A stretch of DNA of 64,000 bases from the NCBI RefSeq assembly GCF_000482505.1, contig NZ_KI519443.1:62001-126000 (forward strand). The letters run 5' to 3'. Numbering within the stretch: position 1 is the stretch's first letter; the number at the start of each line of letters is the position of its first letter. A program made the translations under genes and the position numbers. The notes under the pieces are model-generated. The model was not told the origin of the DNA, made no database searches, and saw nothing but the letters and a program-made list of their open reading frames with translations. This document shows, one piece after another, positions 1 to 64,000 of the stretch. This stretch comes from Leptotrichia trevisanii DSM 22070. GTDB taxonomy: Bacteria > Fusobacteriota > Fusobacteriia > Fusobacteriales > Leptotrichiaceae.

Positions 1-141
1 GTAAAAGTTTTTATCTTCATCTAATGAAATAAAAGGTGCATCCCTATCATCTTTTTCCTTTCCACTTCCTATGTGCAAAGCTGTTTTTACTGTTAATTCT
101 CCTGTTATTACATATTTATTTTTAAATGTTGAAAAATCCAT
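1..141 (-). CDS. Csm3-like RAMP protein of a type III CRISPR complex (partial)
   Basis: Only the first 47 codons are inside the window; the gene continues beyond base 1. The ATG at 141-139 is preceded by a strong GGAGGT ribosome site. The N-terminus reads as a RAMP first strand and glycine loop: residues 10-23 are YVITGELTVKTALH followed by IGSGKE. This is the usual opening of Csm3/Cmr4-type backbone subunits, which coat crRNA in type III complexes and cut target RNA. It lies 73 bp downstream of the preceding gene on the same strand and probably shares the transcript from cas6. The exact subunit cannot be named without the rest of the gene. Confidence 0.7.
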   Translation of the reverse strand, partial: MDFSTFKNKYVITGELTVKTALHIGSGKEKDDRDAPFISLDEDKNFY

Positions 142-214
142 TATTTTTTACCTCCATTTTTTCTAAAAATCTTAATTTGGGAACAACCATGCTGTTGAAC
201 AATTTATTACTTCT

Positions 215-811
215 TCAATTTTTCATTTTTTCATCAATTCTTTTTTTACCTAAAATATATAGCAAATATCCTTCAATAATTTTTAATCTTACTTCAGTTT
301 CCTCTTTTATTTCTTTTTTTAAAATTTCATCTGATTTTATAGATTTTACATTATCTACTACTAAATTTTCTACTTCAAATTCTCCTATTTTTTTCTTTTC
401 TATTTTCATTTCATTTTTTAACTTACCTTTTGAAATTTGACAACAAAATTCATTCCAGATAAAAATATAAAATTTTACTGCATATTTTCTTTCTAATTGT
501 TTTTCAATAAATTTTTTTAATTTATCTTCTGCATCAAAAAAACCATAATCATTTTCTTTAACAAAATTATAAAATCTATTAAATTGTGCCAAATTTAAAA
601 CTTTTTTCTTATCTTCCTTATTTTTTTCTATTTCATCAAAAATTTTTTTAAAATTAGCATTCTTTTCATAGTCACTCAATATTTTTTCTCTCAATTCTTT
701 TTCATAAATTCTCAGTTGTTCCTTCAATTGTTCTTCTGATTCTTCTTTTCTTTTCCCTTTAATATCTTCCTTCTCTTTTCTTTTTCTTATAGGTACAAAA
801 TTATTATTCAT
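215..811 (-). CDS. Charged helical protein of the type III cas operon, unrecognised
   Basis: A 198-residue protein extremely rich in Lys and Glu, predicted mostly helical, with no signal peptide or membrane segment. I chose the ATG at 811 because GGAGGGGG lies just upstream; an in-frame ATG at 823 has no ribosome site. The start overlaps the end of the fused RAMP gene by 8 bp, which suggests translational coupling. I do not recognise a family. A helical protein inside a type III operon that shows no separate small subunit could be the Csm2/Cmr5 (Cas11) equivalent. Residues near 75-85, with an LAQFNRFYNFV stretch, loosely recall Csm2. That is a guess from context, not a homology call. Confidence 0.6.
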   Translation of the reverse strand: MNNNFVPIRKRKEKEDIKGKRKEESEEQLKEQLRIYEKELREKILSDYEKNANFKKIFDEIEKNKEDKKKVLNLAQFNRFYNFVKENDYGFFDAEDKLKKFIEKQLERKYAVKFYIFIWNEFCCQISKGKLKNEMKIEKKKIGEFEVENLVVDNVKSIKSDEILKKEIKEETEVRLKIIEGYLLYILGKKRIDEKMKN

Positions 812-2681
812 TTCCCCCTCCATTCACTTTAAATTCTCTCTCACTACAAATTTTTACTCTTCCAAATCCTTCATTTCTTCTAAGTCCAATTCCATCTTTT
901 TCTATTTTTTCCAGCTCTTCCAAAATTCCCTCAAAATCCTCATTGTCAATACAATAAGAAATTACACTTCCTTGAGTTATAACTATTTCGTCCATTTTTC
1001 TCATATTGTTCACAATGTTATAACCTCTCAATTTCTCAACATTCACAAAAGTTCTTCTATTATTCAAAATTAACCTTTTCCTAAATTCTCCAAATAATAT
1101 TAAAATTTGCTCTCCAACATTGCTAACCTCGTTAAATGGCAAAATCATATCTGAAAGAAAATCAAATGTTATCAATTTTTGTTTTCCTTCTTTTAATAAC
1201 TTGTCTTTATCATAAACTTTTTCTTTTTTATTTTCCTCTTTTTTACTATTTTCCTTGTCAAATCTTAAAAAATCTTCTCTAATTTGATTATTTAATTTTG
1301 AAATTCTCTCTCTAATACTTATACCTTGCTTTTCAGAGTATTTTTCAAACTTAATTTCTACTTTTCCAAATCCTTTTGTTTTATACTTCCCAATTTTTAA
1401 TTCATATTCCTTCCCAATTTCAAATAATCCTTTTGGAATTTCCACATTCCCTTTAAAAAAAACTTCTTCCTTATTTGCTACATTAGTCAAATCTGTATAT
1501 TCTGTACTAAATAACAAACTTTCTTCTGTAGTTCGTGTTTTTTCATCAATTTTTATGCTTAATTCTGTTCCCGTTGCATTCAATAACACTAATGAATCCC
1601 TTTCTAATTTTATCCCATTTTCATCTTTTTTATTCACTTTATATTCTTTCATTACACTAACTGCTTTATCTATCTTTTTATATTCATCTGCTTCAACAGG
1701 ATATTTTGTTTTAAATCCACTAGCTAATTTGAATTCTTCTTTCTCATCTCCACCTTTTTTCACAATTTTTTTCACTTCAGCAATTTTTATTTTCAGTAAA
1801 TCTTCAATTTTGAAATTATTATCTAGTCCATATTGAATAATTGCTCCTCTTATTGAAGATCCTTGCAAAGAATTTCTTAATTCAACTTCGTTTTGTCTGA
1901 CTTTTCCTTGAAATACCGAAAGTTCTAAAAAATTCAAAGTATAGTTATATTTTTTTAATTCTTTTAATTTTTTTGACTCTGTTTTTTTAGGTTTATTTTT
2001 TAATATAATTTCCAATAATCTCTCTATTGTTTCAAATCTATCATTTTCTTTTTCTAAAGTTTCATGTTTCTTATCAATTTCTACCGAAGTAACCCGAAGT
2101 TCAACTTTTCCCAGTCCTCTCGATTTCAGTCCTCCAATTTTATCAATATGCAAAAAACTTGCCAGCAAAAATTTTAAATTTTTTTCTAAATTTGTCTCAT
2201 CTTCATTTTTTTCAAAAAAATTATCACTTATTTCAAAATTTCCTGCAAAAACGTTTTTTGATTTTACAAATTCGTAATTAAATAATGAGTTATCTTCTGC
2301 TACTCTAGTTTTTCTATTAATTTTTACACCATATCTATCCCCAATTTTATGATTAATTTCCTCTTGATTTTTTTCCGTTTTTAATTTTAAATCTGAGAAT
2401 CTAATTTTGCTTGGATTATTACCTTCACTTCCAAAATATTTTTCTACAAATTTTTCTCCAGTTAAACTGTCTCCAAAATATTTTTCACTATTCCCAGCAA
2501 AAGCATTTCTAAATTCCAAAACTTTTCCTCTAAAAATCCCTTTTATATGTTTTGCTGAAAAATACGGCATTCCGTTTTTATCTCTTTTCACTTCTACATC
2601 AATTTCTTTTCCGATTGTCCCAGTTTCAGCTGTACTTACTGGTGTCAATAATTTCGCTTCATATCCTATTTTAATTCCCAC
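804..2681 (-). CDS. Fused multi-RAMP type III effector subunit, Csx10-like
   Basis: A 625-residue protein carrying three RAMP-type glycine-rich loops: GGLKSRGLGKVEL near residue 190, GKYKTKGFGKVEI near 430 and GIGLRRNEGFGRV near 605. The N-terminus also has the RAMP strand and MPYFSAKHIKGIFRG loop. RAMP folds bind crRNA in type III complexes. The C-terminal GLRRNEGFGR signature is typical of Csx10 (Cas5 group) of subtype III-D. The start is GTG with GGAGG about 9 bases upstream, and it overlaps the cas10 end by 11 bp. Three RAMP-like units in one chain make it longer than an ordinary Csx10, so it probably supplies several subunits at once. Naming it Csx10 rests on motifs only. Confidence 0.75.
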   Translation of the reverse strand: MGIKIGYEAKLLTPVSTAETGTIGKEIDVEVKRDKNGMPYFSAKHIKGIFRGKVLEFRNAFAGNSEKYFGDSLTGEKFVEKYFGSEGNNPSKIRFSDLKLKTEKNQEEINHKIGDRYGVKINRKTRVAEDNSLFNYEFVKSKNVFAGNFEISDNFFEKNEDETNLEKNLKFLLASFLHIDKIGGLKSRGLGKVELRVTSVEIDKKHETLEKENDRFETIERLLEIILKNKPKKTESKKLKELKKYNYTLNFLELSVFQGKVRQNEVELRNSLQGSSIRGAIIQYGLDNNFKIEDLLKIKIAEVKKIVKKGGDEKEEFKLASGFKTKYPVEADEYKKIDKAVSVMKEYKVNKKDENGIKLERDSLVLLNATGTELSIKIDEKTRTTEESLLFSTEYTDLTNVANKEEVFFKGNVEIPKGLFEIGKEYELKIGKYKTKGFGKVEIKFEKYSEKQGISIRERISKLNNQIREDFLRFDKENSKKEENKKEKVYDKDKLLKEGKQKLITFDFLSDMILPFNEVSNVGEQILILFGEFRKRLILNNRRTFVNVEKLRGYNIVNNMRKMDEIVITQGSVISYCIDNEDFEGILEELEKIEKDGIGLRRNEGFGRVKICSEREFKVNGGGNE

Positions 2682-4653
2682 TCTTATTATCCTCCTTTTC
2701 TAAAGATTTTTCATCCTTTTGAATAAAATCATAAATCTCTAACACATCAAAAATATTATCAAAAAGTTTCTTAAATTCCTTATTTTCATTATTAAAATCT
2801 AATTTCATCTTATCTTTTATTCCCCATAATTTATTCAAAACTTGAATATCTTCCTCGCTCATTTTAGATAAAATATTTATTGATTCCATAATTTTTTCAT
2901 TATCAGTTTTCGTTTCATCTTTTTTTAAATCATAAATATATCGAATTTTTGTATTCGGAAAATTTTCTTTTTTTAAATCTTTTACATTTTCAATAAGTTT
3001 GTCAATACTTTCAGAAACATCATCATCTATTTTGTTAATGCTATATGGCCTTTTTGAAATATGTAATTTATTTTCATTTTTTTTATTATCAAATTTATCA
3101 AACCATTTTTTTCTATACCCTTTTATATCAACATTTCCTTCATTACCAATTACCTGAAAATCAATATATCCCGTTCTTTTTGCTTTTTCATCTCTAATCT
3201 GATTTTCATTGTATCTTTTCCCTTTAGCCAATTTTTGCAACTTGAGTCCTTGCTCAAATAGTTGGAACATCGGTATTTTCCCTTTTGCAATAACAACTCC
3301 ACAAGAAGAAGTTATATTTTCTGAATTTTTCACTTCATTATTCTTATTTTCATTTTCAGTAAATTTGTTCATTTTCTCTTCAAACTGCTTTTGAAATTCT
3401 GCTGAAATTTCTAGTGCCAAATCCGCTGGAAATACTGCACAAACATCATCTCCACCAACAATCAGAAATTCTCCAATTACAGATTTTTCAATATTTTCCC
3501 CTTTTTCATCTTTCACAAATTTTCCATCTTTCAAAATCGGTTTTTTCTTCACAAATTTACCTTTTTCATACATTTCCTTAATAACTTCTTTCAACACATA
3601 TTTCGTATTTCTATCCAAAATAACACTAAATTTTCTCATAAATTTTAAATATTCTTCTTCAGTTGTATAAACTTTTTTTACATTTTTTAAAAAGTCTCCA
3701 AGTCCATCTCCATCACTATAAATAAACCCAATAAAATTATCACCTACAGCATAATCATCAATTTCAGTATTCAAATGAATATCATCTTTAAGAGCTTTCT
3801 TTATAATCGAATAAAATCCAATTTCATTCACATCATCTTTAATCATTTTATTAGAATACTTAATTTTTACTGCACTTTCTTCACTAATGTTCAATCCACT
3901 TTCTTTGATAACATTTTCAATTGCTTTTATCGTATCTTTTTTCTGTTTGTCAGTGTCATTCTGAAATTTCACTATTCCTTCACTATTTCTCTTTTCATTA
4001 TTTAATTTCCAATCATAACCACTTTTATGAATATCTATACTGTCTAAATCATTTTCTACACTTTTTATACTTTTCCAACTCACAACTGCTGGTTCCGTTC
4101 CCGACAAATCACACTTCACAGCAAACGGCAAATCAATATTTAACATTGGGAATCCTTCACTTTTTTTTTCAGCAGTCTTTTGTGCCAGCTCATCAATCGC
4201 ATCCCATATTTTTTCATCTTTTTCCATAGGATGAAACTCAGCTACCACTTTTGCACTCGGAGCAATTTCACTATAAAGTTCTTTTATCTCTTTACAAATA
4301 TTTTTAGCATCTTTTTCATTTTCAACCAAAAATTTAGCATTCCCCGCTCCAACATACAATATTCTTTTATCAATAGCACCATCTATTTTTTCGTCTACCT
4401 TTCTTAAAAATTCTTCATCATCACTAATATCATAAATTTTATCTACAAGCCCTTTTGTATTATATTCCAACCCGTACTTTCTCAATATTCTTGGCACTTC
4501 CACCTGATTCATATAATCCAAAAGATAACTCGCTCCTCTAATTAATTTCAATTTATTTGTTGAAAAAATAAAATCTTTTATTTTCACAGTTTCAATACTA
4601 ACTAAAAATTTATTTTCGTCCAATACTTCTTTGAATGTTTTATTTTTATCCAT
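2671..4653 (-). CDS. cas10: Cas10/Cmr2-like CRISPR polymerase subunit without HD domain
   Basis: A 660-residue large subunit of a type III complex. The palm polymerase motif GGDD is at residues 400-403 (FLIVGGDDVCAVF), and a first-palm element YSDGDGLGDFLK is at 312-323. The family uses GGDD to make cyclic oligoadenylates on target-RNA binding. The N-terminus starts directly with an IKDFIFSTNKL segment that in Cmr2 follows the HD nuclease, and no HD motif is visible, so target-activated DNase activity is probably absent. The start is the ATG at 4653, five bases after GGAG; a GTG at 4659 overlaps the ribosome site. It lies between cas6 and the fused RAMP gene. A cyclic-oligoadenylate effector nuclease would be expected outside the window. 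Confidence 0.88.
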   Translation of the reverse strand: MDKNKTFKEVLDENKFLVSIETVKIKDFIFSTNKLKLIRGASYLLDYMNQVEVPRILRKYGLEYNTKGLVDKIYDISDDEEFLRKVDEKIDGAIDKRILYVGAGNAKFLVENEKDAKNICKEIKELYSEIAPSAKVVAEFHPMEKDEKIWDAIDELAQKTAEKKSEGFPMLNIDLPFAVKCDLSGTEPAVVSWKSIKSVENDLDSIDIHKSGYDWKLNNEKRNSEGIVKFQNDTDKQKKDTIKAIENVIKESGLNISEESAVKIKYSNKMIKDDVNEIGFYSIIKKALKDDIHLNTEIDDYAVGDNFIGFIYSDGDGLGDFLKNVKKVYTTEEEYLKFMRKFSVILDRNTKYVLKEVIKEMYEKGKFVKKKPILKDGKFVKDEKGENIEKSVIGEFLIVGGDDVCAVFPADLALEISAEFQKQFEEKMNKFTENENKNNEVKNSENITSSCGVVIAKGKIPMFQLFEQGLKLQKLAKGKRYNENQIRDEKAKRTGYIDFQVIGNEGNVDIKGYRKKWFDKFDNKKNENKLHISKRPYSINKIDDDVSESIDKLIENVKDLKKENFPNTKIRYIYDLKKDETKTDNEKIMESINILSKMSEEDIQVLNKLWGIKDKMKLDFNNENKEFKKLFDNIFDVLEIYDFIQKDEKSLEKEDNKSGN

Positions 4654-4686
4654 TTCCACTCCTTAAAAATTTATTTTATTTTTTTA

Positions 4687-5439
4687 TTAATTTCTGATTA
4701 TCATTTCTCCAAAACCACATTCCCTAAATTCTCCCACTCCAGCATATTTCACATACTGAAGAAAACTCAAAAGCATTTGCCCATAATATCCTTGTAATAC
4801 AATTTCAATATCTCCTAAATATGCTTTTTTTATTTTGCTATTCAATAAATCCACTCTCTTTTCCCTGTACAATTCTCTTTTTACCGTGATCGAATTTAAA
4901 ATACTCTCTTTTAACCCTTCCATTTCAAATTCTACTTCATTTTTTACATTTTCCAAAATAATTTCCAATATTCTCTCAAATCCAAAAATAGATTTTTTAT
5001 TTATTAGAATAGGATTAACAATTTTTAAATTCACCTCTTCATAAAAATCAACTACTTCCGTATCCAAATTATCCAATTCTCTTTGTAAATCATATTCACC
5101 ACACCAAGTATTATTTTTTGTTACAATTCCGTCTAACCTAAAAATTCCTTCACCAATTATGATTTTTTCTTTATTTACAGCTATCTCAAATAATCGCTTT
5201 TGTAAATTAGAAAAAACCTTTTGCGATTTAGTTACCACCCTAATTCTACATTTTTTATCTTTCTTCAATTGAATCATTTGATTAAAAAACTCTCCAAAAA
5301 TATTAGAAACCCTCAGTTCTTCCTTTTTTTCGATTCCTAACACCCCAGCTAATTTTTCATAAATCATAAAACTATACATTCCTGTATTATCTATTATTTT
5401 ATCTTCCATTGTAGAAAGTTCTAAAATTACACTATTCAC
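4687..5439 (-). CDS. cas6: Cas6-like CRISPR repeat endoribonuclease
   Basis: A 250-residue RAMP protein, the normal size for Cas6, which cuts pre-crRNA within repeats. The C-terminal glycine-rich motif AGVGEFRECGFGEM (about 233-246) is diagnostic of Cas6, and a preceding YYGQMLLSFLQYVKYAG helix fits the family. The start is GTG at 5439, with AAGGGG six bases upstream. It is the first gene of the minus-strand type III operon, 33 bp ahead of cas10. No repeat array is visible beside it, so the array it processes must lie elsewhere. The N-terminal catalytic residues are poorly conserved in this family and cannot be assigned by eye. Confidence 0.8.
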   Translation of the reverse strand: MNSVILELSTMEDKIIDNTGMYSFMIYEKLAGVLGIEKKEELRVSNIFGEFFNQMIQLKKDKKCRIRVVTKSQKVFSNLQKRLFEIAVNKEKIIIGEGIFRLDGIVTKNNTWCGEYDLQRELDNLDTEVVDFYEEVNLKIVNPILINKKSIFGFERILEIILENVKNEVEFEMEGLKESILNSITVKRELYREKRVDLLNSKIKKAYLGDIEIVLQGYYGQMLLSFLQYVKYAGVGEFRECGFGEMIIRN

Positions 5440-5798
5440 TTATTTCCCCTTCTTAATTAGAATTTATACTTTTTATTCTCTTAGTAATTTCTGTTTTTAC
5501 AATATAATTTGTACCATATTTTTTAAGAAATAACAATCTTTTACAAATATTATTTTAAAGAATTTTTTTATTATCTTAATTAATCTTTATATTTTTCTCT
5601 TCCTCTTTTCATTATAATCCTATTATATATTGTATCTATAACCTATTCTGAAGAATATTTAACCTATTTTTTATTCCTTATTTTAATAGATATTCTACCT
5701 TTACCCGTTCTACAGAAAAAACTTTGTTTATCATTATTACAGATATTTTTCAGATATTTCGTCTTGTTGATAGTATTTTTACAAAAGCAATATTTTCA
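5440..5798. other. Intergenic upstream of cas6; no array or gene seen
   Basis: About 360 bp of AT-rich sequence between the cas6 start and the terminator of the first autotransporter. I see no regularly spaced repeats, so no CRISPR array or leader. The cas operon promoter should be here, but no hexamer pair stands out. Confidence 0.5.
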
Positions 5799-5838
5799 AA
5801 AAAAAAGAACAGCAAAAATTAAATTTCACTGTTCTTAG
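5799..5838 (-). terminator. Intrinsic terminator of the first autotransporter gene
   Basis: A perfect 8-bp stem pairs AAGAACAG at 5806-5813 with CTGTTCTT at 5830-5837. On the minus strand it is followed by a run of about nine T. It lies 47 bp past the stop codon of the gene ending at 5885. Confidence 0.85.
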
Positions 5839-5884
5839 TTATTCAAGTTAATTTCTTAACTTAAATTCTTGAGGATTTTATAAG

Positions 5885-8800
5885 TTAGTAAATGGCTCTG
5901 AATCCGATCCCACTTCTGACATTCTTACCTTTAGTGTCGTACCCTGCATTTACTGTTACTCCAAATCTTGTATTATCAATACCAAGGTTTAAGTCAAATT
6001 TACCGTTTCCACGTCTGTCATCTTTTTCTCCTCTTATTCTGAACCAATCAGCCGTTGTATATCTTACTCTTCCTCTATTGTTTACATCCCCAACTTTCCC
6101 TAGTTCACTTTCATAGGCAGCTGTTAATCCTAACGAAAGGTTCGTTCTTACTGCCATTGGTTGAACATATTTAAATTCCATTCCAACTTCTGGTTTAACT
6201 GAGAAGTAGTCATTTCCTTTTACTTCCAGTCTTATTTCCCCTCTATCCTCTTTTATGTTGTTAAATTTCCCATATTCCATTCTTAAAGCTCCATATGGAC
6301 GTAAATGAGTTCTTTCCCCCATTCTTATATCATATCCTAAATCTGTCTTAATTCCTGCTCCATAAGAATGATAATCGGATTTAGCCTGGAAGATTTCATT
6401 TACAACTAAATATCTACGTTTCATATCGTTAATTCCCGCAAATACATCTCCACCGATTGTCCATTGCAATGCTCCATTATGATCCTTTTTCGGCGACATT
6501 GTCTTGAATACTCCAGCTTTAAGTATAGTCTGATTTTCTTTTGAGTGTCCAATATCTTTAAATCGGAATCTATTTGTTACAGCTCCTGCATACCAACCAC
6601 TTGAGTTACCCATTTTAATTTTTTCATCTTCATGAACATAGGCCACTCCGTAAGCATTGCTTGTGTAGTTAATAATTCCGGCTGTATCTGAATTATACTC
6701 ATTTCTCATACCAAATACTTTAATTTTGTTATTTTGTTTAGATGGATTTCGCCAGTCGTGTTTTAAATAAGTAAATTCTTTATCCAGTAATGAAGCTGTT
6801 TCGTTGATTCTTTGCTGCGTATTTCCATATTGATGTCCCATCATTTCATCAAATGCCTGTTGTAATAGAATTCTTTCATTATTTCCTATACTATTCAATT
6901 TATCAAACAAATGTTTTTCCCTTGAACCGATAGCCTCTACACCGTATCTTTGTTCCAATCCATCAGTAAAGTTAAAAGTATCCCTCGTTGTTTTCTTATC
7001 TCCTGCAAATACTGTATACGGGATTTTTGTCAAATAGGCATTTCTTATTGTGTAGTCAGGCAATTGAGTTGCACTCGCCATCCAAGTTAATGACGCTGAA
7101 TAAATGGCCCATTTTTCTATTCCTGATGTTCTGATTGTATGATTGTATGGAGCTATTATATCTTGTCCCAGCTGAATTGTCTTATCATTTACATATTTTG
7201 TAGCTTCCACTCCAAATATCAAATCTGCTTCCTTCAAATAAGTCAATGCACCTAAATTATTTATTGGCCGAGTATAGTTAATACCTGATGTATCTACATA
7301 CATTCCAATTCCTGATGTTGATATTTCGTTAGGTTTTTTATTTGGTACATTTACAACATGTACTACTTTAGGAGTCTGTCTTACACCATTTACAGTTATT
7401 GTAGCATCTCTTGCTCCTGCCGGTGCATCAATTTTGACTTTATCAATTCCAAAGTCACCTATTGTTTTTGATAAATCTGCCGCTTTTACATCTTTTACCT
7501 TTTGTGCTCCTCCAGTGGCTGTTATGTTTATTTCACCACGGTTTATAACGGTTGCACCCACAAGAAGTAATCCATATCCGCCTTCCGCATTGATGTTTAT
7601 TGTTCCTCTGTTATCCAGTATTCCTTTTACAACTGCTATTCCTATTTGTCTTTTATTATTTGAACCAACTGTTGTAATTGTACCTGTATTGATGGCTCTT
7701 GCTCCATTTTCAACAAACATTCCTATATTTCGTTTATTTCCGCTAAGTTCTATTCTGTTGGCATTCCAAGCAACTGAACCTGCTCCTGTGGCATACATTC
7801 CTATGCTGTCAGGTTTTGTAACTCTTATTATTCCGTGATTTTCTACATTTCCAAGCCCTCTTGTAACTTTATTTCCTGAACCAGCTGGAGATTCTTCACT
7901 GTATCCTGCGGCCATTCCTATTCCATATTTTCTATTATTAGGATCTGTCATTACATCTGAACCTGAAACATCTATTGTTCCATAATTCTTTATTGCATTA
8001 GGTGTAGTTGTGGCTCCTTTTGTATAGCTGTAGGCCCCAACATTTCCTATTCCATTTCTAAAGTCTATGTTTCCTCTATTTTCAACAGAACCCGAAGCAT
8101 AGATTCCATAATTTTCATTTCCGTTTGATTTTAAATTATTGTAGTTTGTTATAGTTCCTGTTTTATCTAACGAATAAGTGAAAACAGAATTATTGTTCAA
8201 AGTGATTTTTCCTGTTGTTCCAGCTTTCCCTGTTCTAACGGTATTTCCCTGTCCTGTCATAACATATCCTAATGAACCGTCACCAATCGTCAACTTATCA
8301 GTATCACTTTCAAGAGTTCTGTTATTTCCAGCCAGATAAACACCTACTCCTTCTTGCTTATCTCCCAGTGATTTCCCAACAGAAACTTTTGCATCTTCTT
8401 CTATTTCAACTTTTCCTCTGTCAGAATAAACTCCTATTCCTCCATCTCCCGCCGAAGTTTCCGAAGCTACTCCACTCGGAACACCGCCTAATCTTACATT
8501 TCCACCGTATATTCCTATTGATTTCGCCCCCGCTTTTACTTTACCTTCATTAACAATATGACTATCCAGATTGTTTGCAGAATACATTCCTATACTTGGA
8601 CTTGCAGCCGAAGAAGAATCTCCTACTGTGATTTCCCCTTCATTTCTAACCTGATGAACTGGAGCATGCGTATTTTTTGCATTTTCAGAGTGCATTCCAA
8701 TGGACTGATCACCTGTCAATGTTATTTTACCTTCATTTACTATATCCCCATCTCCACCACTTTGGGACATTCCTATCGCCTTAACTCCTGTACTGATTAT

Positions 8801-11800
8801 TTTTCCAGTTGCCCTATTTGTTACTACATTATTTTCTGCACGCATTCCAACAGATTTTTCACCTATAGTTATTTCACCATAGTTGATTCCTCTACTATCT
8901 ATACCATATATTCCTGAACCATTTTTTCCAATAGTAATTTTACCACTATTTATCAAGTCTGAACCATTTTTCCCATATAAAGCAGACGATTGATCACCTG
9001 TCAATGATAATATTCCAGCATTTGATACAGGTGAATTGTCTGAATAAATCCCTGTTACTTTTTGATTTTTAGAAGTAATAACAGTTCCCGCTAATAAATT
9101 AATAGTTGAATTATTTGAATTTACAAATACAGTTTCATCATTGTTTATAGTTTTTGTATTTTCATAGTTTAACGTACTATTTTTCGTATTTATATATGTA
9201 TATTTCTTTGTAGAAGTTAATGTCAAATTATCTTTAAAATTAGTTCCAGAAGTAAATGTTCCACTTTCTAACAAATATGCAGCTGAACCATTTCCTGTTA
9301 TTGAAATATTCCCAGAATTTCCTAATAGTTTAGTATTGCCTTTTACTGAAAATCCTGCTGATTTTTCTCCTATCGTATGAGTTCCACCATTTATTGTTAT
9401 ATCTGAATCCTCTGCAGTTATTCCAACACTGGCATCATTAACGGATATATTTCCAGTTGAAGTCAATGTTCCCTTGTTCATCAGTATTCCAATGCTCTTT
9501 TTAGCTTGTGACAAGTCTATTGTTCCTGAATGGAAAACTTTTGAATCTGCTCTTGCTACTTTACTGTTATCGGCATATATTCCAAAGATATTTTCTTTTC
9601 CTGCAAGTCCTGTAATTTTACCTGCATTTTCAATATTTATATTTTTGCTCCAAGTGCTGACTGATGATTTTATGTTATTTTTACCCCAAATTCCTACTCC
9701 ATTTTTCCCAAGCTGGATTTCTCCAGTTGAAGAATTTTTCAAAATAGAATTGGAAGCTCCAAACAATCCTACACTTGTTTCTGTACTACCATTGGCTGCA
9801 TCCATTTTAATAAGCCCGTTATTTGTAGCTTGCCCAAAATCCACAACTACCGCTGTTGCACCTTTTTTAGAATAATTTATCGTTCCGTTATTTGTAACTT
9901 GTATAGTATCAGATTTCGTAGCCCCTTCAAAGTTAGCCTGAGCTATCACTTGATCAAGTTTTCCTGCGTCAGTCCCGCTTATAGTCTGATTTTTTGCCAC
10001 TGTAACAGACGAATTTATAAATTCTACCCTATAATAATCGTCTATCTTTGAACCACCAACACTTGTATGATTATCCAAATTAACATCTTTATTAACATTC
10101 AATGTCCCTTTAGAAACTTTATATGCCTTGTAATTTTTTCCAGACACTTCTACATGATTACCTAAATGTTTATTTATTGCATCTGGATCTACATCTGACA
10201 AATTAACAGCCGTTTTATTAGGCGACTTATTATCTAACACAAATAAAGTAGAATGTTCATCCAGTGACATTTTTAATTTTTTCCCTGATACAGAACCTCC
10301 AAACATACTGTTCAACTGGCTAGCAGTCGTTGTTCCTGAACCTGAACCCGGCGTAGTATCCCTAAAGTAGAATCCAGTCGCTCCATTTTTCAATTCAGCA
10401 GTCACATCATTTTGAAGCGAAAATTTACCATCAGTATTACTATAGTTTGTTACCCCACCTGTTACTGTCTTAGTGTAATTATAAAACATCAAAGTTCCTT
10501 CACCATCAGCTTCCAATGTTAACGCTTTAGAACCTCCTCCTAATTTTACAGTAGCTCCATCTGCAAAAAGCCCCAAAGCCTTGTTTTTAGCTGTTATAGT
10601 TCCAGAATATATATCTGTAACTGAGTCCTTTCCTTTTGCGTATAATGTTATTGCCCCTTCTCCAGAAGTAGCAATTTTCCCTTTATTTACAAACGTTCCT
10701 TGATTGTACACTCCTGTAACTTTATTTCCTGTTAAATCTATTTTTCCTTTATCGTCGTTTATACCACTTGAAGCCACCATATTTTTCTTAGCATCAGCAG
10801 GTTGCACTACCATTCCTAAAGTTCCTTCTAACTTAGCCTTTGTACTTCCTCCCGTGATTTCTCCCTTATTTAGAATTTCTCCACCATTTTGTGAGAACAT
10901 CCCAATTGCCTTTGTTGATTTACCTGTAAAATTTATTTTTGCAAGGTACACATTTTCGGCAACCGCTTTACTCTTACCATCCGAATTATTTGCAACCATT
11001 CCAATATTTCCTGTACTACCAGCTTGATCATCATTTATAGTAATTGTTCCTTTATTTATAGCTTTAGGCGTAAAAGTAGTAGCAGGGTCATCTGTAGTTA
11101 CTGCTCCCAAATCCACCCTCATACCAATATTTTTAGTTCCTGTAACTCTAATTTTAGCATTTTCCGTATTAGTAATATCGTCGTTGGCTTTTACTTTCAA
11201 AACCATTCCACTGTTACCTTGTCCACCTAAAACATGTATTGTTCCGCCATTAACATTCTTTACTAAATTATTATATGCTCTTATTGCTTTAGTTCCCTGC
11301 ATGCTGTTATCTTCTAATACAGCAATTCCTGATGAAAGAGATTGCTCTTCACCATTTCCTCCTGAAATATTTATCTGTCCTCTATTCTCAAATTTAGACT
11401 TATTATTACCTGCTCCTTCCAAAATTCTCGAAGAAAGTTTTAATCCATAACTTTTTATTCCACCTAATGATATTATTTTGTTTCCGCCAACACTTTCTCC
11501 ATTTATTACCTGTACCACCGTGTTAGGGGCACCTGCAGGTGGAGCATATACTTGTATTCCTATAGAACTATCTCCCTTAAATGAGATTACACCATTATTT
11601 ATTAAACGATAATAATTTGTAGTCGGTGATGGGTCATCTTTTTCATGAGTTAATATCATTCCTACTTTATACCCAGTATATCCTTTTTTCACCGTTATTT
11701 TTGTTTGCCCATAAGTTCCTGTCCCTTTTCCCCCAAGATTTGGAGCCAAATTCAAATCAAGTGATGAATTATTTCCAAACACTCCATTTAAAGCAGCATC

Positions 11801-13144
11801 TGTTGGTTCTGACTCATCTGTTAATGTTCCACCAACTTCAGAGTTTATTACTTCTCTTTTTCCTGTTCCTGCATCATCATTTTGTATCTCATACCCTACA
11901 ACGAGTGGTCCAATCATACGAACAGTTGCTTTATTTAATATTGTCCCACCATTCTGTGCATTGTCAAGAGTAGCTATTCTTGAACCACCAACTAAAAAGG
12001 GTTGATTATTCCATGGTCTATTAACAGGATCAGGATCTTGGATATTTCCCCTAATAGAATCTATCCTCACATCTCCTTCTACTGTTGCCGTGCCTCCTCC
12101 AGAACCTCCACGGTAAGTATAGTCAAAATATGCTTTTAGTAATGCTGAATCAAATTTCGCCCCTGGAACATGTCCACTTGGAGTTGCCCAAGCATAAATA
12201 ACCGTCGAATTTCCTAAATCAGCTCCATTTATTCTTGGACTATCAGAAGTTCCGTATGACTTCCCATCCCCTGTATGTCGTCCACCATCCACATCTCCTA
12301 AAAAGTTTTGTGTCATATAATTCCGATACGAACCCAATTTAATATTAAACGTCGGTGGTGTTGGCAAATCAACTGTTATCGGATTCGGTGCTACAGGATT
12401 GAATTTGTCTATTTCTATTGTTGGCGGATTCGGAGCACTTGGGGCTGCTGGTGTGCTCAAAGGAGTAACTGTGTTCACCTGTATTCTTGGAGGTGTTACT
12501 GTTACTGGCGATTTTACTATTTCCTTTGGTTTTACTGAGGCTCCAAGTTCGATACGTACCACTGGTTCATAACGTATTTCTGAATTTTCCAGTCCATATC
12601 TAGATCTTACCTGGTTTGAAGAAGTTGTTGCCGGGTGTCTGTATTTACCAAGTGCATTTGCTGCTGAGGTGTATGAGTCATAATGGACACTGTCGCTGGA
12701 AATTGATCTTAAGAATATGTCGTCACTTCGCTCAAAGATTCCTTCATAAGGATATTTTTGTTTTTTATCCCCACGTCCTCTAAAAGTTCCACGCCAATCA
12801 TTATAAAAATAATTCATTCCGTATTGCCAGCTGCTCCAAGGTGATTTTGTCACATGATCTCCTTGTTCCATCAATTGAATTAATTCTAAATTTGTATTTT
12901 TAAGTAATTTATTGTTTTCTGCCTTTGTTTTTTTCAGTTCCTGCTGTATTCCTCTGATAGATGTGGAAATTACCTGTCTTTGACTTTCTATGCTTGTGCT
13001 TTCTACTGCTGAAAATGCGTTAACTGTTGTAAAAAGTGTTCCTGTTATTAAAAATGTAATTAACAAATCATCTGTATAGTGTAAATCCTTACACCTTTTT
13101 GCAAATGTTCTCAAACTCTGCTTTATCCGTCTAAAATTATTCAT
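5885..13144 (-). CDS. Giant autotransporter adhesin (type V secretion), paralog 1
   Basis: A 2419-residue protein. ATG at 13144 follows GGGAGGAAAAA. Order: basic N-region and hydrophobic core at about 27-46, with likely cleavage after NAFSA; a coiled-coil segment (about 52-85) and the SPWSSWQYGMNY motif shared by all three paralogs; a Pro-rich linker (about 205-270); then a passenger of more than 1700 residues built of N-x-G-x-I and IGMY/GIYG beta-helix repeats. The last ~330 residues form the outer-membrane barrel, ending in the aromatic GFRAIY. Such proteins are surface adhesins in Fusobacteriota, working in cell-cell and host binding; the ligand here is unknown. It is transcribed alone, with a terminator behind it. 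Confidence 0.92.
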   Translation of the reverse strand: MNNFRRIKQSLRTFAKRCKDLHYTDDLLITFLITGTLFTTVNAFSAVESTSIESQRQVISTSIRGIQQELKKTKAENNKLLKNTNLELIQLMEQGDHVTKSPWSSWQYGMNYFYNDWRGTFRGRGDKKQKYPYEGIFERSDDIFLRSISSDSVHYDSYTSAANALGKYRHPATTSSNQVRSRYGLENSEIRYEPVVRIELGASVKPKEIVKSPVTVTPPRIQVNTVTPLSTPAAPSAPNPPTIEIDKFNPVAPNPITVDLPTPPTFNIKLGSYRNYMTQNFLGDVDGGRHTGDGKSYGTSDSPRINGADLGNSTVIYAWATPSGHVPGAKFDSALLKAYFDYTYRGGSGGGTATVEGDVRIDSIRGNIQDPDPVNRPWNNQPFLVGGSRIATLDNAQNGGTILNKATVRMIGPLVVGYEIQNDDAGTGKREVINSEVGGTLTDESEPTDAALNGVFGNNSSLDLNLAPNLGGKGTGTYGQTKITVKKGYTGYKVGMILTHEKDDPSPTTNYYRLINNGVISFKGDSSIGIQVYAPPAGAPNTVVQVINGESVGGNKIISLGGIKSYGLKLSSRILEGAGNNKSKFENRGQINISGGNGEEQSLSSGIAVLEDNSMQGTKAIRAYNNLVKNVNGGTIHVLGGQGNSGMVLKVKANDDITNTENAKIRVTGTKNIGMRVDLGAVTTDDPATTFTPKAINKGTITINDDQAGSTGNIGMVANNSDGKSKAVAENVYLAKINFTGKSTKAIGMFSQNGGEILNKGEITGGSTKAKLEGTLGMVVQPADAKKNMVASSGINDDKGKIDLTGNKVTGVYNQGTFVNKGKIATSGEGAITLYAKGKDSVTDIYSGTITAKNKALGLFADGATVKLGGGSKALTLEADGEGTLMFYNYTKTVTGGVTNYSNTDGKFSLQNDVTAELKNGATGFYFRDTTPGSGSGTTTASQLNSMFGGSVSGKKLKMSLDEHSTLFVLDNKSPNKTAVNLSDVDPDAINKHLGNHVEVSGKNYKAYKVSKGTLNVNKDVNLDNHTSVGGSKIDDYYRVEFINSSVTVAKNQTISGTDAGKLDQVIAQANFEGATKSDTIQVTNNGTINYSKKGATAVVVDFGQATNNGLIKMDAANGSTETSVGLFGASNSILKNSSTGEIQLGKNGVGIWGKNNIKSSVSTWSKNINIENAGKITGLAGKENIFGIYADNSKVARADSKVFHSGTIDLSQAKKSIGILMNKGTLTSTGNISVNDASVGITAEDSDITINGGTHTIGEKSAGFSVKGNTKLLGNSGNISITGNGSAAYLLESGTFTSGTNFKDNLTLTSTKKYTYINTKNSTLNYENTKTINNDETVFVNSNNSTINLLAGTVITSKNQKVTGIYSDNSPVSNAGILSLTGDQSSALYGKNGSDLINSGKITIGKNGSGIYGIDSRGINYGEITIGEKSVGMRAENNVVTNRATGKIISTGVKAIGMSQSGGDGDIVNEGKITLTGDQSIGMHSENAKNTHAPVHQVRNEGEITVGDSSSAASPSIGMYSANNLDSHIVNEGKVKAGAKSIGIYGGNVRLGGVPSGVASETSAGDGGIGVYSDRGKVEIEEDAKVSVGKSLGDKQEGVGVYLAGNNRTLESDTDKLTIGDGSLGYVMTGQGNTVRTGKAGTTGKITLNNNSVFTYSLDKTGTITNYNNLKSNGNENYGIYASGSVENRGNIDFRNGIGNVGAYSYTKGATTTPNAIKNYGTIDVSGSDVMTDPNNRKYGIGMAAGYSEESPAGSGNKVTRGLGNVENHGIIRVTKPDSIGMYATGAGSVAWNANRIELSGNKRNIGMFVENGARAINTGTITTVGSNNKRQIGIAVVKGILDNRGTININAEGGYGLLLVGATVINRGEINITATGGAQKVKDVKAADLSKTIGDFGIDKVKIDAPAGARDATITVNGVRQTPKVVHVVNVPNKKPNEISTSGIGMYVDTSGINYTRPINNLGALTYLKEADLIFGVEATKYVNDKTIQLGQDIIAPYNHTIRTSGIEKWAIYSASLTWMASATQLPDYTIRNAYLTKIPYTVFAGDKKTTRDTFNFTDGLEQRYGVEAIGSREKHLFDKLNSIGNNERILLQQAFDEMMGHQYGNTQQRINETASLLDKEFTYLKHDWRNPSKQNNKIKVFGMRNEYNSDTAGIINYTSNAYGVAYVHEDEKIKMGNSSGWYAGAVTNRFRFKDIGHSKENQTILKAGVFKTMSPKKDHNGALQWTIGGDVFAGINDMKRRYLVVNEIFQAKSDYHSYGAGIKTDLGYDIRMGERTHLRPYGALRMEYGKFNNIKEDRGEIRLEVKGNDYFSVKPEVGMEFKYVQPMAVRTNLSLGLTAAYESELGKVGDVNNRGRVRYTTADWFRIRGEKDDRRGNGKFDLNLGIDNTRFGVTVNAGYDTKGKNVRSGIGFRAIY

Positions 13145-13860
13145 TTTTTCCTCCCTGTAAATATAACTTTAGTTAAACGTAAAATTTTATAAACTTAATA
13201 AAATCAATACTCTCAAACACACTACAAACTCTTGAAAATTGAACCGATAAAATCACATAAATTTTAGAATGGGGTAAATTAGCTATAATTTTTATATTTA
13301 AATTAAAACGATTTTGTTAATATTAACTGGAAAAGTAGCATAAAAAGTGATTTAAAGTGATTTTAGTGATTTCATATCTATGAACTCTTCCAGTTAAATT
13401 TATATTTTCAATCAACAATTAATTTTAAAATAAAAAAAATCTAATTTTTTGTAATAAAATGTGTCAATATTTTTAATATTAAACTTCTCCAAAGCTGTGC
13501 CAAATAAATCAAATATTTTAAAATTTGTGTAGGATAAGACTTTAATTCTAATATTTCGTAATAATAAAACACACACAGAGAAAATAACATTTGCTTTTTT
13601 CATGCAAAAAAACCAGTTCAATTTTTAAAAGATTTAATAAAAATTAAAAAATTCTTTACGTTCTTAACCCAATTATAACTCACAAAATTTCAAAATGAAA
13701 TATTAATTTTATAATATTTTTCTATAATTTTATAATATTTATATATATTTTTTTTAAATAAAATTAAATTTATTGGTTCCGAAAGAAAATAAAAAAGAGA
13801 GAACTTATTATTAAATCCTCTACTTCTTATCTCAAAATATACTAAAATCTTCTATTAAAA
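13145..13860. other. Upstream region of autotransporter 1; no convincing gene
   Basis: 716 bp of very AT-rich DNA between the adhesin start and the YoeB toxin stop. A minus-strand frame at 13412-13621 has no ribosome site and no family resemblance, and I do not call it. The one notable structure is the inverted-repeat and iteron cluster at 13323-13397, listed separately. Confidence 0.5.
13323..13397. promoter_or_regulatory. Phased GTGATTT iterons inside a 10-bp inverted repeat
   Basis: TTAACTGGAA at 13323-13332 and its exact complement TTCCAGTTAA at 13388-13397 enclose three direct copies of GTGATTT starting at 13347, 13357 and 13366. The 10- and 9-bp spacing places them on one DNA face. The cluster lies about 180 bp upstream of the adhesin start. 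A binding site for a regulator is the natural reading, but no cognate protein is known. Confidence 0.45.
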
Positions 13861-14118
13861 CTATTTATAATAATTGGCACAAGCAATTATCACAATCTCA
13901 TTTTCAGTCAATTTATAAATAAATCTATGCCTGTCAGTTATCCTTCTGCTCCAATAACCACTTAACCCATGTCTTAAAGGCTCAGATTTATTTAACCCCT
14001 CATTCCCATTTTTCTGAATATCTTTAATAATTTCATTAATCTTCTTAACAATTTTTTTATCTTTTGATTGCCATTCTAAGTATTCTTTCCATGCTTTACT
14101 ATTCCAATTTATATTCAT
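13861..14118 (-). CDS. yoeB: YoeB-family mRNA interferase toxin
   Basis: An 85-residue RelE-superfamily toxin. The order WKEYLEWQSKDKKIVKKIN, then EPLRHGLSGYWSRRI, then RHRFIYK and a C-terminal ANYY matches YoeB closely; in that family the C-terminal His/Tyr and the Arg/Glu residues cut mRNA in the ribosomal A site. I start it at ATG 14118 because the in-frame TTG at 14133 overlaps the AGGTGG ribosome site. It begins one base after the antitoxin stop, so translation is probably coupled. Toxin and antitoxin are full length, so the pair looks intact. It lies between two adhesin genes beside a repeat-rich element, which fits recent mobility, though no transfer machinery is seen. Confidence 0.92.
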   Translation of the reverse strand: MNINWNSKAWKEYLEWQSKDKKIVKKINEIIKDIQKNGNEGLNKSEPLRHGLSGYWSRRITDRHRFIYKLTENEIVIIACANYYK

Positions 14119-14119
14119 A

Positions 14120-14377
14120 TTATTCCACCTCAATTAAATCATGTTTTTCAACTTTCCCTTTTTCAACTTCTTCCTTTCTTTTAAGTAATTCATTATAATA
14201 ATCCTTATTAGACATAATATACAAATTTTCCATCAAATTATTGTATTCGTCTATACTCATCAACACAACATTTTCATCATTTTTTCTAGTTATAATTATT
14301 GTTTCAGAATCTCGTGTTGCCTTGTCACAATATTTTTTTAGATTATTTCTAATATTAGAATAATTTGTAGCTATCAT
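14120..14377 (-). CDS. yefM: YefM/Axe-family antitoxin
   Basis: An 85-residue Phd/YefM antitoxin. It opens MIATNYSNIRNNLKKYCDKA, the classical YefM DNA-binding N-terminus, followed by ETIIITRKNDENVVLMSIDEYN; the acidic/basic C-terminal tail would wrap YoeB. ATG 14377 is chosen because AGGAG lies eight bases upstream, while the GTG at 14386 is part of that site. In the family the antitoxin neutralises the toxin and, with it, represses the operon through palindromes. A matching palindrome is present just upstream. It is the first gene of a two-gene operon. Confidence 0.93.
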   Translation of the reverse strand: MIATNYSNIRNNLKKYCDKATRDSETIIITRKNDENVVLMSIDEYNNLMENLYIMSNKDYYNELLKRKEEVEKGKVEKHDLIEVE

Positions 14378-14400
14378 ATTTCTCACTCCTTTTATTTTCG

Positions 14401-14439
14401 TTGTTCTATTTATTGAACAATATATAAAAAATTTGTCAA
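14401..14439 (-). promoter_or_regulatory. Promoter and palindromic operator of yefM-yoeB
   Basis: On the minus strand TTGACA (14439-14434) is followed by the palindrome TTGTTC-N8-GAACAA at 14401-14420, which covers the expected -10 and start region. It lies 24 bp above the antitoxin ATG. Autorepression by YefM or YefM-YoeB at such a palindrome is known for the family; that this one is used is inference. Confidence 0.55.
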
Positions 14440-14443
14440 CAGA

Positions 14444-14471
14444 TATTTTATACTATTTCCCATTTAAATAG
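14444..14471 (+). repeat. Dispersed repeat, copy 1 (left terminal repeat)
   Basis: 28 bp with the core ATACTATTTCCCATTTAAAT. It is identical, in inverted orientation, to copy 3 at 15862-15889. Confidence 0.8.
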
Positions 14472-15314
14472 TAGAAATAAATTTATGGAATTAAAGTTTT
14501 TTTACAAGATTATGCTATTATACAATCTATGTAACTATTAAAATATCCTTTAATTAAATTTTATCATTAAGTATCCATATAAGGGATTCTTATTCAGAAT
14601 TTGAAAAACTGCTTATTGTTAATATATGTTTTTCATAATCCTATATTTTTTCTTTTTATATAAGCAAGGGAAATCAATCGCCATTTCCCTTCATTTCGCA
14701 ATAATAGTTATTCTAACATATTTAAATAATGACATATTAAAGAGAATGGCGAAAGTGCTACGCACTAACCCTGGCTCGTCTAAGCATTTTTTTGAAATAT
14801 TCCCAAATTTTATTTGAGAAAGTAGTCTAAACTTTATTATTTGGATAAACTTGAAGTACTATGAAAACGAAACTCGTTAACGCTCACTTTCGCAAATAAA
14901 GATTAGAACAACTCTATAAAATATATTTGCTATAAAGATTCTGTCGAAAGAAACACATAAATGTGTTTAGTCGTTTTCATTCCAAAAAAATCACGACATT
15001 CTATATTAAATCATAAAGATTATCATATTTAAGTTTTAGGCTTTTATATTTTAAAAATACTAAATAAGCAAAATTTTGTTAAAGGAAAAATAACTAAATA
15101 CAAATGTATTTCTTTCGCCATAATTTTTATAATATTAAAATTTATTTATGTTAAAATAACTCTTATTTGCGAAAGTGAGCGTAGTTTTACGAAGCGAGTT
15201 TTATTTTTTCTTTATAAGAAAGTTTTGCGTAAAGCGGAGTAGTTCGTAGAACGTTTCGCCATTATCTCTAAGTAGTAGCCAGTTATACATGTTAAAATAA
15301 CTGTTATTGCGAAA

Positions 15315-15338
15315 AAGGGCATGGCGTTTGATGCCCTT
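15315..15338. repeat. Stem-loop inside the repeat element
   Basis: AAGGGCAT at 15315-15322 pairs perfectly with ATGCCCTT at 15331-15338 around an 8-base loop. There is no T-run on either side, so it is not a clear terminator. Confidence 0.5.
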
Positions 15339-15514
15339 ACGTTACAAAAAAATTCAATAAGAAATAGAAAAAACTATTATTAGTCATAATATTTATAAAA
15401 AAATTATAAAAGTCCTTAAGATGGATACTTAAAAATTAAATTTGATTTTTTTTATAAGGCTATCAAATTAATTGTTATAGAATTTTATTTCTATTTTTTA
15501 AATAGGGGGTAGTA

Positions 15515-15537
15515 TTATACTATTTTCCATTTAAATA
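15515..15537 (+). repeat. Dispersed repeat, copy 2 (internal)
   Basis: It has the core ATACTATTTTCCATTTAAAT, one base different from copy 1. With the inverted copy 3 at 15862-15889 it could bound a 375-bp MITE-like unit nested in the larger one. The bases just inside copies 2 and 3 also resemble each other. Confidence 0.7.
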
Positions 15538-15861
15538 ACGAATTTTTACAAACTTTTCTAATAAAGGGTATAAACCTAATATTTTCAAATAATTAAAATA
15601 TAATTTTCATTTTTTAAACATAGTTTAACCGTCGGAGCATTTTTCTGTATTGGCAATACTGTTTGAGCATAGCGAGTTTTTTGTCAGTGCAGAAAAATGT
15701 CGTAGACTAGCCATAGATTATTGCGTAGCAATCTTGCCACAATTTTAATTATCAGGATAAATCTTTACTGCAAGATAAGGATTTGCGGCAATGAGCAATC
15801 CTGCGAAAATAAATAAAGAAAAAACATAATAAAAATAGTAAAAACTGTTATTAAACATTCG

Positions 15862-15889
15862 CTATTTAAATGGGAAATAGTATAAAATA
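15862..15889 (-). repeat. Dispersed repeat, copy 3 (right terminal repeat)
   Basis: Exact reverse complement of copy 1 over 28 bp. It ends two bases before the terminator of autotransporter 2. Confidence 0.8.
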
Positions 15890-15890
15890 G

Positions 15891-15924
15891 AAAAAAGAAC
15901 AGTAAAACCTAAGTTCCACTGTCC
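15891..15924 (-). terminator. Intrinsic terminator of autotransporter 2
   Basis: GGACAGT and ACTGTTC (minus strand; 15924-15918 and 15903-15897) form a 7-bp stem with one G-U pair, followed by six T. The loop sequence is shared with the corresponding site behind autotransporter 3, showing common descent of the 3' flanks. Confidence 0.8.
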
Positions 15925-15965
15925 TCAATTTTTTAATTAAAATAATTTTACTTTAATATTTGGAA

Positions 15966-18900
15966 TTAGTAAATAGCTCTAAATCCTATTCCACCTCTTA
16001 CATTATTACCTTTAGTGTCATATCCTCCATTTACTGTTACTCCAAATCTTGTGTTGTCGATTCCAATATTCAAGTCAAATTTACCGTTTCCACTTCTATT
16101 TTCTTTTTCATTTGCAAGATCATACCATCCAGCTGTAGTGTATCTTACTCTTGCCTGATTTTTTTCCTGAAGTTTTCCGATTTCATTTTCATATGCCGCT
16201 TTTAACCCTACTGTTAAATTCGTTCTTACTGCAAGTGGCTGAACATATTTAAATTCCATACCGACTTCCGGTTTTACTGAGAAATAGTCATTTCCATTTA
16301 CTTCTAATCTCATTTCTCCTCTGTCTTCCTTGATGTCGTTAAATCTTCCATATTCCATTTTTAATGCTCCATATGGACGTAAATGTGTTCTTTCACTCAA
16401 TCTTATATCGTATCCCAAGTCAGTTTTAAAAGCCGCACCATAAGAATGGTAATCAGATTTTGCCTGGAATATTTCATCTAAAACTAAATATTTACGTGTC
16501 ATACTGTTAATCCCTGCAAATACATCTCCACCGATTGTCCATTGTAATGCTCCATTGTGATCCGCTTTTGGCGACATTGTTTTAAATATTCCAGCTTTAA
16601 TCATAGATTGGTTTTCTTTTGAGTGTCCAATATCCTTGAATTTAAATTTGTTTGTTACAACTCCTGCATACCATCCGCTTGAGTTACCCATCTTAATTTT
16701 TTCATCTTCATGAACATAAGCCACACCGTAGGCATTATTTGTGTAATTAATAATTCCAGCTGTATCAGTGTTGTATTCATCCTTCATACCAAACACTTTA
16801 ATTTTATTGTTTTGTTTAGACGGATTTCTCCATTCATTTTTTAAGTATGAAAATTCTGTATCCAGTGCATTACCTGTACTTGTAATTCTTTGCTGTGTAT
16901 TTGAATATTGGTACCCTTTCATTTCGTCTACAGCCTGAACAAAAATTCTGGATTCACCTTTTCCAATTTCATTTAATTTATTGAACAATGTTTTTTCACG
17001 TGAATTTAGTCCTTCCACTCCATATCTCTGTTCCAATCCGTCAAGGAAATTATAGTTATTTCTATCCCCTGATTTTGCATAGGCGGTATACGGAATTTTC
17101 GACATATAGACTTTCGCCAGTGTTCCATCTGTCTTATATGTTGCAGTTGCAATCCAGTTCAATGCTCCCGAAATATACGACATAGTCAATCCATTTTGTG
17201 CTAATGGAGCTAAAACGTCATTGAAAGGTTTTAAGATGTTATCCCCGACTTCGATATCCTTGTTTTGAGTATATTTTGATATTTCTGAACCAAAAATCAA
17301 ATTAACATTGCTTAAATTCAAATGTTGCAGTCCTTCAATAGGTTTAGTGTAATTAACTCCTGATGTGTCAACATACATTCCTAAAGAAGAGGCTCTTGAC
17401 AAGTTTACATTTGTAATACCATTATTTAATTTACTCAGATCAATTAATGAAGTAGAGTTTACTGTAACATATTGAGGCTGTGGTACTGGTTTTACAGTAT
17501 CAACAGAATCAATTGAGGCTGGAACTCCATTTCTTTCGATTTTTGCAATTTTAGCACCTGCTGGAGCAATTATGTTTATTCCTGCGATTTTTTTATCTGT
17601 TGGCACCTGTTCATCATTTTTCTTGTCTGTCGCACCATTAGAAGCTGTAATGCTTCCAGTAGTTAATACTCCACCTTGAGCAGGATTTGAACTTGTCTCT
17701 TGGGAATAAGTCCCGTTACCAGCAGTATAGACACCTATATTTCCAGTTCCAGCAACAATTATTCTACCATAGTTTTTAATTACCGAGTTATTTAATGCTG
17801 CAACTCCTATTATTCCAGTTTTTGATGGATTAGCAGAAGTTTGGATTGTACCATAATTTATTCCTACTGCATTTTGATCCAGATACATTCCTGTCGTACC
17901 TTTTCCATCCAGATTAATTGTACCGTAGTTTATCGCTTTTGAACCGCTTCCTACAGCATACATTCCGATTCCATATTCATTATTTACATTTATTGTTCCG
18001 TGATTTTCAATGTTTCCTGTCTGTTCAAGTCTTCTTGTGTCTTCATTGTAATATCCTGCAGCCATACCAATACTGTAAAATTTATTTTCCCTGTCAGATG
18101 TTCCTACATCTATTGTTGCATAGTTTTTGGCATTCCCATTTTCTATACTGTAAATTCCGACATTTCCTGCACCTGAAGTTAAGTTCATATTTGCCGAAGC
18201 CTCATTTACAACGTTTCCTGCCGCATACAATCCGTAGTTGTTACTTCCAGTTGTAGTTATTGCAGTTTTATTTGTAATTGTTCCCAAAGTATCTGCCGAG
18301 TAAACATATACAGCCTGATTTCCCAATGTTACATTTGAAGTATTACTTGTAAATGTTGTAGGTGCAAGTCCTGTAGTTCCCCCATTTGCCTGTATTCTTT
18401 CAGAGGTTCCTCCACTTCTAAGCACAAACCCGTACGAACCATCACCAATTGCAACTTTACTTGCATTATTTGCTACATTCATAGCACCATTTCCAGATGT
18501 AAATACTCCGACAGCTTCGTTAGGATTTATATTTAATTCACCATTTACAGTCACAGAATTCCCGTTTGAGAATATTCCAACTCCATTATCTCCTACATTT
18601 ATTTTGGAATTTGCTCCTGTAGTTACATTTTTACCGTAAACTCCGTAAGAATTTTTACCAATATTAAGAGTTCCGTCATTTGTAAGCGAAGTTCCTGTGT
18701 CATTTGTAAACATACCGATGTTTACAGGATCAGTAGTGGCAGAAGCACCTACATTTATAGTTCCTGTATTTGATAAAGCCGAATTTGCATTACCAAATAT
18801 TCCTACCGCCTTTTGTCCAGTAATATTTATGATATTATTGTTTTTTAGTGTTGCTCCTGCTCCAGACATTCCGACAGCACCATTTCCTGACATTGTTATT

Positions 18901-21900
18901 GTTCCTGTATTTGTAGCCGTTATATCTGATAATGTGGCACCAGAATTATTTTTCATATAAATTCCTGTCGCAGCTTCTCCATCCAGATTAAGTTTTCCGC
19001 TGTTTAAAACAACTGATTTTCCCTGTCCAGCTGCACCTGTTCCAAATTCAGCTCCAACGACTGCTCCAGAGGTATTTTCCCTGAATCCCATTCCTAAAAT
19101 TCCGATAGAATTATTTCCTCCTACATTTACAGTTCCGGCATTATTCACTTCCGAACCATTTACAGAGTAAATTCCTACTGCATTATTATTGACAGTATTA
19201 GCCTCTTTTTCCACATTTACAATTGCAGAAGCAGCTGTATTCACTTTTCCATAATTTATATAAAGTCCTACTCCACCTGAGCCAGAATCAGATCTGTCAG
19301 CAGTTACCGTAGTATTTGCCTCAAGATTTATCTGAGCTTCATTATTGGAAGTCGCATTTTTACTTGAACTCATATCCAGCCCTACAACAGACGAAAGTCC
19401 TATTTTTGTCATATCTGCACCACTTAGAACAGCTTTTACATTATTTCCAGCCTTTAAGTTCGTTACAGCTCTTTGTACCAGCAAGTTTTTTGTAAACACA
19501 TATGAATCATTATTTTGCTGAGTATCATCAGCCGCAATGCTTTTATCAATATTATACACATTATAAGCTGTCAATCCATCTATTGCAGCCAATTTATAAC
19601 CAGTAAATCCGTGAGAAGAGTTTATTGAAAGAGCTCCTGCCCCAGACATCACCCCTACATTAGCCTGCAACCCAGTAGTATTCAAAGTTCCACCATCTTT
19701 TACATTGACAACTGTAACATCGTTAGAGTAAATATGTATAGTTGAACCTGTCAAATTTACAGTTGAAGTATTTTTTTCAAATCCTGTAGCCTTTCCATAT
19801 AAATTTATAGTAGCGTTATTGGATAAGTCTATATTTCCGCCATTATTCGCATAAATCGCATAACCATCACCATTATATGTCAAAGTTGAACCTTGTAAAT
19901 TTAAACTTGTACCGGTACCTTCGGCAGTTACTCCCGCTGCACCGTTCTGAACATTAATCTTAGCACCAGAAAGATTTACATTTGCACCATTTTCGGCATA
20001 AACACCCAATCCTTTTTTAACAGTATCATTTACAGTTATGTTTAAATTGTTACCAGAAGTCGAAGTAACAGTCCCTCCTGATGAAAATATTCCAACAGAA
20101 CCGTTATTTGCAGTAATTGAATTTGTTCCGCTAATATTAACAGTTCCTGTGTTATTATAAACTGCAGAAGAAGATTCCCCTGTAATCTCTATATTACTAT
20201 TGTTTCCAATAGTTGCAGTTCCTGTACCATTATTATATATTCCAGCCTTATTCTTACCTGTCCCCAAAACCTTCAACGTTCCTGTATTAGCAACATCTGC
20301 ATTATTTAGTGCCGCCAATCCCACAAGATCATCCGAGTTGCTTGTAAGCGTAATAGTCCCAGTATTAGAAACTTTAGATTTAGTTGTCCCATCACTTCCT
20401 GATGATACCATTCCCGTAAATTTATCAAGGCTGCTTGATAAAGTCCCCTGATTTGTTACATATCCACCATTACTAGATTGTACAAAGCTGTTTCCAGTAG
20501 AGCCTTTAGTGGAATTTATAGTTTTATTAAGAAGAATTCCGTATTTATCACTACGTACAAGTGTACTTCCTTTTGCACCATCTCCGAAGTTCAAATCTCT
20601 TACAGTTGTGTCGTTTAAAACTATATCGTTTGTATTATTGCTCGAATAATTTTTATTTCTTAAAAATCCTACTGTCTTATTACCTTTAACTTCTATATCC
20701 AAATTTGTTATATTATGAATTGGATTTGTGTCAGCATATGCTGTATTTGTTTTAGGATTAGTTATACCTAATGATTGAGAAATAGAAACTCCTACGTTTT
20801 CTTCTCCACCAACTGTTATTTTACCATTTCCTCCATCAACACTCATACCCCAGTCATAGTAATCTGTATTTTTTATAACAGCTCCATTATTATAACTTCC
20901 TTGAGTCATAATATTTCCCCCACCATCTTTAATTTGTGGAGTTGACATTCTAAATCCATAGTTATTTTTTCCATTTACATTTATTGTCCCTAACGAAACA
21001 TCTGTCTGCAAATATCCAAAAGAATATGAACCAAAATCTATTCCGATACTATTATTACTATTAACATTTATTTTACCACTATTTATAGTTTTATGACGTT
21101 TTTTATTCTTATCATTGGAATGTTCAACATCAATCATAATTCCTACAAGGTTATTTCCACTCTTTAATGTTATTTCCCCTTTATTTTCCAATGTAGTATT
21201 AGAATTTGATTTATTCCATTCAGCTTGATCTGCTGCATCAGATGATAATGGATCTTTTGCCCATAACTGATGTTCTAATCCGACTAATACATTTGTATTA
21301 TTAGTAGAAGCTATTCCATTTAATTCCAAATTTCCATTAAATACTGCTTTTCTTTCTACATCTTGTCCAGTTCCGTCACTCCATCCCCATTGATTTTGAT
21401 TAGGATTATAAGGTTTTCCACCTACTCCTGATGGATTGTAACTAAAGAATATTTTTGTTTCTTCACCCGTTCCATTATCTGTAACTTTATAATTTCCTTT
21501 TATTGTAGTATCATGATCTCTTGAATCACTTATAAAAGCATTTACAGTATCCCATTTTGGAGTGTAACTTTTTGATGAACCACTCCCTGAATACTCAGTA
21601 TCAAATATCCATCCTTCTTGAACATTTCCAGGTTTTAATGTATGAGTCAAAGTTGCTCCTGGAGAAGTATAATAAATTATAAATGGATCGTGTGGTATTG
21701 TTTTAGTAACTGTTGCTCCTCCCGCAACATCTGTTGTTCCTATTTCAACATCATCATTTATCGAGTAATTTCTCTGATCAGAAGCATCATTTGTAGGTAA
21801 TGTAGTCTTTCCTTCAACATTCGCCCCACTCCAAGTAGTCGTACTTCCCATAGTAATATCCAATGTTCCGCCAGTTGTATTGTATTCATCATAATTTTGC

Positions 21901-22757
21901 ATAACAACTGAGTTATTAAATCTTGGACTGACTTGAGCATTTTGTCCAGCTGCAACATACGAATTACCAACTTTATTGTATCTGGTAGTTGTATACCCAG
22001 TTTCTCCTCCAGTAGTCCTATTCCCCACAATAGGCCTTTGAGAAAATCCTTTTCCTTTAAAGACAAGACTTGGTGGAGTAAAGAATGTTGGTGGTGTAGG
22101 ATTTGGTGATCCCGGTTTTGATGGAGTGCTTACCATTCTTGGTTCAAATGGCGGTAATGCTCCACTCGGTGCTTGAGGTACAAAATTAGTTTCTGTCTTA
22201 TTTACTGATTTTGGCCGTATACCTGCACTTATGCTTACTGTTACAGGATATTCAGGTATAATATTCAAATTTGTCAAATTATATGAATTATCTTTCTTAT
22301 TATCTGTCAAATATCTTGAAATCCTATTAGCAGATAAAGTATTTTGTCTAAGATAAACCTCATCCTCATAAACTTTATTGCCTTTCCCTTTATACGTCCC
22401 ATGCCAATCATTATAATAATAATTTATCCCATATTGCCAACTGCTCCAAGGTGATTTTACAACGTGATCCCCCTGCTCCATTAGCTGAATCAATTCCAGG
22501 TTTGAATTTCTAAGCAGCTTATTATTTTCAGTCCTCACTCTTTTGAAATTTTGATGTATATCCTTAATTGATGTTGAAATTACCTGTCTTTGGCTCTCTA
22601 TACTGGAATCTTTCGTTACAGGAAACAGATTTTTTACTGAAATAATCATTCCCGTTAACAAAAATGTAATTAACAAATTATTAGTATAATGCACATTTTT
22701 ACATCTTTTCGCAAATGTACGCAAGTCTTTTCCCAATTGTCTAAGATTATTAGTCAT
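15966..22757 (-). CDS. Giant autotransporter adhesin (type V secretion), paralog 2
   Basis: A 2263-residue paralog. ATG 22757 follows AAGGAG. The N-terminus has the same basic region, hydrophobic core (about 27-45), coiled coil and SPWSSWQYGINY motif as paralog 1. The Pro-rich linker is followed by a passenger rich in GTI, NNG and GIYS/GMSG repeats typical of a beta-helix. The C-terminal barrel, from about residue 1930, is very similar to the other two up to the final GFRAIY. The passenger differs strongly from paralogs 1 and 3, including a long unique section at about 240-560, so ligand specificity should differ. It has its own terminator and a long upstream region, so it is likely expressed on its own. 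Confidence 0.92.
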   Translation of the reverse strand: MTNNLRQLGKDLRTFAKRCKNVHYTNNLLITFLLTGMIISVKNLFPVTKDSSIESQRQVISTSIKDIHQNFKRVRTENNKLLRNSNLELIQLMEQGDHVVKSPWSSWQYGINYYYNDWHGTYKGKGNKVYEDEVYLRQNTLSANRISRYLTDNKKDNSYNLTNLNIIPEYPVTVSISAGIRPKSVNKTETNFVPQAPSGALPPFEPRMVSTPSKPGSPNPTPPTFFTPPSLVFKGKGFSQRPIVGNRTTGGETGYTTTRYNKVGNSYVAAGQNAQVSPRFNNSVVMQNYDEYNTTGGTLDITMGSTTTWSGANVEGKTTLPTNDASDQRNYSINDDVEIGTTDVAGGATVTKTIPHDPFIIYYTSPGATLTHTLKPGNVQEGWIFDTEYSGSGSSKSYTPKWDTVNAFISDSRDHDTTIKGNYKVTDNGTGEETKIFFSYNPSGVGGKPYNPNQNQWGWSDGTGQDVERKAVFNGNLELNGIASTNNTNVLVGLEHQLWAKDPLSSDAADQAEWNKSNSNTTLENKGEITLKSGNNLVGIMIDVEHSNDKNKKRHKTINSGKINVNSNNSIGIDFGSYSFGYLQTDVSLGTINVNGKNNYGFRMSTPQIKDGGGNIMTQGSYNNGAVIKNTDYYDWGMSVDGGNGKITVGGEENVGVSISQSLGITNPKTNTAYADTNPIHNITNLDIEVKGNKTVGFLRNKNYSSNNTNDIVLNDTTVRDLNFGDGAKGSTLVRSDKYGILLNKTINSTKGSTGNSFVQSSNGGYVTNQGTLSSSLDKFTGMVSSGSDGTTKSKVSNTGTITLTSNSDDLVGLAALNNADVANTGTLKVLGTGKNKAGIYNNGTGTATIGNNSNIEITGESSSAVYNNTGTVNISGTNSITANNGSVGIFSSGGTVTSTSGNNLNITVNDTVKKGLGVYAENGANVNLSGAKINVQNGAAGVTAEGTGTSLNLQGSTLTYNGDGYAIYANNGGNIDLSNNATINLYGKATGFEKNTSTVNLTGSTIHIYSNDVTVVNVKDGGTLNTTGLQANVGVMSGAGALSINSSHGFTGYKLAAIDGLTAYNVYNIDKSIAADDTQQNNDSYVFTKNLLVQRAVTNLKAGNNVKAVLSGADMTKIGLSSVVGLDMSSSKNATSNNEAQINLEANTTVTADRSDSGSGGVGLYINYGKVNTAASAIVNVEKEANTVNNNAVGIYSVNGSEVNNAGTVNVGGNNSIGILGMGFRENTSGAVVGAEFGTGAAGQGKSVVLNSGKLNLDGEAATGIYMKNNSGATLSDITATNTGTITMSGNGAVGMSGAGATLKNNNIINITGQKAVGIFGNANSALSNTGTINVGASATTDPVNIGMFTNDTGTSLTNDGTLNIGKNSYGVYGKNVTTGANSKINVGDNGVGIFSNGNSVTVNGELNINPNEAVGVFTSGNGAMNVANNASKVAIGDGSYGFVLRSGGTSERIQANGGTTGLAPTTFTSNTSNVTLGNQAVYVYSADTLGTITNKTAITTTGSNNYGLYAAGNVVNEASANMNLTSGAGNVGIYSIENGNAKNYATIDVGTSDRENKFYSIGMAAGYYNEDTRRLEQTGNIENHGTINVNNEYGIGMYAVGSGSKAINYGTINLDGKGTTGMYLDQNAVGINYGTIQTSANPSKTGIIGVAALNNSVIKNYGRIIVAGTGNIGVYTAGNGTYSQETSSNPAQGGVLTTGSITASNGATDKKNDEQVPTDKKIAGINIIAPAGAKIAKIERNGVPASIDSVDTVKPVPQPQYVTVNSTSLIDLSKLNNGITNVNLSRASSLGMYVDTSGVNYTKPIEGLQHLNLSNVNLIFGSEISKYTQNKDIEVGDNILKPFNDVLAPLAQNGLTMSYISGALNWIATATYKTDGTLAKVYMSKIPYTAYAKSGDRNNYNFLDGLEQRYGVEGLNSREKTLFNKLNEIGKGESRIFVQAVDEMKGYQYSNTQQRITSTGNALDTEFSYLKNEWRNPSKQNNKIKVFGMKDEYNTDTAGIINYTNNAYGVAYVHEDEKIKMGNSSGWYAGVVTNKFKFKDIGHSKENQSMIKAGIFKTMSPKADHNGALQWTIGGDVFAGINSMTRKYLVLDEIFQAKSDYHSYGAAFKTDLGYDIRLSERTHLRPYGALKMEYGRFNDIKEDRGEMRLEVNGNDYFSVKPEVGMEFKYVQPLAVRTNLTVGLKAAYENEIGKLQEKNQARVRYTTAGWYDLANEKENRSGNGKFDLNIGIDNTRFGVTVNGGYDTKGNNVRGGIGFRAIY

Positions 22758-23319
22758 TAAAACACTCCTTCTTAATAAATTTTTTTATAACATACTCAAT
22801 CTAATTTAAACTCTCATCTAAACAATTAATTCATCATTATTTGTTCAATTCTCAAACTCTTACAAAATCAAATTAACAAGATTAAATATAATATTCATAT
22901 AGAATAATTAGATTTTTCTGAGTCAGATTTTTTTTAACATACCATAACATTTTACTTATTTAATAAAAAAATGTCAATACTTTTTTTTAATTATCTTGAA
23001 ATTAAATTAATTAAATTTCTCAACTTAACCATTTTAACTATATTCTTTTGATTTGTTTAATAAAAAATTAATGAAACAAAATAGCTAAAACAGTAATAAC
23101 ATTAAAATTATTTTATTAAAAAATAAAGAACATAAAATATTATACTATTTTCCATTTATATGACAAATACTTAATAAATTTTGAATTACATACTATTTAG
23201 CAAGGAATCAAAACTTCTAGTTTCTAATGGGTTTTAGTAGTAGTAAATTATTTTGTTTAATAACAGTTTTTACAGAATTTAGTGTAAATATTATAAAATT
23301 TAATTTTTATTTTCCCAAC
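22758..23319. other. Region between autotransporters 2 and 3
   Basis: AT-rich and without a gene. It should hold the promoter for paralog 2, but no hexamer pair is clear. It contains dispersed-repeat copy 4 at 23139-23165. At 23254-23273 it also has a 20-bp exact match to the reverse complement of 15838-15857, which is part of the sequence just inside copy 3. Confidence 0.5.
23139..23165 (+). repeat. Dispersed repeat, copy 4
   Basis: Core ATACTATTTTCCATTTATAT, a diverged copy of the terminal repeat family. A further 20-bp family match at 23254-23273 suggests the remains of a short element of the same kind. Confidence 0.6.
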
Positions 23320-23354
23320 AAAAAAAGACAACAAAACCTAAGTTCCACTGCCTT
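23320..23354 (-). terminator. Weak terminator of autotransporter 3
   Basis: On the minus strand a short AGGCA/TGTCT stem (23353-23349 with 23330-23326, one G-U) is followed by seven T. The loop carries the CCTAAGTTCCACTG sequence also present behind paralog 2. The stem is shorter than in the other two genes. Confidence 0.5.
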
Positions 23355-23443
23355 TTATTTTTTTCTTTCTTCAAGTCCTTAACTCAAACATCTATTGAAT
23401 CTCTATTTGTTAGAGTTCTTCTCTTTCTTTCCAATTCTTCGTT

Positions 23444-26400
23444 CTAGTAAATAGCTCTAAATCCAATACCTGCCCTTACATTCTTACCTTTGGTATCATA
23501 TCCTCCATTTACTGTTACTCCAAATCTTGTGTTGTCAACTCCAATGTTCAAGTCAAACTTACCGTTTCCTTTTCTGTCATCCTTTTCCCCTCTGATTCCG
23601 AACCAGTCAGCTGTCGTGTATCTTACTCTTCCTCTGTTGTTCACATCTCCAACTTTTCCTAACTCATTCTCATAGGCAGCTGTAAGTCCCACTGTCAAGT
23701 TTGTTCTTACTGCTAACGGTTGCACATATTTGAATTCCATTCCAACTTCTGGCTTAACTGAGAAGTAGTCGTTCCCTTTTACTTCCAGTCTCATTTCCCC
23801 TCTGTCTTCCTTGATGTCGTTAAATCTTCCATATTCCATCTTCAAGGCTCCATATGGACGGAAATGTGTTCTCTCACTCAATCTTACATCATATCCTAAA
23901 TCAGTTTTCAAAGCAGCACCATAAGAATGATAATCAGATTTAGCCTGGAATACGTCATCCACAACCAAATATCTACGTTTCATGTCATTAATACCTACAA
24001 ATACATCTCCACCAATTGTCCATTGCAATGCCCCGTTATAATCCTTCTTCGGCGACATTGTCTTGAACACTCCTGCTTTAAGTATTGTCTGATTTTCTTT
24101 TGATTTTCCGATGTCCTTGAACTTGAATCTGTTTGTTACGGCTCCTGCATACCATCCGCTTGAGTTACCCATCTTGATTTTTTCATCCTCATGAACGTAA
24201 GCCACACCGTAGGCATTGCTTGTGTAGTTAATAATTCCTGCAGTATCAGTGTTGTATTCATCTCTCATACCGAACACTTTAATCTTGTTGTTTTGTTTAG
24301 ATGGATTTCTCCAGTCGTGTTTTAAGTATCTGAACTCTTTGTCCAGCAAGTTTCCAGTTGCGTTGATTCTTTGTTGAAGATTTCCATATTGATGTCCCAT
24401 CATTTCATCGAATGCCTGATACAGCAATACTTCCTCGTTGTTTCCTATTCCATTTAGTTTTTGGAATAATAAACGTTCTCTAGTTCCTAAAGCCTTGACT
24501 CCGTATCTTTGTTCAAGCCCATCCGTAAAGTGGTATGTGTCTGCACTGTTTACTGGTGTACTTTCTCGCCCTGCCCAAGCTGTATACGGTATTTTAGCCA
24601 TATATAGACTGTTTATCGAACCATTTGAACGATCTAATGTTGGTGTAGCCATCCATGTTAATGAACCTGAGTAAATATTCCATTTTATATTATTATTTTG
24701 CAACATAGCTTGTTTATATGGATTTATTATATTAGGATCATTTACCAAAATATATTTGCTATTTGTCACTTCTGTAGCTTCTGTACCAACAATTAAATCC
24801 GCCTTGTTTGTTAATTTATTCAATCCATCTATTGATTTTGTAATATTTACCCCTGAAGTATTTATATATAACCCAATACTCGAAGCTGACACTGTTATTG
24901 GATTTTTACCTGTTGTATTTACTACTGTTGGTGTTTGAGGTACTCCATTTACAGTAATTGTGGCACTTGTTGCTCCTGCAGGTGCATCAATTGACACTCC
25001 ACCAACTTCTTTACCTGTTGGAGGTGTTGTAAATTCTGCTTCTCTTTTCGCTCCTCCAGCCACTGTTATAGTTCCATAATTTGCTACTATTCCACCTTTT
25101 AGATAAATACCTGTTCCATTATCTGAATCAATATGAATTGTACCAGTATTATTAAGTGTTGCACCTTTACCTAGATACACTCCAACTACTTTTGAATGTG
25201 AACCCGAAGTTGTAATTGTACCTCTATTAATTGCAGTAGCTCCATTATCAGCATAAATACCTGTGGTATTGTCTGCATTTAATGTTATAGTCGATCCTGC
25301 ATCATTTATAGCCTGACTTCCTGAGCCACTTGCATACATCCCTATACTGTCTTTACCATTTACAGTAATTGTACCTTTATTTATTATAGTTCCACGATCT
25401 GTTGTACCGTACCCTGCACCCATACCGATTGAAAATAAATTATTTTTTGAATCTGATTCCCCTACAATTATCGAAGAATTATTTGTTGCAGTTCCTCCAC
25501 CAACACTATATATTCCAACATTTCCTTTACCATTTGACAAATTAATGGTTGCATTATTATTTACAGTTCCAGCTGAATAAAGTCCGTAGTTTTGGTTTCC
25601 AGTTGAAGAGATAGCAGTATTATTTGTTACTGTTCCTTTAGTGTCGTTTGAATAAACATATACACTGTTGTTTCCAAGTCCTATATTTGAAATAGTTGAA
25701 GTTATTGTATTTCCACTACCTACATTCACAAATCCAAATGAGTTATCACCCAAATTAAATGTCGTTCCATTGTTTGTAATATTTTGTCCACTTCCAACAG
25801 TATAAACTCCCACTGCCTCATTAGAACCCGTTGTAATTGTTCCTCCAGTTAAGTTTACATTTCCACCTTGAGAATAAATTCCAATTCCACCATTTCCAAC
25901 AGTAACATTACCTGAGTTATTTGATGTATAACCATATAATCCAATTGAGTTTTTACCTACAGTAACAGTTCCTCCATTTGTTAATGTATGATTTGCATTG
26001 TCAGTATAAATTGCAACATTAGGATTTGATAATGAAGCAGAATCTCCCATTGTAATTGTTCCTGCATTTAACACATTATATGTAGCAGCTGCACCTTCTG
26101 TAGCATACAACCCTACATTTTTATCTCCTGTCATTGTAATCGTACCTGTATTTTTTAACATATCTGTTCCAGCTGCTGAAATTGCTTTAGGTTTATACGA
26201 TACTCCAATAGAATTATTACCTGAACTTGTAATTGTTCCATCATTTGTAATTGCCTGATCAGTATCTTCCGAGTATAGTCCTGTTGAGTTTGAGCCTATT
26301 GTAACTGCACCTTTATTAGTAACTATTGAATCGTCTTTCCCATATATTGCAGTTGAAGAATCTCCCATTGTGATTTTTCCTGTAGTATCATTATTCAATA

Positions 26401-29194
26401 TTCCATATTTAGCATACATACCGGTTGACTTTGCTCCTGACAAATTAACTGTACCATAGTTATTTATTGTAACATCAGCTCTATTTGTATGTGCTTTGTT
26501 TTCCTGTGCAAGTGCTACCAATCCAGTTTTAGTTCCTGTTATTGTTTGACTGTTATTATTATCTATAGAAGAATTTGCAATTTCAAGCTGATTAAGTGCA
26601 TCATTATCATCATCAAGATTTACATTTTGATTTATAGTAAGTTTACTTTTGTACAACATAAACGTTTTATAACCTGCACCTTGTATATTTGCTCCTGTAG
26701 CTTTTGAAACAGAATCTCCTGTTGTATCAGATAAATTCATTCCTACATCTGAAGCTACAAATAACCTTGAACCTTTATTCATATTCAATGTTAAATTCTT
26801 TAAACTTCCATTAAAGATATTATTTGCCCAAGTAGTTATATCTCCTGAATTAAATGAAGCATAATGTGAAGGGGCAGTATAGTAAAATGCAGTTCCTCTA
26901 CTATTAACATCACTACCTCCTGCAACATCAGCAGTCAATTTACCAGCTATATTGAATTTTCCGCCATCTGAATAAAATAACAATGAACCTTGTCCAGTTT
27001 TAGCAGTTGAATTTTTACCTGCCGCAAATGTAGTAGTTGATGAAGTATTTTTTCCTTCAAAAAAGTTTACGGATCCATCATTAGCAACAACATTTGTTTT
27101 TCCTAATGTTAAATTACCATTTGAAAAAGTTCCTATAGATTTATTACCCGTTACAGTTATATCAATTTCTCCATTTGTACTATCTAAAGTTCCACTTTCC
27201 ATTGGAGTCGCATTTCCAACTATAACTCCAACTGAACCGTTTCCAGCACTGTTAAGGGTTATCTTACCTTTATTTGTAAATGAACCCGTTCCTTTAGTTA
27301 CAACTCCTTGTGAAACATCAGAAGAAGTGACATTAATTTCTGCACCACTTTCATTTTTCCCTTTTCCAGTACCATAAACAACCATACCAACATTTTTCCC
27401 AGCTGTTACATTTACTTTACCTGTATTTATAACCGTTCCATTACTTGTATAAAGTCCTATATTTGTATTACCTGTACTTGAAATGTTTATATTACCTGTA
27501 TTTGTCATACTACTGTTTGCATCATTATCAATATTATTATTTCTAAGTCCAATCGAATTATTTTTTGAACCTGTTATATTTATATCTCCTGCATTTGTAA
27601 CATTTTGATGTAATTCCGAATACATCCCAAAAGAATTTTCTCCACTTACATTTATGGTTCCACCACCGGAATTTTCAACTGTCAAGGCACGACTAGGATC
27701 AGCTTGTTTTTGTACCGCTATTCCTCCTGAATTATCTCCACTGATGTTCATTATTCCACCTGATGCATTTTGAAATACTGAACCTGCTGCTACATTATTA
27801 TTTGCAGTTCCTCCACCAGGCAGTGTAGCTTTCGTACTTAGCCCTATACCGTAGCTAGTATTACCAGCCATAGTAACATTACCTTTATTTATAGCTTTTA
27901 CAACCCATCCTGGACTTTTTACATAAAAACCAAATCCCGTTGAAGTGTTTCCTGTTAAATTGATGGTTCCACCTGTTTCATTTATTGCTGTATATATTCC
28001 TGTAGGATTTTGTTCCTGAGTAAATGTAAAAGCTGATTGTCTATCAAACTCCCCTTTTATTGTACCTTTATTTATACCTGTTACATTTACACCATTTTCT
28101 TGTGTTGTTAGTTCCATTCCTGCTGTATTTGTAGCATTTAAATTAATTTTCCCCTCATTAGTAAATTTACTTTCTCCTGAACTACTTTCTATGGGATCAA
28201 AAGATAATGCTCTTTCACCTGAAGCATTTACATTAAATGTAACACCTGTCCCTATACCATAATTACCTGCTTTAGTTATCTCTAATATTGCATGTGCTTT
28301 ATAATTAGGATTATCACCATTTGCTCCACAATAAGGGGTTGGATGAGTTTTACACCATGCCTCATCATTAGCTCCTGTTAAATTGTATACTCCATCAGAA
28401 ACAGTAGTTAAATTTCTGGCCAACACTGTTTGTTCTTGAGCATTCCAAAAAGCGTTTAATGCCACTGCTGTTATATTTACAGGAACAGTATTTATCGTTG
28501 GTACATTTGGTGCTACTGGGCTAAAATTAACCGGTGTTGGTGTTTGCGGTGTTGTTGCTTGTTTTGCTGGAATAGTTATCGCACCTTTTTGTACTTGCCT
28601 TGGCGTTATTCCCGCATTTACTTCAAATCCTACGATTGGTTCTTTTACTGGCTTTGTACTCGCTATTCCATAATTACCTGATAAACCTGTAGCTGATTTT
28701 GGATTTCTTGTTTTTGAAAACAATGAGTATTTATCACTATCTGGAGATATAGTTCTTTCATAAACATTTAAACTTCTTTGAAATATTCCTTCATAAGGAT
28801 ATTTCGCCTTTTTATCCCCTTTACCTTTATAAGTTCCGTTCCAGTTATTATTGAAGTAATTTATACCATATTGCCAGCTGCTCCAAGGTGATTTTACAAC
28901 ATGATCTCCTTGTTCCATTAATTGAATAAGTTCAAGATTTGTGTTTTTTAGTAATTTGTCATTTTCACGTCTTGTTTCCTTAACTTTTTGATGCATACCT
29001 TTTATTGAAGATGAAATTTCCTGTTTCTGATTTTCTATGCTTTTATCTGTAGTTGCAGAAAATAAATTGCTTGTGATTGATACCATTCCTGTCATTAAAA
29101 ACGTGATTAATGCAGAATCTGTATACTTAAAATCTTTTGTTCTCTTTGCAAATGCTCTTAAATCCTGTGAAACTTGTCTAAGATTATTCGTCAT
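23444..29194 (-). CDS. Giant autotransporter adhesin (type V secretion), paralog 3
   Basis: A 1916-residue paralog. I start at ATG 29194 (MTNNLRQ, as in paralog 2) because the in-frame GTG at 29206 is fused to the AGGAG site. It has the same hydrophobic signal core (about 27-46), coiled coil, SPWSSWQYGINY motif and Pro-rich linker (about 205-235), then the shortest of the three beta-helix passengers. Its C-terminal ~330-residue barrel is close to those of paralogs 1 and 2. A Cys pair (C281 and C289, CKTHPTPYC) lies at the passenger start, which is unusual because most autotransporter passengers avoid cysteine. It is the most upstream of the three tandem genes. Confidence 0.92.
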   Translation of the reverse strand: MTNNLRQVSQDLRAFAKRTKDFKYTDSALITFLMTGMVSITSNLFSATTDKSIENQKQEISSSIKGMHQKVKETRRENDKLLKNTNLELIQLMEQGDHVVKSPWSSWQYGINYFNNNWNGTYKGKGDKKAKYPYEGIFQRSLNVYERTISPDSDKYSLFSKTRNPKSATGLSGNYGIASTKPVKEPIVGFEVNAGITPRQVQKGAITIPAKQATTPQTPTPVNFSPVAPNVPTINTVPVNITAVALNAFWNAQEQTVLARNLTTVSDGVYNLTGANDEAWCKTHPTPYCGANGDNPNYKAHAILEITKAGNYGIGTGVTFNVNASGERALSFDPIESSSGESKFTNEGKINLNATNTAGMELTTQENGVNVTGINKGTIKGEFDRQSAFTFTQEQNPTGIYTAINETGGTINLTGNTSTGFGFYVKSPGWVVKAINKGNVTMAGNTSYGIGLSTKATLPGGGTANNNVAAGSVFQNASGGIMNISGDNSGGIAVQKQADPSRALTVENSGGGTINVSGENSFGMYSELHQNVTNAGDINITGSKNNSIGLRNNNIDNDANSSMTNTGNINISSTGNTNIGLYTSNGTVINTGKVNVTAGKNVGMVVYGTGKGKNESGAEINVTSSDVSQGVVTKGTGSFTNKGKITLNSAGNGSVGVIVGNATPMESGTLDSTNGEIDITVTGNKSIGTFSNGNLTLGKTNVVANDGSVNFFEGKNTSSTTTFAAGKNSTAKTGQGSLLFYSDGGKFNIAGKLTADVAGGSDVNSRGTAFYYTAPSHYASFNSGDITTWANNIFNGSLKNLTLNMNKGSRLFVASDVGMNLSDTTGDSVSKATGANIQGAGYKTFMLYKSKLTINQNVNLDDDNDALNQLEIANSSIDNNNSQTITGTKTGLVALAQENKAHTNRADVTINNYGTVNLSGAKSTGMYAKYGILNNDTTGKITMGDSSTAIYGKDDSIVTNKGAVTIGSNSTGLYSEDTDQAITNDGTITSSGNNSIGVSYKPKAISAAGTDMLKNTGTITMTGDKNVGLYATEGAAATYNVLNAGTITMGDSASLSNPNVAIYTDNANHTLTNGGTVTVGKNSIGLYGYTSNNSGNVTVGNGGIGIYSQGGNVNLTGGTITTGSNEAVGVYTVGSGQNITNNGTTFNLGDNSFGFVNVGSGNTITSTISNIGLGNNSVYVYSNDTKGTVTNNTAISSTGNQNYGLYSAGTVNNNATINLSNGKGNVGIYSVGGGTATNNSSIIVGESDSKNNLFSIGMGAGYGTTDRGTIINKGTITVNGKDSIGMYASGSGSQAINDAGSTITLNADNTTGIYADNGATAINRGTITTSGSHSKVVGVYLGKGATLNNTGTIHIDSDNGTGIYLKGGIVANYGTITVAGGAKREAEFTTPPTGKEVGGVSIDAPAGATSATITVNGVPQTPTVVNTTGKNPITVSASSIGLYINTSGVNITKSIDGLNKLTNKADLIVGTEATEVTNSKYILVNDPNIINPYKQAMLQNNNIKWNIYSGSLTWMATPTLDRSNGSINSLYMAKIPYTAWAGRESTPVNSADTYHFTDGLEQRYGVKALGTRERLLFQKLNGIGNNEEVLLYQAFDEMMGHQYGNLQQRINATGNLLDKEFRYLKHDWRNPSKQNNKIKVFGMRDEYNTDTAGIINYTSNAYGVAYVHEDEKIKMGNSSGWYAGAVTNRFKFKDIGKSKENQTILKAGVFKTMSPKKDYNGALQWTIGGDVFVGINDMKRRYLVVDDVFQAKSDYHSYGAALKTDLGYDVRLSERTHFRPYGALKMEYGRFNDIKEDRGEMRLEVKGNDYFSVKPEVGMEFKYVQPLAVRTNLTVGLTAAYENELGKVGDVNNRGRVRYTTADWFGIRGEKDDRKGNGKFDLNIGVDNTRFGVTVNGGYDTKGKNVRAGIGFRAIY

Positions 29195-29870
29195 TTTGAT
29201 TCTCACTCCTTCTCAACTAAATTTTTTCATATTTAACAAATTAAAATTCTAATTATGATTAGTGATTTCATTTTAAGATTAGATAGTTTTTTATTAAATA
29301 TCCATATTATTACGTTTTTTCAAACTTTTATCAAAACAATTTCTCAACTCTCTTATTAAAAATCACATAAAATCAAACTTACAAATCGAATAACTTTTAA
29401 AATTCAGCATTAAATTAATAAAGCACTTCAAATTTTTATGTTTAACTTTATAGTAATTTTTTACAAGCAGTCTAACTATAATGCAGTTTATTACAATTCA
29501 AATTTATTTAAATAACAAATTTATACTTAGTTCATTGCAAATAAAAGTTTTAAAAAACTTATTATTCTTTATTTTATCAAATTTAATAAAAAAATACAAT
29601 ATCTTTTTCAAAAAAACCTGTTTTTTTTAATATTTTTTTATAAAAATAGCTATATTTTTTTACTAAAATAAAATATTTCTTTAAATTTAAACCAAATTTC
29701 ATTAAAAAAAGCATACACCTTTTTTCTTGACAATCCCCCAAAAACTTGGTACAGTCTATTTATGATAAAATTATTTTGAACCAGAATCCAAATTATTTAA
29801 TTTTTATTCCGATTCCAAAGTAATTTACGCATATTAAACGTTAAAAATTTTAAAAGGGGGAGCAGCTGAC
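29195..29870. other. Divergent intergenic between autotransporter 3 and RhuM gene
   Basis: About 675 bp, extremely AT-rich, holding the start regions of two divergent genes. AAAATCACATAAA-like sequence near 29360 also occurs upstream of paralog 1, near 13246. A TTGACA (29727-29732) fits a plus-strand -35, but no clear -10 follows at standard spacing. No gene is visible. Confidence 0.45.
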
Positions 29871-30875
29871 ATGAATAACGAAATAATTATTTATAATACA
29901 GAAGACGGAAAGGCCCAGATAAGTTTACGCCTGGAAAACGGCATGGTTTGGCTAAGCCAGTCTGAAATAGCCGAACTCTTTGACACAACTAAACAAAATA
30001 TAAGCAAACATATAAAAGCTATTTTTGAAGACAGAGAATTAAACAGGGAAGTGGTTGTAAACTATCAGTTGACTACCACTCAACACGGAGCAATTAAAGG
30101 TAAAACTCAGACAAAAAAAGTTGCCTACTATAACCTTGATATGATATTAGCCATAGGTTATCGTGTACGTTCACCTAGAGGAATGCAGTTCAGGAATTAT
30201 GCAACAACAATTTTAAAAGAGTATCTTGTCAAAGGATTTGCTATAGATGACGAAAAACTTAAAAATTTAGGCGGTGGAAATTATTTCAAAGAACTGTTAG
30301 ACAGAATCCGAGATATTCGTTCAAGTGAAAAAGTTTTTTATCGCCAAATTTTAGATTTATTTTCCACAAGTATTGACTACAATCCTAAAAGTGAAGAAGC
30401 GAAACATTTTTTCGCTACTGTTCAAAATAAAATGCACTTTGCCATACACAGCCACACAGCAAGTGAATTAATTTATAATCGTGTTGATAGTGAAAAATCA
30501 TTTATGGGGCTTTCGACATTTAAAGGGGAGCTCCCTACTCTTAATGAAGCCAAGATCGCTAAAAATTATTTGACAGAAAAAGAACTTAAAGGGTTGAATC
30601 AATTAGTTTCGGGATATTTAGACTTTGCAGAAAGACAGGCAGAAAAAGAAATATCAATGACAATGCAGGACTGGGTAAATCATGTAGATAAAATCCTTAC
30701 AGCTTCTGGAGAAAATTTGCTTTCAGGAAATGGAGAAGTTTCACACACTCAAATGATAAAAAAAGTAGAAAATGAATATAAGAAATATCAATCAAAAACT
30801 TTAAGTAAAGTTGAAAAAGATTATCTCAAAGAAATTAAAAATATTGAAACAAAAATAAATAAAATCAAAATTTAA
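29871..30875 (+). CDS. RhuM-family protein
   Basis: 334 residues, matching the RhuM (virulence protein RhuM/Fic-associated) family along its whole length. It opens with IIIYNTEDGKAQISLRLENG, then a WLSQSEIAELFDTTKQNISKH segment that looks like a DNA-binding or KilA-N-like helix-turn-helix, then YYNLDMILAIGYRVRSPRG, which is highly characteristic. The C-terminal half carries LIYNRVDSEKSFMGLSTFKG. The biochemical role is not established; members occur in pathogenicity and defence islands and near restriction genes. A GGGGGAG ribosome site precedes the ATG. The next gene starts 15 bp after its stop, so the two may be cotranscribed. No other phage or island genes lie next to it. Confidence 0.85.
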   Translation: MNNEIIIYNTEDGKAQISLRLENGMVWLSQSEIAELFDTTKQNISKHIKAIFEDRELNREVVVNYQLTTTQHGAIKGKTQTKKVAYYNLDMILAIGYRVRSPRGMQFRNYATTILKEYLVKGFAIDDEKLKNLGGGNYFKELLDRIRDIRSSEKVFYRQILDLFSTSIDYNPKSEEAKHFFATVQNKMHFAIHSHTASELIYNRVDSEKSFMGLSTFKGELPTLNEAKIAKNYLTEKELKGLNQLVSGYLDFAERQAEKEISMTMQDWVNHVDKILTASGENLLSGNGEVSHTQMIKKVENEYKKYQSKTLSKVEKDYLKEIKNIETKINKIKI

Positions 30876-30890
30876 AAGGAGGTGCAGATA

Positions 30891-31826
30891 ATGAATTTAG
30901 AAAATATTGAAAGCTATTCCGATAATGAAAATACAATGGATAAGGAACAACTAAATGCTGGCAAGATTGCTTCCACTTCTCTTGGAAGTGCAGTCTGTGA
31001 AACGATTTTGCCATCTGTTCCGCTTCAACCATTGGAAACTATTGAAAAAAGTATTCAGAAAAAATACCGTTCAGCACTTTGGACACCTTTTGTAAAAGCT
31101 TTAAAAGAATTTGAGATGGTAAAGGATGGAGATAGAATCGCAGTTGCCATTTCTGGCGGAAAAGACAGTCTTTTGCTTTCAAAACTGTTTCAGGAGCTGA
31201 AAAGAGCCAGCAGAACTAATTTTGAACTGGTATTCATTTCAATGAATCCTGGATTTAATCCTGCCAATTTAAATAATTTGAAAAAAAATCTGAAACATCT
31301 GAATATTCCGTGCGAAATTTATAACGATAATATTTTTGAAATTGCAGAAAAAATTGCAAAAGACTATCCCTGCTACATGTGTGCCAAAATGCGGCGTGGA
31401 AGCCTTTACACAAAAGCAACTTCACTTGGGTGTAACAAACTGGCACTTGGGCATCATTTTGACGATGTTATCGAAACTACTCTAATGAGCATGTTTTATA
31501 TGGGAAAATTTGAAACAATGCTACCAAAATTAAAGTCCGATAATTTTGAAATAGAATTAATCCGTCCATTATTCTACGTTGAAGAAAAAGCAATTATAAA
31601 ATGGGTACGAAATAACGGAATTTTGCCAATGAACTGTGGCTGTACAGTAGCCGCCGAAAAGACTTCAAGCAAACGACGTGAAACAAAGGAATTAATCGCA
31701 CAGCTTGTAAAAAGCAATCCAGACATAAAAAAACGTATAGTTCAGTCAACACAAAATGTAAATTTAGAAAAAATATTAGGCTGGAAAGACTCTGACGGAA
31801 AATACTCATATTTAGACAAATTCTAA
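30891..31826 (+). CDS. TtcA-like PP-loop ATPase (tRNA 2-thiolation family)
   Basis: 311 residues. The PP-loop SGGKDS is at 88-93, with CYMC at 161-164, LGHHFDDVIETTLM at 186-199 and CGC at 249-251. These are the ATP-binding loop and iron-sulfur cysteine positions of TtcA, which thiolates cytidine 32 of tRNA. About 60 N-terminal residues precede the core, longer than usual and unlike anything I recognise. ATG 30891 is chosen since AGGAGG sits eight bases upstream; the GTG at 30882 is inside that site. It lies 15 bp after the RhuM gene and 22 bp before a small gene. An alternative is a related PP-loop enzyme with a different substrate. Confidence 0.82.
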   Translation: MNLENIESYSDNENTMDKEQLNAGKIASTSLGSAVCETILPSVPLQPLETIEKSIQKKYRSALWTPFVKALKEFEMVKDGDRIAVAISGGKDSLLLSKLFQELKRASRTNFELVFISMNPGFNPANLNNLKKNLKHLNIPCEIYNDNIFEIAEKIAKDYPCYMCAKMRRGSLYTKATSLGCNKLALGHHFDDVIETTLMSMFYMGKFETMLPKLKSDNFEIELIRPLFYVEEKAIIKWVRNNGILPMNCGCTVAAEKTSSKRRETKELIAQLVKSNPDIKKRIVQSTQNVNLEKILGWKDSDGKYSYLDKF

Positions 31827-31848
31827 AAAGAAAGGTAAAAAATAAAAT

Positions 31849-32109
31849 ATGGAAACTAAAGAAAAGCAAATAAAAAGCTGGGAATACATTATTCAAACAA
31901 AAAAAGAACACATTGACTTTATCAATAAAATCATAGAAGCCTACGATGGTTTAGGAAATGTAAGAACACTTGACAACCAGAACGGATTAATAAAAATCCT
32001 CACAAATTCATATCTTTTAGACGATATGGACAAAACAATCAAAACATTACAGCAAAAAGATATCGAAATAGAAATTCTAGAAAAAAGAGAATGGCTTGGA
32101 GTATTATAA
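31849..32109 (+). CDS. Small DUF4911-like protein
   Basis: 86 residues with no membrane segment. The pattern, a short beta strand WEYIIQTKKEHIDFINKIIE, then AYDGLGNVRTLD, a strand GLIKILTN and a helical end, resembles the DUF4911 family common in Fusobacteria and Clostridia, which has no known function. It follows the TtcA-like gene by 22 bp with a weak AAAGG site. The stop codon lies inside a hairpin that probably ends the transcript. The family assignment is from memory of the pattern. Confidence 0.65.
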   Translation: METKEKQIKSWEYIIQTKKEHIDFINKIIEAYDGLGNVRTLDNQNGLIKILTNSYLLDDMDKTIKTLQQKDIEIEILEKREWLGVL

Positions 32110-32128
32110 TTCCAAGCCTATTTATTTA
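32093..32128 (+). terminator. Terminator behind the RhuM-TtcA-DUF4911 unit
   Basis: GGCTTGGA at 32093-32100 and TCCAAGCC at 32111-32118 form a perfect 8-bp stem that spans the stop codon. It is followed by TATTTATTT. It lies between convergent genes. Confidence 0.7.
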
Positions 32129-32215
32129 CAAATTTATTCAATTCACTTAAATTCTTAACTAATCTTCTGCTCTTATTTTAAACTATAATTACTATAAAAT
32201 AAAATTACCATTAAT

Positions 32216-33064
32216 TTACTTTTCCAAAATCCCAATAAAATCAATAAATTCCTGAACAGAAAATTCCTCAGTCCGTGCGAGTCTCGTCTTTCCAACTTTT
32301 TCTAGTGCAGTTCCAACTGCATCTTTGGAAAATCCTAATTTTGTCAAATTATTAGCAATACTCTTTCGTTTGTTTGAAAAGGCTTCTTTCAAATATTTAA
32401 AATATTTTTCTTCTGAAATCTGGCTTTCATATCTTTTATCTTTCAAAATCTTTATTCCTAAAAATGCTGAATCAACTTTCGGAACAGGATCAAATTTTTC
32501 CTTTGGGACAGTGAACAAATATTCGGCTTCGGCATAAAATTGAACTGCGTGTGTAAGAAGACTCATATTTTTACTGTGAGGCTGTGAAGCAATCCGCTCT
32601 GCCACTTCCTTTTGCACCATCAAATAAATTTCATCAATATTTTCACGGTATTCGAGCAATTTGTTAATAATTGGCGAAGTTATGTAGTATGGAATATTTG
32701 CCACAACTTTCACATTTTGTTTATTTTCAAAAAATTTTTCTAAATCTGCTTCCATAAAATCCTGATGAATCAATTTAAAATTTTCTTTTTTCTCAAATTT
32801 CTTAGTCAAAAACGGTATCAAATCATCATCTATCTCAAAAGCAGTCAAAAATTTAGAATTTTCAATCAGCTTTTCCGTCAAAAATCCCAATCCCGGCCCT
32901 ATTTCCAGAACTTCTGTTTCCTCATCAATATTCGCCACATCCAAAATTTTATCCGACAAATTGCTATCATTTAAAAAATTCTGTCCATATTTTTTTTTAG
33001 CCTTATGATTTTCATTTTCAAAATTTTTATTTTTTTTCTGATATTTCTCTTTTTTTCTTTTCAA
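32216..33064 (-). CDS. rsmA: 16S rRNA dimethyladenosine transferase
   Basis: 282 residues, the normal size. RsmA (KsgA) dimethylates two adjacent adenines near the 3' end of 16S rRNA using SAM. Seen here: KKYGQNFL at 25-31, the SAM loop LEIGPGLG at 53-60, the adenine motif NIPYYI at 123-128, and FDPVPKVDSAF. The only plausible start is TTG at 33064, which has AAGGAG five bases upstream; no ATG occurs before the conserved core. The first 22 residues are a Lys-rich tail. It follows hpt by 9 bp on the same strand and is likely cotranscribed. Confidence 0.95.
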   Translation of the reverse strand: MKRKKEKYQKKNKNFENENHKAKKKYGQNFLNDSNLSDKILDVANIDEETEVLEIGPGLGFLTEKLIENSKFLTAFEIDDDLIPFLTKKFEKKENFKLIHQDFMEADLEKFFENKQNVKVVANIPYYITSPIINKLLEYRENIDEIYLMVQKEVAERIASQPHSKNMSLLTHAVQFYAEAEYLFTVPKEKFDPVPKVDSAFLGIKILKDKRYESQISEEKYFKYLKEAFSNKRKSIANNLTKLGFSKDAVGTALEKVGKTRLARTEEFSVQEFIDFIGILEK

Positions 33065-33073
33065 ATTTTCTCC

Positions 33074-33628
33074 TTATTCAAATACTGATGGCTCAGCAAC
33101 CCCTACATATTCAAGATTTCTATAATTTTCATTAAAATCAAGTCCATATCCCACAACAAATTCATTTGGAATTTCAAAACCAATATACTGCACGTCAACT
33201 TCCATTTCTCTTCTTTCAGGCTTGTCTAAAAGCGTACACAATGACACTTTCTTAGGGTTTCTACTTCCTAAAAGCTGCAATATTTTTTTTAATGTAAATC
33301 CTGAATCAATAATATCTTCCACAACCAGTACATTTTTCCCACTGATTGTACTTCTCAAATCCTTCAAAATCTTAACTTCCCTGGAACTTTGAGTTCCTTC
33401 CCCATAACTTGAAGCCTCAATAAAGTCAATTTCAAGTGGTAATCTTATCTCTCTAATCAAATCCGCCATAAACACAATCGATCCTTTCAAAAGCCCAACA
33501 ACTATCAAAGGCTCACTTTCATTTTTAAAATCCTCTGTAATTTTTTCTCCTAATTCCCTTACTTTTTTCTGAATTTCTTCTTTCGTAATCAACTGTTTTT
33601 TTATTCCAAATTCAACATCTCTTGTCAT
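33074..33628 (-). CDS. hpt: Hypoxanthine phosphoribosyltransferase
   Basis: 184 residues. It salvages hypoxanthine and guanine to IMP and GMP using PRPP. The PRPP-binding motif VVEDIIDSGFT is at 102-112, with GLLKGSIVFMADL at 45-57 and EASSYGEGTQSS at 71-82, all typical of bacterial Hpt. ATG 33628 is chosen because GGAGG lies seven bases upstream and the conserved sequence starts there; an upstream extension to 33682 has no ribosome site. It is the first gene of a two-gene unit with rsmA. Confidence 0.95.
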   Translation of the reverse strand: MTRDVEFGIKKQLITKEEIQKKVRELGEKITEDFKNESEPLIVVGLLKGSIVFMADLIREIRLPLEIDFIEASSYGEGTQSSREVKILKDLRSTISGKNVLVVEDIIDSGFTLKKILQLLGSRNPKKVSLCTLLDKPERREMEVDVQYIGFEIPNEFVVGYGLDFNENYRNLEYVGVAEPSVFE

Positions 33629-34289
33629 CAGTTTTCCTCCATCATTAATTTTTTTGCAACACCTATTTAAAAACAAATACACAAAAATTAAATATTTTTT
33701 CTCAAATTCTATTTTACCTCAATTTTCAACAATTTCAAGCATAATTTAAATTCATTTAAATCCTATCTCAAGAATTAAAAATATATATTTTTGAAAAATT
33801 TCAAAAAAAATTTAAAATTATTTAATTTACACTATTGACTTTTTTAACTTCCGTGTTATAATAATACTGTCAAAGAAAAGTTAATTAATAATTAACAATC
33901 ATTTGGCTGTATAGGGAAATTTGTTTTTTTGAATAAAAGACCATTTTATGAGATAGCCCAAAAAAACATTATTTATTTAATTTCCCTATATAAAAAGGGC
34001 TATCTCATAATCCACAATTTATCTATTTTACAAGGTTTATAAGTATAGCCTTTTCTAATCAAATCTAATTCATTTTTAATTACAATTATTAAATATCTTA
34101 AATTTTAATATTACAGTTTTTATTTAAAACATTTATAATTAAAAAATTTTTTATATAATTATTCTTTGAAATATTTTTCAAGCAAAATTTTATTAAAATA
34201 AAAGAAACTGTGTTTCTTTGTATCATAAATATCAATTATTTGAATTATTTTAACTTTTATTGTAAAAAAATACGATATATAATCTTCTA
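33629..34289. other. Intergenic between rplT and hpt
   Basis: About 660 bp with no gene. Its main feature is the interleaved inverted-repeat block at 33910-34010, listed separately. The rest is plain AT-rich DNA and should contain the hpt promoter, which I cannot place. Confidence 0.45.
33910..34010. repeat. Interleaved inverted repeats (pseudoknot-like or transposon-end block)
   Basis: Two perfect inverted repeats alternate in A-B-A'-B' order. A: TATAGGGAAAT at 33910-33920 with ATTTCCCTATA at 33980-33990. B: TTATGAGATAGCCC at 33946-33959 with GGGCTATCTCATAA at 33997-34010. The two stems overlap in topology, so in RNA they would make a pseudoknot or two mutually exclusive hairpins. GAGATAGCCC-type ends also occur on IS1182-like transposons, so a MITE remnant is the alternative. 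Confidence 0.55.
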
Positions 34290-34342
34290 ATTTTAAAAAT
34301 ACTCAAATAGCTTATTTTATTAAAAATTACCATTTGAGTATT
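34290..34342 (-). terminator. Terminator of the rplT transcript
   Basis: AATACTCAAAT at 34298-34308 and ATTTGAGTATT at 34332-34342 form a perfect 11-bp stem. On the minus strand it runs into TTTTTAAAAT. It begins 17 bp after the rplT stop codon. Confidence 0.75.
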
Positions 34343-34358
34343 GATTTGTTATTTATTT

Positions 34359-34703
34359 CTATTTAACTTTTTCTACTAATTTTGCAAATTCAGCAGGATT
34401 ATTTAATGCTAAGTCTGCTAAAACTTTTCTGTCAAGTTCAATTCCAGCTTTTTTAAGTCCGTTCATTAATCTTGAATAAGAAATTCCATTTAATCTTGCA
34501 GCAGCGTTAATTCTGATAATCCATAATTCACGCATTTTTCTTTTTTTCAATTTTCTATGTTCAGTTGCGTAAGCCATAGCTTTTTTAACTGCTTCATTAG
34601 CCTTTTTATAATTTGTTTTTATGGCTCCTCTATAACCTTTTGCTTCTTTTAAAACTTTTTTATGTCTTTTTCTTCTAACTATTCCTGTTTTTACTCTTGG
34701 CAT
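34359..34703 (-). CDS. rplT: 50S ribosomal protein L20
   Basis: 114 residues, full length. L20 binds 23S rRNA early in 50S assembly and in several bacteria also represses its own operon. MPRVKTG at the start, [10 protein letters not shown], and the C-terminal [19 protein letters not shown] are signature sequences. The ribosome site GGAGG is seven bases before ATG. It follows infC and rpmI in the standard order, but 200 bp separate it from rpmI. That gap contains a terminator-like hairpin and a possible TTGACA promoter (34773-34768), so rplT may be partly uncoupled from the genes before it. Confidence 0.97.
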
Positions 34704-34790
34704 ATTCTTTCCTCCTTGATATTTTAGCCGTTTTCTGTTCTTTATACTTATATTTAGAACTAACTTTTGTCAATTTTTAATTTTTTAAAT

Positions 34791-34828
34791 AAAAAGCTGT
34801 TGATTCTTGTTTTAAACTGCTTTTTTTA
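34791..34828. terminator. Hairpin with T-runs between rpmI and rplT
   Basis: AAAGCTGTT at 34793-34801 pairs with AACTGCTTT at 34815-34823 apart from one T-T mismatch. T-runs flank it on both strands. Inside the infC-rpmI-rplT operon it could act as a partial terminator or attenuator. Confidence 0.5.
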
Positions 34829-34902
34829 TTTTACTTTTAAATAAAAGTTATAAATTTTGTTAAATTGCTTTTTTCAAAATAATTTTAAAACAATTGCCAG
34901 AA

Positions 34903-35109
34903 CTATCTTCCTTCTTGTCCAGCCAATACTTTTTTGATTTTTCTTTCAGCACCTTTTGGAGCGATTGCGTCTTGTCCTAGACGTTTTTTTCTTTTATGAG
35001 TTTTTTTAGTTAAGATATGGCTCTTTCCTGAGTGTCTTAAAGAAATTTTTCCACTTCCTGTAACTTTAACTCTTTTTTTTGTTCCTTTATGTGTTTTCAT
35101 TTTTGGCAT
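34903..35109 (-). CDS. rpmI: 50S ribosomal protein L35
   Basis: 68 residues, a small basic ribosomal protein. [13 protein letters not shown] at the N-terminus, then [19 protein letters not shown] and KRKKRL, are typical of L35. ATG 35109 is chosen because GGAGG precedes it by six bases and the family starts with this sequence; the frame is open further upstream only by chance. It sits 44 bp after infC in the standard infC-rpmI-rplT operon. Confidence 0.97.
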
Positions 35110-35153
35110 TTTCTTTCCTCCTAAATCACTTTTCACTTTTTTAAATTTTGCCT

Positions 35154-35678
35154 TTATTTTTTAGGCGATAATAAAATAAATTTTTGAACCTGTTCTTTTC
35201 CATATTTTTTCTCAACTGTTGCAGTTTCTTCAAAATGGCTTGCAAATTCGTCTAATACTTTAATAGCAGATTCTGCGTGCAATCTTTCTCTACCTGTAAG
35301 TCTTAAGCTGACTTTTACCTTATGCTCCTTGGCTATAAATTTTTCAATCTGAGAAATTTTTGTTTCCTTATCATGTTCGTCAATATGAGGCTTGATTCTA
35401 ATCTCTTTAACAACGACATTTTTTTGCTTTTTCTTATTTTCCTTGTCTTTCTTCGTTTTCTCATACTTGAATTTTCCATAGTCCATAATTTTGCATACAG
35501 GCGGTGTTGCATTTGGTGAAATCTCAACTAAGTCCAGTTCTTTTTCTGCCGCAAGTGCCAATGCATCTCTAGCCGACATTACTCCAAACTGTTCTCCATC
35601 ATCACCAACAACTCTAATTTCTCTTGCCCTAATTCGCTCATTCATTCTTGGCTCATCAGATCGGTTATTTCCTCTTAT
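35154..35678 (-). CDS. infC: Translation initiation factor IF-3 with apparent AUA start
   Basis: About 174 residues. IF3 binds 30S subunits and checks start-codon pairing. [40 protein letters not shown], the Lys-rich linker and [10 protein letters not shown] are diagnostic. The only well-placed ribosome site, AGGAGG, is eight bases ahead of ATA at 35678-35676. The GTG at 35687 overlaps it and cannot use it. infC is known to use non-AUG starts (AUU in E. coli) so that IF3 represses itself, and an AUA start fits that rule. An ATG at 35645 is possible but has only a weak site. It is the first gene of the ribosomal operon. Confidence 0.92.
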
Positions 35679-35708
35679 AAAAAACACCTCCTAATTTTTT
35701 TACAATAA

Positions 35709-35735
35709 AAAAACAAGATATAAGAAACCTTGCTC
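35709..35735 (-). promoter_or_regulatory. Possible attenuator just upstream of infC
   Basis: On the minus strand a short AGCAAG/CTTGTT stem is followed by a run of seven T, about 20 bases before the infC ribosome site. The stem is weak (six pairs with a wobble). Leader attenuation by L20 is known in Firmicutes, but I cannot identify that structure here. Confidence 0.35.
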
Positions 35736-35794
35736 AATAGTTATCATATAAATAAATCCTATAACAAAATTAGTATAACAAACATACTTATTTC

Positions 35795-35824
35795 ATTATA
35801 ACATATCAAATAACTAATACCCAA
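35795..35824 (-). promoter_or_regulatory. infC: Promoter of infC-rpmI-rplT
   Basis: Minus-strand TTGGGT (35824-35819) and TATAAT (35800-35795) are 18 bases apart. This would give a leader of about 110 nt before infC. A second, perfect promoter lies further upstream at 36156-36128 but is followed by a terminator. Confidence 0.6.
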
Positions 35825-36014
35825 CTCATCCTGAAATAGAACTCATTATTCTATTTCTATTTGGAAAATCAATCCAAAATCTAAATATATTGATGGAAAG
35901 GTGAGAAACAATGTTTCTACTTCTAATTTAATTACTAAAACAGTTTATCATATTTATTTTTATTTTGCAAGGAAATTTTGAAATTTTTTTCCATTTCTTG
36001 TCCTTGACATTTTA

Positions 36015-36121
36015 TAAAAAAAATAGGCATATCTTTTGGATATACCTTCGGTAATCCTTAATGAATAAGGCTCTTAATCTTTTATTACCATTCTTTCCTT
36101 AAATAAATAAGGCTTTAATGT
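36015..36121 (-). ncRNA. Small structured RNA with consensus promoter and terminator
   Basis: A transcript of about 105 nt predicted from promoter 36156-36128 to an intrinsic terminator. The terminator stem GATATACC/GGCATATC (36046-36039 and 36033-36026) has one mismatch and is followed by eight T after TA (minus strand). Before it are a CCTTA...TAAGG hairpin, then GGTAAT pairing with ATTACC (plus coordinates 36083-36088 and 36051-36056) around a second CCTTA...TAAGG hairpin. GGATTACC and GGTATATCC can also pair in competition with the terminator. I recognise no Rfam family. It is either a stand-alone sRNA or an attenuated leader of infC. Confidence 0.55.
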
Positions 36122-36127
36122 AAATAA

Positions 36128-36156
36128 ATTATAATATACGTTAAATATTTTGTCAA
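36128..36156 (-). promoter_or_regulatory. Perfect consensus sigma-70 promoter of the small RNA
   Basis: Minus-strand TTGACA (36156-36151), a 17-base spacer and TATAAT (36133-36128): both hexamers and the spacing are consensus. It starts 27 bp after the end of the Abi_2 reading frame. Confidence 0.75.
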
Positions 36157-36182
36157 CTACATTCTTTATTTTTTGACAAAAG

Positions 36183-37124
36183 TTAATTTTTATGCCAATC
36201 ATTTGGAAAATCCATTCTCGATAAAATATCATTTATATTTACAATATTTTCTAATTTATCTTCCAAAGTTTTGATAATTAATTTTAATTTTTCTGTTAGT
36301 GCATCAAATTCTTCTTTAGAAAGACTAACTATAAAAAGTCAAGCATAAATCGTAAAGAGCTTTTGATTTCTGTTTGATGTCATATCACTAACTCTTTTTA
36401 TATTAACAGTTTCTCTCGAAGAAAATTCGTATAACCTTTCGTTATGGGCAGCAACATTTCTAAAATGAGAGCTAGCAACTAAATAAGTTCTTACAAATGA
36501 ATGAGTTATATTTGGAAGATTGCCATATTCTTCTTTATACAAATTTTTAAAATGATCGCAAATTTTATCATATACATTTTTATGTAAACAAGAATATAGT
36601 TTGCTAATATCTCCAAAAGTTAAATAGTGAATTATAATCCAAAAAGGAATATTATCTTTTGTAGTGTTATAATGTCTTATTATCATTTTTTCATTATCTT
36701 TTTTTATCTTTTTCAACGTATTCACCACCATTGAAATTTTAAGAATATTTGAATTTTTCTTTCCAGTATTGTAATTCTCTAAAAGAAGATACGAATTTTT
36801 TTTCAAAATTCCGTTTGTTTCAGAAAAATAATATGAAATAGCTGTTTTGAAAAAACTTTCAAGCAATGTCAAATTATCAAAAAATAAAATTCTCAATTCC
36901 CTATCAAAATCATGAAGACTTTTTAAATATTTAAATTTAAAATTTTCAATGTATTTATCTTTTCCTCTCAAATTTTTATTTTTTTCTAAAAAAGGAGCTT
37001 TATAAAAATTTATAATAGAATAGTAATTAAATCTTTTCAAAATAGAAATTGTATCTTTATCAATGCTCATTCTGCTTGATATAATTATTTCCTGTTCTTT
37101 GAACCTTTTAAATGGCTGATCCAC
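36183..37124 (-). pseudogene. Abi_2 (AbiD/AbiF-type) HEPN protein interrupted by one in-frame TGA
   Basis: The open frame codes 261 residues from GTG 37124 (AAGGAG six bases upstream) to TGA at 36341-36339. In the same frame it continues for 51 more codons to TAA at 36185-36183, ending SRMDFPNDWHKN, the expected Abi_2 C-terminus. The restored length, 313, is normal. Abi_2 proteins act in abortive infection. RNVAAHNERLY near residue 218 holds an R-x4-H HEPN RNase motif, and NYYSIINFYKAPF near 33 is typical of the family start. The TGA sits after the HEPN motif, so a shortened active protein is conceivable; decay, readthrough or sequencing error are alternatives. A structured RNA precedes it. 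Confidence 0.8.
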
Positions 37125-37149
37125 AAAAATCTCCTTTCCAAAATATCAG

Positions 37150-37248
37150 AAAAGCCCTCTAAACAGAGAGCCTTAATATTAATTTAAATTATAATTTCAG
37201 CCTATATCGACTTCTATTTAAGAAATCATTGATATAGTACGATCCACA
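37150..37248 (-). ncRNA. Structured leader RNA between promoter and Abi_2 gene
   Basis: About 100 nt from the promoter at 37282-37254 to a terminator-like hairpin. Main stem: CTATATC (plus 37202-37208) with GATATAG (37231-37237). Directly inside it, GACTTCT (37209-37215) pairs with AGAAATC (37221-37227) with one wobble, around a 5-base loop. The second hairpin, GCCCTCT (37154-37160) with AGAGAGC (37165-37171), has one G-U and is followed on the minus strand by TTTTCTGATATTTT. It ends 26 bases before the GTG start. The layout of promoter, RNA, attenuator and toxin is that of RNA-antitoxin systems; function is inferred. Confidence 0.55.
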
Positions 37249-37253
37249 TATTA

Positions 37254-37282
37254 TTTATAACACTTTTGTTACTTTTTGTCAA
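37254..37282 (-). promoter_or_regulatory. Promoter of the leader RNA and Abi_2 gene
   Basis: Minus-strand TTGACA (37282-37277), a 17-base spacer and TATAAA (37259-37254). It lies about 130 bp upstream of the Abi_2 start codon. Confidence 0.7.
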
Positions 37283-37407
37283 CCACATTTTTAAACTTTT
37301 TTTAATAAATCCCAAAACCTCCTCAATCCTACACTTCCTTTATTTTCTTTCTCTTCCAACCAAAAGTTCCCTATTTCAAAACCTAAAAAAATGAAAAATC
37401 ATAAAAA

Positions 37408-39729
37408 CTAAATTGTTCTAACAATACGAAAGCTGGTACGATAGAACCAAACCCATTCTCCATCCCTCCATACTCTTTCAGAAATAAATTCATCTCTACC
37501 ACAATTAAATATATTACAATTCTTTGTATCACTACGAAAAGACCCTCCTTTTAATCTATGGTTTGATACACTTTCCTCATACCTGTATGGTGTTTTTTCA
37601 GGTATATATGCATCACTAGATATATCATAACACCACTCCCAAATATTTCCACTACAATCGCAAATCCCTAATTGATTTGGTTTCTTTGTTCCTACATCAT
37701 GAGTACGATTTTCTGAATTACCATCATTCCAAGAAACTTCATCTATATTATTACTGCCTGAATACTCATAATTAAATGTCCCATCTTGTATTGCAATTTC
37801 TCCACCTCTTGCAAACCATTCCCATTCAACTTCTGTTGGCAATCTAAATCCTTCAGTTTTTCTAAAATCTGCTACATTTGGGTATTCTATTTTGCCATTT
37901 GATTGATGTATTCTTAATATACCTTCTTCTTTTCGGCTCAAGTCATAAACTGGTTTTAATCCATGTTTCTCACTCAATTTATTACAAAATTCCAAAGCAT
38001 CCCACCAAGATACGTTTTCAACTGGACGTCTTCCACCTTTAAATTCTGATGGATTATTCTCCATTACTTCCATCCACATATCTTGTGTTGTCTGATATTT
38101 ACAAACTTCTAAATTGCAAACTTCTCTTTCTTCATTAAAGAATGATGGCGTGTATTTTCCTCCATTTACTATAACCATATCTTTGAATGTCGGTCTTCCA
38201 GCTATTCTTTTACCATTTTTTATTTTTTGAGAAGCTGATTTTATTTTGAATTTTTTATAGCTCTTTTTCAAAACATCTATTTTATCAGATAAAATATTCG
38301 ATAAAGAATCTATACTTTTAGTTGCTTCTAATAAATTATTTGTTGTGATTTTCTTTTCTTCTTTATTTTCAGTTTCTAATATAAATTTATTTTCAACTGC
38401 GTTTTTAACGATTTCTTCTATATCAGCACCACAGTAGCCTTCTGTTTCTTCTGCCAGTTCTTTCAAGTTTATGTCGTCTGACATTTTTCCTCTTTTTTCA
38501 AGGTGAATTTCAAATATTCTTTCTCTTTCTTCCTCGTTAGGAAAATCTATAAAAAATACTTCATCAAATCGTCCTTTTCTTAGAAATTCTGGCGGGAAGG
38601 CTGTTATATCGTTGGCTGTTGCTACTACGAATACTGTGTTTTCTTTTTCCTGTAACCAAGTTAAAAATTGTCCAAATAGACGTTTTGTTATGTCGCTTGC
38701 TCCACCGTTTTGATCTATTCCTGCAAAGGCTTTTTCTATTTCATCTATCCATAAAATGCACGGACTTATTGATTCGGCTGTTTTTAGTGCGATTCTCATA
38801 TTATGCTCCGATTCACCAACGTATTTTCCCAAAAGTCTTCCTATATCCAGTCTTAATAATGGAACATTAAACAATCTTGCACTTGCTTTTGCTGCCAAAC
38901 TTTTACCACAGCCCGGCATTCCTACAAGCAGTACTCCTTTTGGCGTATCCACTCCAAATTTCTTGGCTTCATCCAGTCTTCTAAATACTTGTGCCTTAGA
39001 GCTTAGCCATTCTTTCAACCCTTCAAGCCCACCAATTTCTTCTATTTTTTCCTTAAAATCAATAATTTCCAAAATTGAAGACTTTTTAATTATTTGCCCC
39101 TTTTCACGAATGATTATTTGATTAGCACCTTTTGAAATAGCTCCATAATTTTCTTCTAATATCATATTTAAAATATGATCCAAATCTAACTTGGTTAAAC
39201 CTTTTAAAGAAATTGACAAATCTCCCAAATCATCCCAATATATTCGAGCATTATTTTTTTGAGCAAAATCTTGAATATATTGATTAATTGTTGTTTCATC
39301 CATAGTTTCAATATCAATTATACTTGTAAATTTTTCTAATCCTTTTGGTACATTTACATCTTCATCAACAATTATTATATTAAAATTATAATTTATATCA
39401 TTATACATTTTTTCAGCTATTTTTTTAATAAAAGCAATATTTCGTGCCTCTTTCATTTCTTCTTCCGTATTTTTTATCAATAAAAATACATTTGTTTTAA
39501 AACCAACCGAAAAAAGAATATTTAAAAAGCTATACAAATCTGCAACTTCATCACTTTTAACCTTGGTTTCAAAATTTACAGCTCCAAAGGCCCTATATTC
39601 AAAAATCGCCTTATTTTTATATTCTTTAGTCGCTTCTGTTACAATTGTGTCAACTTCCTTGTAATCTCCACTGTGTACCCAAATTATAGGTCTTCTTGCC
39701 CTTAAATACTTTGATAAATTTGTTTCCAT
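37408..39729 (-). CDS. Ycf46-like AAA+ ATPase fused to an FGE-sulfatase (C-type lectin fold) domain
   Basis: 773 residues in three parts. 1-220: RARRPIIWVHSGDYKEVD recalls the N-domain of Ycf46-type ATPases. 225-475: an AAA+ module with Walker A GMPGCGKS (270-277), Walker B ILWIDE (325-330) and FLRKGRFDEVF (382-392) carrying the arginine finger. About 515-772: a formylglycine-generating-enzyme-like domain with NVSWWDALEFCNKLS, FRLPTEVEWEWFARGG (628-643), GNIWEWCYD, GGSF (728-731) and the final SFRIVR. The canonical FGE cysteine pair right after GGS is absent; a CNIFNC pair occurs seven residues later, so ligand binding by the C-type-lectin fold is more likely than catalysis. It is the last gene after the WYL and glycine-zipper genes, 147 bp downstream. 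I know no characterised protein with this architecture. Confidence 0.85.
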   Translation of the reverse strand: METNLSKYLRARRPIIWVHSGDYKEVDTIVTEATKEYKNKAIFEYRAFGAVNFETKVKSDEVADLYSFLNILFSVGFKTNVFLLIKNTEEEMKEARNIAFIKKIAEKMYNDINYNFNIIIVDEDVNVPKGLEKFTSIIDIETMDETTINQYIQDFAQKNNARIYWDDLGDLSISLKGLTKLDLDHILNMILEENYGAISKGANQIIIREKGQIIKKSSILEIIDFKEKIEEIGGLEGLKEWLSSKAQVFRRLDEAKKFGVDTPKGVLLVGMPGCGKSLAAKASARLFNVPLLRLDIGRLLGKYVGESEHNMRIALKTAESISPCILWIDEIEKAFAGIDQNGGASDITKRLFGQFLTWLQEKENTVFVVATANDITAFPPEFLRKGRFDEVFFIDFPNEEERERIFEIHLEKRGKMSDDINLKELAEETEGYCGADIEEIVKNAVENKFILETENKEEKKITTNNLLEATKSIDSLSNILSDKIDVLKKSYKKFKIKSASQKIKNGKRIAGRPTFKDMVIVNGGKYTPSFFNEEREVCNLEVCKYQTTQDMWMEVMENNPSEFKGGRRPVENVSWWDALEFCNKLSEKHGLKPVYDLSRKEEGILRIHQSNGKIEYPNVADFRKTEGFRLPTEVEWEWFARGGEIAIQDGTFNYEYSGSNNIDEVSWNDGNSENRTHDVGTKKPNQLGICDCSGNIWEWCYDISSDAYIPEKTPYRYEESVSNHRLKGGSFRSDTKNCNIFNCGRDEFISERVWRDGEWVWFYRTSFRIVRTI

Positions 39730-39876
39730 TTTTCCTCCTGATTTTTTATTTATTTCATTTCTTTATAAATATGCTCGAACTCATCTAAAATTAAACTGAT
39801 AAAAATTAAATAAACCTAACATTACAAAGTATAATTAGAATTTTTTAACTTCAATTTTAAAATGATATTATTATTT

Positions 39877-41625
39877 TTACCATCCAAATAGTCCTCCAAT
39901 AAAACTTCCCACTGCTCCAACTGCTGAACTTAAGGCACTTCCTACCGCTTTTACACCTGAGGCTACTGCTGTTCCTACTGCTTTCACTCCTTCCCATGCT
40001 CCTTTTGCAACGCTTTTTACTGCCTCTGTCCCTTTTTTTACTATTTCAGTTGATCCATCAATTACAGGTTTTGCAATAGTTCCCACTCCTTTGGCTATCG
40101 CTCCGCCAACTTTACTTCCAACTATTCCACATACTGCTCCTGCCGCAAGTGCTACCGCTCCACCAACAACTGCTCCAGCAACTCCCAACGCTCCCAGCCC
40201 AATTGCTCCAGCCATTGCCAATCCACCTATAAAACCAGCATTTGATGCAACTATCGCTCCATAAGCAGAACCTACTGATGTTCCTACCCTTTTTGTAGCT
40301 TCTCCTAGACTTATTTCACCTGAACCTAATTTAAACGCCGTTCCTATAATATCCATTGAAGATGCCGCAACTGCTCCAACTGCATTATTATTTGCTAAAA
40401 CTCCAGCAAAAACTTTCGGCACAACATTCTTTTCAACTGCAACCCTTATTCCCCCAGCAACTGCTGTTGAAAGTCCCATTGAAGTCCCAGTCTTCACTCC
40501 AGCCTCAATTACTTCAGCAACTTCCACTTCTTCTCCAGAAACAAGTTTTGTTCCAACATCTAAAGCCATTCCAATACCAACTCCCATAGTTCCATTGATT
40601 ACAGCCTGTTTTCCTATCTGTTTACTTATTGCAAGAGCGTCTACATCTTTTTCAAAACTGAATTTCACTGCTTCTTTGTCGCCAGACTGGTATTTTTCCT
40701 GAATATTTTTTATTTCTTCCTTGCTTATATTTTTACTTTCCACTTCTCCAAATTTCAGCTTATCTACTGAATTTGGGATATCTCCAGCCTGATCTGACGG
40801 AACTAATTTTGACTGAAATTTATATTTGTAGCCTTGCTGTCTGTCGTAAAATGATTTTGCAGTTTCATTGGCATTTTTATAGGCTTTTGCCTGATATTTT
40901 CTTACAATCCTGCCAGAATCTTCTATTGTCATATCAATCGAATTTTTTCCATAAGTTTCGCCTATTTCTGGCTTTAGTGCCTTTGCATAGTAGTTTTTTT
41001 CTTTAACTGCCGCATCTATATTGAATGTTCCAGCGTGACGTTCTTCAAATATAAATCCATCTAAATTAGGGTTTTGACTTATTTCTCCAGTTTTAGTTGT
41101 AAGTGCTGACAAAATTTCCTCATTTGACTTGCCTATAGTTAAATTTACATTATCAACATAAACATTTGCTTTAGCTGCACTTAATGTGTTTGCCACTACT
41201 TGTGGATTATTTATTGCAGCCGCTTCATATATCATTGCCTCATTGTAATTTGCTAAAATTTCACTACTTTCTTTCATATCTCTAATAATTTGCTGTCTAT
41301 CCACAACTTCCGCATTTATTACATCTTCCGAAATTTTATCCAGTATCACATCTCCCACATAATCACTGCTATTTATCCCAACTTTTTGATATTTTTCCAC
41401 TTCCTTTTTCTTATCAAAATAAATTTCAACTCCTTTCATAAGTTCATCAGCTATTTTTTCTATTTCCTCTGGCTTCTTTACCACTAGTTCATTTTGTAAT
41501 TCATAAATTAACCAGCTTCTCAAATCTTTTTTATTTTCACTATTCTTATTTTGAGCATAACTTTTTAAAAATTTTTTGATAATTTCCTCAGTTTTTCTTC
41601 TTCTGCTCCCTCTTAATCTAAACAT
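39877..41625 (-). CDS. Possible PD-(D/E)XK-like domain plus glycine-zipper membrane protein
   Basis: 582 residues. ATG 41625 has AGGAGG six bases upstream; an ATG at 41646 does not. 1-185 is charged and helical. About 186-265 has FIFEERHAGTFNIDAA, then NSIDMTIED, then KYQAKAY. The ID-x13-QAK spacing (D231, Q245, K247, with E194/E195 before) resembles PD-(D/E)XK nucleases of the Mrr type. About 328-582 is a long Gly/Ala/Val region full of GxxxG and GG repeats (GGAVALAAGAVCGIVG, GGAIAKGVGTIAK) ending FIGGLFGW, like glycine-zipper membrane-inserting proteins. It overlaps the WYL gene by 8 bp. Nuclease activity is inferred from spacing only; a substrate-binding or structural domain is possible. 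A membrane-acting effector is my working guess. Confidence 0.6.
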   Translation of the reverse strand: MFRLRGSRRRKTEEIIKKFLKSYAQNKNSENKKDLRSWLIYELQNELVVKKPEEIEKIADELMKGVEIYFDKKKEVEKYQKVGINSSDYVGDVILDKISEDVINAEVVDRQQIIRDMKESSEILANYNEAMIYEAAAINNPQVVANTLSAAKANVYVDNVNLTIGKSNEEILSALTTKTGEISQNPNLDGFIFEERHAGTFNIDAAVKEKNYYAKALKPEIGETYGKNSIDMTIEDSGRIVRKYQAKAYKNANETAKSFYDRQQGYKYKFQSKLVPSDQAGDIPNSVDKLKFGEVESKNISKEEIKNIQEKYQSGDKEAVKFSFEKDVDALAISKQIGKQAVINGTMGVGIGMALDVGTKLVSGEEVEVAEVIEAGVKTGTSMGLSTAVAGGIRVAVEKNVVPKVFAGVLANNNAVGAVAASSMDIIGTAFKLGSGEISLGEATKRVGTSVGSAYGAIVASNAGFIGGLAMAGAIGLGALGVAGAVVGGAVALAAGAVCGIVGSKVGGAIAKGVGTIAKPVIDGSTEIVKKGTEAVKSVAKGAWEGVKAVGTAVASGVKAVGSALSSAVGAVGSFIGGLFGW

Positions 41626-42466
41626 TTTTTTCCTCCTCAGTTTCATATATTTCTATTGTCCTTTTAAGTTCACTTTTTAATCTTTTTCTCAATTCAATTG
41701 GTTCTAAAATTTTTACATTTGAAAAAAATTGTGCAAAATATACCAATGCAAGTTTGTTATCACATTCAAAGATATAAATCCCATCCTTCTTATTTAAAAG
41801 TCTAGGCCTGTTTGTCAAAACTTTTTCATAAAGTTCCACTCCTTTTTCTGTAAATTCAACTTTAACTGTGTTTTTATACGATAGAAATGGATCAAAATTT
41901 TTATATACATTATCAATATATTCTTTATCTTTTATTTCAATATTTTCATTTGTAAACCATACTTCTTCTATTTCTGAAATTCTGTAATTCCTATAATCAT
42001 TATTCTTTTCACAGTAGCAGAACAGGTAAGATCTGTTTTCATCATCTGCCACTTTTACAAAATACGGATTTACTAGCCTTATATATTTGTGATATTTTAT
42101 TTTTATCTTTCTTTTTCCCTGCATTCCTTCCTTAATTTTCCTAAAAATCTTTTCAAATAATATTTCTTCACGTCTATATCGTAAATTATTAATATATGTA
42201 AAAATTATATTTCTCCAATATTCGGCTTCAGTTTCAACTCTACTTCTAACAAAAGTATCCATAAAAATTTCATCATTATTTTTATTCAAGTTAAACTGTA
42301 ACACTTTCCCCGAAAAATTTTCCAATTCCACTTTATTCAAATTTTTGTCCATATAATATTTAAAAATTATGTTTCCTATCCTTCCCACAGGCATCTTAAA
42401 ATACTCCGAATCACTTTTTATAATCTCATTCATAAAATCCGAAATTGTAACTCTAACCTTCTTCAT
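41618..42466 (-). CDS. WYL-domain transcriptional regulator of the AAA-FGE operon
   Basis: 282 residues. ATG 42466 has GGAG seven bases upstream. The N-terminal ~90 residues (MKKVRVTISDFMNEIIKSD and following) are helical and probably bind DNA. The middle holds a WYL-type beta domain: IKIKYHKYIRLVNPYFVKVADDENRSYLFCYCEKNNDYRNYRIS carries the pattern of basic residue, Pro, Y-L and R-x-Y-R-I. A WCX-like C-terminal part ends ELKRTIEIYE. WYL proteins sense nucleotides or nucleic acids and often control defence loci. It is the first gene of the operon, and its end overlaps the next start by 8 bp, so it is coexpressed with its targets. Confidence 0.78.
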   Translation of the reverse strand: MKKVRVTISDFMNEIIKSDSEYFKMPVGRIGNIIFKYYMDKNLNKVELENFSGKVLQFNLNKNNDEIFMDTFVRSRVETEAEYWRNIIFTYINNLRYRREEILFEKIFRKIKEGMQGKRKIKIKYHKYIRLVNPYFVKVADDENRSYLFCYCEKNNDYRNYRISEIEEVWFTNENIEIKDKEYIDNVYKNFDPFLSYKNTVKVEFTEKGVELYEKVLTNRPRLLNKKDGIYIFECDNKLALVYFAQFFSNVKILEPIELRKRLKSELKRTIEIYETEEEKNV

Positions 42467-42881
42467 AGCCAATCTCCTAAAACAATACTTTTTTTAACTT
42501 CTAAGCTTAATTTTAAGTTATTTTGCTTAAATTTAATACTAGTTTATTTTTTTCTACACAAATTATATCTAATTTCAAAGTAAAACTCAAGGAAATGTTT
42601 AATCCTAATTTTTGTTCCCCCTAAAAAATAAAAAACCTTAAAAAATCTAGCTAAAAACAAGAAATTTTAATTATTTCTGTTCCTTAAAATAGAATTTAAT
42701 CTTTTATATTATATAATAAAAACATTTTTGATAATACTGCTCCTACATTAATTTTGAAAAAAATTGAGGGTTACTTTTAATAAAAAAACTTTTCTATATA
42801 AAAATTTTTAAAATTAATCTTAATGAGGTATAATATATAAAAGATTCATAATCTTTAATCTTTAGCAAAGGAAAATAACTT
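42467..42881. other. Divergent intergenic between WYL regulator and lipid cluster
   Basis: About 415 bp of AT-rich DNA between genes on opposite strands. The plus-strand promoter at its right end is listed separately. I see no clear minus-strand promoter and no gene. Confidence 0.4.
42829..42856 (+). promoter_or_regulatory. Candidate promoter with start-site palindrome
   Basis: TATAAT at 42829-42834 is followed by the perfect palindrome AAAGATT-CAT-AATCTTT at 42840-42856, which would cover the transcription start. No good -35 is present, so an activator or repressor at the palindrome is plausible. It precedes the seven-gene cluster. Confidence 0.45.
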
Positions 42882-45599
42882 ATGAAATATATTTATAACG
42901 TTGATAAACTAAAAAATCATAATGAAAATACAGTATTTGAGGAAAAAATAGGTAAAAAGGCACAAAATTTGGTTGAACTGGCTGCTGCAGGCTTTAATGT
43001 TCCTTATTTTTCAGTAATTACAAATAGATATTTTAAGGAAGTTGTGCTGAAAGAAATTGAAGAGGATAATCGAAAAGCAGGGAATAATGATGAAATAAAG
43101 GACTGGGATGATGTATTTAGTGGAAATTCTGAAAGAAAGATTGAAAATATAATTGGAATTATAAAAAATCATAGAATTAAGGAAGAATTTCAAAAGGAAA
43201 TAGAAAATACGCTAAATGAAGAAAGCTATTATGCAGTGAGATCGTCTTCGATTGAGGAAGATAGCAGCAATTTTTCATTTGCAGGGCAGTTTGAAACGTA
43301 TCTTTATGTGAAAAAAGAAAATATACTGGAAAAAATAAAGGAAGTATGGATTTCGTCCTTTTCTCCACACGTGATGAAATATAGGAAGGAAGGGAAAATA
43401 AATAACGAAATAAATGTTCCGGCGGTAATAATTCAGGAAATGGTTAATTCTGAAAAGGCTGGAGTTGGATTTAGCGTAAACCCTGTAAATAATAATTATG
43501 ACGAAGTCGTTATTTCTGGAACTTATGGACTGGGAACAAGCATAGTTGACGGAGATGAAAATGGAGATCTGTTTATATATAATAAAAAAATAAAGGAAAT
43601 TAAAAAAGAGATAAGAACCAAAAAAATAAGACAGGTTTTAGATTTTGAAAATCAGAAAATAAAAGTAGAAGAAATAAATATTGAAGAGGAAGTTTTAAGT
43701 AGTGATGAAATACGTGAACTGGGTGAAAATATCATAAATATTGAAAAATATTATGGAAAGCCTCAGGATATGGAATGGGCATTTGAAAAAGGGAATCTGT
43801 ATATATTGCAGTCAAGGCCCATAACTACATTGGAAAAAATAAATGAAAAAACGTCCAATACAATAATATGGGATAACAGCAACATCGTAGAAAGTTATCC
43901 TGAAATTACATTGCCACTCACATTCAGCTTTATAAGAAAGGCGTATTCTGATGTATATAAAAGATTCTCAGAAATTACAGGAGTGCCTCCGAAGGTTGTT
44001 GAAAGCTATCAAGTTGTGTATGACAATATGCTGGGGCTTCTAAAGGGAAGAGTTTACTATAACCTCATAAACTGGTACAAACTTCTAATGCTGTTTCCAA
44101 ATTCCAAAGGTAACAGCAAGTTTATGGAACAGATGATGGGGGTAAAAAAGGAGCTGTCAGAGGAAAATCTTAATGAAAATCTTCTGGAAGCAGAAGAAAA
44201 AATGACAGGCTTGGAAAAATTTAGGAATAGACTGGAAAAATATAAGGCAGGATTTACACTATTTATGAATATGTTTCTCATAGAAAAAAAAGCTGAGAAA
44301 TTTTATAAAATTATTGATGAAAATCTTAATGGGAAAAATAGTAATCTTGATAATAAAAATATAAAAGAACTGAAAAAATACTATAAGTTCCTTGAAAATA
44401 AGTTTCTAAAAAATTGGGAAATCCCCATTATAAATGACTTTCTTGTGATGGTATGGTTTGGACTTTCAAAAAAAATGGCAGAAAAATATATAAAAGAAAA
44501 TTTTGAAGAAAAACATAATATTCTTATCGCTCAGGAAGGAAACGATATGATAAGTGTCGAACCTTCAAGATACATAAAAAAAATGAGCGATATGTTAAGG
44601 CAGGATAAATCTTTACAGAATGAAATAAAGGATATAATAAAAAATGATGGCGAATTAATGCCTGATGTGCTAAAATTAATTAAAAATACGAAATTTAATT
44701 CTCTTATGAACGAATACATGGAAAAATTTGGCGACAGGACAATCCACGAACTGAAATTGGAAGCACCCACATTAAAGGAAGAACCAATATTTCTGATAAA
44801 AATGATATTTTCTCTTTCAATGACAGAAAATACTCAGGAACACACTAAAAGAAACATATCGGAAGAACAGAAAAAAATATATGACAATCTAAAAATAAGT
44901 CCTGTAAAGAAATATTTATTGAAAAAAACTGTATTTTATGCGAAAAAATTTATAAGACTGAGGGAAAATCTAAGATATGAACGGACAAAGGTTTTTGGAA
45001 CAGTAAGAAAAATTATGAAAAAAATGGGAATACACTTGAAAAATGACAACCTTATAAACAATGAAAAAGATGTATTCTACCTTACTGTTGATGAAATTTT
45101 TGGACTTGTTGACGGCTCAATAATTGATGTTGATTTAAAAAAACTTATAGAACTGCGAAAAGAGGAATATAAGAAATACGAATCGGCAGCAATTCTTCCT
45201 GACAGATTTTTAACGAAAGGATTTCTAGGAGAAAATTTTTATTATGAAGATTTGGCAGAAAATTCACAACTGGATGAAAATACTTTAAAGGGAACAGGAT
45301 GCAGCAAAGGAATTGTCAAAGGAAAGGTAAAAGTTGTATTAAATCCGATGAATACGGAAGTTGAAGATGGAGATATAGTTGTAACAAAATCCACAGATCC
45401 AAGCTGGGTTATGGTTTTTCCTTTATTAAAAGGACTTATTGTAGAAAAAGGAAGCCTTTTATCCCACAGTGCAATTATTTCACGAGAGATGAATATACCT
45501 GCCATAGTTGGAGTACAGGGAGCAACAAGCATTCTAAAAACAGGAGATATAGTTCAATTTGACGGAAGTACAGGAATTATTAAAAAATTAGATGACTGA
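42882..45599 (+). CDS. PEP-synthase/rifampicin-phosphotransferase-like dikinase
   Basis: 905 residues. The N-terminal third is an ATP-grasp PEP/pyruvate-binding domain: AQNLVELAAAGFNVPYFSV, YYAVRSSSIEEDSSNFSFAGQ, and IQEMVNSEKAGVGFSVNP. The middle ~450 residues are helical. The C-terminus is the swivelling His domain with GSLLSHSAIISREMNIPAIVG, catalytic His about 862. There is no C-terminal PEP-binding TIM barrel, so the layout is that of rifampicin phosphotransferase-type enzymes, which move the beta-phosphate of ATP to an acceptor, rather than true PEP synthase. The acceptor is unknown. It opens a plus-strand cluster with lipid-type enzymes, which suggests an alcohol or lipid intermediate. 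A role in drug inactivation is the alternative. Confidence 0.82.
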   Translation: MKYIYNVDKLKNHNENTVFEEKIGKKAQNLVELAAAGFNVPYFSVITNRYFKEVVLKEIEEDNRKAGNNDEIKDWDDVFSGNSERKIENIIGIIKNHRIKEEFQKEIENTLNEESYYAVRSSSIEEDSSNFSFAGQFETYLYVKKENILEKIKEVWISSFSPHVMKYRKEGKINNEINVPAVIIQEMVNSEKAGVGFSVNPVNNNYDEVVISGTYGLGTSIVDGDENGDLFIYNKKIKEIKKEIRTKKIRQVLDFENQKIKVEEINIEEEVLSSDEIRELGENIINIEKYYGKPQDMEWAFEKGNLYILQSRPITTLEKINEKTSNTIIWDNSNIVESYPEITLPLTFSFIRKAYSDVYKRFSEITGVPPKVVESYQVVYDNMLGLLKGRVYYNLINWYKLLMLFPNSKGNSKFMEQMMGVKKELSEENLNENLLEAEEKMTGLEKFRNRLEKYKAGFTLFMNMFLIEKKAEKFYKIIDENLNGKNSNLDNKNIKELKKYYKFLENKFLKNWEIPIINDFLVMVWFGLSKKMAEKYIKENFEEKHNILIAQEGNDMISVEPSRYIKKMSDMLRQDKSLQNEIKDIIKNDGELMPDVLKLIKNTKFNSLMNEYMEKFGDRTIHELKLEAPTLKEEPIFLIKMIFSLSMTENTQEHTKRNISEEQKKIYDNLKISPVKKYLLKKTVFYAKKFIRLRENLRYERTKVFGTVRKIMKKMGIHLKNDNLINNEKDVFYLTVDEIFGLVDGSIIDVDLKKLIELRKEEYKKYESAAILPDRFLTKGFLGENFYYEDLAENSQLDENTLKGTGCSKGIVKGKVKVVLNPMNTEVEDGDIVVTKSTDPSWVMVFPLLKGLIVEKGSLLSHSAIISREMNIPAIVGVQGATSILKTGDIVQFDGSTGIIKKLDD

Positions 45600-45646
45600 T
45601 TTTTATTAAAAATTTAAAACTACAAACAAATTAGGAGGGAACATAA

Positions 45647-46786
45647 TTGAAAACGGAAGTAAAAGAAAATAAGGTTGATTTTTCTTTGATAAGATACTCC
45701 CAATGCTGGGAAGATACTGAAATATTGCTTGAAAGCCTTGATATAAATGAAAAAGATGTGTGTTTTGGAATTTTGTCAGCAGGGGACAATGTATTTTCGA
45801 TGCTTGCTAAAAATCCTGAAAAAGTAGTGGCTCTTGACATAAGTTTTCCCCAGATAGCTCTTGCCAAACTTAAAAGAGAAATATTTAAAAGTTTCTCGTA
45901 TGAGGAAATGCTGGAATTTATAGGGATAAAAATTTCATCTGAAAGAATTGAAATGTATGAAAAAATAAAGGTAAATCTTGAGGAAGATGTGAGGAACTAC
46001 TGGGATTTTAATAAGGAAGCGATTGAAAATGGAATAATCCATATTGGAAAATTTGAAAAATTTTTTAAGATTTTCAGGGAAAAAATACTTCCTTTTGTGC
46101 ATAATAAAAAAAGAATTGAAAAACTTCTTGAAAAAAAATCAAGGCAGGAAAGAATTGAGTATTATGACAGTCATTGGAATAATTTTAGATGGAAACTGAT
46201 GTTTAAGCTGTTCTTTTCAAAATACATAGTTGGGAAACTGGGAAGGGATAAGGAATTTTTCAGATATGCAGAAAAAAATATTTCTGAGGAAATGAAGGAA
46301 AGAAGCAGATATGCCCTCTGTGAACTCCCTCCACATGAGAATCCTTACATTTGCTATATTCTGACAGGAAATTACCGTTTGGAACACCTGCCTTACTTTT
46401 TGCAAGAAGAAAATTTTGAAAATATTAAGAAAAATCTTCATAAATTGGAAATTGTTCAGAATTCTGTTGAGGAATATCTTGATGGGATAGATTTTAAAAT
46501 AAATAAATTTAATTTAAGTGATATTTTTGAATATATGTCTTTGGAGAATTATAGAAAATTAATGAAAAAAATTTATGATAATGCTGATAATAATGCAATA
46601 CTGGCATACTGGAACTTAATTGTGGAAAGAAATTCATCAAAATTAGAATCTCTAAAGGGAAAAGAAAATATAAAAAACAATTTTCACAGGCTGGAAGAGC
46701 TCGATAAAAGGCTTCATAAAAAGGACAAGACGTTTTTTTATACTGATTTTGTAGTTGAAAAGGTGATAAAATATGGAAATAGTTAA
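45647..46786 (+). CDS. DUF3419/BtaA-like aminocarboxypropyltransferase
   Basis: 379 residues with a TTG start and AGGAGG eight bases upstream. YSQCWEDTEILLESLDI (17-33), ILSAGDNVFSMLAKNPEKVVALD (42-64) and ELPPHENPYICYILTGNY match DUF3419. This family includes BtaA, which moves the 3-amino-3-carboxypropyl group of SAM onto diacylglycerol in betaine-lipid synthesis. The SAM loop is the SAGDN motif. No BtaB-like N-methyltransferase is in the cluster, so the product may be an unmethylated homoserine-like headgroup or something else. It overlaps the next gene by 14 bp, so the two are translationally coupled. Confidence 0.8.
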   Translation: MKTEVKENKVDFSLIRYSQCWEDTEILLESLDINEKDVCFGILSAGDNVFSMLAKNPEKVVALDISFPQIALAKLKREIFKSFSYEEMLEFIGIKISSERIEMYEKIKVNLEEDVRNYWDFNKEAIENGIIHIGKFEKFFKIFREKILPFVHNKKRIEKLLEKKSRQERIEYYDSHWNNFRWKLMFKLFFSKYIVGKLGRDKEFFRYAEKNISEEMKERSRYALCELPPHENPYICYILTGNYRLEHLPYFLQEENFENIKKNLHKLEIVQNSVEEYLDGIDFKINKFNLSDIFEYMSLENYRKLMKKIYDNADNNAILAYWNLIVERNSSKLESLKGKENIKNNFHRLEELDKRLHKKDKTFFYTDFVVEKVIKYGNS

Positions 46787-48104
46787 AATGACAGCTGTTC
46801 TGGCAGCTTTTATCCTGTTTTTCCTTTTACTGAACCAACTTGAAAAAAGTGAAAAACTAAATTCAGAACTTATACGGAAAATCCTGCATATAGGCTCAGG
46901 AATCGGAGGGCTGGCACTTCCCTTTATATTTGAAGAAAAAAGTTCAGTTATAATACTTGGAGCAATTTTTCTTATGCTGCTTATTTCCATTAGAATAGTA
47001 AAACATAAAATAACGGGATTTAAAAAGGTGCTGGAAACAAAAAACAGGAAAACTTTTGGAGATATATATTTTATTGTGAGTATTCTTGGGTTATGGATTG
47101 TATCAAGCGAAGACAAGGTAATGTATGCCCTTCCACTTATAATCCTTATGTTTTCCGATGCCTTTGCCGCTCTTATAGGTGAATTTTACAGCAAATACAG
47201 GTTTAATACAGGATTTGGCACGAAATCAATAGAAGGCTCAATAACATTCTTTCTTACAACATATTTTATATGTATAAATTTCTTTTTATTCTTTAGTGAT
47301 ATTGGCAGCATAAACATCGTGCTTGTTTCCCTGCTTTTAAGCATTCTTACAATGATTCTTGAAGTTATTTCGTGGAATGGGCTGGATAATCTTTTTGTAC
47401 CGTTCTTTGTGTATCTCTTTTTGAGATTAAATTTGTATTTGACAGCACAGGAACTGATGTACAAATTTTGGGTAATAATAATACTTTTTATAATTATAAT
47501 TTTGAATAGAAAAAAGACTACACTTACAAGGGTTGCACAAACTGCAAGTTTATTTTTTCTTTACATCGTAATGATAATTGGAGGGATAAAATGGCTTATT
47601 CCGCCACTAATAATGTATCTTGGCTATTATCATTTCACTCCAAAGGTAAAAGGGCAAGTAAAAGATTCTCTTAAAGGACTTTTGGCAATAGCATTTACTA
47701 CAGCAATGTGGCTTGCAATGAGTATTATTTTAGATAAAAATAAAATGTATCTCATTTATATTTTTGCTTTTTCACTACATTTTGGAATTATAAATTTGAT
47801 AAGAGACAATGCAGGAAATGTAAAACGGGAAACATTTAGAATGAATTTTCTCATAGGAAGCATTGGAAAAGCAGTGATTTTTTTTATGATAAACTATTTT
47901 ACTTTATCAAGAATTTGGGATTTTAAAATGCTGGCTGGAATAATAATTTTTATATTTGGCGGAATATTTATTTACGAAACAAGTATGAAGATTTTTTATA
48001 TTATTGAAAAGGAAAAGGAACTTAGTGGAGAAACAAAAGTATTTATAACTTCTGGAATAGTTTTTGCCTGTTCTATATTATTACTAGGATTAGGAATGTT
48101 ATAA
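46773..48104 (+). CDS. Dolichol/phytol-kinase-like (CTP-dependent) membrane protein
   Basis: 443 residues with about twelve hydrophobic segments. The conserved loop SDAFAALIGEFYSKYRFNTG followed by KSIEGSITFF (near 128-158) and the early RKILHIGSGIGGLALP are the signatures of the dolichol kinase/phytol kinase/CDP-diglyceride synthase group, which phosphorylates polyprenols with CTP or activates phosphatidate. The N-terminal ~230 residues form that unit. The C-terminal ~210 residues are a further membrane domain whose family I do not recognise, making the protein about twice a simple phytol kinase. AAAGGTG precedes the ATG inside the preceding gene. It likely supplies an activated prenyl or lipid phosphate to the UbiA enzyme of the same cluster. 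Confidence 0.72.
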   Translation: MEIVKMTAVLAAFILFFLLLNQLEKSEKLNSELIRKILHIGSGIGGLALPFIFEEKSSVIILGAIFLMLLISIRIVKHKITGFKKVLETKNRKTFGDIYFIVSILGLWIVSSEDKVMYALPLIILMFSDAFAALIGEFYSKYRFNTGFGTKSIEGSITFFLTTYFICINFFLFFSDIGSINIVLVSLLLSILTMILEVISWNGLDNLFVPFFVYLFLRLNLYLTAQELMYKFWVIIILFIIIILNRKKTTLTRVAQTASLFFLYIVMIIGGIKWLIPPLIMYLGYYHFTPKVKGQVKDSLKGLLAIAFTTAMWLAMSIILDKNKMYLIYIFAFSLHFGIINLIRDNAGNVKRETFRMNFLIGSIGKAVIFFMINYFTLSRIWDFKMLAGIIIFIFGGIFIYETSMKIFYIIEKEKELSGETKVFITSGIVFACSILLLGLGML

Positions 48105-48268
48105 AAACTTACTATTTAAAATCGAATATTTAATAAATCAATTTATTTTTAGAAATAGTAGGTTTTAATTCCTTACGAACAGATTATATAATAAAATACA
48201 ACAAATTCATCACTTAAATAGGGTTTAATATAAATACTATAAATTATCAAAAAGGAGAAAATTTAAAA

Positions 48269-49297
48269 ATGAAAATCAAGCGATATGTAATAACAGAAAA
48301 TAATCAAATAAATAAAAACTATTTAGAAAAATATGTTACGGAAAATAACATTTCACAAAATGAAATTCCAAAAATACAAATAGAACGTCCATCTGAAATT
48401 ATTGTTTTTTATAATGAGAATGAAGAAACAGCTGGAAGTCTTAATTTATGGCACAATCGCCCTAATTACAATGGAAAGACAACATCGTATATTGGCAATG
48501 TAAATATTTTGGAAAAATATCAGAAAAACGAAACAGAAATATTTAATCAAATTTTTGAAAATCTTAAAAAAGATTGTATAGAAACAATAATAGGCCCTTT
48601 AAATGGGACTACTTGGAATACATATCGGTATGTTACGGACAGGGGAAATCATCCTCCATTTTTGCTGGAACCTTTTAATAAAGACTATTATGTGAAACTC
48701 TTTGAAAAAATTGGTTTTAAGCCACTTACCTACTATATTTCAACAATAATGGAAAATATGAATCCTGTTCAAAGGGGAAATTTATCTAAAAAAATTGAAA
48801 AGTTGAGAAAATTTGACTTTTATAAGGATATAACAGTAAAATCTGCGGAAAATGAGGATTTACTTGTTGTGCTGAATAAAGTTTACAACTTGACGATTGA
48901 GGCATTTAAAAATAATTTTCTATATTCTGAATTGGATAGAGAAATATTTTTGAAAATGTATATGAGTTATGAAGATAAAATTGTAAAAAAATTCTTTAAA
49001 ATGCTTTATTTAAAAGACGAATTAATAGGCTATGTATTTGGAATACCTGATTATGCCGAACTTCAATACAAGGAGAAAATAGAAACTATGATTCTTAAAA
49101 CGATTGCAATTTCTCCCAAATATAATGGAAAAGGGATGGGATATATTCTGATAGATGAACTTGTGAAGGAAGCGGAACATTCAGGATATAAAAATGTGAT
49201 TTATGCCTTGATGCATGAAAAAAACATATCCAAGAATATTGGCTTATTACTAGGAAATGAATTAAGAAAGTATGCCCTGTTTATAAAGGAACTTTAA
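48269..49297 (+). CDS. GNAT-superfamily acyltransferase
   Basis: 342 residues, soluble. The C-terminal half contains ELIGYVFGIPDYAE, then TIAISPKYNGKGMGYILID (about 273-291), the acetyl-CoA pyrophosphate loop of GNAT folds, then YALMHEKNISKNIG. The N-terminal half (GSLNLWHNRPNYNGKTTSYIG, and IIGPLNGTTWNTYRYV) looks like a second, degenerate GNAT fold, as in double-GNAT N-acyltransferases. A good AAGGAG site precedes ATG. A 164-bp gap separates it from the previous gene; that gap carries a partial dispersed-repeat-like sequence near 48211. In this cluster it may N-acylate an amino lipid headgroup; the substrate is unknown. Confidence 0.72.
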   Translation: MKIKRYVITENNQINKNYLEKYVTENNISQNEIPKIQIERPSEIIVFYNENEETAGSLNLWHNRPNYNGKTTSYIGNVNILEKYQKNETEIFNQIFENLKKDCIETIIGPLNGTTWNTYRYVTDRGNHPPFLLEPFNKDYYVKLFEKIGFKPLTYYISTIMENMNPVQRGNLSKKIEKLRKFDFYKDITVKSAENEDLLVVLNKVYNLTIEAFKNNFLYSELDREIFLKMYMSYEDKIVKKFFKMLYLKDELIGYVFGIPDYAELQYKEKIETMILKTIAISPKYNGKGMGYILIDELVKEAEHSGYKNVIYALMHEKNISKNIGLLLGNELRKYALFIKEL

Positions 49298-49314
49298 ATA
49301 AAAGGCGGTGTAGA

Positions 49315-50868
49315 ATGACAATAATTGACAAAATTAAAGATTTGAGAAAACAATATCCAGACAATACAGCATTATTTGATTTAAAGACAGGAAATAAGAT
49401 TACTTTTACTCAAATTGATACAAAATCAGATGAAATTTGCAGCTATTTGATACAAAAAGGATTTGAAAAAGGAAATAAAATCGTTGTTTTTGTCCCCATT
49501 GGCATAGAATTTTATCTTATTCTGACTGCAATATTTAAAATGGGACTGCAAGCTGTGTTTATTGATCCGTATGCTGGTATTGAGCATATAAATAAATGCT
49601 GTGAAATGATTTCCCCTGACGGAATAATTGGAAGCGGAAAGACACTTTTAAAGGGATTCTTTTTGAAAGGAATCAGAAAAATTGGTAAAAAAATTAATTA
49701 TATTAAAATGATGGAACATTCTGAAAAACTTTCGATATATGAAAAAAATAAAAATCAGAAAATAATACAAAATGAAAAAATTGACGGAAATACTCCTGCT
49801 CTTATCAGTTTTACAAGCGGGAGTACAGGCTTTCCAAAAATTATTATGAGAACTCATGAATTTTTACTTGGACAGCACAATGTACTTGAAAAAAATCTAA
49901 AATTTGAAAAAGAAACAGCTGTTTATTCTTCATTCCCGATATTTCTTCTTTCACATATGGCAACAGGAACAACTACCTTTATTCCTGATTTGAACTGGCG
50001 AAAACCTGTCGAGTCAGATTTTAGGAATATTGTTAAGCAAATAACAGAAAATAATATACAAAACATTATCTTGCCTCCTGCCATATTTGAAAATATCGTG
50101 AAATTTTGTAAAGATGAAAAAATAATACTTGAAAATGTCCAAAAGGTATACACAGGTGGAGCACCTGTCTTTTACAGCCTTATGAAAAAGATTAAAGAAG
50201 TTTTTACAAATGCTAAAATTATAGCTTTGTATGGAGCGTCAGAGGCTGAACCCATATCAGTATTAAATTTTGAAGACATAACAGAAGAAGATATTGAAAA
50301 TATGAAAAATGGCGAAGGGCTTCTGGCTGGAAAAATTGTTAATGAAATAGAACTTAAAATAGAAAAATTAGAGGAAACAGCTGAAAAAAATAAAATCCTA
50401 AAAGATAACAATGTTGAAGATTTTTCAACATTAAAAGGTGAAATACTTGTAAAAGGAGAAAATGTAGTTAACGGTTACTTAAATGTTGAGAAAAATCCCA
50501 ATGAAAACTGGCATAAAACAGGAGATATGGGATATATTAACAAAAAAGGGCAACTTATACTGCTTGGAAGGGTTAAAGGGCGAATACAGATTGAAGAAAA
50601 CATTTATTATCCTTTTACTGTAGAAACTGCCTTTTCATTTTGCAAAAACTTGAAAAAGTCAGTCCTTACTTCCAAAAATAATAAATTATATCTTTTTGCC
50701 GAAAGAAATCCTGAATTTAAAGGAAATTTATCTGAGGATAATGAAATTAAAGGGCTAAAAGAAAAATTTGGAATATTTAAAATAATCGAAACTGAAATTC
50801 CTATGGACAAAAGACATAACAGTAAGACGGATTATAAAAGGCTGGAAGAGATAGTTGAAAAACTTTAA
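49315..50868 (+). CDS. Acyl-AMP ligase (AMP-dependent synthetase)
   Basis: 517 residues of the ANL superfamily. The phosphate loop is TSGSTGFPK (167-175), with an LYGASEAEP adenine motif, HKTGDMGYINKKGQL (about 394-409), a GRVKGRIQ hinge, and a C-terminal PMDKRHNSKTDYKRL with the catalytic-lysine region. It activates a carboxylic acid to acyl-adenylate and then a thioester or another ester. The pattern is nearest to fatty-acid ligases of the OleC type. It lies 17 bp after the GNAT gene and 26 bp before the next, so it is in the operon and probably provides the acyl donor. No acyl carrier protein is nearby. Confidence 0.82.
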   Translation: MTIIDKIKDLRKQYPDNTALFDLKTGNKITFTQIDTKSDEICSYLIQKGFEKGNKIVVFVPIGIEFYLILTAIFKMGLQAVFIDPYAGIEHINKCCEMISPDGIIGSGKTLLKGFFLKGIRKIGKKINYIKMMEHSEKLSIYEKNKNQKIIQNEKIDGNTPALISFTSGSTGFPKIIMRTHEFLLGQHNVLEKNLKFEKETAVYSSFPIFLLSHMATGTTTFIPDLNWRKPVESDFRNIVKQITENNIQNIILPPAIFENIVKFCKDEKIILENVQKVYTGGAPVFYSLMKKIKEVFTNAKIIALYGASEAEPISVLNFEDITEEDIENMKNGEGLLAGKIVNEIELKIEKLEETAEKNKILKDNNVEDFSTLKGEILVKGENVVNGYLNVEKNPNENWHKTGDMGYINKKGQLILLGRVKGRIQIEENIYYPFTVETAFSFCKNLKKSVLTSKNNKLYLFAERNPEFKGNLSEDNEIKGLKEKFGIFKIIETEIPMDKRHNSKTDYKRLEEIVEKL

Positions 50869-50894
50869 AAATTTAGATTCAGAAAGGAAATTTT

Positions 50895-51278
50895 ATGAAA
50901 ACAGAAGCAAAAGAATTAATTCAGGAAGGATTAAAATTATTTTCATTATATGACAGAAGAGCTTTGAAAAGATTTTATCTTTCAGCAGAAAAAAGTGAGG
51001 CAGACTTGTCATATCTCGATGAAAAGTATCAGACTCATATGCGTTCTAAAGCAAGAGGACTGTTTTTTGATTTTTTAGGAGGAGTCATAGAAAGCATTGC
51101 ATCTTCAGGAACTCCATTCAGCCATTCTCTTGATAGAGCTATGCGTAATGAAAAATTTGCACAATACAATGAAAAAAAATTAATATTAAGATATAAAATT
51201 AAAGATTTTCTTGAAAAAACACCGGTAGACAGTAATACAGGATATTTACTTTCCATGATTGACTTCTATTGTCAGTAA
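50895..51278 (+). CDS. Small helical protein of the lipid cluster, unrecognised
   Basis: 127 residues, no signal peptide or membrane segment. I recognise no family. The sequence looks all-helical, with EAKELIQEGLKLFSLYDRR, SYLDEKYQTHMRSKARGLFF and a final SNTGYLLSMIDFYCQ. A good AGAAAGG site precedes the ATG. It is tightly placed between the ligase and the UbiA gene, so it is almost surely part of the same pathway, perhaps as an accessory or carrier. No Ser-containing acyl-carrier motif is visible. Confidence 0.6.
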   Translation: MKTEAKELIQEGLKLFSLYDRRALKRFYLSAEKSEADLSYLDEKYQTHMRSKARGLFFDFLGGVIESIASSGTPFSHSLDRAMRNEKFAQYNEKKLILRYKIKDFLEKTPVDSNTGYLLSMIDFYCQ

Positions 51279-51318
51279 AATTGTTGTAATTATAATATTG
51301 TAAGAGGAGAAAATAAAA

Positions 51319-52344
51319 ATGAACGAAAGTAATATAAATTCAAAAAAATCAATAATCCAAAATATAAAAAACTTCAAAATATATCTAAATGAGCGATTCC
51401 CATTAGGAAAAAACTCTTTTTTCGTATTAATTTTTACTTTGTCAGGATATATTTATACAAGTTTATTATACAATTCAAAAATTATGTATCTTTTTACAAA
51501 CGGAATTAAAATAGGGATATTTCAATATAAAATAATCGCTCTATTTATCATAATTTTTATGTTTTTCTTTCAATTAAGAATTACAGATGAATTTAAGGAT
51601 TATGAAGAAGACTTAAAATATAGGGCTTACCGTCCTGTCCAAAGAGGTGTAATTTCGTTAAAAACATTGAGAAAAATAGGAATTGCAACTGTTATAATAC
51701 AAATAATGCTTGCACACGTTATAGATCCTGAAATTATCTATTTTATGATATTTGTATGGATTTATATGTTCTTAATGGCAAAGGAATTTTTTATAAAAAA
51801 ATGGCTTACAAAAAGAATTTTGATTTATGCTCTCTCCCACGTTGTAATAATGGTATTCATTACTCTTGTTATTGTAGAAGCTACACAATACATTGTACCA
51901 AAAAATATTTTTGACGTTTTTATATTACAACGGTATAGACATAATATTGATTTTGCATTAATTCCTCTTTTTGCATTAAATTATTTAAATGGAATCGTAC
52001 TGGAAATAGGAAGAAAAACGAGAAGAGCTGATGAAGAGGAACATGGAGTGCAGACATATAGCAAACTTTGGGGGAGAAAAAAGGCTGTGATTATTTTAAG
52101 CCTACTTTTTATTATTGAATATTTTTTTGTCATCCTTGGGCTTGCCCATACTTATGAAAAATATTTTTTATTCAGTGGATTAACATTGCTTATAATATTT
52201 ATAATTTCGATATATTTTATGGTAAAATTTTTGAAAAAGGATTTATCAGGAAAGATTGTAGAAACTGTGTCGGGACTTTGGATTATTTTTTCAAGTATGA
52301 GTATGGGGCTTCTTCCGTATTTATTTTTTAGTTTAACAAAATAA
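51319..52344 (+). CDS. UbiA-family prenyltransferase
   Basis: 341 residues with about eight to nine membrane segments. The first Asp-rich motif is LRITDEFKDYEEDLKYRAYR followed by PVQRGVIS (about 91-118). The second is GRKTRRADEEEHGVQTYSK (about 234-252). Both are in the cytoplasmic loops where UbiA enzymes bind prenyl diphosphate and Mg2+. The acceptor is often an aromatic ring, but in lipid pathways it can be a glycerol or sugar. It is the last gene of the seven-gene cluster, 40 bp after the small unknown gene. Together with the dolichol/phytol-kinase-like protein it points to a prenylated or polyprenyl-derived product. Confidence 0.8.
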   Translation: MNESNINSKKSIIQNIKNFKIYLNERFPLGKNSFFVLIFTLSGYIYTSLLYNSKIMYLFTNGIKIGIFQYKIIALFIIIFMFFFQLRITDEFKDYEEDLKYRAYRPVQRGVISLKTLRKIGIATVIIQIMLAHVIDPEIIYFMIFVWIYMFLMAKEFFIKKWLTKRILIYALSHVVIMVFITLVIVEATQYIVPKNIFDVFILQRYRHNIDFALIPLFALNYLNGIVLEIGRKTRRADEEEHGVQTYSKLWGRKKAVIILSLLFIIEYFFVILGLAHTYEKYFLFSGLTLLIIFIISIYFMVKFLKKDLSGKIVETVSGLWIIFSSMSMGLLPYLFFSLTK

Positions 52345-52366
52345 AAAATGATTTATCTGTTTTTTA

Positions 52367-52467
52367 TCAGTTACATCGAATAAAAAGTATAAATTTTAGA
52401 ATTTTGTCAGTTATATCGAATAAAATTTTAAAAATAACTTTTTTATCAGTTATATCTGTGGTATAAT
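52367..52467 (+). promoter_or_regulatory. Three phased repeats over the promoter of the DUF4143 ATPase gene
   Basis: TCAGTTACATCGAATAAA at 52367-52384, TCAGTTATATCGAATAAA at 52407-52424 and a partial TCAGTTATATC at 52446-52456 are 40 and 39 bp apart, about four helical turns. TATAAT is at 52462-52467, and TTTATTCGA, the inverse of the repeat end, follows at 52467-52475. The arrangement looks like operators controlling the downstream gene. The regulator is unknown. Confidence 0.5.
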
Positions 52468-52485
52468 TTATTCGAGGTGATAAAT

Positions 52486-53712
52486 ATGATAAAAAGAGAA
52501 ATTTATATAAAAAAAATAATTCCTTTTATTGATAAAGATGTAGTGAAAGTTTTGACAGGAATTAGGAGAAGTGGAAAATCGTATATGTTAAAATTAATCA
52601 TGGAAGAACTAAAAAATAACGGGATTACTCATGAACAATTTATAAATATTAATTTTGAAAATCTGAAAAATAAACATTTAACTACTACTGAAACTCTTCA
52701 TGAATATATTATTGATAAATATAAAAAAATAAATAAAAAATGCTATATCTTTCTAGATGAAATTCAGGAAGTTAAAGAATGGGAAAAATGTATAAATTCC
52801 TTGAGATCAGATGACAATTATCAATTTGATATTTATATTACAGGATCAAATGCGAAACTTTTGTCTGGGGAACTTTCAACTTATTTGGCAGGCAGATATG
52901 TTGAATTTGTGATATATCCTTTTTCTTTTAACGAATTTTTGGAAGCATTAAACAACACAAAGAAAAATACAAATATAAGGGAGGCTTTTCATAATTACAT
53001 AAGACTTGGCGGAATGCCTTTTTTACATAATTTGAATTTTGATACTGAAGTATGTATGCAATATCTGAAAGACTTATATGCTTCCATAATTTTAAAAGAT
53101 ATAACTCAAAGAAACAGTATCAGAGATACAGACTTGCTTGAAAGAATTATAAATTATCTGATTATGAATGTTGGCAATACTTTTTCCGCCACTTCCATTT
53201 CAAAATTTTTTAAAAGTGAAAACAGAAAAGTATCAGTCGAAACTATATTAAATTACATAAGGGCGTGTGAAGAGGCATTTTTGATTTACCAAGTTCCACG
53301 TAATGATTTAAAAGGAAAAAAAGTGTTAAATGTAAGTGAAAAATATTATATTGCAGATCATGGAATTAGAGAAGCCATTACCGAAAGTAATGAACGGGAT
53401 ATTAATCAGATTTTTGAAAATATAGTATTTTTGGAACTCCTAAGAGAGGGATATAATGTCAAAATAGGAAAAATTGACAGTTATGAAATAGATTTTGTAT
53501 GCACAAAGCCAAATAGAGATTTAATCTATATCCAAGTAGCCTACCTGCTAGCTTCTCAGGAAACAATAGAGCGTGAATTTTCCCCACTTGAAGAAATCAA
53601 AGATAATTATCCAAAATATGTAATCTCAATGGATGAATTTGATATGTCTAGAAATGGTATAAAACACATAAATATAGTTGACTTTTTAACAAATGGATTT
53701 AACAATAAATAA
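52486..53712 (+). CDS. AAA_14/DUF4143 ATPase
   Basis: 408 residues. ATG 52486 is preferred over GTG 52477, which is inside the GAGGTG site. Walker A is GIRRSGKS (25-32) and Walker B CYIFLDEIQEVKEW near 88; TGSNAKLLSGELSTYLAGRY and the C-terminal nuclease-like DUF4143 part (YYIADHGIREAI, ENIVFLELLREGYNVKIGK, EIDFVC) complete the family pattern. Such ATPases are common and often multicopy in host-associated bacteria. Their role is poorly known; links to toxin-antitoxin or transport functions have been suggested. The gene has its own promoter with phased repeats and its own terminator, so it is a single-gene unit unrelated to the lipid cluster before it. Confidence 0.88.
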   Translation: MIKREIYIKKIIPFIDKDVVKVLTGIRRSGKSYMLKLIMEELKNNGITHEQFININFENLKNKHLTTTETLHEYIIDKYKKINKKCYIFLDEIQEVKEWEKCINSLRSDDNYQFDIYITGSNAKLLSGELSTYLAGRYVEFVIYPFSFNEFLEALNNTKKNTNIREAFHNYIRLGGMPFLHNLNFDTEVCMQYLKDLYASIILKDITQRNSIRDTDLLERIINYLIMNVGNTFSATSISKFFKSENRKVSVETILNYIRACEEAFLIYQVPRNDLKGKKVLNVSEKYYIADHGIREAITESNERDINQIFENIVFLELLREGYNVKIGKIDSYEIDFVCTKPNRDLIYIQVAYLLASQETIEREFSPLEEIKDNYPKYVISMDEFDMSRNGIKHINIVDFLTNGFNNK

Positions 53713-53713
53713 G

Positions 53714-53749
53714 CAAGAGTGTAAAAAACAATTATGCTCTTGTTTTTTT
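53714..53749 (+). terminator. Intrinsic terminator of the DUF4143 ATPase gene
   Basis: CAAGAG at 53714-53719 pairs with CTCTTG at 53737-53742, followed by seven T at 53743-53749. It starts two bases after the stop codon. Confidence 0.85.
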
Positions 53750-53931
53750 GTACTACAATTTTTCAGAATTATACAAATATAAACTTTAAGCAGAGTTTAT
53801 CAATACTTTTCTTCTCTTTTAAACAAATTTTTTAGAAAAATTTAAAAATGGACTTCCATTTAATAAAAATCGAGTTATAATTATGATATATAAAACTAAT
53901 TTTGGACTAAACTTAAAGGGTGTGATAAATA

Positions 53932-54846
53932 ATGATTGAACTGGAAAAATTGTCTACCGAAGAGAATAATCCAAACAGCAAGGATATTGAATTGCAGGAT
54001 AGCCTTGAGATTGTGAGAAGGATAAATGAGGAAGACAAGAAAGTGGCGTTTTGCGCAGAAAAAGAATTAGAGAGCATTTCACGGCTGATAGATGCTATTT
54101 TGTCAAGATATAAAAAAGAAACAAGGATAATATATGTTGGGGCAGGAACATCAGGAAGACTTGGAATTCTTGACGCTTCAGAATGCCCTCCCACTTATGG
54201 GGTTTCCTTTGAAAAAGTTCAAGGAATAATTGCTGGTGGAAATGAAGCGATATTTAAGGCTAAGGAAAATGCTGAAGATAATCCAGAACTTGGAAAACAG
54301 GATTTGATAAATATTAATCTTACTGAAAATGATGTAGTTATTGGACTTGCCGCTTCTGGCAGAACTCCCTATGTTTTAGGGGCAATAGAATATGCAAACA
54401 GTATTGGTGCAGTTACAGGAAGTATAACTTGCTCAAAAAACTCTGAATTATCAAAGGTTAGTCAATATTCTATAGAAGTCCCTGTTGGAGCTGAAATTGT
54501 TACAGGCTCTACCAGAATGAAGGCTGGAACGGCACAGAAAATGATACTTAATATGATTTCCACAACAATTATGATAAAACTGGGAAAAGTATTTTCAGGC
54601 TACATGGTGGATGTAAAAACTTCCAATCAGAAACTGGTTGAGCGAGCGAAAAGAATAATAATGAAAACTACTGGGACTGATTATGAAAAGGCAAGTTCTG
54701 TTTTGGAAAAAGCTGGAAATGATGTAAAAACTGCTATCGCTATGATACTTTTGGATATTGATAGAGATATGGCAACGGAAAAATTAAAACAATACGACAA
54801 TAATGTAGCAAAATTGATACATGAATATTCTGAAAAAAATATTTAG
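53932..54846 (+). CDS. murQ: N-acetylmuramic acid 6-phosphate etherase
   Basis: 304 residues. MurQ removes the lactyl ether of MurNAc-6-phosphate to give GlcNAc-6-phosphate and lactate in cell-wall recycling. LSTEENNPNS (7-16), YVGAGTSGRLGILDASECPP (68-87; catalytic Glu about 84) and VPVGAEIVTGSTRMKAGTAQ are diagnostic. The ribosome site is a modest AAAGGG. It is the first gene of a seven-gene plus-strand operon with mupG and two PTS systems, a complete muropeptide-sugar recovery route. TATAAT at 53876-53881 may be its -10, with no clear -35. MurR-type regulators are not adjacent. Confidence 0.96.
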   Translation: MIELEKLSTEENNPNSKDIELQDSLEIVRRINEEDKKVAFCAEKELESISRLIDAILSRYKKETRIIYVGAGTSGRLGILDASECPPTYGVSFEKVQGIIAGGNEAIFKAKENAEDNPELGKQDLININLTENDVVIGLAASGRTPYVLGAIEYANSIGAVTGSITCSKNSELSKVSQYSIEVPVGAEIVTGSTRMKAGTAQKMILNMISTTIMIKLGKVFSGYMVDVKTSNQKLVERAKRIIMKTTGTDYEKASSVLEKAGNDVKTAIAMILLDIDRDMATEKLKQYDNNVAKLIHEYSEKNI

Positions 54847-54867
54847 CAATTTAGAAAGGATAGTAAA

Positions 54868-56229
54868 ATGGAAAAAAGGGATGGAATTAAAATTGTAACG
54901 ATTGGTGGAGGCTCCAGCTATACTCCTGAACTGATAGAAGGATTTATTAAAAGGATAAAGGAATTGCCAGTAAGGGAAATATGGCTGGTTGATATTGAGG
55001 AAGGGAAAGAAAAATTAGAAATAGTTGGAAATTTGGCTAAAAGAATGGTGGAAAAGGCTGGTATTGACTGCAAGGTTTATTTGACGCTGGATAGAAGAAA
55101 AGCTATAAAGGATGCGGATTTTGTAACGACTCAGTTTCGTGTGGGACTTCTTGATGCGAGAATTAAGGATGAAAGAATACCATTTGAAAACGGACTTCTG
55201 GGACAGGAAACAAATGGGGCTGGGGGAATATTCAAGGCATTTCGTACAATTCCTGTGATACTTGATATTGTGAAGGATATTAAGGAACTTGCTCCAAATG
55301 CTTGGCTTATTAACTTTACAAATCCTGCGGGAATTGTGACAGAAGCTGTACTAAATTATGGAAATTTTGAAAAAGTTGTTGGGCTTTGCAATATCCCAGT
55401 ACATACTCAGATGGATTGTGCAAGCCTTTACGAAAAAGATATTAGCGAGTTTAAATTCCAATTCGCAGGGCTAAATCACTTTGTCTGGTACAAAGTTTGG
55501 GATAAGAAAGGAAATGAACTTACGGCGGATTTATGGGATAAAAGGCAGGATAAGGAAAATCTCGGTGTAAAAAATATTGTCAGCATAAATTACGATTATG
55601 ATCAGATAAAAAATCTAGGAATGCTGCCTTGTGATTACCATAGATATTATTATTTACAGGATGAAATGTTGGCTGAAGGATTGAAGTCATATAAGGAGAG
55701 GGGAACAAGAGGGGAAATTGTTAAAAGAGTTGAAGCAGAACTTTTTGAACTTTACAAGGATATAAATTTGAAGGAAAAACCTAAACAGCTTGAACAGAGA
55801 GGTGGAGCTTATTATTCTGACGCAGCCTGTGAATTGATTAGTGCGATTTATAACGATAAAGGCATAATAATGGCTGTAAATACTAGAAATAAAGGGGCTA
55901 TTGCAGACTTACCGTATAATTCAGCTGTTGAAATTTCCTCATACATTACAGCAAACGGACCTAAACCTATAACATTTGGTAAATTTCCAAATGCTGGACA
56001 GAGAGGATATATTCAATTAATGAAGGCAATGGAAGAACTGACTGTGGAAGCGGCTGTTACAGGAAATTATTACACCGCATTGCAGGCTTTCACTACAAAT
56101 CCATTAGTTCCTGGAACTACAATTGGAAGAAAAGTTTTGAATGAGCTGCTGGATGCACACGAAAAATATTTGCCACAGTTTAAGGACTATTATGAAAACA
56201 GAGAAAAATATCAAAATGGAGGAAAATAA
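54868..56229 (+). CDS. GH4 6-phospho-beta-glucosidase
   Basis: 453 residues of the NAD- and Mn-dependent glycosidase family 4. KIVTIGGGSSYTPELIEGF (8-26) is the nucleotide-binding start; INFTNPAGIVTEA is at 148-160, the metal-site CNIP at 174-177, and NHFVW around His204. CN(I/V)P is the signature of 6-phospho-beta-glucosidases, while 6-phospho-alpha-glucosidases carry different residues there. It would split a phosphorylated beta-disaccharide imported by the cellobiose-type PTS that follows. It lies 22 bp after murQ and 7 bp before IIA. The real substrate may be a cell-wall or host beta-linked sugar; the motif gives only linkage class. Confidence 0.88.
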   Translation: MEKRDGIKIVTIGGGSSYTPELIEGFIKRIKELPVREIWLVDIEEGKEKLEIVGNLAKRMVEKAGIDCKVYLTLDRRKAIKDADFVTTQFRVGLLDARIKDERIPFENGLLGQETNGAGGIFKAFRTIPVILDIVKDIKELAPNAWLINFTNPAGIVTEAVLNYGNFEKVVGLCNIPVHTQMDCASLYEKDISEFKFQFAGLNHFVWYKVWDKKGNELTADLWDKRQDKENLGVKNIVSINYDYDQIKNLGMLPCDYHRYYYLQDEMLAEGLKSYKERGTRGEIVKRVEAELFELYKDINLKEKPKQLEQRGGAYYSDAACELISAIYNDKGIIMAVNTRNKGAIADLPYNSAVEISSYITANGPKPITFGKFPNAGQRGYIQLMKAMEELTVEAAVTGNYYTALQAFTTNPLVPGTTIGRKVLNELLDAHEKYLPQFKDYYENREKYQNGGK

Positions 56230-56235
56230 GAAATT

Positions 56236-56565
56236 ATGGACAAGGAACAAATGGAATTAGTCGTCTTTGAAATTGTAAATAGTGCCGGAATGGCAAAAGG
56301 ACTGGCTTACGAAGCATTAAGCGAGGCAGGAAAAGGGAATTTTGAAAAAGCAGAAAATCTATTGAAAGAGGCTGATGAGGCTCTGTTGTCAGCTCACAAT
56401 GTTCAGACGGAAATAATTCAGGCAGAAGTAAATGGGAAAGGTATCACGCCTTCGGTTTTATTCGTTCACTCACAAGATCATTTAATGACAGCAATTGAGG
56501 CAAAAACGTTAATTGAGGGTATGATAAAAATGTATAAAAGAATTGATAAACTTGAAAAGCAATAG
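56236..56565 (+). CDS. PTS lactose/cellobiose-type EIIA
   Basis: 109 residues, all-helical. The phosphorylated His lies in the VLFVHSQDHLMTAIEAKTL block near residues 75-90; ELVVFEIVNSAGMAKGLAYEAL at 7-28 and LLSAHNVQT at 54-62 are typical of the lactose/cellobiose IIA group. It takes phosphate from HPr and passes it to EIIB. It begins 7 bp after the GH4 gene and precedes the matching IIB by 100 bp, so all three PTS parts are separate proteins encoded together. Confidence 0.93.
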   Translation: MDKEQMELVVFEIVNSAGMAKGLAYEALSEAGKGNFEKAENLLKEADEALLSAHNVQTEIIQAEVNGKGITPSVLFVHSQDHLMTAIEAKTLIEGMIKMYKRIDKLEKQ

Positions 56566-56664
56566 GTTTATAAAACAGATAATTGGAAAACTAACACTAT
56601 TTTGAATAGAATTGATACAAAAACTATAAAAATTGAAAAATAAAAACAAAATTAGGAGGATTTT

Positions 56665-56973
56665 ATGAAAGTATTATTTGTATGTTCACTAGGAATGTCT
56701 AGTGCAGTAGCGGTAAAGGCTCTCGAAAAAGAAGCAAATGCAAAAGGTGTGGAAATTGAAGTGAAGGCTGTAAGTACGCAGCAATTTGAAGAAGAAGTAA
56801 AAAATGGATATGACGTGGCAATGGTTGCTCCTCAAATAAGACACAGATTTGACACATTAAACGCTCAGGCAAAAGATGCAGGTGTGCCGTGTGCAATGAT
56901 TACGCCGCAAGGATACAGCCCGCTTGGAGGTCCAAAACTGTTAAAACAAATTCAAGAGCTGTTATCAAAGTAA
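56665..56973 (+). CDS. PTS lactose/cellobiose-type EIIB
   Basis: 102 residues. The phosphocysteine is in VLFVCSLGMSSAVAVKALEK (Cys7), the standard loop of this IIB class, and the C-terminal YSPLGGPKLLKQI helix fits. It transfers phosphate from IIA to the sugar carried by IIC. A strong AGGAGG site precedes ATG. The 178 bp after it carry dispersed-repeat copy 5 before the IIC gene. Confidence 0.93.
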   Translation: MKVLFVCSLGMSSAVAVKALEKEANAKGVEIEVKAVSTQQFEEEVKNGYDVAMVAPQIRHRFDTLNAQAKDAGVPCAMITPQGYSPLGGPKLLKQIQELLSK

Positions 56974-57083
56974 CAAATTTTAAAATACCAATACTAAATC
57001 CCATTTAAGAAACAGAAATTATGTTTTAGTCATTTGATAACAGGGGTATTTGCACCTTGCTAAAAAGATTTAGAACCGATCTG

Positions 57084-57110
57084 CTATTTAAATGGACAAT
57101 AGTATAAAAT
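57084..57110 (-). repeat. Dispersed repeat, copy 5
   Basis: Reverse-oriented copy with core ATTTAAATGGACAATAGTAT. It differs by two bases from the terminal repeat and lies between the PTS IIB and IIC genes of one operon. Confidence 0.7.
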
Positions 57111-57151
57111 TCAAAAAAAAATAATATTACAACAGGAAAGGAAGTAGAATT

Positions 57152-58495
57152 ATGGCAGTTTTAGAACAACTTTCAATAAAAATGGCAAAAATATCAGAAC
57201 AAAGACATTTAAGGGCGATACGGGATGGTATAGTTTCCACATTGCCACTAATCATTGTCGGATCAATATTTTTAATTTTAGCGTTCCCGCCTTTTCCAAA
57301 AGAATGGGCAATTTCAATTTTAGCGAAAAAACACGCAGTGCAAATGCTGCTCCCCTATCGTATGACAATGTTCATAATGGGACTTTACGCAGTTATGGGA
57401 ATCGGTTACAGTCTTGCAAAATCGTATAAGTTAGACGGAATTACAGGGGCAATCCTCTCAGTCTGCGCATTTTTGCTTACAATTATGCCTAAAATGATTA
57501 ATCCGATAGAAGTGATAAATCAGACTATCGGCGGAAAAGCAGTGCAAATTATCGTTGAGGAAGGTACAAAAGGCTCTCAAATTATTCAGGAAGATATTGG
57601 ATACGCCCTGCAAATGTCAAAATTAGGCTCTGCAGGCTTATTTGTAGGAATAATAGCAGCAATATTTGCAGTTGAAGTATATAGAATGACTACAACAACT
57701 GGATTTAGAATAAAAATGCCTGAAGCTGTGCCAGAATCAGTTGCACGTTCATTTGAAGCCTTGACTCCAGCAGCAATAATCATTTTCACATTGACAATCT
57801 TAACTTACTGGCTAAATATCGATTTACACGACATAATTGGCTCAATTATAAAACCCGTTCTGAAATTTAGTGATTCGTGGTTTTCTGTAATACTTATCGT
57901 ATTTATGATTACGTTTTTCTGGAGCTTTGGAATTCACGGTGATTCAATCGTCGGCTCAGTTGTACGTCCATTATGGCTTATGCTTCTTGAACAAAATGCC
58001 ACAGCTTTGGCAAATGGACAAAATATTCCTCATATTGCGGCAGAACCCTTATATCAATGGTTTATCTGGATTGGCGGTTCAGGAACGACAATAGGATTTG
58101 CATTATTACTACTGCTTAAATCAAAATCAACTTACGGTAAGACTCTAGGAAAAGCAGCAATCCTTCCTTCAATATTCAACATAAACGAACCAATTATTTT
58201 TGGAGCTCCAATCGTATTGAATCCTACATTGTTGCCACCTTTTATAATTGTTCCAATCGTTAATGCCTCAATCGCCTATTTTGCAATGGTAGCAGGACTG
58301 GTAAACCGTGTAACTTCAACACCGCCTTGGACTCTTCCAGGACCAATAGGAGCATTTTTAGCAACAAATGGAGATTACAGAGCTGTGATTTTAAACATAC
58401 TTCTAATTATAATTTCCGTTGCAATTTACTATCCTTTCTTTACAGCCTACGAGAAAAAATTGTTGGCAGAAGAACACGCTGAAACACAAGAATAA
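57152..58495 (+). CDS. PTS lactose/cellobiose-type EIIC permease
   Basis: 447 residues with about ten membrane segments. It starts RHLRAIRDGIVSTLPLIIVGS, the classic IIC opening, and contains FWSFGIHGDSIVGSVVRPLW and NINEPIIFGAPIVLNPTLLPPFI, the sugar-site loop of this family. It imports a beta-linked disaccharide as IIB phosphorylates it, feeding the GH4 enzyme or MupG encoded on either side. AGGAAAGGAAG precedes ATG. A repeat element lies in the intergenic space before it, which could affect its expression relative to IIA and IIB. Confidence 0.93.
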   Translation: MAVLEQLSIKMAKISEQRHLRAIRDGIVSTLPLIIVGSIFLILAFPPFPKEWAISILAKKHAVQMLLPYRMTMFIMGLYAVMGIGYSLAKSYKLDGITGAILSVCAFLLTIMPKMINPIEVINQTIGGKAVQIIVEEGTKGSQIIQEDIGYALQMSKLGSAGLFVGIIAAIFAVEVYRMTTTTGFRIKMPEAVPESVARSFEALTPAAIIIFTLTILTYWLNIDLHDIIGSIIKPVLKFSDSWFSVILIVFMITFFWSFGIHGDSIVGSVVRPLWLMLLEQNATALANGQNIPHIAAEPLYQWFIWIGGSGTTIGFALLLLLKSKSTYGKTLGKAAILPSIFNINEPIIFGAPIVLNPTLLPPFIIVPIVNASIAYFAMVAGLVNRVTSTPPWTLPGPIGAFLATNGDYRAVILNILLIIISVAIYYPFFTAYEKKLLAEEHAETQE

Positions 58496-58517
58496 AAAAG
58501 AAGGGAAATAGTACAAA

Positions 58518-59609
58518 ATGAGAAGATTAGGAATTTCAATTTATCCTGAAAAGACAACTGAAGAAGAATTGCTAAATTATATTGACAAATCTTTTGAAGC
58601 TGGCTTTAGCCGAATATTCAGTTGTCTGCTCTCTTCTACGGAGAATAAGGAAATAATTTTAAAAAAATTTAAAAAAGTAAATTATTATGCCAAGGAAAAA
58701 GGCTTTGAGATTATCCTGGATGTAAATCCAAAAGTTTTTGATGATTTGGAAATCAGTTATGATGATTTAACTTTCTTTAAGGAAATAGGAGCTGATGGAA
58801 TCAGGCTTGATATTGGATTTACTGGATTGCAGGAAAGCATTATGACATTTAATAAGGAAAATTTAAAAATTGAGGTAAATATGAGCAACGATACCCATTA
58901 TATCGACACGATTATGGATTACTGCCCAAATAAAAGCAATCTAATAGGATGCCACAATTTTTACCCTCATATTCACACAGGACTTGGATTGGAATTTTTC
59001 AAAAAATGCACAGAAAACTTTACAAAACATGGCTTACAAACAGCGGCATTTATAACTTCACAAGCCAAAAACACTTTTGGGCCTTGGCCAGTAACACAAG
59101 GGCTGCCAACTTTGGAAATGCACCGTAACTTGCCGCTAATAGTTCAGTTCAAGCATTTTGTGGCACTAGAAACAATTGATGATATAATTATTTCAAACTG
59201 CTATCCAACTGATGAAGAATTAGAAAAATTTAAAAAAGTGCGTAAAGATATGGTAAGTTTTTCAATCGAGCTGGAAAAAGATGTTCCTGAAATAGAGCAA
59301 AAAATAATTTTTGATGAATTTCACTTTAACAGAGGTGATATTTCCGAAAATCTAATCCGTTCCACAAGTAGCCGTGTCAAGTACAAAGGACATAATTTCA
59401 AAATTTTTAATGCTCCTGAAATAATAAGAAAAGGAGATGTAATTATTGAAAGCAGTGAATACGGGCATTATGCAGGTGAACTTTTAATTGCAAAGACAGA
59501 GATGAAAAATACTGGAAAGTCAAATGTTGTTGGAAAAATAGCTGATGAAGAAATATTTTTAATTGATTACATCAAACCTTGGCAAAAATTTTCTTTTGTA
59601 AAAAAATAA
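58518..59609 (+). CDS. mupG: 6-phospho-N-acetylmuramidase (DUF871)
   Basis: 363 residues, a TIM-barrel DUF871 protein. LGISIYPEKTTEEELLNYI at the start, LDVNPKVFDDL, GADGIRLDIGFTG and CHNFYPHIHTGLGLEFF are the family blocks. In Staphylococcus aureus, MupG cleaves MurNAc-6-phosphate-GlcNAc inside the cell to MurNAc-6-phosphate and GlcNAc; MurQ then acts on the former. Its presence here with murQ and a MurP-like transporter supports the same pathway. It lies 22 bp after the IIC gene and 82 bp before IIBC. The C-terminal ~100 residues form the usual second domain (NAPEIIRKGDVIIESSEYGH). Confidence 0.9.
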   Translation: MRRLGISIYPEKTTEEELLNYIDKSFEAGFSRIFSCLLSSTENKEIILKKFKKVNYYAKEKGFEIILDVNPKVFDDLEISYDDLTFFKEIGADGIRLDIGFTGLQESIMTFNKENLKIEVNMSNDTHYIDTIMDYCPNKSNLIGCHNFYPHIHTGLGLEFFKKCTENFTKHGLQTAAFITSQAKNTFGPWPVTQGLPTLEMHRNLPLIVQFKHFVALETIDDIIISNCYPTDEELEKFKKVRKDMVSFSIELEKDVPEIEQKIIFDEFHFNRGDISENLIRSTSSRVKYKGHNFKIFNAPEIIRKGDVIIESSEYGHYAGELLIAKTEMKNTGKSNVVGKIADEEIFLIDYIKPWQKFSFVKK

Positions 59610-59691
59610 AAATGCCTCTATCTAATAGATTTATCTTTCACTATTTAATTAAAAAATTTTGAAACTTCAACTTACAAAGGAGATGAGCATT

Positions 59692-61110
59692 ATGGATGCC
59701 AAAAAAACAGCACAGAAAATTTATGATATTTTAGGCGGTAAGGAAAATATTGTTTCAAATGCAGTCTGTATAACAAGACTGAGAGTAAAAATTAGAAATG
59801 AAGTGGATTTGGAGAAATTGAAAAAGGTTGATGGTATACTAAATGTAGTGAATGCCGAAACTTTACAAATTGTATTAGGGCCTGGAAAAGTAAACACTGT
59901 GGGAGATGAATTTTCAAAACTTAGTGGTATTGCTCTAGGATTTTCAGATAGTAATGTAAAAGATGTGGCAAATGAAAATAAGAAAGTCAATAGACAAAAA
60001 CATAATGGGCCTGTTCAACAATTTCTTCAAAAAATTGCAAATGTATTTGTGCCTTTACTACCTGGAATAATTGCAGCAGGATTAATAATGGGACTTACAA
60101 ATGTGATAAATGTTGCAACTAAAAATGCTTATAATACAATATGGTGGTTTGCTGCTATAAGAAGTATCGGATTTGTAATGTTTGGCTATCTTGCAATCTA
60201 TGTAGGAATGAATGCATCAAAAGAGTTTGGCGGAACAGCCGTCCTCGGTGGAATTATCGGCTCTATATTCATAGCAAATCCTGCTTTGCCGCTACTTTTA
60301 AAAGTTGAAGAAAAAAACGCAATTATGCTGCCTTTTATTAACCATCCCTTTACACCAGGAATGGGCGGATTACTTGCAGCTCTTTTTATGGGAATGATTA
60401 CCGCATTTCTGGAAAAGCAGATAAGAAAAATAATCCCATCAATGCTCGACACTTTCTTTACTCCCCTTTTAACATTAATAATCGGGATATTTATTGCACT
60501 GCTTGTAATTCAGCCTTTAGGAAGCATTATAACAGAATTTATATACGCTATTCTTGATTTCACATACAACAAACTAGGAATATTAGGCGGTTATCTGCTA
60601 GCTGCAGGATTTTTACCTCTCGTTTCCGTAGGATTGCACCAGGCATTAACTCCTATCCATGTAATGCTTAACAATCCTGAAGGTCCCACAAAAGGTATTA
60701 ATTATTTACTCCCAATTCTTATGATGGCAGGAGGAGGACAAGTTGGTGCAGGAATTGCAATTTATATAAAAACTAAGAACCAAAGGCTTAAAAATATGGC
60801 AAGAGATTCCATTCCAGTTGGAATACTTGGAATTGGCGAGCCATTAATGTATGCTGTAACTTTGCCATTAGGAAAGCCATTTGTTACAGCCTGTCTAGGC
60901 TCTGGGATTGGCGGGATTCTTGCAGTTCTATTCCATCTTGGGACAATTTCTCAAGGTGTTTCAGGATTATTTGGGCTGCTTATTGTAGTCCCAGGAACTT
61001 GGATTTACTTTATGATCGCAATGCTTGGAGCGTATGCAGGTGGATTTGTGCTAACTTATCTATTTGGAATTGATGACGAAAAGATAGAAGAAATGTACGG
61101 TGAACAGTAA
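59692..61110 (+). CDS. PTS EIIBC, MurP-like
   Basis: 472 residues. I start at ATG 59692, nine bases after AGGAG; a TTG at 59659 has no site. The N-terminal IIB domain has SNAVCITRLRVKI with the phosphocysteine near residue 27. A Gly/Lys linker leads to a ten-segment IIC domain with LHQALTPIHVMLNNPEG and GILGIGEPLMYAVTLPLGKP. This is the glucose/sucrose superfamily, and with murQ and mupG next to it MurNAc or MurNAc-GlcNAc is the likely substrate. There is no IIA domain, so it must borrow a glucose-type IIA encoded elsewhere. Confidence 0.88.
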   Translation: MDAKKTAQKIYDILGGKENIVSNAVCITRLRVKIRNEVDLEKLKKVDGILNVVNAETLQIVLGPGKVNTVGDEFSKLSGIALGFSDSNVKDVANENKKVNRQKHNGPVQQFLQKIANVFVPLLPGIIAAGLIMGLTNVINVATKNAYNTIWWFAAIRSIGFVMFGYLAIYVGMNASKEFGGTAVLGGIIGSIFIANPALPLLLKVEEKNAIMLPFINHPFTPGMGGLLAALFMGMITAFLEKQIRKIIPSMLDTFFTPLLTLIIGIFIALLVIQPLGSIITEFIYAILDFTYNKLGILGGYLLAAGFLPLVSVGLHQALTPIHVMLNNPEGPTKGINYLLPILMMAGGGQVGAGIAIYIKTKNQRLKNMARDSIPVGILGIGEPLMYAVTLPLGKPFVTACLGSGIGGILAVLFHLGTISQGVSGLFGLLIVVPGTWIYFMIAMLGAYAGGFVLTYLFGIDDEKIEEMYGEQ

Positions 61111-61131
61111 ATTTTTATTTAATTTTATACT
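61109..61131 (+). repeat. 23-bp direct repeat, left of the lipoprotein gene
   Basis: Identical to 61648-61670, with core TTTTTATTTAATTTTATACT. It overlaps the stop codon of the EIIBC gene. Confidence 0.75.
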
Positions 61132-61204
61132 AAATTTTTCAAATTTTCCCTTGAAGCAGAAGAGCAGGTTTGCTATGAATAAATATAAAATGGAGGTAGC
61201 CATT

Positions 61205-61597
61205 ATGAGAAAATTAAGATTATTACTATTATTATTTGGATTGCTTTTTATTTTTTCGTGTGATTCTAACTATATCAAGGAAGTGAAAAGAGTAAAATTT
61301 GAAACAATGGTTGTAAACAACTTTAGATGTCATTCAGTAGAAGATATTGCAGGTGCTTTAATTAAATATGTTTATCCAGAAGTTAATCTCGGAGATATAA
61401 ATGATTTTATGAAATGGGAAGAAGATTCAGAAAATGGCTCTAAAATAATAAAAATTTCTTATAAAAAGGCAATTGTAAAAGTACCAACACACAAACAAGG
61501 AGATTCTATCCAAGTATCTCCTGAAGAAATTACATTATTAGCAAACAATAGATCATTACCATTATCTCAATTTGTAAGTCCTTACCATTGGAAATAA
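61205..61597 (+). CDS. Small lipoprotein, unknown function
   Basis: 130 residues. ATG 61205 is set by GGAGG eight bases upstream and by a clean lipoprotein signal: MRKLRLLLLLFGLLFIFSC with the modified Cys at 19. The mature part is about 110 residues, mixed alpha/beta, with NNFRCHSVEDIAGALIKYVY and KIIKISYKKAIVKVP; I recognise no family. It should be anchored to a membrane on the periplasmic or outer face. It follows the MurP-like gene by 94 bp but lies between 23-bp direct repeats, so it may not belong to the sugar operon. Confidence 0.7.
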   Translation: MRKLRLLLLLFGLLFIFSCDSNYIKEVKRVKFETMVVNNFRCHSVEDIAGALIKYVYPEVNLGDINDFMKWEEDSENGSKIIKISYKKAIVKVPTHKQGDSIQVSPEEITLLANNRSLPLSQFVSPYHWK

Positions 61598-61647
61598 CCT
61601 TAGCGAATTTATTTTGTCCTATTTCTTTATACAAAAAATATAGTGAA

Positions 61648-61670
61648 AAATTTTTATTTAATTTTATACT
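61648..61670 (+). repeat. 23-bp direct repeat, right of the lipoprotein gene
   Basis: Identical to 61109-61131, 539 bp away in the same orientation. The pair brackets the lipoprotein gene. Confidence 0.75.
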
Positions 61671-61724
61671 GACTTTTGATAAAATAAAAAGAGAATATTA
61701 AAACTTTTAAGGAGCAAAAGCAAT

Positions 61725-62618
61725 ATGAAAATCAGCAGATTATTTGAAATTGTTTATCTATTACTTGAAAAAAGGACTATTACTGCAAAAGAGCTTGCTG
61801 CACATTTTGAAGTATCAGCCAGAACAATTTACAGAGATATTGACATTCTCTCTTCTGCTGGTATTCCAGTTTATTTTCAAAGAGGAAAGCACGGCGGAAT
61901 AAAGTTAATGGATAACTACATAATGAATAAATCCCTACTTTCCCAAAAAGAACAAAACGAAATACTTTATGCCCTCCAAAGTCTGAATGCCACAAACTAT
62001 CCCAACAACGATAAAACTTTCTTAAAATTAAGTTCCATTTTTAATCAAAAAGCAAATAACTGGATAAAAATAGACTTCTCAAGATACAACAATGATGACA
62101 ATACCCTATTTGAAAAATTAAAAGAAGCAATATTAACTAAACAAACTGTAAAATTTGACTATTTCAATACAAAAGGCGAACATTCTGAAAGAACAGCAGA
62201 TCCCCTGACTTTATGGTTCAAGGAAAAAGCGTGGTATTTATTTGCCTATTGCCACGAAAAAATCGACATTCGACAATTTAAAATAACAAGAATCAAAAAT
62301 TTAACTTTAACAAACGAATATTTTGAAAAAACAATCAAAGACTTTGAAATAAATAACAACAAAAGCACAGTAAAAAGTGTAAAAGTCACAGTTGAAATAG
62401 ACAAATCACAGGCATACCGTGTCTATGATGAATTTTCGGAAGAAAATATAAATAAAATGGAAGATGGTAATTTTGAAGTTACAATGGAAAATCCTGAAAA
62501 CGAATGGATTTATGGTTATTTACTTTCATTTGGAGAATATTTGAGGGTAAAGGAACCTGAGAGAATAAAGAAAATTTTATTTAAAAAAATTGAAAAAATG
62601 AAGAAAAATTATTTGTAA
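61725..62618 (+). CDS. HTH-WYL transcriptional regulator (YafY type)
   Basis: 297 residues. A winged helix-turn-helix lies at about 5-60 (ITAKELAAHFEVSARTIYRD), followed by the WYL domain with FDYFNTKGEH, PLTLWFKEKAWYLFAYCHEK and RQFKITRIKNL, and a WCX C-terminal part. WYL domains usually sense a ligand or nucleic acid. AAGGAG precedes the ATG. The three genes that follow are small-molecule-binding GyrI-like proteins; this regulator may control them, although a repeat element and a gap of 154 bp lie between. Confidence 0.88.
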   Translation: MKISRLFEIVYLLLEKRTITAKELAAHFEVSARTIYRDIDILSSAGIPVYFQRGKHGGIKLMDNYIMNKSLLSQKEQNEILYALQSLNATNYPNNDKTFLKLSSIFNQKANNWIKIDFSRYNNDDNTLFEKLKEAILTKQTVKFDYFNTKGEHSERTADPLTLWFKEKAWYLFAYCHEKIDIRQFKITRIKNLTLTNEYFEKTIKDFEINNNKSTVKSVKVTVEIDKSQAYRVYDEFSEENINKMEDGNFEVTMENPENEWIYGYLLSFGEYLRVKEPERIKKILFKKIEKMKKNYL

Positions 62619-62680
62619 AAATAAATATTTTAAATATGACACACTGATGTCATATTTTTTATATTATAATAATTATAGAA

Positions 62681-62707
62681 ATTTTATACTATTTCCCATT
62701 TAAATAG
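62681..62707 (+). repeat. Dispersed repeat, copy 6
   Basis: Core ATACTATTTCCCATTTAAAT, matching copy 1 over 26 of 27 bases. It lies between the WYL regulator and the GyrI-like genes. Confidence 0.75.
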
Positions 62708-62772
62708 GGTTTAGTATTAGAGAGGAGAAACTTTTAAAATAATAAAAATAACTTAACAAAGGTGGTATAATT

Positions 62773-63267
62773 ATGAAATATGAAATAGTAGAAATTAAAG
62801 AAAAAACTCTTGTTGGATTAAAGGCAAGAATAAAGGAAGAGAAAACAGCACATGATACAATCTGGAATTTATGGAAAGATTTATATTCTGAAAAAGGTGT
62901 GAAAAATGTAAAAGATAGAAAAAACGGTAATCTTATGGGAGTTTATTATAACTACAGTAATGAAAATGGATTTGCGTATGACTGTCTTACAGGTTGTGAA
63001 GTAAAGGATACAATAGATAAAATCCCTGAAAATATGATAAAAATACAAATCCCTGAGGGAAAATATGCAAAATTTGTAATTACTGGAAATCCTGAAAAGG
63101 CTGTTGGAGAGTTTTGGAATAAATTTTGGAAAGAATTGAGTAAGGATTTTTCAGATAATAGAAGGTATACATACGATTTTGAAGAATATATAACTAAAGA
63201 TAACTATGAAATATCAGGTGAAAGCTATGAAAACATGGAAATTCACATTTATATCAGTATAAAATAA
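62773..63267 (+). CDS. GyrI-like effector-binding-domain protein, copy 1
   Basis: 164 residues with a single effector-binding fold of the GyrI/AraC-effector type: MKYEIVEIKEKTLVGLKAR, YYNYSNENGFAYDCLTGCEV, IPEGKYAKFVITGNPEKAVGEFW and a final YENMEIHIYISIK. No DNA-binding part is present. Proteins of this kind bind small molecules or inhibit gyrase. The next gene is a tandem duplicate 10 bp away. An AAAGGTGG site precedes ATG. Confidence 0.85.
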   Translation: MKYEIVEIKEKTLVGLKARIKEEKTAHDTIWNLWKDLYSEKGVKNVKDRKNGNLMGVYYNYSNENGFAYDCLTGCEVKDTIDKIPENMIKIQIPEGKYAKFVITGNPEKAVGEFWNKFWKELSKDFSDNRRYTYDFEEYITKDNYEISGESYENMEIHIYISIK

Positions 63268-63277
63268 TAATTAGGAG

Positions 63278-63760
63278 ATGATAATTATGAAATATGAAAT
63301 AGTAGAAATTAAAGAAAAAACTCTTGCTGGATTTAAAACAAGAGTGAAAGATGATGAAACAATGTATGAAAAAATTTCAGATTTATGGAAAAAACTGTAT
63401 TCTGAAAAAGGTGCTAAAAATATAGAAAACAGAATAAATGACAATGCTATAGGTGTTTACTATAACTACAATAACGAAAATGGATTTGAGTACGATTGTC
63501 TTACAGGCTGTGAAATAAAAAGTACAATTGGTGAAATTCCTGAAGATATGATAAAAATACAAATTCCAGAGGGAAAATATGCAAAATTTATAATTATGGG
63601 AAATCCTGAAAAGGCTGTTGGAGAATTTTGGAATAAATTTTGGGAAGAATTTGGGAAGGAAAAATCTGACATGAGAAATTATACCTATGATTTTGAAGAA
63701 TATATAGCAGGTAATGATTATGAAAATGCAGAAATTCACATTTATATCAGCATAAAATAA
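63278..63760 (+). CDS. GyrI-like effector-binding-domain protein, copy 2
   Basis: 160 residues, a close tandem duplicate of the previous gene: same MKYEIVEIKEKTL start, same IQIPEGKYAKF and NPEKAVGEFWNKFW blocks, same NAEIHIYISIK end. I start at the ATG preceded by TTAGGAGATG; the exact start is 63278 or the second ATG at 63287, and the copy-1 alignment favours 63287. The copies differ most in the region before the final strand, so they may bind different ligands. Recent duplication is the simplest explanation. Confidence 0.85.
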   Translation: MIIMKYEIVEIKEKTLAGFKTRVKDDETMYEKISDLWKKLYSEKGAKNIENRINDNAIGVYYNYNNENGFEYDCLTGCEIKSTIGEIPEDMIKIQIPEGKYAKFIIMGNPEKAVGEFWNKFWEEFGKEKSDMRNYTYDFEEYIAGNDYENAEIHIYISIK

Positions 63761-63779
63761 TCATTAGGAGATGGTAGTT

Positions 63780-64000
63780 ATGGCATTTGATTTTAAAAAG
63801 GAATTTAAAAGATTTTATAAACCATCAGAGAATCCTGAAATTATAGAAATCCCTAAAATGAATTTTATAGCAGTACGTGGAAAAGGAAATCCCAATGAGA
63901 AAGAAGGGGAATATCAAAAAGCTGTTGAAATGTTATATGGAGTTGCCTATACCCTTAAAATGAGTTACAAGACACAATATAAAATTGAAGGATTTTTTGA
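63780..64000 (+). CDS. GyrI-like domain protein (partial)
   Basis: The first 73 codons are in the window; the frame stays open to the end. ATG 63780 has AGGAG nine bases upstream. MAFDFKKEFKRFYKP followed by IEIPKMNFIAVRGKGNPN and YGVAYTLKMSYK matches a separate GyrI-like subfamily seen alone in Firmicutes and Fusobacteria. It lies 19 bp after copy 2 and is more distant from the two preceding genes than they are from each other. Confidence 0.8.
   Translation, partial: MAFDFKKEFKRFYKPSENPEIIEIPKMNFIAVRGKGNPNEKEGEYQKAVEMLYGVAYTLKMSYKTQYKIEGFF

What the first reader, a model, noticed from the sequence alone, without database searches (positions are those of the whole stretch)
36015..36156. Unknown ~105-nt RNA with perfect promoter and terminator downstream of Abi_2
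TTGACA-N17-TATAAT, two CCTTA...TAAGG hairpins, a GGTAAT/ATTACC stem enclosing the second, and a terminator with eight T. GGATTACC and GGTATATCC can pair instead of the terminator stem, which hints at a switch. It is 330 bp upstream of infC and 27 bp after the Abi_2 frame, so it could be a leader attenuator, a free sRNA, or a partner of the Abi locus.
Basis: partly seen in the sequence, partly recalled or inferred. Interest (0 to 1): 0.6.

Follow-up and report, generated by a model that had tools for sequence, protein, structure and literature searches.

The report
Orphan RNA antitoxin missing its toxin
The small RNA is probably the left-over RNA half of a poison-antidote gene pair: in sister bacteria and in unrelated bacterial viruses the same RNA sits directly in front of a MazF-type RNA-cutting toxin, which is missing here.

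Summary
In detail: window 36156-36016 (-) holds a perfect sigma-70 promoter, two CCTTA..TAAGG hairpins 42 nt apart and an intrinsic terminator. A free sRNA survives.

The RNA belongs to a conserved unit: promoter, two hairpin repeats, terminator, MazF/PemK gene. A covariance model built without any sequence of this genus finds the window RNA at 73 bits, E 1.6e-12. Of 98 Fusobacteriota genomes 4 carry the toxin, all 4 with the RNA in front; of 37 viral-contig toxin loci 36 do (many near-identical). The window and one sister genome keep the RNA but lack the toxin.

Best reading: a toxin-less antitoxin RNA of a type III-like toxin-antitoxin system whose toxin is MazF by sequence and predicted fold, not ToxN. 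Antitoxin activity is inferred. No Rfam family matches. TenpN was not compared.

The parts
36128..36156 (-). Sigma-70 promoter of the RNA, TTGACA-N17-TATAAT
   Evidence: 12 of 12 matches; only exact match in the window, 0.06 expected; identical hexamers in G003, G004 and G007
36016..36121 (-). The RNA itself, about 106 nt (start inferred from the promoter): orphan copy of the RNA that precedes MazF/PemK-like genes elsewhere
   Evidence: Covariance model R1, built from 10 RNAs none of which is from this genus, matches 36120-36016 at 73 bits, E 1.6e-12; next best match in the window 15.2 bits
36097..36112 (-). Hairpin of repeat 1, CCTTA-TTTATT-TAAGG; the 6-nt loop is the Leptotrichia form
36056..36070 (-). 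Hairpin of repeat 2, CCTTA-TTCAT-TAAGG; loop is TTCGT in G003, G004, G007 and most phage copies, so the window copy has one loop change. Period to repeat 1 is 42 nt
36016..36047 (-). Intrinsic terminator, stem 36047-36025 and eight U; in toxin-bearing loci it stands between RNA and toxin gene
   Evidence: the stem shows compensatory changes across homologues
36015..36016 (-). Junction where the toxin gene is missing: the terminator U-run is followed at once by ATAAAATGTCAAGGACAAG, which in G003 and G007 lies after the toxin gene
   Evidence: no toxin match in G000 or G004

Best explanation
The RNA is an orphan antitoxin. Shown: it belongs to a conserved genetic unit made of a promoter, an RNA with two tandem hairpin repeats (period 36-42 nt; consensus AAGCCTTrTTCGTyAAGGA), an intrinsic terminator, and a gene for a 116-144-aa protein of the PemK/MazF family. 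In the window genome and in G004 the toxin gene is absent just after the terminator, while promoter, repeats and terminator remain. Inferred: in the intact unit most transcripts stop at the terminator and give an abundant RNA, a few read through into the toxin gene, and the hairpin repeats bind the MazF-like ribonuclease and hold it inactive, as in type III toxin-antitoxin systems; the window copy is a relic of such a unit that may still neutralise an incoming toxin of the same kind.
For: Direct linkage: in G003 and G007 the same RNA (94% and 92% identical over the query) lies 16-17 nt before a PemK-like ORF (PF02452 E 1.5e-9 and 1.3e-9). Toxin in 4 of 98 Fusobacteriota genomes at E<=1e-6, all 4 with the RNA directly upstream. 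Of 37 toxin loci in viral contigs 36 have the RNA ending about 10-20 nt before the ORF. Motif-first search: of 42 viral-contig stretches with the exact 18-nt motif, 30 have two copies, always 36 nt apart; 29 of these have sequence downstream and all 29 have a PemK-like ORF there (one frame-shifted, L092). Blind model: window RNA 73 bits. Structure: 98.9% of 190 cells paired against 91.7% in shuffles, 23 double changes against 7.6, 0 of 500 shuffles as high. Protein: 7 of 7 members match PF02452; profile matches solved MazF/EndoA (E 2e-5 to 7.5e-4); predicted model (pLDDT 87) matches S. aureus MazF at Z 15.0, rmsd 2.4, 113 aligned. No conserved protein antitoxin: longest ORF in the RNA is 5 codons in the four Leptotrichia copies and at most 33 in any of 14 (some run off the end), and the downstream genes examined differ. 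The one RNA-less homologue, L120, has KYIDG where the others have KY[R/K][G/N]G.
Against: No expression, binding or toxicity data. The counts lean on near-identical Streptococcus prophages; about a dozen clearly distinct lineages carry the evidence. No significant loop-spacer pairing was found in 14 RNAs, whereas type III antitoxins solved so far are pseudoknots. The toxin is unlike ToxN by profile comparison. Only two repeats, and one in some copies (L122). The window copy has a changed loop in repeat 2, and its RNA is no more conserved between G000 and G004 (95.2%) than neighbouring DNA (92.5-97.7%), so there is no sign of selection on it since the toxin was lost. A pure cis role (terminator-leader that limits toxin expression) is not excluded.
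Confidence: 0.72

Rival explanations
1. Cis-only attenuator: the RNA is just the terminated leader of the MazF-like gene, keeping its expression low, and has no trans activity; the window copy is a dead leader.
For: It always lies in the leader with a terminator before the ORF; no pseudoknot found; no sign of constraint after toxin loss.
Against: Tandem repeated hairpins with a conserved loop are not needed for a plain terminator; no other antitoxin is apparent; toxin-less copies with promoter and terminator also exist in Streptococcus prophage contigs (L074, L088, L095, L107, L113, L114).
Confidence: 0.18
2. Partner RNA of the neighbouring Abi_2 (AbiD/AbiF-type HEPN) gene, as RCd22 is for AbiF of C. 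difficile.
For: Adjacent to Abi_2 in G000 and G004; AbiF systems do have an antitoxin ncRNA (PMC12373285: abstract and sections 7, 11 and part of 13 read).
Against: RNA without Abi_2 in G003 and G007; R1 finds it at 2 of 8 Abi_2 loci; 8 of 8 Abi_2 genes have another upstream RNA with promoter and terminator, the layout described for RCd22.
Confidence: 0.04
3. Leader attenuator or riboswitch of infC-rpmI-rplT.
For: Same strand, about 330 bp upstream of infC, in 4 genomes; alternative pairing can be drawn.
Against: infC's own promoter-like sequence and L20-type leader lie in between and are conserved in 13 of 13, the RNA in 4 of 13; the toxin gene stands between RNA and infC in G003 and G007; the alternative pairing is window-specific.
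Confidence: 0.03
4. Member of TenpIN or another already catalogued type III family that could not be compared here.
For: Architecture meets the published criteria (repeats, terminator, toxin; PMC5086642, passages read); Fusobacteria and Firmicutes are known hosts of type III loci (same paper). The 2012 catalogue (doi 10.1093/nar/gks231) is not held, and no TenpN sequence was at hand.
Against: NCBIfam and Pfam give no type III family for any of 7 toxins, only PemK/MazF models; ToxN profile does not align; the E. rectale CptI repeat printed in PMC4627078 is a different sequence.
Confidence: 0.15

Closest known systems
Type III toxin-antitoxin systems (ToxIN, CptIN, TenpIN)
   Same: One promoter, short tandem RNA repeats (34-45 nt in published cases, 36-42 here), intrinsic terminator, endoribonuclease-fold toxin gene; mobile distribution
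   Different: Toxin belongs by sequence to PF02452 (PemK/MazF) and not to ToxN; repeats are simple hairpins with a short conserved loop and no clear pseudoknot; repeat sequence unlike the ToxI repeats of eight Leptotrichiaceae ToxN loci
Type II MazEF / PemIK
   Same: Toxin sequence family and predicted fold: S. aureus MazF at Z 15.0, PF02452
   Different: No MazE-like gene; a structured RNA takes its place
AbiF-ncRNA (RCd22, Rfam RF03085)
   Same: About 100-nt RNA with two hairpin motifs and a terminator that precedes a defence toxin
   Different: Other toxin family; the AbiF-type RNA of this locus is a separate element at about 37247-37151

Membership tests
Type III toxin-antitoxin system (class) | Tandem repeats encoding a small RNA directly upstream of the toxin gene | tested here: met
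   Two hairpin repeats, period 36-42 nt, next to the toxin in 4 of 4 genomes and 36 of 37 viral-contig loci. In the window itself the toxin is absent, so the window copy is not a complete system
Type III toxin-antitoxin system (class) | Rho-independent terminator between repeats and toxin gene | tested here: met
   Terminator hairpin with covarying stem in the alignment
Type III toxin-antitoxin system (class) | RNA neutralises the toxin by direct binding, and the toxin processes the RNA | not testable with these tools
   Needs co-expression and purification
Type III toxin-antitoxin system (class) | Antitoxin repeat forms an H-type pseudoknot | tested here: inconclusive
   Loop-spacer complementarity no better than shuffles in 14 RNAs; three-dimensional structure unknown
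ToxIN family | Toxin homologous to ToxN (PF13958) | tested here: not met
   No PF13958 match at E<=1 for two toxins nor at E<=0.1 for seven; hhalign against five Leptotrichiaceae ToxN proteins: probability 0.3%, 15 columns
CptIN family | Toxin homologous to CptN (solved as 4RMO) and CptI-like repeat | tested here: inconclusive
   Profile search of PDB sequences lists MazF/EndoA but not 4RMO at E<=1; E. rectale CptI repeat differs; fold search cannot exclude it
TenpIN family | Toxin homologous to TenpN | not tested
Type II MazEF/PemIK | Toxin of the PemK/MazF family | tested here: met
   PF02452 in 7 of 7; MazF structures by profile and by predicted fold
Type II MazEF/PemIK | Protein antitoxin gene next to the toxin | tested here: not met
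   No conserved ORF in the RNA; of 10 toxin loci examined downstream, the next ORFs are mostly unrelated (infC, integrases, others; none in L119)
abiF RNA (RF03085) | Match to the Rfam model | tested here: inconclusive
   No match at E<=10 in the window RNA nor in 13 genomes, but the model also misses the upstream Abi_2 leader RNA and rang in no control genome
abiF RNA (RF03085) | Constant association with Abi_2/AbiF genes | tested here: not met
   Absent from 6 of 8 Abi_2 loci; present in two genomes without Abi_2
L20/infC leader (RF00558) | Match to the model and position as the infC leader | tested here: not met
   The weak match (24.8 bits, gathering 58.7) is at 35928-35830, downstream of this RNA

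The most novel reading that the evidence does not exclude
This is a fourth kind of RNA-antitoxin system, in which a true MazF/PemK-family ribonuclease is held by a tandem hairpin RNA instead of a MazE protein, and toxin-less copies of the RNA (here and in Streptococcus prophages) persist as trans-acting protection against incoming copies of the toxin.
Probability: 0.35. Interest if true: 0.75.

Novelty: new variant of a known kind. Interest (0 to 1): 0.6.

Why it matters
MazF is the textbook toxin with a protein antitoxin; type III toxins share its fold but almost none of its sequence. A MazF-family toxin with a repeat RNA in the antitoxin's place would link the two classes and make the question of how a toxin changes from a protein to an RNA antitoxin directly testable. 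It would also reclassify phage genes now annotated as MazF-like or type II in pneumococcal and S. suis prophages, and it supplies toxin-less antitoxin RNAs that can be tested as natural anti-toxin elements.

Tried and rejected
Rfam: no match at gathering thresholds in the whole window; sub-threshold lists for 35600-36400, 35990-36170 and 37110-37420 hold only chance-level families apart from the weak L20 leader; none in seven homologous loci.

infC leader and Abi_2 partner: considered first and dropped (see rivals). The alternative pairing (switch) was dropped because it depends on a base seen only in the window copy.

G014 (34.9 bits, E 0.0036) in the genome scan was looked at (L159): no CCTT repeats and no PemK ORF; I treat it as chance and count 6, not 7, of 98 genomes. 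L098 and L110 in the motif scan look like chance matches inside genes. L072 (phiARI0468-1) has a longer PemK-domain protein and no RNA match; it and the distant MazF-like genes of G002 and G007 (L064, L065) were not counted as members.

Pseudoknot search: negative. Selection on the orphan: no signal (the G000 figures are wrong because that locus was read on the wrong strand, and were redone). ToxN profile comparison: negative. CptN (4RMO) and ToxN chains are not among the 50 listed entries of either fold search, which does not exclude them.

Plasmid collection: no match for the G003 toxin, one weak match each for two others. Literature: eight text searches list no paper that names a PemK/MazF gene with a repeat RNA; only titles and starts of abstracts were seen for most. 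Papers opened: PMC12373285 (abstract, sections 7 and 11, first part of 13, passages), PMC4627078 (parts 2-3 of the text, passages), PMC5086642 and PMC5377504 (passages).

Full report
What is there. On the - strand of the window, 36156-36016, lie a perfect TTGACA-N17-TATAAT promoter, two hairpins with identical CCTTA/TAAGG stems 42 nt apart, and an intrinsic terminator with eight T. The promoter is the only exact match in 64 kb against 0.06 expected; the fold is better than 199 of 200 shuffles. No Rfam family reaches its threshold anywhere in the window.

Not infC, not Abi_2. In 13 genomes of the genus, infC is preceded by the same promoter-like TTGCAA-N17-TAAACT and an L20-leader-like sequence (weak RF00558 match). 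The RNA lies upstream of that and occurs in 4 of 13 genomes (G000, G003, G004, G007; confirmed by model). Two of these four, G003 and G007, have no Abi_2 match at E<=1e-8. All 8 Abi_2 genes of the AbiD/AbiF-like group that I aligned have their own leader RNA (GATCGTnCTA, hairpin, TAnrCTG, terminator) upstream, the layout described for RCd22 of C. difficile (PMC12373285, section 7 read). Model R1 finds our RNA at 2 of 8 Abi_2 loci, both at this site.

The missing partner. In G003 (Leptotrichia hongkongensis JMUB5056 by the record title) and G007 the RNA is followed, 16-17 nt after the terminator, by a PemK/MazF-like gene of 134 and 123 codons (PF02452 E about 1e-9). In G000 and G004 that gene is absent: the terminator U-run is followed directly by ATAAAATGTCAAGGACAAG, which in G003 and G007 comes after the toxin. 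G009 and G011, without RNA or toxin, keep the stretch that follows the toxin in G003, so loss of the toxin from a common ancestor of G000 and G004 is the simplest history (inference).

The unit is conserved far away. tblastn of the G003 protein finds 38 Streptococcus phage records, 19 with at least 80% of the query covered. The four with a full-length match that I opened have promoter, two exact AAGCCTTGTTCGTCAAGGA repeats, terminator and PemK-like ORF; a fifth, with a partial match, has a longer protein and no such RNA. G093 (same family) and G061 (same order) have the same layout. A motif scan of viral contigs gave 42 stretches: 30 with two copies, all 36 nt apart; 29 of the 30 have sequence downstream and all 29 have the PemK-like ORF (one frame-shifted); of the 12 with one copy, 3 have the ORF, 6 look like toxin-less copies in Streptococcus prophages (four directly before an integrase gene, one with no ORF nearby, one cut off), and 3 are another phage (L093) or chance. 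A profile search gave 37 toxin loci, 36 with the RNA directly upstream; the exception, L120, lies by a recombinase gene and has a changed KYRGG motif. Many of these loci are near-identical prophages, and several lineages are in the model's own training set; the independent weight is about a dozen lineages.

Blind test. Model R1 was built from 10 RNAs, none from the window's genus. It finds the window RNA at 73 bits, E 1.6e-12, with the next match at 15 bits. In 98 Fusobacteriota genomes it finds 7 at E<=0.01; one, G014, at 34.9 bits is rejected on inspection. Toxin in 4 of 98, RNA in 6 of 98, all toxin genomes among the RNA genomes. Pair counts support the hairpins and terminator: 98.9% of cells paired, 23 double changes against 7.6 in shuffles; most double changes are in the terminator, while the hairpin stems vary in one pair each.

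The protein. Profile A3 matches solved MazF/EndoA proteins and not ToxN or CptN; hhalign against five Leptotrichiaceae ToxN proteins finds nothing. The AlphaFold2 model of the G003 protein (pLDDT 87) matches S. aureus MazF at Z 15.0 (rmsd 2.4, 113 aligned). The window genome itself carries two ordinary ToxN genes elsewhere; upstream regions of eight ToxN genes of this family show different repeats and no R1 match at E<=0.1.

How it most likely works. By analogy with type III systems (PMC5086642, passages): the strong promoter makes the RNA, the terminator limits read-through to the toxin gene, and the hairpin repeats bind and block the ribonuclease. The first two steps follow from anatomy; binding and inhibition are inferred. 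The published antitoxins are pseudoknots, and I found no consistent loop-spacer pairing, so the recognition probably differs. In the window only the RNA half remains; its second loop is changed (TTCAT for TTCGT) and the RNA is not more conserved between G000 and G004 than its surroundings, so decay is as likely as retained function.

Novelty. Text searches found no description of a MazF/PemK gene with such an RNA, but the main 2012 catalogue of type III loci is not held and TenpN could not be compared. I call it a new variant of a known kind.

Noticed in passing
window 37282-37151 (-): Second RNA unit, upstream of Abi_2: TTGACA-N17-TATAAA promoter, GATCGTACTA..hairpin..TAGGCTG and terminator; same motif before 8 of 8 Abi_2 genes examined in the genus, not matched by RF03085. 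Likely the AbiF-type antitoxin RNA of this genus.
   Followed up: partly
L045 (G011, upstream of infC): A copy of that Abi_2-leader RNA without an Abi_2 gene after it at the infC site: a second case of a toxin-less defence RNA at the same locus.
   Followed up: no
window 36339-37124 (-): Abi_2 gene ends at an in-frame TGA; the C-terminal codons follow in frame. G004 differs by a small insertion/substitution there and has a longer open frame; the RNVAAH (HEPN-type) motif lies before the stop.
   Followed up: partly
window 35688-36400: The stretch upstream of infC is variable between the 13 genomes (Abi_2, MazF-like gene, other ORFs), while infC's promoter and leader are constant: an insertion hotspot.
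   Followed up: partly
L074, L088, L095, L107, L113, L114: Toxin-less single-repeat copies of the RNA with promoter and terminator in Streptococcus prophage contigs; in four of the six the next ORF is an integrase.
   Followed up: partly
L010 about 1380-1470: Stretch before the RNA in G003 that resembles part of 23S rRNA (recognised from memory; cmscan of the locus at E<=0.01 listed nothing).
   Followed up: no
window 37408-39729 (-): 773-aa protein with AAA ATPase and FGE-sulfatase (formylglycine-generating) domains; its C-terminal part differs between sister genomes.
   Followed up: no
G000:C1:145483-145974 and G000:C2:149503-150009: Two ordinary ToxN genes in the window's own genome; the first has repeat arrays upstream.
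   Followed up: no

Follow-up and report, generated by a model that had tools for sequence, protein, structure and literature searches.

Upstream of an Abi_2 gene in Leptotrichia trevisanii DSM 22070 lies a small structured RNA. With a probability of roughly four in five, this RNA forms one half of a two-part AbiF (AbiD/F, Abi_2) module, similar to RCd22-AbiF, in which RNA and protein serve as a toxin-antitoxin pair and in phage defence. It was found in a stretch of 64,000 nucleotides of contig NZ_KI519443.1, called the window in the following, to which all positions refer. The AbiF reading is backed by the order of the elements, covariation, conservation, linkage to Abi_2 and homology to PbAbiF. 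The features of such a module are present: a structured RNA that has a promoter and a terminator of its own lies directly upstream of abiF, and its hairpin covaries across homologues. Counted against this reading are the failure of the Rfam model RF03085 to match, a low score with our Bacillota model R2, the short U tract of the terminator and a truncated toxin. The window RNA probably keeps the toxin in check, but at this site the pair may have ceased to function, the toxin being incomplete.

Anatomy of the leader

The minus strand carries all elements, in the order promoter, bulged stem-loop, terminator-like hairpin and GTG start codon of the Abi_2/AbiD-F gene. The promoter consists of a −35 hexamer TTGACA (37277–37282; identical in the related genomes G010, G002 and G009) and, after a spacer of 17 nt, a −10 hexamer TATAAA (37254–37259); transcription would be expected to start near 37247. 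Only two sites of this form (here 37282–37254) occur in the 64 kb, compared with 0.40 expected, and the other one precedes infC. The single-stranded 5′ flank GAUCGUA (37238–37244) is conserved in Leptotrichiaceae leaders and found as AGUGAUCGUG in Bacillota leaders. It is followed by a two-part stem-loop (37202–37237), which is supported by folding, covariation and a covariance model. Its outer stem of 7 bp pairs CUAUAUC with GAUAUAG (37237–37231 with 37208–37202), and its inner stem, also of 7 bp, pairs GAUUUCU with AGAAGUC (37227–37221 with 37215–37209); a 3-nt 5′ bulge (AAU) and the loop UAAAU complete the structure. The 3′ flank GCUG (37198–37201) is conserved in relatives, mostly as GRCUG, and leads into an A/U-rich linker (37175–37197), the length of which varies in relatives.

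The terminator or attenuator hairpin (GGGCUUUUCU; 37151–37174) is the sole terminator-like hairpin within 2 kb (0.2 expected), and in relatives the hairpin is kept while its sequence is changed. As its U tract is short, the strength of termination is uncertain. Exactly 26 bases separate the end of its stem from the GTG at 37124, and the ribosome binding site AAGGAG lies at 37131–37136. A preliminary description of this DNA had placed the promoter and the stem of 7 bp plus 7 bp at just these sites, and the hairpin at the same distance of 26 bases from the start codon; all three were recovered. In folding analysis, the 59-nt stem-loop element reached −14.2 kcal/mol (z = −3.06), whereas the full 136-nt leader folded only modestly better than shuffled sequences (z = −1.9).

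Given this anatomy, one promoter would drive a short RNA of about 95–100 nt. Most transcripts would stop at the hairpin before the toxin gene, giving an excess of RNA, and read-through would yield a little Abi_2 mRNA. Judging from RCd22-AbiF and the PbAbiF-ncRNA complex, the bulged stem-loop would bind the Abi_2 HEPN dimer and block its RNase groove. Binding, neutralisation and trigger at the window module are what we infer here; the anatomy fits each step of RCd22-AbiF.

Covariation and covariance models in Leptotrichiaceae

Related genomes are designated by G-numbers and loci by L-numbers; R1, R2 and R3 are covariance models built in this work. Leptotrichiaceae Abi_2 genes (48–98% identity) are repeatedly preceded by a promoter, a GAUCGUAC-type hairpin and a terminator, and the sequence further upstream of these leaders is often different. 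Pairs were counted in eight distinct Leptotrichiaceae leaders, leaving out L013, the 3′ arm of which was misplaced by MAFFT. The two-helix structure pairs 84.9% of cells compared with 31–51% in slid registers, and 7 of the 14 pairs, in both helices and in one register, show compensatory changes, i.e., on both sides. The covariation score was 0.421 (0.224 ± 0.036 in shuffles) and 17 cells carried double changes; this number of cells, the paired percentage and the score were reached in none of 500 shuffles. The bare number of pairs with double changes showed no excess over shuffles (217/500).

Model R3 was built from the L007-type, L162, L011 and L012 leaders only and contains no window-type sequence. 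It ranked the window element first in the 64 kb (32 bits, E-value 1.2e-4; runner-up 12.6 bits) and also recovered L006, L005 and the lone RNA copies described below. The preliminary description had made its proposal depend on the stems being conserved and covarying upstream of Abi_2 homologues. Both were found, in the compensatory changes and in the match of this leave-out model, and comparison of sequences thereby confirms the window RNA as real. Model R1 matched none of 87 Bacillota, Fusobacteriota and phage loci and is, therefore, specific to Leptotrichiaceae. Other Abi_2 subfamilies of the same Leptotrichia genomes mostly have different hairpin leaders of their own.

Bacillota leaders and the Rfam abiF family

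A terminator-like site was present within 160 nt upstream of 53 of 56 Bacillota Abi_2 genes, compared with 61 of 268 control ORFs (Fisher p = 5e-25). The Lachnospiraceae-type hairpin, preceded by AGUGAUCGUG, is 97% paired, and in 9 of its 10 pairs the changes compensate each other. From these abiF-like leaders we built model R2 and applied it to 30 fusobacterial and phage loci. It gave ten weak matches with E-values up to 1.4, each located where predicted, upstream of Abi_2; several of them are near-identical sequences, and the ten represent about three or four independent cases. The best match reached 19.2 bits (E-value 0.007) and Leptotrichiaceae relatives 16.5–19.2 bits. The window copy itself scored 1.7 bits; thus, the link to Bacillota runs via intermediates of the L007 type, and the case for relating the Bacillota leaders to the window RNA appears moderate.

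Searching Rfam at gathering and at relaxed thresholds gave nothing credible at the window site. RF03085, the abiF RNA, likewise describes an asymmetrically bulged hairpin ahead of Abi_2 genes, but it did not match the window even at an E-value of 10 and matched in none of the Leptotrichia genomes (gathering cut-off 37 bits; positive control phiC2 37.6 bits). All 20 Bacillota and other Abi_2 leaders tested stayed below its gathering cut-off. Across the Bacillota loci L036–L107, the majority of Abi_2 leaders have hairpins, which fall into several subtypes and are missed by RF03085 at cut-off (20 loci tested). RF03085 covers part of such RNAs and the family looks too narrow, missing most RNAs of the AbiF kind seen here; our alignment and models are now on hand to find further abiF-type RNAs.

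The Abi_2 protein and its truncation

The gene downstream (36339–37124, minus strand, GTG start) encodes an Abi_2/AbiD-F HEPN protein of 261 amino acids with a truncated C-terminus, as judged from Pfam, PADLOC, comparison with an orthologue and a fold match. It matches Pfam PF07751 with an E-value of 3.5e-34 (119.2 bits; cutoff 25.6) and the PADLOC AbiD model with 2.6e-37. The HEPN motif R222-NVAA-H227 is invariant in our alignments A2 and A6, and the gene is, as first described, a HEPN Abi_2 with a GTG start. Abi_2 was the sole match in the Pfam search, which gave no ToxN-family hit.

At the same locus of the sister genome G010, the orthologue (L005) has 312 amino acids and is 98% identical over the shared part, so the window protein ends about 51 residues early; both proteins retain the motif RNVAAH. 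The earlier suggestion that Abi_2 would have to be “repaired” thus pointed to a real defect. Lacking these residues, the window protein may be a decaying toxin, and the locus probably represents a degenerating toxin with its antitoxin RNA preserved. An AlphaFold2 model had a mean pLDDT of 85.5, with residues 244–261 unreliable. The only solved relative by sequence was 8VZ6, the PbAbiF dimer bound to ncRNA (family profile E-value 8.5e-20), which was also the only fold match of the model (TM 0.67), at an identity of about 19%.

RNA copies with and without a toxin gene

R1 detected 17 copies of the RNA, distributed over 13 of 60 related genomes; 13 of these copies are in 9 of the 13 Leptotrichia genomes. 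Twelve copies directly precede Abi_2, which is full-length in eight cases (G000:C70, G006, G009, G010, G017, G019, G022, G026) and truncated in four (window, G002, G003, G011). After the remaining five, Abi_2 is absent or scrap, and two of these five have a stem-loop identical to that of the window. We saw no full-length Abi_2 of the window subfamily that lacked the RNA.

At the orthologous infC locus of G009 (L158, G009:C1), the RNA is followed by a DUF3644/PDC-S19 candidate defence gene and at that of G002 (L163, G002:C1) by a remnant of such a gene. Among the window, G002 and G009 copies at this locus, 0 of 55 nt of the stem-loop are changed, while the flanks differ by 8–9%; by chance, this would occur with about 0.5–1.5% in each case, the G002 and G009 cases not being independent. 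The lone copy of G008, beside restriction-type genes, has 3 of 55 nt of the stem-loop changed and a terminator of wholly new sequence, which yet retains a 12-bp hairpin and U8. In G012, the RNA and an Abi_2 scrap lie next to two small genes which, from their sequence, may be a RelBE-type system. A further, diverged copy with terminator lies before a Fic gene in G011 (L162, G011:C79:35395-35454).

We also observed that the infC-side locus swaps its cargo directly after the RNA terminator, carrying Abi_2 in the window and G010, DUF3644/PDC-S19 in G009 and the remnant in G002. In G011, the Fic gene is followed by the next copy of the RNA, the Abi_2 of which is broken, and Fic genes precede the RNA-Abi_2 module in G019 and G003 as well.

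An RNA that outlasts its toxin is what a toxin-antitoxin pair predicts, the toxin being lost first. This asymmetry is supportive only, as the larger mutational target of the gene predicts the same. Tentatively, and as a rather unlikely extension, the Leptotrichia abiF-type RNA could be a stand-alone small-RNA gene under selection without its toxin. It would act as a solitary antitoxin that protects against Abi_2 from mobile elements (anti-addiction) or tunes it, and the promoter-RNA-terminator unit could come before other genes, such as Fic in G011 and DUF3644/PDC-S19 in G009. The RNAs without a toxin are the new lead, the pairing of RNA and AbiF as such being already known; they make it possible to test directly whether anti-addiction is what RNA antitoxins are kept for.

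Alternative explanations

That the window module is wholly non-functional and its RNA kept only through recent loss is possible, if doubtful, and would be compatible with the AbiF reading as the origin of the module. Truncated Abi_2 genes in the window, G002, G003 and G011, absent or scrap genes at five other places and the larger decay target of a 940-bp gene compared with a 60-nt RNA would all be expected from such a decaying remnant. However, the stem-loop is identical where Abi_2 is gone and the flanks have diverged, it outlasted the terminator sequence in G008, and the HEPN motif of the window Abi_2 is intact. Action in cis only, with stem-loop and terminator regulating read-through into Abi_2 as a riboswitch- or protein-sensing leader, appears quite unlikely. 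The order of promoter, structured leader, terminator and gene fits it and RCd22 acts in cis too (PMC12373285), but RCd22 also acts in trans. In addition, RNA, promoter and terminator persist without Abi_2 in G002, G009, G012 (scrap) and G008, and in G008 the terminator sequence was replaced, with hairpin and U tract kept and the stem-loop hardly changed.

We consider it very improbable that termination is controlled by translation of a short ORF (ATG TGG ATC GTA CTA TAT CAA TGA, MWIVLYQ), as in an amino-acid attenuator. This ORF is readable at about 37249–37226, and there is a weak match to the Rfam Phe_leader (21.3 bits, cutoff 55, E-value 1.8), but that score is at chance level and the stems covary while the ORF is not conserved: the L007 type has no such ATG, and in L006 the frame is another. 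Hardly conceivable is, finally, a chance arrangement of promoter, terminator and fortuitous hairpin in an AT-rich intergenic region. Promoter-like sites are common in the region and the folding advantage of the 136-nt leader is modest, but both helices show compensatory changes, the independent R3 model matches, the stem-loop is unchanged between diverged flanks, and the same arrangement precedes Bacillota Abi_2 genes. We retain the AbiF module as the best explanation.

Comparison with known systems

RNA partners of AbiF-type proteins, which the preliminary description had mentioned, are real: RCd22 is an RNA antitoxin and attenuator of AbiF in C. difficile (PMC12373285). The locus comprises a SigA promoter, the abiF motif, a terminator and abiF, and the RNA neutralises the toxin both in cis and in trans. 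This effect is lost on mutations that break the structure and kept on those that preserve the stem; structure counts for more than stem sequence (PMC12373285). Most transcripts end before the toxin gene, and the RNA binds the HEPN dimer (PMC12373285). RCd22-AbiFCd of prophage phi027 (Saunier et al., 2025, PMC12373285) resembles the window module in its promoter, RNA of about 100 nt, Rho-independent terminator and Abi_2/AbiF HEPN gene, and the structured motif is near the 5′ end of the transcript, as in the Leptotrichia RNA. However, RCd22 has two abiF motifs and matches RF03085, whereas a single motif and no such match characterise the Leptotrichia RNA, which differs further in its 7-bp inner stem, the 3-nt 5′ bulge, the lack of a 6-nt 3′ internal loop and the conserved GAUCGUA flank.

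In the PbAbiF-AbiFr complex 8VZ6 (Zilberzwige-Tal et al., as described in PMC12737573 and PMC12373285), a HEPN dimer binds an ncRNA. Its likeness to the window concerns protein sequence and fold, the proteins alone being compared, and the window protein is without the C-terminal segment. The preliminary description had further seen the layout of a type III system. The order promoter, RNA, terminator and toxin stands, and ToxIN likewise unites an RNA antitoxin gene, a terminator and an RNase toxin in one operon. The classical ToxIN class does not: such systems have tandem repeats and ToxN, whereas the window has one motif and a HEPN Abi_2, and no tandem direct repeats, by which ToxIN, CptIN and TenpIN are recognised, were found in 37100–37420. 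A classical type III (ToxIN) system is thus excluded in favour of an AbiF/RCd22-like one.

Cas13 is proposed to descend from AbiF proteins and crRNA from the RNA partners of AbiF, and Leptotrichia is the genus of several Cas13a enzymes. Cas13a (type VI-A CRISPR) is likewise a HEPN RNase with an RNA partner. It was found in 4 of the 13 Leptotrichia genomes, including G010 with the full-length window orthologue, and not in the window genome. In G010, R1 found nothing else at E ≤ 5, and no similarity to CRISPR repeats was detected. This genome has two Cas13a genes beside the full-length AbiF orthologue, i.e., the proposed descendant and the ancestor type in one cell. The link of AbiD/F to the origins of Cas13, also mentioned beforehand, is documented (PMC12165695, PMC12737573). 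Our results extend the RNA-AbiF pairing to Leptotrichia with covariation evidence; a literature search, the scope of which excluded the primary AbiF-to-Cas13 paper, found no description of an abiF-type RNA in this genus, and an earlier mention is possible.

Neighbouring elements

At 37408–39729 on the minus strand, an AAA ATPase is fused to an FGE-sulfatase (C-type-lectin-like) domain, the C-terminal end of which varies strongly between strains. A diversity-generating retroelement was rejected for this gene, as a search of the genome gave no template repeat of its 3′ end; reverse transcriptase genes are present. Upstream of infC-rpmI-rplT, a weak match to the Rfam L20 leader (35830–35928, minus strand; 24.8 bits, cutoff 58.7, E-value 0.05) is possibly a diverged autoregulatory leader. 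Upstream of Abi_2 at L015 (G016), the loop sequence AAUUCUxxGGAGGC occurs twice, with the second occurrence within the terminator hairpin, and this leader could be a two-motif RNA as in RCd22.

Follow-up and report, generated by a model that had tools for sequence, protein, structure and literature searches.

What do three closely spaced Leptotrichia genes encode, and what might they do together? The genes specify a WYL-domain regulator, a middle protein (MID) and an AAA+ ATPase fused to an FGE (C-type-lectin-fold) domain, and lie in a 64,000-nucleotide stretch of the Leptotrichia trevisanii DSM 22070 genome (the window). A sequence-only reading had taken them for an undescribed conflict system. 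We find that they are a real operon and a recurring module, and propose, with a probability of about 0.5, that they form a stand-alone, WYL-regulated conflict module, most likely anti-phage, in which the AAA+ ATPase controls MID as the effector and the FGE tip senses a ligand. The relevant features, in window positions, are:

42562..42590, minus strand: promoter-like site 5' of the WYL gene (TTGAGT-17-TATAAT; consensus match only)
41618..42466, minus strand: WYL-domain regulator, encoded first in the operon (PF13280; SD AGGAG)
39877..41625, minus strand: MID (ORF, SD AGGAGG, family alignments A3/A5)
40627..41175, minus strand: MID core, residues 158-340, with E201, D238, Q252-x-K254, Y275 and Q278
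39880..40626, minus strand: glycine/alanine-rich helical tail of MID, residues 341-589
37408..39729, minus strand: AAA+ ATPase fused to the FGE domain (Pfam, SD)
39100..39507, minus strand: N-terminal segment of the ATPase, residues 75-210, with two allele types in the genus
38230..39069, minus strand: active-type AAA domain, CDC48/p97-like, residues 221-500
37411..38187, minus strand: FGE/C-type-lectin-fold domain, residues 515-773 (PF03781)
37435..37584, minus strand: hypervariable segment (approximately residues 716-765), followed by the invariant C-terminal FRIVRTI
37151..37174, minus strand: terminator-like hairpin between the AAA-FGE and Abi_2 genes
36339..37124, minus strand: neighbouring Abi_2/AbiD gene (PF07751, E 3.5e-34)

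The three minus-strand reading frames and the 8-bp WYL/MID overlap reported earlier were confirmed to the base. The WYL gene starts at the ATG at 42466, preceded by AGGAG (the mechanical ORF begins at a TTG, 42472), and MID at the ATG at 41625 just downstream of AGGAGG (mechanical ORF start 41646, from which MID residues are counted), which yields an overlap of exactly 8 bp (41618-41625). The AAA+-FGE gene follows after 147 bp, its ATG also preceded by AGGAGG. The WYL, AAA+ and FGE assignments likewise held (PF13280, E 3.9e-9; PF00004, E 2.8e-29; PF03781, E 3.6e-29). Promoter-like sites number 43, close to the mean of 37.0 in shuffled sequence, and the region contains three terminator-like hairpins versus 1.5 in shuffles. 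The hairpin downstream of the operon suggests that Abi_2 is a separate unit; this gene was correctly described as adjoining the operon in the window, but it does so in only two of the five Leptotrichia copies and is a neighbour, not part of the module. The other window neighbours are infC/rplT and a PEP-synthase-like gene.

The set recurs: the lack of co-occurrence that would have refuted the sequence-only reading is not what other genomes show. The order WYL-MID-AAA-FGE is also present in four of 12 other Leptotrichia genomes, and the MID-AAA pair occurs in other phyla (roughly 30% / 40-50% identity). A genome scan recovered 32 loci with a MID relative, 29 of which also hold the homologous AAA+ gene, and two of the three AAA-less loci are cut by a contig edge; since one scan pattern included N235-D238, the invariance of these residues is partly selected. 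Distribution is patchy (7 of 149 genomes, the window's own included), and MID-AAA homologues are also associated with plasmids. One genome (G055) retains AAA-FGE, with the MID end represented by a 43-residue match only.

Neither the regulator nor the sensor-like domain is a fixed member. The third gene is WYL-type in nine loci and protein X-type in 16, together 25 of 30 candidates; protein X is an undescribed protein that fills this position in many loci. Even within Leptotrichia, two of five species have a split WYL gene. The window WYL protein pairs with the third genes of loci L047 and L061, matches the WCX family PF25583 at E 0.0016 (below its cut-off) and the WYL and Cas3c models of PADLOC, and has no DNA-binding Pfam family at E<=1. 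FGE is found on 4 of 33 aligned AAA proteins, all from Fusobacteria, and a further fusobacterial protein is truncated ahead of the FGE part.

The pairing of an AAA+ ATPase with a glycine-zipper protein had been regarded as undescribed, but PMC11090510 (section 10) already describes CoCoNuT Type III-A operons in which a SpoVK/CDC48-type AAA+ gene adjoins one for a glycine-zipper protein of restriction-endonuclease fold. That text judges the zipper protein an inactivated nuclease, calls its tail bacteriocin-like, and links the ATPase, which has a degenerate first half, to a tmRNA scenario. The same two homologous proteins stand side by side in the window, and we found the III-A layout in Phytobacter, Klebsiella, Pseudoalteromonas, Geobacter and Achromatium (the last without CARF). 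Unlike CoCoNuT, the window locus is stand-alone: McrB/McrC, VWA, PP2C, kinase, CARF and helicase genes are not adjacent, and CoCoNuT core, VWA and TerY-P genes are absent from the operon itself. Similarly, plasmid-encoded VWA, CARF, PP2C, kinase and helicase proteins gave no BLAST match in Leptotrichia copy L043. The window also has WYL, and its ATPase carries FGE where the CoCoNuT-type enzyme has a repeat-plus-lipoyl-like tail. Our literature search found no description of stand-alone or FGE forms of the pair.

MID consists of a helical N-terminal part, a PD-(D/E)xK-like core and a glycine-rich tail. Searches of Pfam, NCBIfam, PADLOC and PHROGs with the window protein gave nothing at E<=0.001, and with PADLOC nothing even at E<=1; nor does MID match any solved nuclease in sequence at E<=1. 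Folded alone, the core is predicted with confidence (pLDDT 91.4, pTM 0.89), and its topology and motif fit the PD-(D/E)xK alpha-beta core. Judged by their titles, 47 of 50 VIA-align rows for the core are restriction-endonuclease-fold chains (Z 2.4-4.6), including MspJI (Z 2.8); these rows re-examine Foldseek's own picks, for which core E-values exceeded 1, and are consistent but weak, all Z being under 5. The whole MID model gave transporters as the best Foldseek matches (E 0.62), with DrdV, AgeI, 3dnx and EndoMS as VIA rows on its core part (Z 3.3-4.0), and the best PDB match of the MID profile was a tape-measure protein in the tail region (E 0.002), the others lying in tail or coiled-coil. 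E201, D238, Q252 and K254 are kept in 37 of 37 MID members, CoCoNuT-type operon members included, and the majority of invariant columns in family alignments A3/A5 fall in the core. The core resembles restriction-endonuclease folds, each match being weak, which upholds its earlier description as nuclease-like. MspJI/Mrr-type endonucleases share the Asp followed by QxK; unlike them, MID carries a zipper tail.

The glycine-zipper character assigned to this tail is borne out by motif counts in most of the family but not in the window protein. GxxxG motifs exceed shuffles at p<0.05 in 30 of 36 family tails, while the window MID has 12 against a shuffled mean of 9.6 (p 0.23), and the other three fusobacterial members tested likewise show no excess over composition. 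The window tail contains 20% Gly and hydrophobic segments at tail positions 136-154 and 159-177, and its low-confidence model is unreliable. In addition, mini-MIDs from Microcystis and from an Exiguobacterium plasmid match the N-terminal part and tail of the MID profile and not the core. They sit beside X and AAA in the two coreless contexts seen, and one coreless MID with X and AAA lies directly 3' of mcrBC. Since these mini-MIDs keep the same partners, the module may not depend on cutting.

The ATPase appears competent, with Walker A and B intact in 33 of 33 aligned AAA proteins and RKGRFDE retained with small changes. Its closest solved chains are CDC48/p97, and its best NCBIfam rows include FtsH-type classical AAA; it differs from these enzymes in its own N-terminal region and C-terminal fusions, and scores far below curated cut-offs. 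With PADLOC 2.0.0 the AAA protein matched only IetA/TRIP13, and components of no single known system were matched. The similarity to IetA models (E 4.4e-28) covers residues 235-501 only, and, unlike IetAS, in which a subtilase is the partner of IetA, the window operon has no subtilase among its genes. The N-terminal segment has 0 amino acid differences between the window and Leptotrichia genome G004 and 57-58 between the window and the other three copies.

Functional FGE enzymes carry an active-site Cys pair; when the tips are compared with one another, the Cys positions of the window copy do not coincide with those in G002, G008 and G004. The nearest solved relative of the FGE domain is TvpA (2y3c, E 2.6e-34), and this relationship, like the hypervariable tip on a near-invariant ATPase, is new here. 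Between the five Leptotrichia species the AAA domain is 98-99% identical, whereas FGE differs at 42-84 columns per pair, gaps included, and 22-42 of these lie in the tip segment, a count reached in 0 of 10,000 shuffles in all ten pairs; the 50-column segment was chosen after the data were seen, and the shuffles describe the effect, not a planned test. Simple pairwise Nei-Gojobori estimates, from ten pairs of only five species, give dN/dS of 0.01-0.04 for the ATPase versus 0.32-1.09 for the variable end. Tip changes comprise indels and differences at all three codon positions. Synonymous divergence of the ATPase domain (dS 0.12-0.27) is lower than that of rsmA, a single reference gene (0.54-1.14), in eight of ten pairs, the remaining two giving 0.247 (rsmA) versus 0.227 and 0.116 versus 0.204, which suggests that the module has been exchanged between species.

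TvpA is a diversity-generating retroelement (DGR) variable protein whose variable region is at the extreme C-terminus, according to PMC6328139, and hypervariability at this very position offers circumstantial support for the sensor role proposed for FGE. Like TvpA and DGR-diversified FGE/C-type-lectin sensors, the window protein has an FGE fold and a hypervariable C-terminal segment between conserved flanks. PMC10907252, PMC7159879 and PMC6328139 also describe some conflict systems with FGE fused to an NTPase; the partner in DGR-diversified sensors is STAND or MoxR-vWA and here is a CDC48-like AAA+. A DGR origin of the Leptotrichia tip is nevertheless disfavoured. Reverse transcriptase PF00078 is absent from three of five carriers (G002, G004 and G010), and its matches in the window's genome (G000) and G008 lie on different contigs or at a distance of more than 1 Mb; a DGR origin is less improbable in these two. 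A template search in the window's genome for the variable segment returned only the gene itself, the next match being 22 bases (E 0.007), and both third-codon-position changes and indels are at odds with DGR targets. Silent cassettes 3' of the gene were also rejected: the five downstream regions, BLASTed together, held no second tip copy, 19-base inverted matches being the sole tip-like ones, and the ORFs located there encode either Abi_2 or a PemK-like toxin (the G004 ORF was assigned through its 93% identity to the G008 one). The window's genome holds one FGE gene only, with no tip donor seen there. These results suggest that no DGR is needed to diversify the C-type-lectin scaffold on which such elements act.

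The genomic context is compatible with defence. In two module-free Leptotrichia genomes the same chromosomal slot carries other defence-type genes: G009 has DUF3644 plus an endonuclease gene there, and G003 has Fic. When 146 proteins encoded in the flanks of 23 loci were scanned with PADLOC (two ORFs longer than 1300 aa and three more of 151 were left out, as were four loci of CoCoNuT-like layout), methyltransferases and other models were matched, with at most three proteins per model among the 25 models listed of 225; these counts describe the flanks and are no measure of enrichment. A defence role is likely. In the mechanism that we propose, a p97/CDC48-like AAA+ ring would control MID, the putative effector combining a PD-(D/E)xK-type nuclease core with a glycine-zipper tail. 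The FGE domain would bind a foreign ligand through its hypervariable C-terminal face, and binding would trigger ATP-driven remodelling that frees or delivers MID. MID could then cut nucleic acid and/or enter the membrane, and phage growth would stop, the infected cell probably being sacrificed.

Several other readings bear on parts of this scheme. A membrane-active zipper, acting by depolarisation or as a pore, might be the main effector with the core as optional payload or regulator, which overlaps our proposal and is possible if doubtful: coreless mini-MIDs and the GxxxG excess of most family tails speak for it, while the concentration of invariant columns in the core, the existence of just two coreless contexts, the unreliable tail model and the four fusobacterial tails without excess do not. 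MID might instead be a non-cutting nucleic-acid binder, a tether and membrane plug, with the ATPase acting on translation or RNA-bound complexes in a CoCoNuT-like manner. The published view of an inactivated fold and the tmRNA scenario (PMC11090510), together with the weak core fold scores, fit this idea; however, the four motif residues persist throughout the family, including its CoCoNuT-type members, and the window copy has no adjacent CoCoNuT genes, and we consider it improbable. Active enzymes such as MspJI also use Asp plus QxK. For the tip, drift or recombination without change of specificity, which would be compatible with the rest of our proposal, is rather unlikely. Relaxed constraint or imported segments could give hypervariability, and the indels, the changes at every codon position and a dS that in nine of ten pairs is higher for the variable end than for the ATPase domain agree with this. 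Conversely, the surrounding scaffold is conserved, the last seven residues are invariant in the five Leptotrichia copies, the position equals the TvpA variable region, and in the window-G010 pair the tip has a 20-fold higher dN without a raised dS (0.149, against 0.231 for the ATPase).

Two further alternatives give the module other roles. That MID is an exported or injected antibacterial toxin, loaded by the ATPase as a chaperone, draws on the bacteriocin-like label in PMC11090510 and on a Treponema plasmid that carries an AAA relative next to a baseplate V gene, but the recurring partners include no secretion gene and the Treponema locus has no MID match, which makes it very unlikely. CDC48-like unfoldases serve quality control, and a stress or proteostasis pair with no conflict role could be imagined on that ground; it is hardly credible given presence in 7 of 149 genomes, exchange between species, association with plasmids and CoCoNuT, and a slot shared with other defence-type genes.

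On the anti-phage reading, we tentatively extend the proposal to a widespread, unnamed stand-alone system with exchangeable sensors (FGE, repeat-barrel tail, X), whose TvpA-like receptor in Leptotrichia may be diversified without a retroelement, by selection and interspecies recombination. If true, Leptotrichia would hold a bacterial immune receptor repertoire at the population level. Apart from this extension, an accessory of the CoCoNuT survey becomes a module standing alone in many phyla and clonable with two or three genes. The Leptotrichia copies form a natural series of putative receptors in which most FGE differences are at the presumed binding tip, and this makes it possible to test directly how FGE-type bacterial sensors recognise ligands.

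Some scattered matches complete the survey. LeoB rows appeared for nine of 37 MID proteins (best E 3.5e-5) and were taken as glycine-rich similarity. PDC-M09B rows appeared for two of 37 (L066, E 2.6e-4). The A1 scan of viral contigs confirmed 0 relatives among 58 stretches; one phage-collection record, MT839117, does have a relative. The first 90 or so residues of its ORF belong to a Cas12f/TnpB-type protein, and this accounts for the Cas12f rows among the MID-protein matches.

The three open reading frames of the operon lie where the sequence-only reading had placed them, including the 8-bp overlap:

41618-42466, minus strand, WYL regulator gene
39877-41625, minus strand, gene for the middle protein (MID; N-part, PD-(D/E)xK-like core at residues 158-340, glycine-rich tail; residues numbered from 41646)
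37408-39729, minus strand, AAA+ ATPase fused to an FGE domain (AAA+-FGE)

AGGAGG precedes the MID ATG at 41625, with the WYL stop at 41618, and Shine-Dalgarno-like sequences precede the starts of WYL and AAA+-FGE. Pfam detected the WYL, AAA and FGE-sulfatase domains and identified the neighbouring gene as Abi_2, as the same reading had it. Searches of Pfam, NCBIfam, PADLOC and PHROGs with MID gave nothing at E<=0.001.

A scan of GTDB species with peptide patterns around LDG and YGKNS(I/V)D, the source of most of our loci, returned 32 loci with a MID relative (two, L043 and L044, apparently from the same genomes as the Leptotrichia carrier G008 and G057). Judging by record titles, these presumably span Bacillota, Pseudomonadota, Campylobacterota, Spirochaetota, Synergistota, Bacteroidota, Fusobacteriota and delta-proteobacterial groups. 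The genes do co-occur in other genomes: a homologous AAA+ gene was present in the fetched DNA of 29 of the 32 loci, nearly always adjacent or one gene apart; L058 and L073 end at a contig edge, and L055 has no AAA gene in 21 kb. Nine of the 30 third-gene candidates cluster with the window's WYL protein, 16 form a second family, X, and five belong to neither; one locus (L066) carries both WYL and X. Pfam detected WYL in eight of the 30; apart from WYL, the families hit in two or more candidates were WCX and helix-turn-helix types (the rarest, Mga, in two). Any single NCBIfam family hit at most two of the 16 X proteins; X is therefore a family without a name. It is the third partner in 15 loci and also occurs on two plasmids. 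With AAA this frequent and WYL or X as third gene, the recurring unit is thus WYL/X, AAA and MID. X proteins (alignment A6, e.g. L048:7477-8343 and L089:4948-5988) share a conserved N-terminal domain (IKFNL...LxRWL) that matches no named family, and Anaerobiospirillum has a tandem pair of X-AAA-MID sets (L054:2099-11440). AAA relatives were also seen near the end of Streptococcus satellite phage Javan368 (L091) and beside a baseplate V gene on a Treponema plasmid (L090), with no MID match in the fetched DNA of either.

A search for relatives found MID in 7 of 149 genomes, the window's own included (5 of 13 Leptotrichia, G057 and G062), and an alignment-based search of the phylum in 15 of 98, the seven strong matches being those of the relatives' search and the other eight partial. 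MID occurs in 15 plasmid records, all enterobacterial, and one phage record; no relative was confirmed in IMG/VR. The genome G055 retains an AAA-FGE gene (67% identical), but just before it a mere 43 residues match MID, at the C-terminal end, which reads as loss of MID. Distant MID-like proteins of other fusobacterial genomes (L120:6800-8323, L122:7563-9170, L123:6801-8657) match mainly the tail of the profile, lack the D-QxK stretch and have no AAA match in the fetched DNA. On a metagenomic contig (L012:1-1596), the first ~90 residues of the MID frame are those of a Cas12f/TnpB-type protein, which may mark a transposon junction.

The sequence-only reading regarded the gene set as a candidate undescribed system, which does not hold for the AAA-MID pair. 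The Phytobacter, Pseudoalteromonas and Geobacter pairs are part of an operon with the order VWA, MID, AAA, CARF, hypothetical, PP2C, kinase, helicase; this order recurs on a Klebsiella plasmid (no PP2C is listed in its incomplete gene table), another plasmid carries insertion sequences after AAA, and the Achromatium MID-AAA operon has no CARF gene. As judged by the genes just named, the VWA-MID-AAA-CARF layout matches the second Type III-A extension of the CoCoNuT operons, and section 10 of PMC11090510 already describes the pair: the ATPase is SpoVK/CDC48-like, has one active half and carries leucine-rich repeats and a biotin-carrier-like barrel as fusion partners, and its neighbour is a glycine-zipper protein, likened to bacteriocins, whose PD-(D/E)xK fold is called inactivated. 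The open-access literature searched gave no account of protein X, of the WYL and FGE versions, or of the pair standing alone across many phyla. Plasmid pMyNCGM088 (L011) has mcr-10.1 within a few kilobases of its CoCoNuT-type, MID-containing operon.

E201, D238, Q252, K254, Y275 and Q278 are invariant in an alignment of 37 MID family members; invariance of L195-G197 and N235-D238 was partly selected by the scan patterns, outside which E201, Q252, K254, Y275 and Q278 lie. Folded by itself, the core gives a confident model (pLDDT 91.4, pTM 0.89), with E201 on a helix followed by strands, D238 starting one strand and QxK ending the next. Foldseek gave no significant match to the core. Among 50 VIA-align rows, drawn from Foldseek's own best 246, 47 were restriction-endonuclease-fold chains (titles judged by eye) and the others an RNA polymerase and two SuhB entries; the Z scores are each weak (PaqCI 4.6, Can2 4.2, AgeI 4.0, Hjc 3.8, R2 endonuclease 3.7, MspJI 2.8), and jointly these model-based rows agree with the published fold call. 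We do not share the label 'inactivated' given in section 10 of PMC11090510, since no member examined has lost the motif, those of CoCoNuT-type operons included. The 36 members with a tail have 12-20% glycine there; 30 of these tails contain more GxxxG than their shuffles (p<0.05), but none of the four fusobacterial tails does, the window's included. A Microcystis and an Exiguobacterium plasmid carry X and AAA next to a short MID, to which the profile matches in its N-part and tail and nowhere in its core; this argues, at the sequence level, that the nuclease is a removable part of the module:

L088:3454-4578, mini-MID, N-part and glycine zipper without nuclease core
L089:3899-4924, mini-MID of the same make-up, directly after an McrBC pair

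All 33 aligned AAA proteins retain Walker A and B, and the RKGRFDE segment with small changes; the nearest solved chains are CDC48/p97. FGE fusion occurs in four of the 33, all from Fusobacteria, one further protein being cut by a contig end and the Leptotrichia genomes G002, G004 and G010 carrying FGE outside that alignment. In CoCoNuT-type AAA proteins the tail spans 211-217 residues, and the one that was scanned showed a lipoyl-like match; many other AAA proteins have almost no C-terminal tail.

When the window copy is compared with its counterparts among the five Leptotrichia species, identity is 98-99% for the ATPase domain and, depending on the region, 87-99% for MID; it falls to 25-59% in the last two 25-residue blocks of FGE, and the final seven residues are again invariant. 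The 50 columns before the last eight, a segment chosen after seeing the data, hold 22-42 of 42-84 FGE differences, gap columns counted, in all ten pairs (reached by 0 of 10000 shuffles). The dN/dS ratio rises from 0.01-0.04 (ATPase domain) through 0.07-0.31 (MID regions) to 0.32-1.09 for the tip, taken here as residues 691-765. Between the window and G010, the best aligned pair, dN and dS are 0.163 and 0.149 in the tip, against ATPase values of 0.008 and 0.231; each of the other nine pairs has not only a higher dN but also a higher dS in the tip than in the ATPase. Among solved structures, the FGE part is closest to TvpA (E 2.6e-34), a variable protein of the Treponema denticola diversity-generating retroelement (DGR); the variable region of TvpA is likewise C-terminal (residues 285-329; PMC6328139). 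DGR-diversified FGE/C-type-lectin sensors have been proposed as antigen receptors of conflict systems (PMC10907252, PMC7159879). A DGR is not evident behind the Leptotrichia tip; PF00078 had no match in G002, G004 or G010, no template for the tip was found in the window's own genome, and reverse-transcriptase matches in that genome and G008 lie far from the locus.

ATPase dS is 0.12-0.27, and that of nearby rsmA is 0.54-1.14 in eight of ten pairs, which suggests exchange of the locus between species; the remaining two pairs have rsmA about level with the ATPase (0.247 vs 0.227) or below it (0.116 vs 0.204). AAA segment 75-210 is of two types, one shared by the window and G004, the other by the remaining three Leptotrichia. 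In the slot upstream of infC, the module is accompanied by Abi_2 (G000, the window's genome, and G010), a PemK-like toxin (G008 and, by 93% identity, G004) or nothing more (G002); the slot holds a DUF3644/EC042_2821 endonuclease gene in G009 and a Fic gene in G003, both matching PADLOC candidate models. A PEP-synthase-like gene bounds it in six of seven genomes (all but G008), with a three-gene ABC-transporter-type set (Pfam on the G010 copy) intervening in G002, G004 and G010. Six other Leptotrichia genomes arrange this region differently.

The module is real, ordered, mobile and related to a known CoCoNuT accessory, and it is probably a defence module. We propose that WYL would set expression and that the ATPase would hold or deliver MID, presumably by remodelling, at a time decided by its sensor part, in the window putatively the FGE tip; freed MID would then cut nucleic acid and may enter the membrane. 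What is new is the stand-alone kind with a hypervariable FGE domain as candidate sensor.

The window's Abi_2 frame (36339-37124) ends ~50 residues earlier than its 99% identical G010 relative (L033:13655-14632), so its C-terminus may be broken. WYL is split into two overlapping frames in two of five Leptotrichia copies (L033:8378-9231, L036:11566-12418), with MID and AAA-FGE remaining open. The window also contains three very large minus-strand frames (5885-13144, 15966-22757 and 23444-29206; 2419, 2263 and 1920 aa) and a RhuM-family gene at 29871-30875 (PF13310, E 1.6e-102).
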